From the IMG/VR virus record IMGVR_UViG_3300027714_002656, positions 1-24,112 of that record: a stretch of 24,112 nucleotides of DNA, one strand, 5' to 3'. Source of the DNA: a virus. Positions within the stretch are counted from its first letter, which is position 1; the number at the start of each line of letters is the position of its first letter. Below, piece by piece: positions 1 to 24,112 of this stretch. A program made the position numbers and the translations under genes. The notes below the pieces were generated by a model. It did not search any database. It saw only the letters and a list, made by a program, of their open reading frames with translations, and was not told the DNA's origin.

Positions 1-773
1 GGATAGTAATACGTACGCTTACTTCTTATCTTCTTGTCCCAGTTATGTATAGACATATTATGTTTGTATGCTTGTACTATAAACATCCATCCAGGACAAA
101 GACTATAGAACTCTCCTGTACCTGCATTTGCTTGAGCAATAGTATACCTTGTAAATGTCTCACCTGTATTCTTAATCCATAGTGGTGTATAGTCATCATG
201 GAAGTTTTCTTTTGATCTTTCTACTACAGGTAATGTTCTTTCTTGCCAGAAACTTCGACTCGTATAACTTAGAAATAATCCTCCTGTAGGATCCATATCT
301 ATATTAGTCTCATTATAATCATCACCACCGTCCCAGGTTATCTTATCCCACGATCCAAAATAAGGTTCTTCTGCCTTCTTCCAATTGCCTACATTAATTA
401 AAACAAACTGATGATGGAGCTCATACCACTTCTCTTTCCAATCTAATATATGAGCTGCTGCAAGGTACTCTGGTTCTTTTCTTATCACATTAGCCACATC
501 TACTATTATACTACTATCATATATTCTACAACCACCAGCCATAAACAATATATGATCATAGGTATCTCTAAACTTATCTAACCCATCATCTATATCATTA
601 ACAATATGAATGTCAATCTTATCTGATATCCATATAAATCTATTAGCATAAAACTTAGTGTACTGATTCATATAGTCACCCAGCTCTTCATTCCTACATA
701 ACGCAGGAGTAAAAATGCATACAGCTAAGTTGATATCATTAACTAGCTTATTATCACCTTCAGCTATTATCAT
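1..773 (-). CDS. Unknown protein, partial; tandem paralogue of the upstream gene
   Basis: The minus-strand frame is open from an ATG at 773 to the window edge, giving 257 residues with the C-terminus missing. Its ATG lies 14 bases inside the end of the preceding gene, so the two are probably translationally coupled. It is clearly a paralogue of that gene. Both have a DHILF..GG segment (residues 73-81 here), an IN.GNWKKA..P.FGSW block (about 126-142) and a PGW.FI..AY segment near residue 231. No signal peptide or membrane segment is visible. The alternation of short hydrophobic strands with conserved G/W/D residues recalls alpha/beta sugar-active enzymes, but I see no diagnostic catalytic motif and assign no function. 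It is the last visible gene of an operon that also encodes an Asp-hydroxylase-type oxygenase. Confidence 0.8.
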   Translation of the reverse strand, partial: MIIAEGDNKLVNDINLAVCIFTPALCRNEELGDYMNQYTKFYANRFIWISDKIDIHIVNDIDDGLDKFRDTYDHILFMAGGCRIYDSSIIVDVANVIRKEPEYLAAAHILDWKEKWYELHHQFVLINVGNWKKAEEPYFGSWDKITWDGGDDYNETNIDMDPTGGLFLSYTSRSFWQERTLPVVERSKENFHDDYTPLWIKNTGETFTRYTIAQANAGTGEFYSLCPGWMFIVQAYKHNMSIHNWDKKIRSKRTYYY

Positions 774-1542
774 TAAATTTGCCTGTCTCTTCATTAAATA
801 ACCATGGCCATTTTTTAGTTACATTAAATGGCCATGAACCTATTTCTAAATTGTTTTTATATGCAACATCAATAAAGTTCCATCCTGGGGCTCTTCTCAC
901 TGTCATCTTAATGTTTTCTCTTTCACCAGTATTATAGATATGCATTACAACTTCTTTATCATATACATGCTGTACCACTGGTAAATTTCTATCTATTGTA
1001 AACATTGCAAGATCATCTAAAATCTTCTCATGAATTGGTAGTTGTGAATTATGGTTTTCAGATATATATGTATAATTTTCCCATGATCCAAACCAAGGTT
1101 GATTTGCTTTCTTCCAGTTACCTATATTAATATAAACAAGGCTTTGTCTAATTCTGAACCATCTTCGTTTACTGTAATGAATATTACCAATAGCTAATGC
1201 ATCAGGGTTTTTTATTATGCTATCACATATAGATCCTAAGCTTTCTAAACCTTTAATATCCACCCCGCCACTAACAAATAATATATGATCGTTATCGTTA
1301 CCATATAATTCTAATCCATTATCTATATCATAACAACGATCTATATTAAATGTAACTTTAGGACCACCTTCTCCTACTCGAGTACTAAATATATTAGTTA
1401 TTGGAAATTTAGATCGTGTAAATTTAACCATTTTATCATTAAGTTGTTTATCAATTACACTGCTTCCTTCGGGGCCCCGAAAATCATTATTGAGGATATT
1501 AAGGCAAAGTTCTATATCAGTAACTAAAATTAGCACATGCAT
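760..1542 (-). CDS. Unknown protein, paralogue of the adjacent partial gene
   Basis: 260 residues. The ATG overlaps the TAA of the upstream oxygenase gene as TAATG, a typical coupled start. Recognisable blocks shared with the downstream paralogue are DHILFVSGG (85-93), YINIGNWKKANQPWFGSW (137-154) and PGWNFIDVAYKNN (219-231). The region between the blocks has diverged strongly, so the duplication is not recent. There is no signal peptide, transmembrane helix or zinc motif. I do not recognise the family. Its fixed position behind an oxygenase gene and the tandem duplication suggest a job in the same modification process, but this is inference from context only. Confidence 0.8.
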   Translation of the reverse strand: MHVLILVTDIELCLNILNNDFRGPEGSSVIDKQLNDKMVKFTRSKFPITNIFSTRVGEGGPKVTFNIDRCYDIDNGLELYGNDNDHILFVSGGVDIKGLESLGSICDSIIKNPDALAIGNIHYSKRRWFRIRQSLVYINIGNWKKANQPWFGSWENYTYISENHNSQLPIHEKILDDLAMFTIDRNLPVVQHVYDKEVVMHIYNTGERENIKMTVRRAPGWNFIDVAYKNNLEIGSWPFNVTKKWPWLFNEETGKFNDNS

Positions 1543-2237
1543 TAGTTTGCTGTACTCATCATTAGTTTTTCTAGTGAGCGATATAACAAACGTCCTATCT
1601 CTACAGAATATATTCCATGTACTATAAGATGGTACCTATATTCATCACTATCGTTTAATACAAAATGTCTTCTTCCTAAGTCTAACATAAACCCTTTGCC
1701 TATACCAAACGGTACTATACCATCTTCTTCAAATGCAAACTTACAACCTTCTGGATTAGTTAGTGGAAAGTTAAGTGGTCCAAATATTCTACCAGGTCCA
1801 TCTGTATGTGGCATAATGTGACCACCTGGAGCCAACCTCATTATTCTTACTCTATGATAATGATTAAATGGCATCTTCTTTACAAGACCAGTTATGTTAG
1901 GAGCTAAGTGACTTGGTCTTGTCCATTTATAATTAGCCTCTTCATCAGAGTTAAAACCGTATCTTTCATACCCTTCTGTCTTATCATAATCTATTCCATG
2001 TAATGTTAATGCAGACCAGCCTTCGTGTCCGTATCCACTAACCTTATCATTCTCTCTATGTGGTACAAAGAATTTATCTATACGTTTTAATTCTTCTAAT
2101 ACTGTTGGATAATCAAAGTCCATAAACACAGGTGCATATGGCCAATCACTATTCCATACATTCTTTGGTGGAGGATATGATGGTACCCATTGATGCTCTG
2201 CACTATCTAATAATAGTTCTCTTAAATGTTCTCTCAT
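1542..2237 (-). CDS. Aspartyl/asparaginyl beta-hydroxylase-like Fe(II)/2OG oxygenase
   Basis: 231 residues. The second half has the layout of the Asp/Asn (and Asp/Arg) beta-hydroxylase family of Fe(II)/2-oxoglutarate oxygenases. An HxD metal motif is at H144/D146, followed by the strand pair PLNFPLTNPEGCKF (154-167), a distal histidine at H191 and the 2OG-binding arginine at R201 in RYHLIVHG. All four key residues are present, so the enzyme should be active. The family hydroxylates Asp, Asn or Arg side chains in proteins, but phage members have no known substrate and could act on other small molecules. The ATG overlaps the TGA of the upstream gene (ATGA). The N-terminal 120 residues, rich in W, P and Y, match nothing I recognise. 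Confidence 0.8.
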   Translation of the reverse strand: MREHLRELLLDSAEHQWVPSYPPPKNVWNSDWPYAPVFMDFDYPTVLEELKRIDKFFVPHRENDKVSGYGHEGWSALTLHGIDYDKTEGYERYGFNSDEEANYKWTRPSHLAPNITGLVKKMPFNHYHRVRIMRLAPGGHIMPHTDGPGRIFGPLNFPLTNPEGCKFAFEEDGIVPFGIGKGFMLDLGRRHFVLNDSDEYRYHLIVHGIYSVEIGRLLYRSLEKLMMSTAN

Positions 2238-3214
2238 AATTTTTTCAAAGATTTGACTACTGGTAGATCTATTATTTCTATACTTTCTACAATTCTAAAT
2301 GTTGAAAATACTTCTCTATTCCATTGTTGTTTTATAGGATGCCCAAATGATTTCCAGTCTTCTTCATTGTTATGATAATTTAAAAACTCCTCATCTATTA
2401 TTAGTTCACCTAATTGAAACCTACCTAAGTTTAATTTATTAAGATCATTTATAGGTACTTTCTTTTGAATATGTTTTGGTAACTTTCTCCACCAGTTATG
2501 AAATTCTCTTGCAAGATGTTGTGGTTGCATATCAGGTCCAAAGTTTACCCAAGCCTCAGCTGCAAATCTTTGCTGCGCTTTCACCATCCCTCTTTCTACT
2601 ACATCAAGATCATTATTTAACATAACTTCAGTCCAATCTTTTCCTAAAGTATTATACCCTAAATAAAGATCCCCCCATCTGTAGTCAGAGTCAAGCATTA
2701 ATCTATCTGGTTCTTCTATTGGTACATGTCTACCTAAAGGATATAAATCAACTAATAGTCCCATAGGGTGCCATGAGTATTGATGTGTATCATCTATACA
2801 ATCTTCACATCTATGAATTAATTCATTTAACCTATTCATTTTAGCTTCTAAAGAGGTATTGTACATACCATCACCTGTAGTATAATCTTCACCCCAGGTT
2901 TCAAACTTTTCATGAAGTTCATTTAATCTTTTATTATCCATTGTATCATACACAGGTATAGGTTTGTTGTATTCTTTATTTATTTCAATACAACATTGTT
3001 TTAATTGTTTAGTGATTTCTGGAAGATCTGCATTTATGTAATTATTAAAATTATAGCTTATCTTAGTATCAGGTCTTGTAGTATAATATTTAATCATTTC
3101 TATCCACCTATCAGTTAAGGTAGAATCAAACAAGTGAAACTTTAAATTATGTCTTTTATTATATTTGTCTAAAATTGTATATTCAAGTTGTCTCAAAACC
3201 ATATTCACATCCAT
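2234..3214 (-). CDS. Conserved hypothetical protein, first gene of the minus-strand operon
   Basis: 326 residues, soluble and without signal peptide. I do not recognise the fold. Visible features are a charged helical middle (about 95-140) containing two cysteines in HRCEDCID, then an aromatic-rich region and a segment rich in W, R and K near 240-250 (FHNWWRKLPKHIQKK). It is the promoter-proximal gene of the coupled operon that continues into the oxygenase gene. The ATG at 3214 has no clear Shine-Dalgarno sequence. If the late-type box at 3234-3241 is used, the leader would be only about 13 bases. Two other in-frame starts (GTG and ATG) follow within five codons, so the exact N-terminus is uncertain by a few residues. 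Confidence 0.75.
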   Translation of the reverse strand: MDVNMVLRQLEYTILDKYNKRHNLKFHLFDSTLTDRWIEMIKYYTTRPDTKISYNFNNYINADLPEITKQLKQCCIEINKEYNKPIPVYDTMDNKRLNELHEKFETWGEDYTTGDGMYNTSLEAKMNRLNELIHRCEDCIDDTHQYSWHPMGLLVDLYPLGRHVPIEEPDRLMLDSDYRWGDLYLGYNTLGKDWTEVMLNNDLDVVERGMVKAQQRFAAEAWVNFGPDMQPQHLAREFHNWWRKLPKHIQKKVPINDLNKLNLGRFQLGELIIDEEFLNYHNNEEDWKSFGHPIKQQWNREVFSTFRIVESIEIIDLPVVKSLKKL

Positions 3215-3221
3215 TATATTG

Positions 3222-3250
3222 TTGACTTGTATATATTTATATAGTATAAT
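3222..3250 (+). promoter_or_regulatory. Sigma70-type early promoter
   Basis: TTGACT (3222-3227), exactly 17 bases, then a perfect TATAAT (3245-3250). The predicted start near 3257 lies about 19 bases before the first plus-strand gene. It is the best-looking promoter in the window and probably drives the long plus-strand operon that begins here. Confidence 0.8.
3234..3241 (-). promoter_or_regulatory. T4-late-like promoter box (TATAAATA) on the minus strand
   Basis: The minus strand reads TATAAATA, identical to the T4 late promoter -10 consensus, about 20 bases before the ATG of the minus-strand operon. It lies inside the spacer of the plus-strand sigma70 promoter. A gp33 coactivator gene is present elsewhere in the window, so a gp33/gp55-type late system is plausible. 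In AT-rich DNA an 8-base match can also occur by chance. Confidence 0.45.
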
Positions 3251-3275
3251 AAACTATATTATGAAAGGATTAGAA

Positions 3276-3509
3276 ATGAAAAAAGTATGGAAACCAGTTT
3301 CAGATGCAAAGTATCATCAAATTTGTAATGAAAAAGATATTAATAAACAGAAAGAAATGATGAAGGACATTGTTTATAACTTTGTACATAAGGGACAACA
3401 AAGAAAGTTTCTTTATGATATAGATAAGCCTAGTTATACTAAGGCATTGGACTTAATGAAAATGATTACAAGTTTAAAATTGATTGTGGAAGGACATAGT
3501 GTAATATGA
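3276..3509 (+). CDS. Small unknown early protein
   Basis: 77 residues from the ATG at 3276. This start is chosen because AAAGGA lies about 9 bases upstream and the promoter at 3222-3250 places the transcript start near 3257. The frame is open further upstream, but those codons would not be transcribed from that promoter. The protein is lysine-rich and probably helical, with no cysteine cluster or signal peptide; the last part (SYTKALDLMKMITSLKLIV) could form an amphipathic helix. As the first gene behind a strong early promoter it could act on the host early in infection, but I do not recognise it. The stop overlaps the start of the next gene. Confidence 0.7.
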   Translation: MKKVWKPVSDAKYHQICNEKDINKQKEMMKDIVYNFVHKGQQRKFLYDIDKPSYTKALDLMKMITSLKLIVEGHSVI

Positions 3510-3961
3510 TGAAAAAGAAAAGAAAATTAACAGAAGAGCAAAAAGAACAACGTAGAGAATTATTGGCTAAAGCAAGAGAAAGTAAAGCACCGCCAAAGTA
3601 TGTAACGGTAGCTCCTACTGTTAGAGAATTACCAGATGATCATGGACTTAGTTTGAAAAAAGTTAGAGGATGGATTAAGAATAATAAAGATGAGCGTAAT
3701 CGTCTTAAAAAAATATTAAGAAGAAATTTTGATAACCAAGTTAATAGAAGATTCCAAATAGTAGATACTTATGTACAAAATATGGAAGCGTATGTTCGTA
3801 GTGGTGTTTGGTTAGATTTATTTTATGGTGAAAACCAAGAAAATAAAATAGGGTTTAGATGTAAGATTATGGCTTATGATGAAGATGGTAATCCTAAAAG
3901 AACAGAAGGTGTTTGGTATGACGATATAGGATGTGTATATAAATCTAAAGAGTGGGCGTAA
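3506..3961 (+). CDS. Conserved hypothetical protein with basic N-terminal helix
   Basis: 151 residues. Residues 1-30 are almost all K, E, R and Q (KKKRKLTEEQKEQRRELLAK), predicting a long charged helix. A LPDDHGLSLKKVRGWIK segment follows at about 42-58. The C-terminal third is beta-like and aspartate-rich, ending ...YKSKEWA. The TEEQ-rich start plus the LPxDHxLSLKxVxxWI segment matches, from memory, hypothetical proteins common in T4-like cyanophages, with no assigned function. ATGATG at 3506 overlaps the upstream TGA, and the gene ends in TAATG shared with the next gene, so it is embedded in a coupled operon. Nucleic-acid binding through the basic helix is possible but only inferred. Confidence 0.75.
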   Translation: MMKKKRKLTEEQKEQRRELLAKARESKAPPKYVTVAPTVRELPDDHGLSLKKVRGWIKNNKDERNRLKKILRRNFDNQVNRRFQIVDTYVQNMEAYVRSGVWLDLFYGENQENKIGFRCKIMAYDEDGNPKRTEGVWYDDIGCVYKSKEWA

Positions 3962-4413
3962 TGATTCAATACACAATGGAAGAATTTAAAACTTATGTAG
4001 GTAAATCTACAGGGACTAGCCCTTGGATTCAAGTTAGCCAACAAAGAATAAATCAGTTTGCTAAAGCTACAGAAGATTATCAATGGATTCATGTAGATGA
4101 AGAAAAGGCACAAAAAAGTATTTTTGGTTCTACTATAGCTCATGGTTTTCTAACTTTAGCTTTAGCTCCTTGGATGAGTTATAATGCTTATGAAGTAAAA
4201 AATATTTCTCATGTAGTTGTTCGTGGGTTTGGGAGAATTAGATTTAAAGAACCTGTTAAATCTGGAGACTATTTACGAGGCAATTTTAAGTTGTTAAGTA
4301 TTACTCCTATTAAGTCTGGTGGCTATAGAGTTAAACAATCACTAATGATTGCCATCCAGGGTAAACAAAAACTGGCATGTGTGGCAGAAATTATAAGTAT
4401 TATTTATGAATAG
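3961..4413 (+). CDS. MaoC-like hot-dog fold hydratase (enoyl-CoA hydratase 2 type)
   Basis: 150 residues from the ATG that overlaps the previous stop (TAATG). A GTG 9 bases upstream is a less likely start. The protein matches the single-domain MaoC/R-specific enoyl-CoA hydratase family in length and motifs. The hydratase signature D-x4-H is present (D39, H44 in EDYQWIHVDEEKA), followed by GSTIAHGF at 56-63, which forms the hot-dog central helix, and then a typical beta-sheet half. In bacteria such enzymes hydrate trans-2-enoyl-CoA thioesters in fatty-acid breakdown or related acyl metabolism. Here it sits in an early operon, so it is a candidate auxiliary metabolic gene acquired from a bacterial host. 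Catalytic residues look intact. The real acyl substrate is unknown. Confidence 0.85.
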   Translation: MIQYTMEEFKTYVGKSTGTSPWIQVSQQRINQFAKATEDYQWIHVDEEKAQKSIFGSTIAHGFLTLALAPWMSYNAYEVKNISHVVVRGFGRIRFKEPVKSGDYLRGNFKLLSITPIKSGGYRVKQSLMIAIQGKQKLACVAEIISIIYE

Positions 4414-4423
4414 AAACAAGGTG

Positions 4424-4452
4424 TTGACTTGAGACTCGTTATATGGGATATT
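4424..4452 (+). promoter_or_regulatory. Sigma70-type promoter sharing sequence with the one at 17865
   Basis: TTGACT (4424-4429), 17 bases, GATATT (4447-4452). The expected start near 4459 is about 20 bases before the next ATG. The stretch GATATTAATAATATGA recurs exactly at the promoter at 17865-17893, with the same 17-base spacing. Confidence 0.6.
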
Positions 4453-4479
4453 AATAATATGAAAAGAGAGGAATATAAA

Positions 4480-4746
4480 ATGGGACATATGAAAAGTTGG
4501 TTAATGGAACACGACGAAGCTATTGGAGATGCAATTGAGAGAGGTGCTACTTCATTACAAGATGTGGTAACATACTGTAAGACTAATATGCAGATGATTA
4601 ATAAGAATTATATTACAGAACAGTGGAATGAGTTTATGGCTGATCCACGTGATATGGTTGATAGTATGACTAAATCTCAAATAGAAGATTTAGATAATTA
4701 TGCTCTATCTCAAGAACAAGAACATCTTATGGGTGGAGAAATATAA
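4480..4746 (+). CDS. Small unknown acidic protein
   Basis: 88 residues from the ATG at 4480, which has AGAGG 8 bases upstream. The frame also reads from a TTG at 4429, but that codon lies inside the promoter sequence and is unlikely to be used. The protein is predicted to be helical and acidic, rich in D, E, M and Q (for example MTKSQIEDLDNYALSQEQEH), and has a single cysteine. No domain is recognised. A promoter at 4424-4452 directly precedes it, so it starts a sub-operon, and it shares its stop (ATAATG) with the start of a tiny membrane-protein gene. Confidence 0.7.
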   Translation: MGHMKSWLMEHDEAIGDAIERGATSLQDVVTYCKTNMQMINKNYITEQWNEFMADPRDMVDSMTKSQIEDLDNYALSQEQEHLMGGEI

Positions 4747-4877
4747 TGAATTCATTGTTATGGTTAATTATAGGTATGTGTCTTATGGGTGTAATTATGG
4801 ACCCAGCATACCTTGGTGAAGTGTTTCATACAATTGGTGATCTAGCTGAACAGAGGCAACCTATTGAAATTAAATAA
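4746..4877 (+). CDS. Tiny single-pass membrane protein
   Basis: 43 residues, from ATG at 4746 (overlapping the upstream TAA as TAATG) to TAA at 4875-4877. Residues 3-18 are strongly hydrophobic (SLLWLIIGMCLMGVIM) and are followed by an acidic tail, which predicts one membrane segment or an uncleaved signal anchor. The end overlaps the start of the next gene by 14 bases. No family is recognised. The coupled start, tight packing and clear membrane segment favour a real gene, but its short length keeps confidence moderate. Confidence 0.55.
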   Translation: MNSLLWLIIGMCLMGVIMDPAYLGEVFHTIGDLAEQRQPIEIK

Positions 4878-5493
4878 AATTATATGTGCAATGATGCTCT
4901 GTTCTCCAGCATTTGCGGAGTCAGAGTGTGAATACATGGATATGACACACGTAAAGACAACTGGAAACATAGAGCAGACACGTAACTATGATCAAGAGAC
5001 TATTCATTATGCAGAAGAAAAACGTATTTGTGCAGTTAATTTTGACGTAAAAATAGGTAAAAACTGGGCAAAAACACAAGATTTTTACGTTTTTGGGCCA
5101 GAAATGAGTGAGAATGAGGCATGTAATAAAGCAAAAGATAAAGCTAAAATAAAAGCCTTAGAAAAACATGCTCCCCAAGTTGTTACTAATAATGTTAAGC
5201 AACAATGTAAAGAATCCATAGTACTTAACAAAATACCAGAAAAAAAATATGAACGTAATCCTGTAGCTAGTAGTTTGGCTTGCAATCTCTTAGCAATATT
5301 TTATTCAGGACCTGAAAGAAATTCTAGGTGTAGTCCTGTAAGAGAAGCAGCACATACAAAACTTGGAATGGAAAATCTTAGACCTGGTGTATGTAGACAA
5401 TATAAAAGAGAAGAAGTACGAGATGGTCGGGTATGGACTATAGGTGGAAAAGAATGTTTACAAAAAGACGGTACATGGTTTGCTGTTTTTTAA
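4864..5493 (+). CDS. Exported protein of unknown function with cysteines
   Basis: 209 residues with a TTG start. TTG is chosen because AGAGG lies 7 bases upstream and because it completes a normal signal peptide: basic MKLNK, hydrophobic IICAMMLC, then SPAFA before ESE. The mature protein carries seven cysteines (C22, C52, C102, C120, C144, C161, C182 by rough count from start to ECLQ near the end), consistent with disulfides in the periplasm. A lysine/alanine-rich helix near 100-115 (EACNKAKDKAKIKALEKHA) precedes a more beta-like C-terminal half. No family is recognised. It is the first of several genes here for exported proteins, which suggests that this part of the operon targets the host envelope. 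Confidence 0.75.
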   Translation: MKLNKIICAMMLCSPAFAESECEYMDMTHVKTTGNIEQTRNYDQETIHYAEEKRICAVNFDVKIGKNWAKTQDFYVFGPEMSENEACNKAKDKAKIKALEKHAPQVVTNNVKQQCKESIVLNKIPEKKYERNPVASSLACNLLAIFYSGPERNSRCSPVREAAHTKLGMENLRPGVCRQYKREEVRDGRVWTIGGKECLQKDGTWFAVF

Positions 5494-5500
5494 CTAAATA

Positions 5501-5522
5501 ATTGTTCCAGGGAGGGAACGAT
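5501..5522 (+). promoter_or_regulatory. Hairpin presenting the ribosome binding site in its loop
   Basis: ATTGTTCC (5501-5508) can pair with GGAACGAT (5515-5522), eight pairs with one G-T, around the six-base loop AGGGAG. The Shine-Dalgarno sequence GGGAGG lies in the loop and the first stem base. The ATG follows two bases after the stem. It may tune translation of the gene at 5524 or be a site for an endoribonuclease that cuts at GGAG, as RegB does in T4. Confidence 0.5.
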
Positions 5523-5523
5523 A

Positions 5524-5847
5524 ATGATAAAGATATTTGTAATCATGTTTGTAGTAATATTTGATTACACTAATGGAGCACAAAGATCTATAGAATTAGA
5601 ATTTGAAACTGTAGAGCAATGTTTTGAACATAAGAGAAAAGTGGATAAGGATCCAACACAATTATATTACGAAGGCAAGAGTATAGAAAATTTGGAATAC
5701 GGATGTGTAAGATATTTAAAAAATTATGTAGAAGAGTGTGAAATCTTACCAATGGATTATGAAACTAAAAAAGCATGTATACCTTATTGGGATCACTGGG
5801 GTAATCATTCAAGAGGTGAAAGTGGTACCTATACAAATGAGGAGTAA
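5524..5847 (+). CDS. Small probably exported two-cysteine protein
   Basis: 107 residues. The N-terminus (MIKIFVIMFVVIFDY) is very hydrophobic, followed by a short extended region and an EQC motif with C33, then C61 and further cysteines near 72 and 85. It shares this architecture with the proteins at 7581 and 17642: a hydrophobic strand at the very N-terminus, an (E/Q)xC motif at residue 33-35 and a second cysteine 25-37 residues later. The tail is acidic and polar. The strong Shine-Dalgarno GGGAGG lies in a hairpin loop. No known family is recognised. Export with a disulfide is plausible, but the hydrophobic segment could instead be a core beta strand. Confidence 0.7.
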   Translation: MIKIFVIMFVVIFDYTNGAQRSIELEFETVEQCFEHKRKVDKDPTQLYYEGKSIENLEYGCVRYLKNYVEECEILPMDYETKKACIPYWDHWGNHSRGESGTYTNEE

Positions 5848-5850
5848 ATA

Positions 5851-6177
5851 ATGTTAATAATATTTGGAGTGTTGATGGCTATGACAATATTGTTTAGTGA
5901 ACCAGCACAATCAGATGAACACTATATTACTATTAAATGTGATAAAAGTGTTGACCGAGGTGTAATAATAATGGATAGTACACCTATAATGAATTGTAAG
6001 GACATGAAATTTATTAATATGTTTGTTGGATCAGGTTTAGAAGTAGGACCTATATCCAATCTTAATAGGTTTGATGAAAATATTATAGAGGCAGTAGAAA
6101 GATTAGAAGTGCTGAGTAGTAAAACTTTACAAGTTAAAAATAGAAAGGATGTAGCTTTTAAAGAGTTACAACATTAA
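5851..6177 (+). CDS. Small exported protein of unknown function
   Basis: 108 residues. The start MLIIFGVLMAMTILFSEPAQSDE resembles a signal peptide, with cleavage likely after SEPAQS or nearby, although no basic residue precedes the hydrophobic stretch. Two cysteines follow (C30 and C49 in IKCDKS and MNCKDM), possibly one disulfide. The C-terminal half is helical and charged (ENIIEAVERLEVLSSK). Only three bases separate it from the previous gene and two bases from the lipoprotein gene after it, so all three are probably made together. No homologous family is recognised. Confidence 0.7.
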   Translation: MLIIFGVLMAMTILFSEPAQSDEHYITIKCDKSVDRGVIIMDSTPIMNCKDMKFINMFVGSGLEVGPISNLNRFDENIIEAVERLEVLSSKTLQVKNRKDVAFKELQH

Positions 6178-6179
6178 AT

Positions 6180-6836
6180 ATGAAAAATATTATATTATGT
6201 TTAAGTATAGTGAGTATATTAGGAGCTTGTTCGTCTCTAAAAATAGAAGATAATAAGGCTGCTAATGAGTGTCTTAAAAAAGGAACATGGGTAGAAGCTG
6301 ATCCGTGTTTAAAGCTGGTTAAAAAAACAGCTGGTGGTATACCACAATGGATGAAAAAGGTACCGCAAAAAGAGAATGCATATTATAGTGCTGGTACAGC
6401 AATTAGTTCTGACTTGCAACTATCAATAGATAAATCAACTCTTAATGCAAAGAGAACCCTTGCAGATAGAATTAATGGCGAAATGTCAGCACAAATAAAG
6501 ACTTTTATGATAGAGTCTGGAGAAGGTGCTGGTACATTATCAACTGATATAGAACAAGTAACAAAGAATGTTATAGCTAAAGTAAATGTAGCTGGATACA
6601 ATGTATCTGAAGTTGAGATAGCACCTCAAGGATCTTTCTATAGGACATACGTCTTAATAGAATATCCTGTAGGCCAAGCTAATGACATACTAGTAGAACA
6701 AGTTAGAAAGAATAACTTATTGTATGCTAAAATTAGAGCATCTGAGTCATTTAAAGAACTAGAGGAGTCTGTGGATGAGAAAATTAGATCAGACCAAGAA
6801 AGAATTGAAGCAATCACCGAATCTGTGGGAGGATAA
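6180..6836 (+). CDS. LPP20-like outer-membrane-type lipoprotein
   Basis: 218 residues with a type II signal peptide: MKNIILCLSIVSILGAC, lipobox LGAC with the lipidated cysteine at C17. The mature part begins SSLKIEDN, with no Asp at +2, so outer-membrane sorting is expected. From residue 55 the sequence PQWMKKVPQKENAYYSAGTA leads into a helix (SDLQLSIDKSTLNAKRTLADRI), the typical opening of the LPP20/FlgP-like lipoprotein domain in which a P.W......YYS.G.A motif precedes a helix of repeated A/K/L. The C-terminal 50 residues form a charged helix. Such lipoproteins are unusual in phages. Possible jobs are superinfection exclusion or envelope remodelling, both inferred. Assignment to LPP20 is by motif memory. 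Confidence 0.75.
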   Translation: MKNIILCLSIVSILGACSSLKIEDNKAANECLKKGTWVEADPCLKLVKKTAGGIPQWMKKVPQKENAYYSAGTAISSDLQLSIDKSTLNAKRTLADRINGEMSAQIKTFMIESGEGAGTLSTDIEQVTKNVIAKVNVAGYNVSEVEIAPQGSFYRTYVLIEYPVGQANDILVEQVRKNNLLYAKIRASESFKELEESVDEKIRSDQERIEAITESVGG

Positions 6837-6840
6837 TTCT

Positions 6841-6972
6841 ATGGAAGAGATGAATGCTTTAAAAAGGCTAGATGCAGCGCATAATGCGTATAAGCTAGCA
6901 GAAGAGGGTTGGGGTAAAAATTATTGGGCAGAAGTTATTGCTCGCCTTAACAATAAACGTAAATTATCATAG
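6841..6972 (+). CDS. Tiny helical protein of unknown function
   Basis: 43 residues from the ATG at 6841, which has GGAGG 8 bases upstream (inside the end of the lipoprotein gene). The frame is open further upstream but without a comparable ribosome binding site. The sequence is an A/E/K-rich helix (MEEMNALKRLDAAHNAYKLA) followed by WGKNYWAEVIARLNNKRK. There are no cysteines or membrane segment. The strong Shine-Dalgarno sequence is the main support that it is translated. Confidence 0.55.
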   Translation: MEEMNALKRLDAAHNAYKLAEEGWGKNYWAEVIARLNNKRKLS

Positions 6973-6989
6973 CTATGAGGAGTATTATT

Positions 6990-7247
6990 ATGATAGGATT
7001 AAAAACTAAAATCCTGAACACTTTGAAATCAGGTAAAGCAGTAAGTGGCAAACAATTTGCCTCAAGACACAATGTAGCAGAAACAACTGTTGCAGCAAGA
7101 GTTAGTGAACTACGTAGAGATGGCTTTGCAATCTACTACAATAAAAAAACTGACTCACAAGGACGTAAAGCATCATTCTATAAACTAGGTGCAGCTAGAC
7201 GTTCAATAGTAGCAGCAGGTTATGCTGCTCTAGGAGTAGCTGGCTAA
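6990..7247 (+). CDS. Small winged-helix DNA-binding protein
   Basis: 85 residues. The start at 6990 is chosen because GAGGAG lies about 8 bases upstream; the ATG at 6975 overlaps that signal. Residues 1-45 read as a helix-turn-helix: helix ILNTLKSG, then SGKQFASRHNV, then the probable recognition helix AETTVAARVSELRRDG (30-45). A beta wing follows (FAIYYNKKTDSQGRKASFYKLG). This matches small winged-helix regulators seen in T4-like marine phages. The alanine-rich tail is unusual. A terminator follows at 7276-7305, so this gene ends a transcription unit. It could be a transcription regulator of phage or host genes; its operator is not identifiable here. Confidence 0.75.
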   Translation: MIGLKTKILNTLKSGKAVSGKQFASRHNVAETTVAARVSELRRDGFAIYYNKKTDSQGRKASFYKLGAARRSIVAAGYAALGVAG

Positions 7248-7275
7248 ATAAAGAGCTATATACTTAACTAGTATT

Positions 7276-7305
7276 GCGGGTAGTTTCTGACTGCCCGCTT
7301 TCGTT
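7276..7305 (+). terminator. Intrinsic terminator after the winged-helix gene
   Basis: GCGGGTAGT (7276-7284) pairs with ACTGCCCGC (7290-7298), nine pairs with one T-G, around a five-base loop. TTTCGTT follows. The GC-rich stem stands out in AT-rich surroundings. The T-run is interrupted, so termination may be partial. Confidence 0.7.
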
Positions 7306-7326
7306 ATAATAATTATGAGGTTTAAA

Positions 7327-7578
7327 ATGGCAAATGAAGTAAGTAACCCAGATACTAATATGGATCTGGTTGATAAAAAAATGTTAAAACTAGCAGCTTT
7401 AATTGATACAACAATAAGATTCCATGTAGCAGACATGGTCTTTGATGAGATGGAAAATAATTATGTAGCTACATGGCTACGTAAAGAAAAAGATCCATTA
7501 TTAGTAACTATTTTAGCTACGCAAACAGGTGATCGTAATCCACAAGAAGAAGGAGCTAACGACACCACTGGGAGTTAA
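7327..7578 (+). CDS. Small acidic unknown protein
   Basis: 83 residues from the ATG at 7327, with GAGG about 8 bases upstream. An upstream in-frame ATG at 7315 overlaps that signal and is less likely. The protein is soluble: a helical N-terminal half (DLVDKKMLKLAALIDTTIRFHVADMVFDEMENNY), then a TWLRKEKDPLLVTILATQTGDRN segment and a polar tail. No cysteine or known motif is visible. It is the first gene after the terminator, so it is expressed either by read-through or from an unseen promoter in the 80-base gap. Confidence 0.65.
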   Translation: MANEVSNPDTNMDLVDKKMLKLAALIDTTIRFHVADMVFDEMENNYVATWLRKEKDPLLVTILATQTGDRNPQEEGANDTTGS

Positions 7579-7580
7579 AA

Positions 7581-7937
7581 ATGCAGACCGTATTTCAAGT
7601 CGCGTTTATAGTAATGTGCTGGCAAGGGGATTGTACTAGGTTCGAAAGCGTACCTTATGCAATAAATAGCAGTCCCCAGCACTGTGAGAAGATGTTAAGA
7701 TGGATGTTTACAAATTCTGTAGGTCCTTATTATGATGATAAGATAGATTTTGATAATAGCAGTCCTGAAGATATGATTATAGATGATGCAGGATGTGAAC
7801 CTACTGAAAGAGAACCTCAAGACGGTGATGAGTGGCGTATTGAGAGACAATGGGATTCACCTAAGAATGAGAAGTTCCTACAAGATCAAAACGATCTACA
7901 ATGGCAACAAGAGCAGGAACACAATATAGATGATTAA
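7581..7937 (+). CDS. Small two-cysteine-family protein with acidic tail
   Basis: 118 residues; GGGAG lies about 9 bases before the ATG. It begins with a hydrophobic strand (MQTVFQVAFIVMCW) and has a QHC motif with C35 and a later C72, the architecture also seen in the proteins at 5524 and 17642; two extra cysteines lie at 13 and 18. The last 45 residues are very acidic and glutamine-rich (EREPQDGDEW, QDQNDLQWQQEQEH), unlike the two relatives. Function is unknown. The gene ends eight bases inside the next one. Confidence 0.65.
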   Translation: MQTVFQVAFIVMCWQGDCTRFESVPYAINSSPQHCEKMLRWMFTNSVGPYYDDKIDFDNSSPEDMIIDDAGCEPTEREPQDGDEWRIERQWDSPKNEKFLQDQNDLQWQQEQEHNIDD

Positions 7938-8163
7938 TCCATTAATAAATTCAATGGGAGAACTTAAATTTAGACTCCCAAAGATCTTTGTTTACTTTAT
8001 CTTTATATGGTTTAGAAAAATAGTAAACCGTGGACATTATCAAGAAGAGATAAAAGAAGCATTAGATAAACAAGTTCTTGATTATGCATTGGAACAACTA
8101 AAAGTTCCAAGTGGTTTTCATCCTGATCTAGAAAGAATGAGAAATTTCAAACTTAAACAATGA
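7930..8163 (+). CDS. Small protein with hydrophobic N-terminal segment
   Basis: 77 residues. It starts at the ATG overlapping the end of the previous gene; an alternative in-frame ATG at 7954 has no better signal. Residues 17-33 (PKIFVYFIFIWFRKIV) are hydrophobic and aromatic and flanked by basic residues, suggesting a membrane-associated helix. The rest is charged and helical (HYQEEIKEALDKQVLDYALEQLK). No family is recognised. Its stop TGA at 8161-8163 overlaps an ATG (ATGA), the usual coupled start in this genome, but that ATG reads into a stop after five codons, as described for the next gene. Confidence 0.6.
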   Translation: MINPLINSMGELKFRLPKIFVYFIFIWFRKIVNRGHYQEEIKEALDKQVLDYALEQLKVPSGFHPDLERMRNFKLKQ

Positions 8164-8263
8164 TATACAAAAGCTAGATTTTAAATTTGATATAGAGAAA
8201 CTAAATCAATCTTTAGATTGGATTTTAAAGCAAGCTGATATTGATAGAGTTAATCAGTTATGC

Positions 8264-8719
8264 TTGACACATGCTCCTTCTGCAGCAGCACACCCAGATG
8301 GTAAATGGTATCAAGGTGCTGGTTCTTTACATTGGCAATATAAAGCAGTAGGTAATGGTATTGAAAGAATGCAAAGAGACCCCGTGCTTGTTGAAGATCA
8401 ATTCAGCAATTTTATAGAAGAAGCAAAGCACACATATTTCTATGATGTTTATAAACATCTTCAAACACAATTTGATATAGGTAGAGTTAGAATCATTAAG
8501 ATACATTCTTGTCATTGTCTTACATGGCATCAAGATCTAGATAAACGTATTCATGTACCTATAGTAACTAATGAAGGTAACAGGCTTGTTATAGACGATA
8601 AGTGTTATCATTTACCAGGTGATGGTAGTGCTTACTATGTTAACACTATGAAGCCACATTCAGCATTTAATGGAGGTACAGAACATAGATACAATCTATT
8701 ATGTACAGTTAGAAATTGA
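8264..8719 (+). CDS. Asp-hydroxylase-like Fe(II)/2OG oxygenase; 5' end uncertain, possible frameshift
   Basis: The first standard start in this frame is a TTG at 8264 (151 residues), but the frame is open back to 8141 and the extra residues look genuine (KLDFKFDIEKLNQSLDWILK). The natural coupled ATG at 8160 is out of frame by two bases. Removing one TA from the TATA at 8164-8167 would give a start MIQKLDFKFD in frame, so either the N-terminus is frameshifted or a rare ATT/ATA start is used. The enzyme core is intact: H89-x-D91 in TWHQDLDKRIHVPI, distal H132 in PHSAFNGG and R142 (counted from the TTG). This is the Asp/Asn beta-hydroxylase type with substrate unknown. It is immediately followed by three radical SAM genes. 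Confidence 0.75.
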   Translation: MTHAPSAAAHPDGKWYQGAGSLHWQYKAVGNGIERMQRDPVLVEDQFSNFIEEAKHTYFYDVYKHLQTQFDIGRVRIIKIHSCHCLTWHQDLDKRIHVPIVTNEGNRLVIDDKCYHLPGDGSAYYVNTMKPHSAFNGGTEHRYNLLCTVRN

Positions 8720-10044
8720 GTATAGATAAAGACCCAGCATTTTGTGTACATCCATGGACTAATCTCATGGTTAATAATCCTGGCACATATAACTTCTGTT
8801 GTATAGCTTGGAAAGCATTAATTACTGATGAGAAAGGTAATCCTGTACTTGCTGCTAACACTATGCCTGATGAAGCATGGAATGCTCCTAGCTTACGTAA
8901 GGTTAGAAAGGCTATGGTTAACGGTGAAAAATTAGATGCATGTAGTAAATGTTGGACGCAAGAAGATGTAGGTAAAGATAGTTATAGACAAAGACACAAT
9001 AGAGAGTGGATAGGAAGACTAGGACTTAAAGAAATAGAAAAAAGAGTTCAGTACACAAAAGATAATGACTATTATTTAAACACACCACCTGATTATTTAG
9101 ACCTTAGATTAGGTAACTTATGTAATCTTAAATGTAGAATGTGTAATGTATATAATAGTAGCCAGATAGAAAAAGAACATCTACAATTAAAAACCAATAA
9201 TATGTATGCTGATATGTGGGGTCGCCAATGGGATGGTGATATTAATGGTCCACCATATCCTATGGATTGGGTAGACGCTCCTAAGTTTTGGGAGAAGATG
9301 AGTGATTTTATACCTGGGTTAAAAAAAGTTTACTTTACAGGTGGTGAACCTACATTACTACCATCTACATATACGTTTATGCAAGAGATGGTTGATAAAG
9401 ATATGTCTAGTAAGATAGATTTATTGTATAACATTAATTGTACTAATGTAACAGATAGGTTTGTAGAGTTAGCAAGTAAGTTTAGACATGTACAGATACA
9501 AGCTAGTATAGACGGTACAGAAAATGTTAATGATTATATACGAGCTCCTTCTAAGTGGGCAACAATAAAAAAGAATTTAATTAAAGTAGCAGAAGCGCCA
9601 GGCCTTAAAGTTGGACTATCTCCAGCTATACAATCTTATAATATTTTAGATATAGATAATATACTAGAGTTTGCACAAGATGTTAGTAGAAACCATTCCA
9701 AAATAAATCCACCTTATAGACCAGGTGAGTCTGTTATAGATGTAGATTTCTTATTTGTTATACATCCAACATACTTTGATCCATTAAACTTACCAGAGTA
9801 TGTAAGAGATATGGCTTTTGTTAAGTTGCAGAAGTGGCAAGGGTCATGGATATATGAAAACTCTGGCGTAACAAGAAATTCTATAGACTCTTACTTAACA
9901 CATTTGGAGTCTAAAAGAAATCCTAAGTGGGAAACCAACATGAAAGAGTTTTGGGAGATGACTAGAATATTTGATAAGAGTCGTAAGCAATCATTTAAAG
10001 ATAGCTTACCAGAACTTTATGGAATGTTAAATGGAACGAAGTAA
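8716..10044 (+). CDS. Twitch-domain radical SAM protein (first of three)
   Basis: 442 residues, TTG start overlapping the previous TGA; a later start would delete C10. The radical SAM 4Fe-4S motif CxxxCxxC is at C136, C140 and C143 (GNLCNLKCRMC), followed by the SAM-binding TGGEP near residue 211. An additional cysteine cluster precedes it: C10 in FCVHPW, C28 and C29, then C76 and C79, as in proteins with an N-terminal twitch/SPASM-like domain that binds an auxiliary cluster. It should therefore cleave S-adenosylmethionine to start radical chemistry on a substrate held near a second cluster. The substrate is not known; the family includes peptide- and sugar-modifying enzymes. It overlaps the next radical SAM gene by 14 bases. 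Confidence 0.85.
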   Translation: MSIDKDPAFCVHPWTNLMVNNPGTYNFCCIAWKALITDEKGNPVLAANTMPDEAWNAPSLRKVRKAMVNGEKLDACSKCWTQEDVGKDSYRQRHNREWIGRLGLKEIEKRVQYTKDNDYYLNTPPDYLDLRLGNLCNLKCRMCNVYNSSQIEKEHLQLKTNNMYADMWGRQWDGDINGPPYPMDWVDAPKFWEKMSDFIPGLKKVYFTGGEPTLLPSTYTFMQEMVDKDMSSKIDLLYNINCTNVTDRFVELASKFRHVQIQASIDGTENVNDYIRAPSKWATIKKNLIKVAEAPGLKVGLSPAIQSYNILDIDNILEFAQDVSRNHSKINPPYRPGESVIDVDFLFVIHPTYFDPLNLPEYVRDMAFVKLQKWQGSWIYENSGVTRNSIDSYLTHLESKRNPKWETNMKEFWEMTRIFDKSRKQSFKDSLPELYGMLNGTK

Positions 10045-11413
10045 GACCTTTTGTATTAAACCATGGATGCATATAGCAACTTATACTACTGGTGAAGCTC
10101 TTATGTGTTGTGTTGCTAAGAAGACAGCTGGTAACCTTAATAGAAATACATTAGAAGAAATATGGAATAGTGATCACTATAAGCAAGCAAGATTAGATAT
10201 GCTTGCAGGTAGAGAAAATGCTGCCTGCGTTAAGTGTTATTCGGAGGAGAAAGCGGGTATAAACTCTCATAGAGTGGTAGAGAACCATATTTGGGAGCTT
10301 AGTACACCATCAGCCATTCAGCCTTCTGTAGGTAAAGAATTCATAGATAATTTAATATCTAAGACTGATAGTGAAGGTTACTTAGATAGTAAACCAATTA
10401 CGTTTGATTTTAGATTAGGCAATACCTGTAACTTACAATGTGTAATGTGCGGACCAAAGGACAGTAGTAAATGGGTAAACTTTGGACATAGTATAGGTGA
10501 AGGTAAAGATCCAAAGCTATGGGATACGTCACCCTTTAATTGGGTTGAAGATCAATCTTTTTGGGACAACCAATTTTTACCATTGTTATCTAATGTTAAA
10601 CATATGATAATAGCTGGTGGTGAACCTTTACTACTTAAACAACATACCAGATTGTTAGAAAGATGTATAGCAGAAGGATATAGTAAAAATATAACTATAA
10701 GATACCATACTAATGGTACTGTTATGCCTCCACATTTATTTAAACTATGGGAACAGTTTAAGCATATTGATCTTTGTATATCTATGGATAGTTGGGGTGC
10801 AAAAAACGATTACATTAGATACCCTGGTATGTGGAATGACATAGTACAGAATATTAAAAATTTAGAAGACTCAGCTGATAATATTATTCCTAGAATTATA
10901 TCAACTGTAAATGCTTATAATGTATTTTATATGCCAGACTTTGCTAACTGGTTATTAGAACAAAACTTTAAAAAATTATGTAAGTTTAAATCCTCTGGTG
11001 CTGGTTTATTTACTATTGCCTATGTGCATGGACCAGTACATATGAACTGTAAGGTATTTCCACAATCTATAAAAGAAAAAATAACTAAAAAATATGATGA
11101 CTGGTATACAGAAATGAAAAAATCTAGGAGTATGTTTATTAGTAAAGCTTCAGATTTTGATATAACATCCGTGCATGATTTAATACCAAGAGGATTAATG
11201 ATAGATGTAAGGACTGCTGAGCAACATAGAATAGCAAAAGCATCTAAAAGAATAGATGACATATATTCAATTAAAGATTTTATGAATAGTCAAGATTTAT
11301 CCAAACACTTTCCTAAATTGATAGATTACACACATAAGATAGATACAGCTAGACATACAGATTTTACAAAAGTATTTCCTGAACTTAGTCAGTTAGTCAA
11401 TGAAAAAGATTAA
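10031..11413 (+). CDS. Twitch-domain radical SAM protein (second of three)
   Basis: 460 residues. Its domain order equals that of the preceding gene: N-terminal cysteines C8 (FCIKPW), C26 and C27, C66 and C69 (CVKC), then the radical SAM motif at C133, C137 and C140 (GNTCNLQCVMC) and AGGEPLLL near residue 196. The two proteins are clearly paralogues that have diverged in their C-terminal halves, so they may act on different positions of one substrate or form a heteromer. The predicted reaction is radical chemistry from S-adenosylmethionine with an auxiliary Fe-S cluster in the twitch domain. Overlaps of 14 bases at both ends suggest strictly coordinated synthesis of all three radical SAM proteins. 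Confidence 0.85.
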   Translation: MERSKTFCIKPWMHIATYTTGEALMCCVAKKTAGNLNRNTLEEIWNSDHYKQARLDMLAGRENAACVKCYSEEKAGINSHRVVENHIWELSTPSAIQPSVGKEFIDNLISKTDSEGYLDSKPITFDFRLGNTCNLQCVMCGPKDSSKWVNFGHSIGEGKDPKLWDTSPFNWVEDQSFWDNQFLPLLSNVKHMIIAGGEPLLLKQHTRLLERCIAEGYSKNITIRYHTNGTVMPPHLFKLWEQFKHIDLCISMDSWGAKNDYIRYPGMWNDIVQNIKNLEDSADNIIPRIISTVNAYNVFYMPDFANWLLEQNFKKLCKFKSSGAGLFTIAYVHGPVHMNCKVFPQSIKEKITKKYDDWYTEMKKSRSMFISKASDFDITSVHDLIPRGLMIDVRTAEQHRIAKASKRIDDIYSIKDFMNSQDLSKHFPKLIDYTHKIDTARHTDFTKVFPELSQLVNEKD

Positions 11414-12365
11414 AGTAGAGAATTATAATATGATTTTGTGGACTGTTAATGATTACTGTCCATTTAAATGTTGGTACTGTCCTGAGACTACATGGGGTGG
11501 ATCTAAAGATACTTATAGTTGGGAAACTACAGATAAGTTTTTAGATAAATTATTTGATCATTTTGGTAAAGGTTATGTTGAGATGTCTGGTGGTGAGCCA
11601 ACACAGTGGCCACATATACACAAAGTTGCAAGAAAATTTAAAGACAATCCTAATTGGAGTTTAGGTTTAATATCTAATCTAGGAAAATCTGTTGACTTCT
11701 ATGAGGATTTAGGGGTTAATAACATAACAGCAAGTTATCATCCCAATGTAATTGATACGGATATAAAAAGAAAGATATGGTTTGATAAAGTTTATAAATT
11801 AAAAGATCATGTGTTAATGAGTATAGCATTAATGATGGATCCAAAACACTTCGAACATTGTATAGATGTTTTAGACTGTTTATATTATCCAGGATTATCA
11901 AACTCAAAAATTAACATACAAACAACAAGAATAAATGATGTAGAAAATATGAAATATCAAATTGGTTATACAGAAAAACAAGAAGAGATGTGGAAAAATT
12001 TACCATTAGGTAAGATGGGATTAGATTCTATTACAAATGGGTTTATGGATGATGTTAAAGTAACTATAGATGACACAGAGGTACATAAAGGTGCAATGGA
12101 GTTTCATGGATGGATAAGAGATACTTTAAATAAGGGTAATAATAATTTTAAAGGGTGGTTATGTGACACTGGTAAAACAGGTATACACATTGCTCCCAAT
12201 GGTAATATTTACAAAGGTGTATGCCATGTGGCATATGATATGCACAGTAGCATAGGTAATATAAATAAACCAGAAGAAATACAGTGGGCAGATAAAGCTA
12301 TGGTGTGTCCATATGATATGTGCTTCTGTGGTTTTGATTTAGCAGTTAACAAAAAGAGGATTTAA
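11400..12365 (+). CDS. Radical SAM protein with C-terminal cysteine cluster (third of three)
   Basis: 321 residues, shorter and different from the first two. The CxxxCxxC motif lies near the N-terminus (C20, C24, C27 in YCPFKCWYC), followed by SGGEPTQWP at 64-72. There is no N-terminal twitch region. Instead the C-terminus has a SPASM-like region: WLCDTG, then IHIAPNGNIYKGVCH, and finally VCPYDMCFCGFDLAVNKK, giving about five cysteines that could hold an auxiliary cluster. Proteins of this form often modify peptides or organise radical chemistry on large substrates. The substrate is unknown. Glutaredoxin follows after a single base. Confidence 0.85.
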   Translation: MKKIKVENYNMILWTVNDYCPFKCWYCPETTWGGSKDTYSWETTDKFLDKLFDHFGKGYVEMSGGEPTQWPHIHKVARKFKDNPNWSLGLISNLGKSVDFYEDLGVNNITASYHPNVIDTDIKRKIWFDKVYKLKDHVLMSIALMMDPKHFEHCIDVLDCLYYPGLSNSKINIQTTRINDVENMKYQIGYTEKQEEMWKNLPLGKMGLDSITNGFMDDVKVTIDDTEVHKGAMEFHGWIRDTLNKGNNNFKGWLCDTGKTGIHIAPNGNIYKGVCHVAYDMHSSIGNINKPEEIQWADKAMVCPYDMCFCGFDLAVNKKRI

Positions 12366-12611
12366 ATGTACACTATATATACTAGAGCACTTTGTAATTA
12401 TTGTGATATGGCAAAGGCTGAAATGAAAAGATTAAATATTGAGTTTAAAGAAGTAAAACAAACTGATGCTTCTAAACAAAAATTAGTAGAAGTACTTAAT
12501 AAGAAACAATATACATACCCACAAATTTGGGATGATAAACATCACATAGGTGGATATACTGACTTATTAGACTACACAGAAGAAATGACTTCGACAGGAT
12601 TAGCAATGTAA
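12366..12611 (+). CDS. Glutaredoxin
   Basis: 81 residues, full length for a classic small glutaredoxin. The dithiol active site CNYC is at C10 and C13 after the first strand (MYTIYTRA), TYPQIW holds the cis-proline near residue 56, and IGGYTDL (62-68) is the glutathione-binding turn. It reduces disulfides using glutathione and, in T4-like phages, usually serves ribonucleotide reductase. Here no reductase gene is in view. It directly follows three radical SAM genes and may instead maintain their thiols or assist Fe-S handling; that role is inferred from position only. A dithiol CxxC site is less typical of the dedicated Fe-S glutaredoxins, which have a CGFS-type site. Confidence 0.88.
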   Translation: MYTIYTRALCNYCDMAKAEMKRLNIEFKEVKQTDASKQKLVEVLNKKQYTYPQIWDDKHHIGGYTDLLDYTEEMTSTGLAM

Positions 12612-12628
12612 TATTATGGAGATATATT

Positions 12629-13645
12629 ATGAGTTTGACTATATTAGATACTAAAAAATACAGTAGAAAAAAAGATACTAAGAAAGATCTTTCTGAACCA
12701 GAAATTAATGAAATTGATAGAAAGGCTATGGGTGGTACAGAGCTTATGAAGTTTGCTCTACACGAAAGGCTAGATGATGACCTTCTTAGTAAATTTCAAA
12801 TTATACCATCACGAGTAAGAGATATAGATCCTGATCGTATTCCAATATTATGGAACCATGATCTTGCTGGTGATCCAGAGACTGAACATCTTAAAAATAT
12901 TAAAGCAGAAGATTTAAAGTTTAAAAAATTAGTATTTGTTAGTCATTGGCAACTCCAACAATTTAAAAATTACTTAAATATACCCTATAGTAAAAGTACG
13001 GTATTACAAAACGCTATTGAGCCTATAGCAGAACATAAGAAGCCTGATGATGTAATCAATATAGTTTACCATACAACTCCACATAGAGGGTTAGAACTTC
13101 TTGTTCCTGTATTTGAACACTTGGCTAAAACCCAATTTCAAGATTTAAAAAAGAAAGTACATCTTCATATATACTCAGATTTTAATATCTATGGGTGGCC
13201 AGAAAGAAATAAACCTTACATAGAGTTATTTGATAGATGTAGAAATCATCCAGACATAACATATAACCATTCTGTATCAAATGAACAGATGAAGAAAGAA
13301 TTAGAGAAGATGCACATCTTCGCGTACCCGTCTATTTGGGCTGAGACATCATGTATAGCGCTCATAGAGGCTATGTCAGCAGGATTACTATGTGTTCATA
13401 GTGCATATGCTGCTCTGCCTGAAACAGCAGCTAATTGGACCATGATGTACTCTATGTCAGAGAGTCATGTAGAGCATTGTAATAGGTTTGCTGAACAGTT
13501 ACTTAGTGCTGTTACAGTAGTAGATCAGCAATTTATGCAAGACAGACTAAACATGCAACAAAGATACGTTAATGGTTTTTATAGTTGGGATACAAGAGCT
13601 ATGCAATGGGAAGCTATGTTGAAAGGATTATTAAATAATGGTTAG
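12629..13645 (+). CDS. GT-B glycosyltransferase (GT4-like)
   Basis: 338 residues; the ATG is preceded by TGGAG. The layout is that of retaining GT-B enzymes. A GG loop occurs early (MGGTE, 34-38), then VFVSHWQ..F (102-112), LQNAIEP (126-132), and in the C-terminal domain FAYPSIWAETSCIALIEAMSAG (231-252) with the E-x7-E nucleotide-sugar motif at E239 and E247, followed by LLCVHSAYAALPE. It should transfer a sugar from a nucleotide donor to an acceptor that cannot be inferred. The linker domain is short and there is no membrane segment, so it acts in the cytoplasm. It lies within the radical SAM/oxygenase cassette and may glycosylate the same product. Confidence 0.85.
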   Translation: MSLTILDTKKYSRKKDTKKDLSEPEINEIDRKAMGGTELMKFALHERLDDDLLSKFQIIPSRVRDIDPDRIPILWNHDLAGDPETEHLKNIKAEDLKFKKLVFVSHWQLQQFKNYLNIPYSKSTVLQNAIEPIAEHKKPDDVINIVYHTTPHRGLELLVPVFEHLAKTQFQDLKKKVHLHIYSDFNIYGWPERNKPYIELFDRCRNHPDITYNHSVSNEQMKKELEKMHIFAYPSIWAETSCIALIEAMSAGLLCVHSAYAALPETAANWTMMYSMSESHVEHCNRFAEQLLSAVTVVDQQFMQDRLNMQQRYVNGFYSWDTRAMQWEAMLKGLLNNG

Positions 13646-13871
13646 TACAGTTGAATGGGCAACCAAAGAAAAAGAATTAAAACAAACTTCAAGACTACAA
13701 ATTAATTTACAATCTTGGGAAGAGGGTGACATACTTCACTTCTATCAAGATATGGTAGTCTTGTTTCAAGAACTTCAGAGTGATCATATATCTTTGACTA
13801 ATAAAAATAGAAGGATTATTGAAAATGGCTATACCTCATTTGACAAAATATTCAACAGAACAAAATCCTGA
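13638..13871 (+). CDS. Small unknown protein in the radical SAM cassette
   Basis: 77 residues, ATG eight bases inside the glycosyltransferase gene. The sequence is mostly helical and polar (STVEWATKEKELKQTSRLQINLQSWEEGD, then ILHFYQDMVVLFQELQSDH). It has no cysteine, signal peptide or known motif. Its 3' end overlaps the next gene by 47 bases. Being small and next to radical SAM genes, it was considered as a peptide substrate, but it lacks a leader-core layout and core residues such as repeated C, T or W. I leave it as unknown. Confidence 0.6.
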   Translation: MVSTVEWATKEKELKQTSRLQINLQSWEEGDILHFYQDMVVLFQELQSDHISLTNKNRRIIENGYTSFDKIFNRTKS

Positions 13872-14466
13872 AGTTGAATTAGTTGAATACACTGAGGAAT
13901 ATAAACCTGAATTATTAATCTTTTGTAATAAATGTAGAGAGTTGGGATTTACATTAAACCAATCTCTTAAAGCTATGAAGTTAAGAAGTCCAAGTGTAAA
14001 ATTTTGGTTAGTATTTGTCAATGGTGAGATAGCATCTGTAAGTGGCTGTCAAAAATTACGTCCTAGTGATGCAGATAGTATCATAGAAGAAGGTGATTAT
14101 AGATTATTGTTTAGGACAGCTACACTACCGGAATATTATCATCATTTAAAGTTTAATAGATATATGGGACACAACTTATACGTTAAACATTTAATCTTAC
14201 CTCAAAGAGCATGGGCATACTCCCAAGGTGCAAAAAGAGTATTGTTAACAGCTGTTACTACGCCACAAGGTAGTCCACAGATGGATAAGGTAGCAAGAGT
14301 AACAAGATTAAACGAGGTTAAGTATTGTAAGAAAAGAGGTATACCTCCTATATGGGAAGAACTAGGTACGTGTAAATTATTTAACACAGACCAAGTAGTG
14401 TTTAAAGTTATAGAAAAAAATTCAGCATGGTGGATTAAGAAAGGTAAATTTAATGAAAATAATTGA
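13825..14466 (+). CDS. Unknown protein, possibly GNAT-like acyltransferase
   Basis: 213 residues from the ATG at 13825, with AAGGA about 10 bases upstream; a TTG two codons earlier is possible. The middle of the protein (KFWLVFVNGEIASVSGCQKL, then YRLLFRTATLPEYY) has the strand-turn-strand pattern and later strands (KRVLLTAVTTP, about 137-147) seen in GNAT-fold acetyltransferases, but the acetyl-CoA Q/RxxGxG/A loop is not evident. The GNAT suggestion is therefore weak. No signal peptide is present. It overlaps the next gene, a prolyl-4-hydroxylase-like oxygenase, by 14 bases, and belongs to the same cassette. Confidence 0.65.
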   Translation: MAIPHLTKYSTEQNPEVELVEYTEEYKPELLIFCNKCRELGFTLNQSLKAMKLRSPSVKFWLVFVNGEIASVSGCQKLRPSDADSIIEEGDYRLLFRTATLPEYYHHLKFNRYMGHNLYVKHLILPQRAWAYSQGAKRVLLTAVTTPQGSPQMDKVARVTRLNEVKYCKKRGIPPIWEELGTCKLFNTDQVVFKVIEKNSAWWIKKGKFNENN

Positions 14467-15148
14467 TAATTTTATGCCAATGGATAGAGTGCATAAAATA
14501 TATAACTATTTGTCTTCTCGTGAATGGGATTTTATTTCAGAATTAAAATCACCAACTGTTAAGTTTCAAAATAGATCTTTGAAACATGCTGGTCGTTCAA
14601 CAAACGATTACTTTCCAATATTCAGATTTCCATTACGTCATGTGGAAGACTTTCTATTTAAAATTAAAGAGCTTTATCCGGATTATATAATATATGATGA
14701 TTTTGTAGGTGGGTTGAATATGCCAAAAGATTTTTCTCATGTTAAACATTATGATTTTTTTGAAGATAAACATATACCCAATAAAGACGACTTAATTAGA
14801 TTTCAATTCTATTGTGTACCAGAATGGAAACCAGAGTGGGGTGGCAACACAGAATTTTATGGACGCTGGAGAAATGAAAAAATAGAACCTGATGTATGTG
14901 AGATAAAACCTAATCGTTTAGTACAATTTGATTGGGACGAATTTCACACTGGAACACCATGGGATAATAACCAAGGTGTACAGCGTATGATGTTAACTGG
15001 GTATCTTTTTAAGAAGGATGCTGACTATGCTGCAAAGAAAACATATAGATATGTCTTTGGTCGCTCAAAACCATATGTAGAATTGTATCCTGAGGAAAAA
15101 GAATGGACAGCTAACTGTCCTGTTTTAGAATCTTATCCTTGGAACTGA
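14453..15148 (+). CDS. Prolyl-4-hydroxylase-like Fe(II)/2OG oxygenase
   Basis: 231 residues. The double-stranded beta-helix core is easy to follow: H99-x-D101 in VKHYDFFED, then RFQFYCVPEWKPEWGGNTEFYG (116-137), NRLVQFDWDEFHTGTPW with the distal H165, and the 2OG-binding R178 in QRMMLTGYLF. The full metal triad and arginine are present. Phages and marine bacteria carry many such proteins; prolyl-4-hydroxylase relatives hydroxylate proline, but other peptides, nucleobases or sugars are possible substrates. It is the last plus-strand gene of this cassette and ends in a 16-base convergent overlap with the exonuclease gene on the other strand. Confidence 0.82.
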   Translation: MKIIDNFMPMDRVHKIYNYLSSREWDFISELKSPTVKFQNRSLKHAGRSTNDYFPIFRFPLRHVEDFLFKIKELYPDYIIYDDFVGGLNMPKDFSHVKHYDFFEDKHIPNKDDLIRFQFYCVPEWKPEWGGNTEFYGRWRNEKIEPDVCEIKPNRLVQFDWDEFHTGTPWDNNQGVQRMMLTGYLFKKDADYAAKKTYRYVFGRSKPYVELYPEEKEWTANCPVLESYPWN

Positions 15149-15792
15149 TCTCTTAGTCTTTTAAATTCAGGATAGTAATCTTTTGATTTCTTTTCAAACA
15201 TCTGAGCCTGGTCTTGACCATCTACACCAATAATAGTAACTATATCCATATTTATTTTATCTAAAGGTTTGTCCCAGCCCATTCTTTCTGCAAACATAAC
15301 TGCATAAGCAGACTCCTGCATAAAGTATGCTTCAATCCATTCTTCTTTTTTAGTCTTCTTGGCTGTCTTAAAATCTATTATACTTAACTTGCCTTTCCAT
15401 TCAGCAATAAGATCTACTCTACCAGCTACTTTAAGTTTGTCGCTATACAGAGGAGCTTCAACAGCATATATTGTACCAAGATGTTTATCAAGCTCACTTT
15501 TAATTTGTTCAAACACATCATTAGATTCTTTAACTTCTATATTGTTAACATAGTCCTCACATAGTTTATGAACACTTGTACCTCTAATAGATGCTTTAGT
15601 AATAATCTTCTGTGCTTCTTTTTCACCTACTCTAGCACGCCAGGCTTTTATACCTTCTGCTGATAGCTGTGATGTAATAGATGTGACAGAAGGATAGTTA
15701 CCTGCAGGAGTTACATAGTGACGTTTACCATCTATGTTTTTTGTTTTTAACTCCTGAAGTACTATACCATCTTTATGTTTAAAAGTCTGCAT
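15133..15792 (-). CDS. PD-(D/E)XK exonuclease (RecB/Cas4-like nuclease domain)
   Basis: 219 residues. Nuclease motifs appear in order: the GTSVHKL helix (71-77), the acidic residue in VEAPLYS (E112), AGRVDLIAEW with D127, LSIIDFKTAKK with D140 and K142, and the QESAYA helix with Q159. These are the RecB-type PD-(D/E)XK residues. No Fe-S cysteines of the Cas4/AddB type are present. In T4-like cyanophages a protein of this type is commonly annotated as exonuclease. It likely acts in recombination or host DNA breakdown alongside the RNase H of the same operon. Its start overlaps the end of the FmdB-like gene by 14 bases. Confidence 0.85.
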   Translation of the reverse strand: MQTFKHKDGIVLQELKTKNIDGKRHYVTPAGNYPSVTSITSQLSAEGIKAWRARVGEKEAQKIITKASIRGTSVHKLCEDYVNNIEVKESNDVFEQIKSELDKHLGTIYAVEAPLYSDKLKVAGRVDLIAEWKGKLSIIDFKTAKKTKKEEWIEAYFMQESAYAVMFAERMGWDKPLDKINMDIVTIIGVDGQDQAQMFEKKSKDYYPEFKRLRDQFQG

Positions 15793-16045
15793 TTTTATTC
15801 ATAGTATTTTGATTAGGTGACCCTGGTCTATTAGAACCTTTATGTTTCTTCTTTATATTACGAAGAATATCTCTAAAGCTATCATCTGGTTTACGTAAAC
15901 CATCTACACCTGATACTATTGTTGCTGTAGTAAGCATAGGTTCTATTTCAGGATTCTCTTTAAGGAGAGTTTCTCTTTCAGATATCGACATGAAGTCTTC
16001 ATACTCCTTACCTGTCTTTGTATTCTTAAAACTATACGTTGGCAT
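15779..16045 (-). CDS. FmdB-like small protein that has lost the zinc-ribbon cysteines
   Basis: 88 residues from the ATG giving MPTYSFKN. An upstream in-frame ATG at 16078 would add eleven unlikely residues from the previous gene. The start MPTYSFKNTKTGKEYEDFMSISE follows the pattern of FmdB-family regulators (MPTYEY..C..C...FE....), but the cysteines that normally bind zinc are missing. The tail DSFRDILRNIKKKHKGSN is the conserved C-terminal part I recall from marine T4-like phage homologues. Function is unknown; structural mimicry of a zinc ribbon without metal is the visible oddity. It lies between the DUF6433-like and exonuclease genes, overlapping both. Confidence 0.75.
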   Translation of the reverse strand: MPTYSFKNTKTGKEYEDFMSISERETLLKENPEIEPMLTTATIVSGVDGLRKPDDSFRDILRNIKKKHKGSNRPGSPNQNTMNKNADF

Positions 16046-16493
16046 CTTGCAACCCCAACTCTGGAAACGCTTTTGCAACTACTGACTTACTTACGCCTTT
16101 AATTTCCCCATTCTTTACTTGCAATAATAATTCTGCGTCCTCTGGTTGTATTGAAGAAAGTATTTGAATAAACAAATTCTCTCGTTTTATCATAGGTATG
16201 TTTTCCTGTACAGGTTTAATTTTATTATTCTCAACTCTAGCTATAAAGTAACTCATATTCTTTAACTCCATAATAAGACGTCCTTGTGCATCTGAACTTT
16301 CTTCAAGAGCTTTATAAGGAGGATCTGTTTCTGGTAATACCCATCTTATTTTATCACTATATGCTAATTGAAATACACCAAAAAGTATTTGCTTTGTATT
16401 TTGTGGTATCTTTTGTAATGCTTCTACTTTTAGTGTTACGTTTTTTGTGTCTCTAGCACCTTGCAGTGCTTCTGCTAATCCTAGTGTTGCCAT
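16032..16493 (-). CDS. Conserved T4-like marine phage protein (DUF6433-like)
   Basis: 153 residues. It has an N-terminal helix (ATLGLAEALQGARDTKNVTLKVEAL), a WVLPETDPPYKALEE motif near 51-65, RENLFIQILSSIQPEDAELLL near 108-128 and a C-terminal VVAKAFPEL. This motif sequence matches a family of cyanophage and pelagiphage proteins that I recall being catalogued as DUF6433, found near replication genes. No enzymatic residues are evident; a helical scaffold or clamp-loader-like accessory role has been my only association and is not supported here. Two bases separate it from the RNase H gene, with which it is surely co-transcribed. Confidence 0.75.
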   Translation of the reverse strand: MATLGLAEALQGARDTKNVTLKVEALQKIPQNTKQILFGVFQLAYSDKIRWVLPETDPPYKALEESSDAQGRLIMELKNMSYFIARVENNKIKPVQENIPMIKRENLFIQILSSIQPEDAELLLQVKNGEIKGVSKSVVAKAFPELGLQDANV

Positions 16494-16495
16494 AT

Positions 16496-17350
16496 TTAAA
16501 ACTCGCTTATATCTTCCATTAAATGTTTCAGTTTATGTTTAACAAAATAGTTAAACAGCTTACTTCTACTGTTAGTAGGTTGGTCAAATGATTCTACCAC
16601 CTTGGATTGAATCTCTTGGGGTATATAGCTTAGATCAATAAGCATTCTATTTCTCATCCAACCACGCTTTAATTCTTCATCCTCAAAATTTTCTTCTATA
16701 TTGTTAATATCATTACCCAATACCTCAATATATTTAGCACGTAAAGGTTTCTGTCTTCCACCTTCTATAACAAATGTGTCATCAGCGGAAAGATAGTTAG
16801 GTACACCATCTCCTCTATCACCTTTTGCTATATGTTCTATTAAGTATTGTTCTGGGCTTTTATCTTTTAAGAATCTTTTATGTACAGGATCATATTGCTT
16901 TACATCTTTAAATTTATGTAATTGAATAAAGTCTTTATCACCTGACAATATTAATATAGGTTCTGTAGTATGGTATTTTGTAACTATAGTACCTATTACA
17001 TCATCAGCTTCTGCTGTATCTATTTTAATTACTTTGTAAGGAAAGTATTCTTTTATTTCTTCTCTTACTTTATTTAAAGTGTTAAACACTGTATTCCAAT
17101 CTACACCAGATTGATCTCTATTCTTTTTACGATTAGCTTTGTAGTATGGATACCTTTGTTTTCTCCAAAAGTTTTTATCATCACAACAAATAACTAATTC
17201 ACCAAACTTATTTGTAAACTTAGTTCTATTAGATCTCAAGCTATTAAGTATCATATGACGAAATAAACTTTCGTCTAATTCACCTGCTGAATTACCTAAC
17301 TGAACCATTAAGTTTGATATCATTACCTGATTAAGGTCTACTAATATCAT
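16496..17350 (-). CDS. rnh: T4-type RNase H / 5'-3' flap exonuclease
   Basis: 284 residues, close to T4 Rnh (305). It belongs to the FEN-1/5'-nuclease family, which removes RNA primers from lagging-strand fragments. Metal-binding acidic residues are visible at D5 (ILVDLNQ), D57-D58 (CCDDKNFWRK), E114, D116 and D117 (AEADDVIG), D138 and D140 (SGDKDFIQL), and D178 and D181 (KGDRGDGVPN). The segment RKQRYPYYKANRKKNR (63-78) forms the basic helical arch. GGAG lies about 8 bases before the ATG. It is the first gene of a four-gene minus-strand operon and is divergent from the plus-strand promoter at 17428. In T4 the enzyme works with gp32, also encoded in this window. Confidence 0.92.
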   Translation of the reverse strand: MILVDLNQVMISNLMVQLGNSAGELDESLFRHMILNSLRSNRTKFTNKFGELVICCDDKNFWRKQRYPYYKANRKKNRDQSGVDWNTVFNTLNKVREEIKEYFPYKVIKIDTAEADDVIGTIVTKYHTTEPILILSGDKDFIQLHKFKDVKQYDPVHKRFLKDKSPEQYLIEHIAKGDRGDGVPNYLSADDTFVIEGGRQKPLRAKYIEVLGNDINNIEENFEDEELKRGWMRNRMLIDLSYIPQEIQSKVVESFDQPTNSRSKLFNYFVKHKLKHLMEDISEF

Positions 17351-17374
17351 TTTAAACTCCTATCTATATTGTTT

Positions 17375-17403
17375 AATATGCACTATAAGTTAACCTAAGA
17401 CAA
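17375..17403 (-). promoter_or_regulatory. Sigma70-like promoter of the RNase H operon
   Basis: On the minus strand TTGTCT (17403-17398), 17 bases, then CATATT (17380-17375). It lies 25 bases before the RNase H ATG and is divergent from the plus-strand promoter at 17428. Matches to consensus are four of six in each box, so this is moderate evidence. Confidence 0.4.
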
Positions 17404-17427
17404 CAATAAAAATAATTAAATTAATTG

Positions 17428-17456
17428 TTGCCCGATAATGAAAATGGTAGTACAAT
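17428..17456 (+). promoter_or_regulatory. Sigma70-type promoter
   Basis: TTGCCC (17428-17433), 17 bases, TACAAT (17451-17456), each one or two changes from consensus. The predicted start near 17463 is about 20 bases before the ATG of a 52-residue protein with AAAGGA as ribosome binding site. Confidence 0.6.
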
Positions 17457-17483
17457 AAGGTATATTAAATGAAAGGAAATATT

Positions 17484-17642
17484 ATGTATAATAGTGAAGA
17501 TATAATAAGTGAAATAAGAGATGTTCAATCTCAGAATAATGAGCTAGAACAAAGACTAGTATTCTTAACTGAGTTAGTAGAAAAATTACTTCTTACTAGA
17601 TCTAGTTATGAAATGCGTAACCCTAAACAGGCTGAAATATAA
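17484..17642 (+). CDS. Tiny coiled-coil protein
   Basis: 52 residues from the ATG at 17484, which has AAAGGA 7 bases upstream; an in-frame ATG at 17469 lies just before that signal and is less likely. Residues 5-34 show a heptad pattern (EDIISEIRDVQSQNNELEQRL, then VFLTELVEKLLL), so a short coiled coil and dimerisation are likely. The final part is polar. A promoter lies directly upstream and the stop overlaps the next start as TAATG. No family is recognised. Confidence 0.6.
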   Translation: MYNSEDIISEIRDVQSQNNELEQRLVFLTELVEKLLLTRSSYEMRNPKQAEI

Positions 17643-17851
17643 TGGAAGTGTGGGTATTAATAATTGCGTTTGCATTTTATAATGCAGACGACATAATGGA
17701 GTCAGGTTCAATGAGTATTGATATGGCTAATAAGCAAGAATGTGAGAAGAGATTAGAAACATTTGAAGATGTTAAATTTAGTTTTGGTGATAAAAGTTTT
17801 TCAACTTCTGCTACTTGTCATGACGTTAATTCAAAAGAAATAGATATTTAA
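17642..17851 (+). CDS. Small two-cysteine-family protein
   Basis: 69 residues with an ATG overlapping the previous TAA. It has the same plan as the proteins at 5524 and 7581: a hydrophobic N-terminal strand (MEVWVLIIAFAFYN), a QEC motif with C34 and a second cysteine at C59. It is the shortest of the three and may represent the minimal form. The N-terminus could be a signal peptide, but no clear cleavage site is seen, so a small beta-rich fold with the strand inside is also possible. Function unknown. Confidence 0.65.
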   Translation: MEVWVLIIAFAFYNADDIMESGSMSIDMANKQECEKRLETFEDVKFSFGDKSFSTSATCHDVNSKEIDI

Positions 17852-17864
17852 TTGAAGTTCGTTG

Positions 17865-17893
17865 TTGACCTAGATACGGATACATGTGATATT
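17865..17893 (+). promoter_or_regulatory. Sigma70-type promoter upstream of the structured RNA region
   Basis: TTGACC (17865-17870), 17 bases, GATATT (17888-17893). The region from -10 onward (GATATTAATAATATGA) is identical to the promoter at 4424-4452. Expected transcript start is near 17900, just ahead of the hairpin-rich region and without a credible gene immediately after it. Confidence 0.6.
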
Positions 17894-17899
17894 AATAAT

Positions 17900-18065
17900 A
17901 TGAGAAGAGATACTAAAATATTTAACCTTAATCACATTAATAATAGTAATGTGGATCTTTCAGAGAAGTCCAGTCTGAGAGATATAGCGAGAGGGACGCA
18001 GCTCAGAAGATGTCCGGGAGCACAAAAGAAGTCTTCCCAAGACTACCTTCAACAAGGCCTGGCAA
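17900..18065 (+). ncRNA. Candidate structured RNA or long 5' leader, GC-rich and hairpin-dense
   Basis: The 305 bases between the genes ending at 17851 and starting at 18157 hold no credible gene. Bases 17951-18060 are 50% G+C (55 of 110), far above the surrounding AT-rich DNA. Pairings visible by eye are CACATTA/TAATGTG (17933-17953), GGA-T-CTT/AAGTCC (17953-17971), TCTGAG/CTCAGA (17974-17979 with 18002-18007), AGTCTT/AAGACT with a CCC loop (18030-18044) and CCTT/AAGG (18046-18057). A promoter at 17865 would start transcription just upstream. I recognise no known RNA family and see no U-rich terminator, so it may be a leader of the DUF932 gene or a processed small RNA. Confidence 0.45.
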
Positions 18066-18083
18066 AAATAATTAAATTAACTG

Positions 18084-18111
18084 TTGACCTAAGTCCTAAT
18101 TCGGGGACAAT
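18084..18111 (+). promoter_or_regulatory. Sigma70-like promoter of the DUF932 gene
   Basis: TTGACC (18084-18089), 16 bases, GACAAT (18106-18111). A hairpin, TGGTCT/AGACCA with a TTGCT loop (18111-18127), overlaps the expected start. GCCTGG at 18057-18062 is also complementary to CCAGGC at 18125-18130, so the upstream RNA could pair across this site. Confidence 0.45.
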
Positions 18112-18156
18112 GGTCTTTGCTAGACCAGGCACACTATATTAGTAAAGGAATATAAA

Positions 18157-19140
18157 ATGGCACATCAAGTAGAATCAATGGCATACGCGGGCGAAACACC
18201 TTGGCATGGTTTAGGTACTAAAGTATCTAACGATCTAAGTGTAGATGAGATGTTAAAAGCATCTGGCTTAAATTGGAAAGTAAATGCACTTCCAGTTGTA
18301 GGTAAGATGGAAACAGGTGAAGAGATTAAGTCTGATCATAAAATGTTAGTAAGAGAAGGCGACAACAAAGTTCTTACTATGATTACAGATAAATGGAATC
18401 CAGTTCAGAACCATGAAGCGTTTGACTTCTTTAGAGAGTTTACTGATCAAGGATCTATGGAGATGCATACTGCAGGATCACTTCAGGGTGGTAAATGGGT
18501 ATGGGTACTTGCTAAAGTATCAGAGTCTTTTGAATTGTTTGGTGGTGATAAAGTAGACAGCTACTTACTATTCTCTAACCCTCACATATATGGTAGAGGT
18601 GTTGAAATTAGATTTACTCCTACTAGAGTTGTTTGTAATAATACACTTAACTTATCTTTAGGAACATCTACTGATAATAAAGTTAGATTAAACCATAGAT
18701 CAACATTTGATGCTGATATGGTTAAAGAGACTTTAGGTATTGCTAAAGAGAAGATGGCTAAGTATAAAGAGATGGCTAAGTTCTTAGGATCTAAATCTTA
18801 TAAGAAAGAGATTGTAGCTGAGTATATGAAAGAAGTATTTCCTGGATACGGTAAGCCTGCTCATTGGAGTGAAGCACCTAAAAATCTAACAGATGCTAAC
18901 GTAGCAGCTTTAGGGTTATCTAGAAATGCTCAAGGTGCGTTAGACATTCTAGAAACTCAGCCTGGTGCAGACTTTGCTCCTGGTAGTTGGTGGAATGCTT
19001 ATAATGCAGTTACATATATGACTGATCATGTTATAGGACGTAACCAAGAGTCAAGATTAACTTCTGCTTGGTATGGCTTAAATAAAAGTGTTAAAATAAA
19101 AGCATTAGAAAAAGCTGTTAAACTTGCAGAAGTAGCATAA
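18157..19140 (+). CDS. DUF932 phage/plasmid-like protein
   Basis: 327 residues; AAAGGA lies about 10 bases before the ATG. The opening AHQVESMAYAGETPWHGLGTKV is the hallmark of the DUF932 (phage/plasmid-like, TIGR03299-type) family, and later blocks fit too: a DKWNPVQNHEAFDFF segment near 87-101 and RFTPTRVVCNNTLNLSL near 150-166. The family is widespread in phages and plasmids. Its function is not established; it is soluble and without known catalytic motifs. The long structured region and an extra promoter just upstream suggest that this gene is separately regulated and perhaps highly expressed. Confidence 0.85.
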   Translation: MAHQVESMAYAGETPWHGLGTKVSNDLSVDEMLKASGLNWKVNALPVVGKMETGEEIKSDHKMLVREGDNKVLTMITDKWNPVQNHEAFDFFREFTDQGSMEMHTAGSLQGGKWVWVLAKVSESFELFGGDKVDSYLLFSNPHIYGRGVEIRFTPTRVVCNNTLNLSLGTSTDNKVRLNHRSTFDADMVKETLGIAKEKMAKYKEMAKFLGSKSYKKEIVAEYMKEVFPGYGKPAHWSEAPKNLTDANVAALGLSRNAQGALDILETQPGADFAPGSWWNAYNAVTYMTDHVIGRNQESRLTSAWYGLNKSVKIKALEKAVKLAEVA

Positions 19141-19148
19141 ATAGTATT

Positions 19149-19535
19149 ATGAGATTAATATTCATACTACTATTAACAATCACTTTAGCTAGTTGTGCAA
19201 TTGCAACTAGCATGGTGGTTCTTGCTGAAGAACCTCCTATACTACAGATACCTGAAAAGAGAGCATACGGTACAGTATTTTGGGTTCAGAAATCTATGAT
19301 GTGTAATGATACACCAGTAGTATCAGAATACGTTTATAATAATTTTGGCCAGGTACCTACTGACTTTGGATTACTTCTTAAAGATCCAATGGGTAACTAT
19401 GGAATGCTAACAGCAATATATGTTAATCCACAAACAAAAACATTCTCTATTGTAGAGCAAGCAGCTCAAGGTGTATCATGTATTGTTAGCGCTGGAGAGA
19501 TGTGGACCACTCAATATGAAGATCCTAAGTTTTAA
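19149..19535 (+). CDS. Small lipoprotein of unknown function
   Basis: 128 residues with a type II signal peptide: MRLIFILLLTITLASC, lipobox LASC with the lipidated cysteine at C16. A second hydrophobic stretch (AIATSMVVLAEEPP) follows immediately, which is odd and could keep the protein in the inner membrane or be a second start of an exported form. The mature part is beta-like with cysteines at about 53 and 111. The ATG lies 8 bases after the DUF932 stop with no strong ribosome binding site, so translation may be coupled. No family is recognised. Confidence 0.65.
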   Translation: MRLIFILLLTITLASCAIATSMVVLAEEPPILQIPEKRAYGTVFWVQKSMMCNDTPVVSEYVYNNFGQVPTDFGLLLKDPMGNYGMLTAIYVNPQTKTFSIVEQAAQGVSCIVSAGEMWTTQYEDPKF

Positions 19536-19588
19536 TAAATAGATCTATACAACAATAATAATCTCATGGGAGAAGTTAGAGATGGAAT

Positions 19589-19819
19589 ATGAGCTATTCA
19601 CCAGAGGAAATAGATAAATTTAGGGGATTTAGAATGTGGTCACATGAATGCGAAATAGAACATACTAATTGGCAAGTTGAAGACAAACAACCATGCAATT
19701 GGTGTGGACTATACGAACAACAATATATGCAACTTAAAAAGAAAAAAATAATGGAAGTGAAAGAGGAATTTTTACAGGAGATACATGCTCCTGATCTTCC
19801 TCATCTCAAGGAGGGCTAA
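19589..19819 (+). CDS. Small protein with possible zinc-binding cysteines
   Basis: 76 residues; GGGAGAAG and TGGA precede the ATG. It contains a HECEIEH segment at about 19-25 and PCNWCG (C36, C39), so C21 or the histidines plus CxxC could bind zinc. The second half is a lysine/glutamate-rich helix (MQLKKKKIMEVKEEFLQEI). The stop overlaps the ATG of the Fe-S carrier gene, so the two are coupled. Function is unknown; a link to Fe-S or metal handling is only suggested by position. Confidence 0.6.
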   Translation: MSYSPEEIDKFRGFRMWSHECEIEHTNWQVEDKQPCNWCGLYEQQYMQLKKKKIMEVKEEFLQEIHAPDLPHLKEG

Positions 19820-20130
19820 TGTTAACACTAACACCATCAGCTAAAGAATACTTAGGTACAGTTAAACCTCAAGACCAATTTATAACACTATCAGTAGATG
19901 GTGGAGGATGTGCTGGGTTTCAATATAAATGGGCTACAACAGATACAGTAGAAGTAGATAAATCATGGGGCGACCCAATAGAAAATATTTTACTTGTTGA
20001 CCCAATTGCAGAAATGTATATAATAGGAAGTGTAGTTGATTATAAAAAAGAGTTAGGTGGTTCTTATCTAACTGTAAAAAATCCAGGCGCAACAAGCAGC
20101 TGTGGATGTGGAGAAAGTTTTGGTGTATGA
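19819..20130 (+). CDS. A-type iron-sulfur carrier protein (IscA/HesB/ErpA family)
   Basis: 103 residues, full length for the family. The three cluster-ligand cysteines are present with canonical spacing: C31 in DGGGCAGFQYKW, then 63 residues, then C95 and C97 in SSCGCGESF. The opening LTLTPSAKEYL also fits the family. A-type carriers accept Fe-S clusters from the assembly scaffold and pass them to target enzymes. Three radical SAM enzymes lie in the same window and are plausible clients, although the host's proteins could be the target. T4-like marine phages are known to carry such carriers. The stop overlaps the next start as ATGA. Confidence 0.92.
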   Translation: MLTLTPSAKEYLGTVKPQDQFITLSVDGGGCAGFQYKWATTDTVEVDKSWGDPIENILLVDPIAEMYIIGSVVDYKKELGGSYLTVKNPGATSSCGCGESFGV

Positions 20131-20939
20131 AGTTAATACGAATTGATTGGAAAGGCAAGATTGGTTATGGAGATATAGTTTCACCAATTTGTTATGCACA
20201 TACTATGGCACAGAAAAATTGCTGTGACGTAGAACTCAAGTTTCATTGGCCCCATAAAAAGGGTACAAAGTATAAGAAGACAGATCCAGAAACTTTAGAT
20301 GAAAGAGCTAAGCACTTAGCATCTATTGCACAACCAATTCCTTTTCATCAAGTAAAAATTAATCACAAGTATAACTCTAAGCTATCATTCAATCATACAA
20401 ACTATGATGACAGTGAACCGTTCCATAACTTTTGGTATGCTAAGCAAAAGAATATGGATTATAGTAAGAAGTATATTGTTTTAAATACAACAGAAAACCA
20501 TAAACAAACATTAGAAGAATATGGTGGCAAAGCTAAGCTATGGAAAGATCCTGTTGGGTTAGTTAAGTGGAATGTATTAGCTAAAAAGATTCAAGAAGAA
20601 TGGGGTATGGAAGTTAAATTTGCTGATTATAGTACTCCAATAAAAGAGTTGATTGATCTTTATAGAAAGTGTACACTAGCTATAGGATATCATGGATCCA
20701 CAATGTGGGTAGCAAGATATGTAGGATGTCCTATGTTAATATTTTCTTCAAAGAAGATAACATCAAAGTCATTTCAATGGGCTATGGTAAAAGATAAATT
20801 AGAAATGAGGGATCTATTAAATAAGAATCCTTATGAGTTGCGAAAAAGATCATTAGATAGGTTAGGTGAATTAAATGTCCAATTTGAACAATACCTCAAT
20901 ATCCCGAATATACATAGGCTACGAGGAAAGAGAACATGA
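20127..20939 (+). CDS. GT-B-like glycosyltransferase (GT9/heptosyltransferase-type C-terminal domain)
   Basis: 270 residues from the ATG overlapping the carrier's TGA; an earlier in-frame ATG at 20106 lies within the carrier gene. The N-terminus MKLIRIDWKGKIGYGDIVSP has the glycine-rich loop after strand one (GYGD, 13-16) expected in GT-B enzymes. The C-terminal half follows the heptosyltransferase pattern: WNVLAKKIQEEWGMEVKF, a short ELIDLYRKCTLAIGYHGS (174-191), then MWVARYVGCPMLIFSS. Donor and acceptor are unknown. Its last 65 bases overlap the next gene in another frame, an unusually long overlap, so the extreme C-terminus may be unconstrained. Confidence 0.65.
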   Translation: MKLIRIDWKGKIGYGDIVSPICYAHTMAQKNCCDVELKFHWPHKKGTKYKKTDPETLDERAKHLASIAQPIPFHQVKINHKYNSKLSFNHTNYDDSEPFHNFWYAKQKNMDYSKKYIVLNTTENHKQTLEEYGGKAKLWKDPVGLVKWNVLAKKIQEEWGMEVKFADYSTPIKELIDLYRKCTLAIGYHGSTMWVARYVGCPMLIFSSKKITSKSFQWAMVKDKLEMRDLLNKNPYELRKRSLDRLGELNVQFEQYLNIPNIHRLRGKRT

Positions 20940-21573
20940 TGCTTATAGAGTATGTAAACATAGTATAGAACTACTATCTATTCTTAAGCCAGTACAATTA
21001 AAAAGTCAAAAGATTCCAGAGTATAATAGAAACTGGGGCGAGCCACAATCTACCGACTTTACCTTTACAAGATTTTGGGTACCTTACCTAAGTTCATTTA
21101 CAGGATATAGTATATTTGTAGATTGTGATTTCTTATTTAAAAGTAATCCAATGAATCTTGCACAATACATTAATCCAGACTTAGCTGTAAGTGTGGTACA
21201 GCATCCTAGTTATAATCCTAATACAGAAATTAAAATGGATGGAGTAGCACAGCATAGATCCCACAGAAAGAATTGGGCTTCATTAATGGTGTTTAATAAT
21301 GAACATCCATCTAATAAAATATTGACACCTGAGTATCTTAATAATCATAAACCTGGTTTAGACTTTCATCACTTTAAGTGGTTGAAAGATGAAGAGATAG
21401 GATCGATACCTTTAGAATGGAATTGTATGGATGGCTACTATCATTTAGAGAACCCCAAAGCAATACATTATACAGATGGTGGACCTTGGTTTGGAGACAA
21501 GTATCAAGATACTATGTATGCTAAAGAATGGAAAACAATGTGGGCTTATATAAAGCAGTTCAAAGATGAATAA
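20875..21573 (+). CDS. GT-A glycosyltransferase-like protein (GT8-type)
   Basis: 232 residues. It starts with a strand RIYIGYEEREHDAYRVCKHSI, typical of GT8-like enzymes, and has the metal-binding DxD motif in IFVDCDFLF (D83, D85) preceded by TRFWVPYL. Later HYTDGGPWF at about 200-208 resembles the H..G..KPW block that ligates the metal in GT8. It would transfer a sugar from a nucleotide donor to an unknown acceptor. The start lies 65 bases inside the previous gene and a GGTGA sequence about 6 bases upstream is a fair ribosome binding site. The stop overlaps the next glycosyltransferase start by eight bases. Confidence 0.8.
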   Translation: MSNLNNTSISRIYIGYEEREHDAYRVCKHSIELLSILKPVQLKSQKIPEYNRNWGEPQSTDFTFTRFWVPYLSSFTGYSIFVDCDFLFKSNPMNLAQYINPDLAVSVVQHPSYNPNTEIKMDGVAQHRSHRKNWASLMVFNNEHPSNKILTPEYLNNHKPGLDFHHFKWLKDEEIGSIPLEWNCMDGYYHLENPKAIHYTDGGPWFGDKYQDTMYAKEWKTMWAYIKQFKDE

Positions 21574-22339
21574 GGTAACATTTTCAATAACATATTATGG
21601 CCAAGTAGACAGATTACAATATCAATTAGATTTTTTTGATAAGCTACCTAGTGACATTAAAGAAAGTATAACATTACAAATACTTAATGATGGATACAAT
21701 GACGGTGGTGTATTCAAATCTTTATTGGAATTATATAAAGATAGATTAAACATAAAAGGTTATTTAATAACATTAGACGTTGGCTTCAATAGTCATGGTG
21801 CTCGTAATTTATTAATGATGGAAAGTGAAACCCATTGGAATATGTTAATGGATATAGATGTGTATATGGAACCTTCTATGGTACAAGCTATGATAATGAA
21901 TCCATTAAAAGAAGAAAACATATATGTGTTTAAAGTAGCTTTTGACCATCCAGATGATCCTGAAGATTATGATCATGTAGATCCTAAAAAGATACTAAAA
22001 TTTATATCACATCCTAATACGTGGTTAATAACTAAACCAGCATTTTGGAGTGGTGGTGGATATGATATAGAGTTTACTGGTATGAGACATGGTGATGCTG
22101 AGTTCTTTTTATCACTTGATAGAGATAAATATGACCACGTAGTTTTTCATCCTGAAGATACCGTAGCCCATGAAGTACATGTCAGAAATCCTAACAGAAA
22201 CCGTAGTTATTTAAACCAAGCTACAGAGCATGTAAAAAATCTTCAAAGAACAGTTGACTTTGTAGAGAAAAGGAATGATGATAAAGATAGAAAGCATAAA
22301 AAAAGATTAATCTGCTTTCCATGGAAAAGGATAATATGA
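21566..22339 (+). CDS. GT-A glycosyltransferase (GT2-like)
   Basis: 257 residues. The order of motifs fits GT2-like enzymes: a first strand VTFSITYYGQVDRL, NDG (41-43) for nucleotide binding, GFNSHGARNLLM (73-84) and the DxD motif in MLMDIDVYM (D96, D98). HGDAEFFLSL at about 175-184 corresponds to the ED-type catalytic region, here with H-G-D-A-E. The C-terminal tail is strongly basic (KRNDDKDRKHKKR), perhaps for binding a charged acceptor or membrane. Third glycosyltransferase-like gene in a row; it overlaps gp33 by four bases (ATGA). Confidence 0.82.
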   Translation: MNKVTFSITYYGQVDRLQYQLDFFDKLPSDIKESITLQILNDGYNDGGVFKSLLELYKDRLNIKGYLITLDVGFNSHGARNLLMMESETHWNMLMDIDVYMEPSMVQAMIMNPLKEENIYVFKVAFDHPDDPEDYDHVDPKKILKFISHPNTWLITKPAFWSGGGYDIEFTGMRHGDAEFFLSLDRDKYDHVVFHPEDTVAHEVHVRNPNRNRSYLNQATEHVKNLQRTVDFVEKRNDDKDRKHKKRLICFPWKRII

Positions 22340-22575
22340 TAGACATAGCAATTAAGACACCATCTCAGTTTGTAGCGGAGATAGAAATAATAGTTAAGGA
22401 GACGAGCATGTCTTATTTTGATGCGTGTATGTATTACGCTCATCAGGCTAATGTAGAAATAGAAACTGTGGCATCTTTAATTAAAGGTAGTCAAATACTC
22501 AAAGCAAAGATACAAGCAGATGCAGAAAGATTACATATGATTAAAGGTACATCAGCAGCAAAGCTGCCTATATGA
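22336..22575 (+). CDS. 33: gp33, late-promoter transcription coactivator
   Basis: 79 residues from the ATG at 22336, which has AAAAGGA about 7 bases upstream; an earlier in-frame ATG at 22321 is less likely. Gene order (immediately before gp59 and gp32), size, and the sequence TPSQFVAEIEIIVKE, MSYFDACMYYAHQANVE, IETVASLI match T4-like gp33. In T4 it binds the RNA polymerase beta flap and links the sliding clamp (gp45) to late transcription. The C-terminal end (RLHMIKGTSAAKLPI) should hold the clamp-binding segment, though it lacks the obvious hydrophobic/acidic tail of T4 gp33. This gene indicates that a T4 late-transcription system operates here. Confidence 0.82.
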   Translation: MIDIAIKTPSQFVAEIEIIVKETSMSYFDACMYYAHQANVEIETVASLIKGSQILKAKIQADAERLHMIKGTSAAKLPI

Positions 22576-23162
22576 TGGAACCTTATGAAGTATATCAGAA
22601 GTACTTAGCATTAAAGACTCATTTCAAAAACGATAGTTATGATTACTTTAAGTATCATGGTAAACTAAAAGGTGATAGAAGTAAATTTGAAACACGTAAA
22701 GATAAGTATCACTTTTATAAATTATCTAAGATGAAACAACCAGTAGATTTTATGGTAGCTAATATGATGGTTAATCCTAACTTCTGGTCTGGTGATGTTA
22801 GTGATGAGAAGTCAATAAGTATATACAATGATTGGTTAAGAAGAAGAGATAGTAGAAAGTATATTTTTGAACAAGAGATTCAAAAGATGCAAGAGAATTT
22901 TGATAGTAATATAATTGTTACTCCTGGAGAGCATCCTAGACTAATGGTGTTGTTTATAAGAGAAGTAATAAGTCCTGAAACAATTATAATTATTGATCGA
23001 TTAACAGAATTTTTCAAGTACTGGAATAAGGTACTTGGAGATGATATAGTCTGGCCTGATCTTTATAAGAAGCTAAAAAAATATCAGCCATTCTTTATAA
23101 ATAGTGTTGACCTAGACCCGTATAAGAGTATACTAAGGAATAGGTTTAATGATAAACCGTAA
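22572..23162 (+). CDS. 59: gp59, loader of the gp41 replicative helicase
   Basis: 196 residues, slightly shorter than T4 gp59 (217). The opening MEPYEVYQKYLALKTHFKNDSYDYFKYHGKLK is diagnostic of the family, followed by the second helical domain (FYKLSKMKQPVDFMVANMMVNPNFWSGD). The protein recognises forked DNA and loads the replicative helicase onto gp32-coated ssDNA; its gp32 partner is the next gene. Start ATGATG at 22572 overlaps the gp33 stop. Its 3' end carries a sigma70-like promoter and a TATAAATA box for gp32. Confidence 0.9.
   Translation: MMEPYEVYQKYLALKTHFKNDSYDYFKYHGKLKGDRSKFETRKDKYHFYKLSKMKQPVDFMVANMMVNPNFWSGDVSDEKSISIYNDWLRRRDSRKYIFEQEIQKMQENFDSNIIVTPGEHPRLMVLFIREVISPETIIIIDRLTEFFKYWNKVLGDDIVWPDLYKKLKKYQPFFINSVDLDPYKSILRNRFNDKP
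23096..23103 (+). promoter_or_regulatory. T4-late-like box (TATAAATA) before gp32
   Basis: TATAAATA, identical to the T4 late consensus, lies 93 bases before the gp32 ATG, inside the end of gp59. It sits just upstream of the sigma70-like promoter. Because it falls in coding sequence (codons for F, I, N, S) a chance match is possible. Confidence 0.3.
23107..23134 (+). promoter_or_regulatory. Sigma70-type promoter of gene 32
   Basis: TTGACC (23107-23112), 16 bases, TATACT (23129-23134), inside the last codons of gp59. It shares the TTGACCTAGA sequence with the promoter at 17865. The predicted start near 23141 leaves a leader of about 55 bases with a strong ribosome site (AGGAG) before the gp32 ATG. 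Confidence 0.6.
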
Positions 23163-23195
23163 TATAAAAAATACAACGTAATATAGGAGAATAAA

Positions 23196-24074
23196 ATGTC
23201 ATTCGCAGAAATGAAATCTAATCGTCAATCGCAAGTTGATAAAATCACAAACGAAGTATCTAAGTTACAGAGTCCAGCAACACCAAGAGGTGATGAAGGA
23301 TTTTGGAAACCAGAAGTAGACAAGTCCGGTAACGGTCATGCTATCATTCGTTTCTTACCAGCACCTAATGGAGAAGATATCCCTTTCGTAAGAATATGGG
23401 ATCATGGGTTCCAAGGTCCTGGTGGATGGTTTATTGAAAAGTCATTGACCACAATGGGTCAAACTGATCCAGTATCTGAATACAATACTACTTTATGGAA
23501 TAGTGGTGTTGAATCTAATAAAGACCTAGCGCGTAAATATAAACGTCGTCTTAGTTATATCTCTAACATATATGTTGTTAAAGATCCTACCAATCCTCAA
23601 AATGAGGGTCAAGTATTTAAGTACAAATATGGTAAGAAGATCTTTGATAAGTTAAATGATATGATGCATCCTGAGTTTGATGATGAAGCAGCAGTTAATC
23701 CATTTGACCTTTGGGAAGGTGCTAACTTTCGTTTGAAGATGAGAAACTTAGAAGGCTTTAGAAACTATGATAAGAGTGAATTTGATTCACCTGGGCCTTT
23801 ATTTGATGATGATGCTAAGATGGAAGAAGTTTGGAACAAAGAAGTATCTTTAAAAGGCTTAGTTGATCCAAGTGAATTCAAGAGCTATGATGATTTAAAA
23901 ACTCGTCTGTATAGAGTGCTTGCTCTTGATGGTGGCTCCCAGACTCCAACCGCAACGGTTGAACAAGAGATGGTGAGTACTCCAGCACCAGCACAGCCTC
24001 AAATGGCTACTGCAGAAGCTGGACAAGATAATGATGAGAGCTTAGCTTTCTTTAAAAAATTAGCAGAAGACTAA
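23196..24074 (+). CDS. 32: gp32, single-stranded DNA-binding protein
   Basis: 292 residues (T4 gp32 has 301). Three parts are visible: a basic N-terminal region (MKSNRQSQVDKITNEVSKL), the OB-fold core including FWKPEVDKSGNGHAIIRFLP (36-55) and the diagnostic VVKDPTNPQNEGQVFKYKYGKKI (127-149), and an acidic C-terminal tail ending DNDESLAFFKKLAED, which in T4 contacts gp59 and polymerase. The protein contains no cysteine at all, so the H/C3 zinc site of T4 gp32 is absent. AGGAG precedes the ATG by about 7 bases, and a promoter and a late-type box lie upstream. It coats ssDNA during replication, recombination and repair. Confidence 0.95.
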   Translation: MSFAEMKSNRQSQVDKITNEVSKLQSPATPRGDEGFWKPEVDKSGNGHAIIRFLPAPNGEDIPFVRIWDHGFQGPGGWFIEKSLTTMGQTDPVSEYNTTLWNSGVESNKDLARKYKRRLSYISNIYVVKDPTNPQNEGQVFKYKYGKKIFDKLNDMMHPEFDDEAAVNPFDLWEGANFRLKMRNLEGFRNYDKSEFDSPGPLFDDDAKMEEVWNKEVSLKGLVDPSEFKSYDDLKTRLYRVLALDGGSQTPTATVEQEMVSTPAPAQPQMATAEAGQDNDESLAFFKKLAED

Positions 24075-24085
24075 TTTGTTATCTG

Positions 24086-24112
24086 GGGTGGGTCTTCGGA
24101 CCCACTCTATTA
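24086..24112 (+). terminator. Terminator after gene 32
   Basis: GTGGGTC (24088-24094), a TTCG tetraloop, and GACCCAC (24099-24105), extendable by a G-T and a G-C pair at the base. The C(UUCG)G loop is very stable. The downstream T-rich part is cut by the window end (TCTATTA). Confidence 0.75.

Follow-up and report, generated by a model that had tools for sequence, protein, structure and literature searches.

Cassettes of radical SAM (rSAM) genes are already on record for marine T4-like phages, and the locus described here probably belongs with them and with the phage auxiliary-gene islands that have a probable envelope role. In pelagimyophages, which are marine T4-like phages, rSAM cassettes are gained and lost between close phages in a host-recognition cluster, which also carries glycosyltransferases and was interpreted as LPS-modifying, with the exclusion of rivals proposed as the purpose of the glycosyltransferases (PMC7029224). 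The T4-like marine viral genome TARA_ERS488813_N000010, which we liken to our locus by its description, possesses 12 rSAM genes, a glutaredoxin and an A-type Fe-S carrier (PMC5332604), and its rSAM genes were interpreted as genes of Fe-S metabolism (PMC5332604). So far, rSAM genes have been counted among the miscellaneous auxiliary genes of marine T4-like phages.

The window analysed here, a stretch of 24,112 bases that is the entire virus record, is placed among the T4-like phages from its gp32, RNase H and dexA genes; the nearest relatives of its gp32 (51-60%) are cyanophages, marine single-cell viruses and a Sinorhizobium phage, and when the whole window was compared as DNA with the phage collection, no match appeared. 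It differs from the described systems in several respects. Two of its rSAM proteins, rSAM1 and rSAM2, match nearly the whole model of the family NF033640, which carries no function, but here they represent two separate old subfamilies in a fixed pair, and the adjoining rSAM3 is not a member. A conserved pair or trio of this kind, or a link to Bdellovibrionota, was not found for the pelagimyophage cassettes in the available part of that report (PMC7029224). Orthologues of rSAM1 and rSAM2 lie inside a GDP-heptose-type polysaccharide locus of the Bdellovibrionota genome G783 (L286), whereas genes for heptose precursors were not recognised on the phage contig. In literature largely outside subscription journals we found neither the fixed rSAM1-rSAM2(-rSAM3) unit, nor its Bdellovibrionota orthologues, nor its placement beside heptose or GT2 genes, and nothing relevant tying these rSAM families to O-antigen, Bdellovibrio or sulfotransferase.

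From the comparisons below we propose, with a probability of roughly 0.55, that the rSAM genes, an old unit open to transfer, may encode enzymes acting on a surface glycan or on the sugar precursor of one. A bolder version, which we put forward only tentatively, would see in the trio a radical pathway of three enzymes, not described before and directed at a surface sugar, exchanged by gene transfer between phages and Bdellovibrionota and rewriting the host envelope during infection.

Genes of the island

The nine consecutive plus-strand open reading frames that an earlier note on this DNA had described are present, while the start of the interval, put at 8141, has to be given up, as there is no start codon at that position. 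These genes, and two on the opposite strand that are discussed below, are the following.

1542-2237, minus strand: AspH2, aspartyl/asparaginyl hydroxylase-like 2OG oxygenase (PF05118, 6.9e-12)
2234-3214, minus strand: O2234, conserved protein, N-terminal partner of AspH2
8264-8719, plus strand: AspH, small 2OG oxygenase, its frame open upstream to about 8135 (PF05118, 1.3e-6)
8716-10044, plus strand: rSAM1, N-twitch radical SAM enzyme with a TTG start (NF033640, 351 bits)
10031-11413, plus strand: rSAM2, N-twitch/SPASM radical SAM enzyme (NF033640, 374 bits; PF13186, 5.4e-10)
11400-12365, plus strand: rSAM3, short radical SAM enzyme with a C-terminal FKGWxC..5-Cys domain (PF04055, 7.1e-9)
12366-12611, plus strand: Grx, glutaredoxin with CNYC (PF00462, 1.1e-9), backbone and not island-specific
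12629-13645, plus strand: GT, GT-B (GT4-type) glycosyltransferase, backbone (phrog_2170, 2.8e-47; PF00534, 1.3e-12)
13638-13871, plus strand: conserved 77-aa protein, specific to this phage clade and found in all close relatives
13819-14466, plus strand: predicted GNAT-fold acyltransferase, swappable accessory (AlphaFold pLDDT 69.7)
14453-15148, plus strand: P4H, P4H-like 2OG-Fe(II) oxygenase, swappable accessory (PF13640, 6.8e-8)

The motifs named in the note were recovered. All three rSAM proteins match PF04055 in the Pfam search, and a residue check found in each of them both GGEP and the CxxxCxxC motif, which reads CNLKCRMC in rSAM1 (C136/140/143), CNLQCVMC in rSAM2 (C133/137/140) and CPFKCWYC in rSAM3. 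The 14-base overlaps joining the three genes lie at 10031-10044 and 11400-11413, and the metal ligands of both oxygenases are complete (H130xD132...H173, with R183, in AspH; H99xD101...H165 in P4H). The CNYC motif of the glutaredoxin is seen and agrees with its PF00462 match, the GT-B assignment with the match of GT to PF00534, and the C-terminal cysteines of rSAM3 are five in number (255, 275, 303, 308 and 310).

On score, with a curated cut-off of 170 bits, and on cysteine pattern rSAM1 and rSAM2 both belong to NF033640 (N_Twi_rSAM of NCBIfam), and an auxiliary cluster is predicted for them. The extra N-terminal cysteines ascribed to them are indeed present, at 10, 28, 29, 76 and 79 in rSAM1 and at 8, 26, 27, 66 and 69 in rSAM2, and all five are invariant in each protein across 13 phage sequences. 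Their description as paralogues needs a correction, because the two are only 24-28% identical and fall into separate old clades. Profile scans selecting N-terminal patterns returned the close clade only. In one close relative (L003, 2369-2482) rSAM2 is split into two frames.

The third enzyme had no match to NF033640 and stays below the cut-off of the SPASM model (13.5 of 27 bits) despite its C-terminal cysteine-rich domain. Its layout, a C-terminal FKGWxC..G..C..C..C.C, is shared by bacterial genes adjoining NF033640 genes. In L239 (10081-12107) two rSAM3-like bacterial genes have the cysteine-rich auxiliary domain at the N-terminus and not at the C-terminus, which is a domain permutation. 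A tblastn search of isolated phages gave no match for rSAM3, and none for the GNAT-like protein.

The frame of AspH has no in-frame ATG, the ATG at 8160 being shifted against it by a single base. Relatives do have an in-frame ATG (L001 at the corresponding site), so the window has probably either undergone a change of one base near 8160 or an unusual start. Against L001 the genes have dN/dS of 0.09-0.35, which means purifying selection, so the observation is not due to chance.

The protein at 13819-14466, unnamed in the earlier note, has a GNAT acyltransferase fold according to its AlphaFold model: a Foldseek comparison with the PDB gave 168 matches at E<=1e-3, led by GNAT/acyltransferase structures. 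The true start of this gene is probably at about 13870. For the 77-aa protein before it (13638-13871) there were zero family hits in Pfam, NCBIfam and PHROG, and the AlphaFold model of O2234 was unusable (pLDDT 57). PHROG would name P4H a DNA endonuclease V (phrog_274); since Pfam has it as a 2OG oxygenase, we took that name for a labelling problem and did not use it.

The radical SAM unit in phages and Bdellovibrionota

A scan with rSAM2 led to a distinct phage lineage, L274-L279 (contigs of 28-87 kb), where an rSAM1-like and an rSAM2-like gene are followed by one gene and then by an rSAM3-like gene, the last two positions being covered by the five contigs long enough; the pair is 37-41% identical to rSAM1 and rSAM2 of the window. 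When 79 NF033640-type proteins were placed in a maximum-likelihood tree, rSAM1 and rSAM2 fell into two parallel clades, each holding the clade of the window, L274/L276 and the Bdellovibrionota loci L095/L096/L238, with support of 94/74 to 98/91 on the relevant rSAM1 branches and 98/87 for rSAM2. On this tree we rejected a recent duplication of rSAM1 and rSAM2, and at L095, L096 and L238 the two orthologues are neighbours.

A profile of rSAM1, searched against 192 Bdellovibrionota genomes, separated four of them (412-717 bits) from the next score (305) by a clear gap, and the rSAM2 orthologue adjoins rSAM1 in all four, two of which (G006 and G798) were in the search alignments and two (G783 and G864) were not. 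G864 has rSAM1, rSAM2 and rSAM3 in the order of the window, its rSAM3 being split into two frames. An rSAM3-like gene is found near NF033640 genes at 12 of 20 Bdellovibrionota loci against none of 20 control loci, though rSAM3 orthology across lineages is weak, at 22-28% identity. Tree and adjacency show that rSAM1-rSAM2(-rSAM3) is an old unit common to a second phage lineage and Bdellovibrionota. The view of the trio as a joint set thereby holds good, in the form of a pair that recurs in both, usually with rSAM3.

NF033640 occurs in 55 of the 192 Bdellovibrionota genomes, in 2 of 398 Pseudomonadota and in 1 of 289 Verrucomicrobiota genomes, the latter three being exactly those used as entry points. 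On the bacterial chromosome at L096 (6662-16444) several NF033640-type genes stand in a row, and this genome holds 16 of them. The 13.5-kb contig L099, which was placed in a Neisseriaceae bin, carries 11 tRNA genes together with rSAM and GT genes of phage-like type (1-12667) and is probably a misbinned phage; it encodes two NF033640 proteins, an rSAM3-like protein and an AspH2-like domain. Comparison gave no support for a counterpart of O2234 within its fusion protein, and a likeness by eye between the N-terminal part of that fusion and the window protein at 760-1542 was unsupported by BLASTP or hhalign.

Backbone, enzyme core and swappable tail

Co-occurrence was tested independently with GT as the probe, which gave 80 GT contigs, 12 of them close (about 74% identity or more) and 68 more distant. 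An NF033640-type rSAM is present in all 11 of the 12 close contigs that cover the upstream side and in none of the 68 distant ones. As the close contigs are related, this compares clades with one another and should not be read as 79 independent events. Three of the distant contigs are 54-81 kb long and have zero NF033640 matches. Since the glutaredoxin adjoins GT in 57 of these 68 NF033640-free contigs, and lies beside or near it in the isolated phages DLP_6, phiM12, Cr30 and RHph_I1_18 too, Grx and GT are backbone genes of this T4-like group, beside which the island is built. The relative of GT in phage Cr30 is located in a heptose gene cluster. A 103-aa protein with a C-terminal SCGCG motif, resembling by eye an A-type Fe-S carrier, is encoded at 19819-20130 (plus strand) and occurs in all 14 contigs covering its region; in the NF033640-free phages L031, L053 and L058 it stands just upstream of Grx-GT instead.

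The succession AspH-rSAM1-rSAM2, with AspH as the first core gene, is kept in every close relative covering the region (L001, L009, L020, L023, L026). The window type has its rSAM3, for which L009 and L020/L025 have a 34% relative and which is missing in L023 and L026, and a fourth rSAM gene (rSAM4) is found in L009 and L023. O2234 and AspH2 correspond to the two halves of a single 539-aa fusion gene located within the rSAM island of L020, L021, L023 and L025 (36-39% identity between O2234 and the N-terminal half), and the island of L026 has a free-standing O2234 copy; therefore the island reaches beyond the interval of the earlier note. By synteny, the stable core consists of AspH, rSAM1 and rSAM2, usually of rSAM3, with O2234/AspH2 nearby.

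Downstream of GT there are two alternative tails, either GNAT and P4H, to which TauD is added in L009 and L025, or a fatty-acid desaturase with an AspH-like gene and another GNAT, as in L020, L021, L023, L024 and L026, from all of which P4H is absent (family names are based on Pfam for L020, L021 and L009). This tail of acyltransferase and oxygenase genes is swappable. The desaturase genes lie at 7595-8302 in L020, 3373-4080 and 4749-5483 in L021, 11198-11905 in L023 and 6424-7146 in L026; those at L020 7595 and L021 4749 match PF00487 and the remaining ones were named by likeness. They adjoin AspH-like and GNAT genes and stand in for the GNAT and P4H of the window in sister phages.

The interval is thus made of three layers, a backbone, a conserved enzyme core and a swappable tail. 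It was proposed earlier that the nine genes form one pathway; because Grx and GT occur without NF033640-type rSAM genes, and P4H and GNAT are replaced in sister phages, they are not one inherited pathway. Of the expected co-occurrence, the part concerning Grx and GT falls away, and the part concerning the rSAM trio, which recurs as a unit, remains. It might be argued further that there is no joint pathway at all, and that unrelated auxiliary genes have gathered singly at an opportunistic hotspot bounded by the small-ORF region and dexA, as the turnover of rSAM3, rSAM4, TauD and the desaturase module among close relatives and the independence of Grx and GT would suggest. We consider this unlikely, because the adjacency of rSAM1 and rSAM2 is kept in two phage lineages and in Bdellovibrionota, with congruent trees, and O2234 and AspH2 are fused within the island of four relatives.

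Possible substrate and role

As the homologous rSAM units sit beside surface-sugar genes, a role in surface glycans is probable. Four mutually independent contexts speak for it. The pair in G783 lies among genes that match a heptose kinase, a nucleotidyltransferase of the 6-deoxy-heptose pathway and a UDP-galactopyranose mutase, and among GT2-like genes, with matches to a sugar-nucleotide epimerase (286 bits) and a GDP-heptose 3-epimerase (119 bits) also nearby. At L095 and L238 two GT2 genes are directly upstream of the rSAM1-rSAM2 pair, and the L274 group has sulfotransferase, FkbM methyltransferase and aminotransferase genes in the vicinity. The Vibrio phage K566 has four NF033640-type genes intermingled with a pair of GT8 genes, and LpxC (1.3e-40) and a gene annotated as PagP are close by; in K566 and L274 the naming of genes depends in part on weak Pfam hits (sulfotransferase, 6e-5). 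Among 138 neighbours at 20 Bdellovibrionota loci there are 27 further Radical_SAM and 9 GT2 genes, whereas 136 control genes, judged by their 25 most frequent families, include no more than one of each; since a high NF033640 score decided which loci were taken, some subfamilies are over-represented.

The families of glycan genes vary from locus to locus, and the trio of G864 adjoins metal-efflux-like genes, with zero glycan genes seen there. Phages that lack this rSAM family also have the GT of the window and the glycosyltransferases encoded at 20106-22339, and the glycan-type genes of the window are therefore not bound to that family. An envelope-modification island should have glycan-active genes linked to its enzymes, and such genes are seen in the GT of the window and, at homologous units elsewhere, in GT2, heptose, sulfotransferase, FkbM and LpxC genes. 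The earlier note had left the substrate open between peptide, protein and glycan; the neighbourhoods favour a glycan, and a peptide or protein less so.

If the unit does act on a surface glycan, it would be logical to suggest that rSAM1 and rSAM2 are an obligate couple, sequential enzymes or partners, acting on the same molecule, and that rSAM3 performs a later or alternative step. The radical chemistry could be an oxidation, epimerisation, dehydration or decarboxylation assisted by the auxiliary Fe-S clusters, and its target a sugar of a surface polysaccharide or a nucleotide- or lipid-linked precursor. The same product may be hydroxylated by the oxygenases and acylated by the GNAT protein, the sugar being transferred by the resident GT. 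Such a set would serve the remodelling of the host envelope, for example the exclusion of rival phages, or the decoration of the virion; we infer that a host surface glycan is the target rather than a virion glycan, and that the benefit would be the exclusion of rivals. A phage would then use radical chemistry to change the coat of its host, and phage genomes would be linked with predatory bacteria in which the NF033640 family is multi-copy. The fixed pair with orthologues in bacterial heptose/GT2 loci also offers a concrete substrate class and two co-expressible enzymes.

What SPASM/twitch enzymes are best known for is the modification of peptides, and this speaks against a glycan. One may accordingly imagine a RiPP or protein maturase system, where a small peptide or a protein of the virion would be modified by the rSAM enzymes, hydroxylated by the 2OG enzymes and capped by GT and GNAT. 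The PF13186 SPASM domain of rSAM2, SkfB as the best PDB match of the rSAM1/2 profile (7e-6), the weak similarity of rSAM1/2 to many NCBIfam peptide maturases, all far below cut-off, and the known action of PF05118 hydroxylases on proteins and peptides agree with it. The other PDB matches, however, are a nucleotide-sugar decarboxylase, the bacterial neighbourhoods are rich in GT2 genes, and the domain of rSAM1 and rSAM2 is N-terminal. Besides, the cassette genes abut or overlap and leave no room for a precursor except in two conserved ORFs of 77 aa, neither of which is rich in Cys or has a leader/core pattern; the overlapping gene set has zero precursor-like ORFs. For these reasons maturation of a peptide or protein appears doubtful to us, and modification of a surface glycan is preferred.

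Hypermodification of phage DNA against restriction by the enzymes and GT, which the location among DNA-replication genes and the general ability of phage glycosyltransferases and 2OG oxygenases to modify DNA might suggest, is very improbable, given that family searches, and inspection by eye for the rest, recognised no nucleotide hydroxymethylase or thymidylate-synthase-like gene in the window and that the same rSAM unit resides on bacterial chromosomes inside glycan loci.

Elsewhere in the window, the gene at 3952-4413 (plus strand) encodes a MaoC-like dehydratase (PF01575, 5.9e-23), an unusual metabolic gene for a phage.
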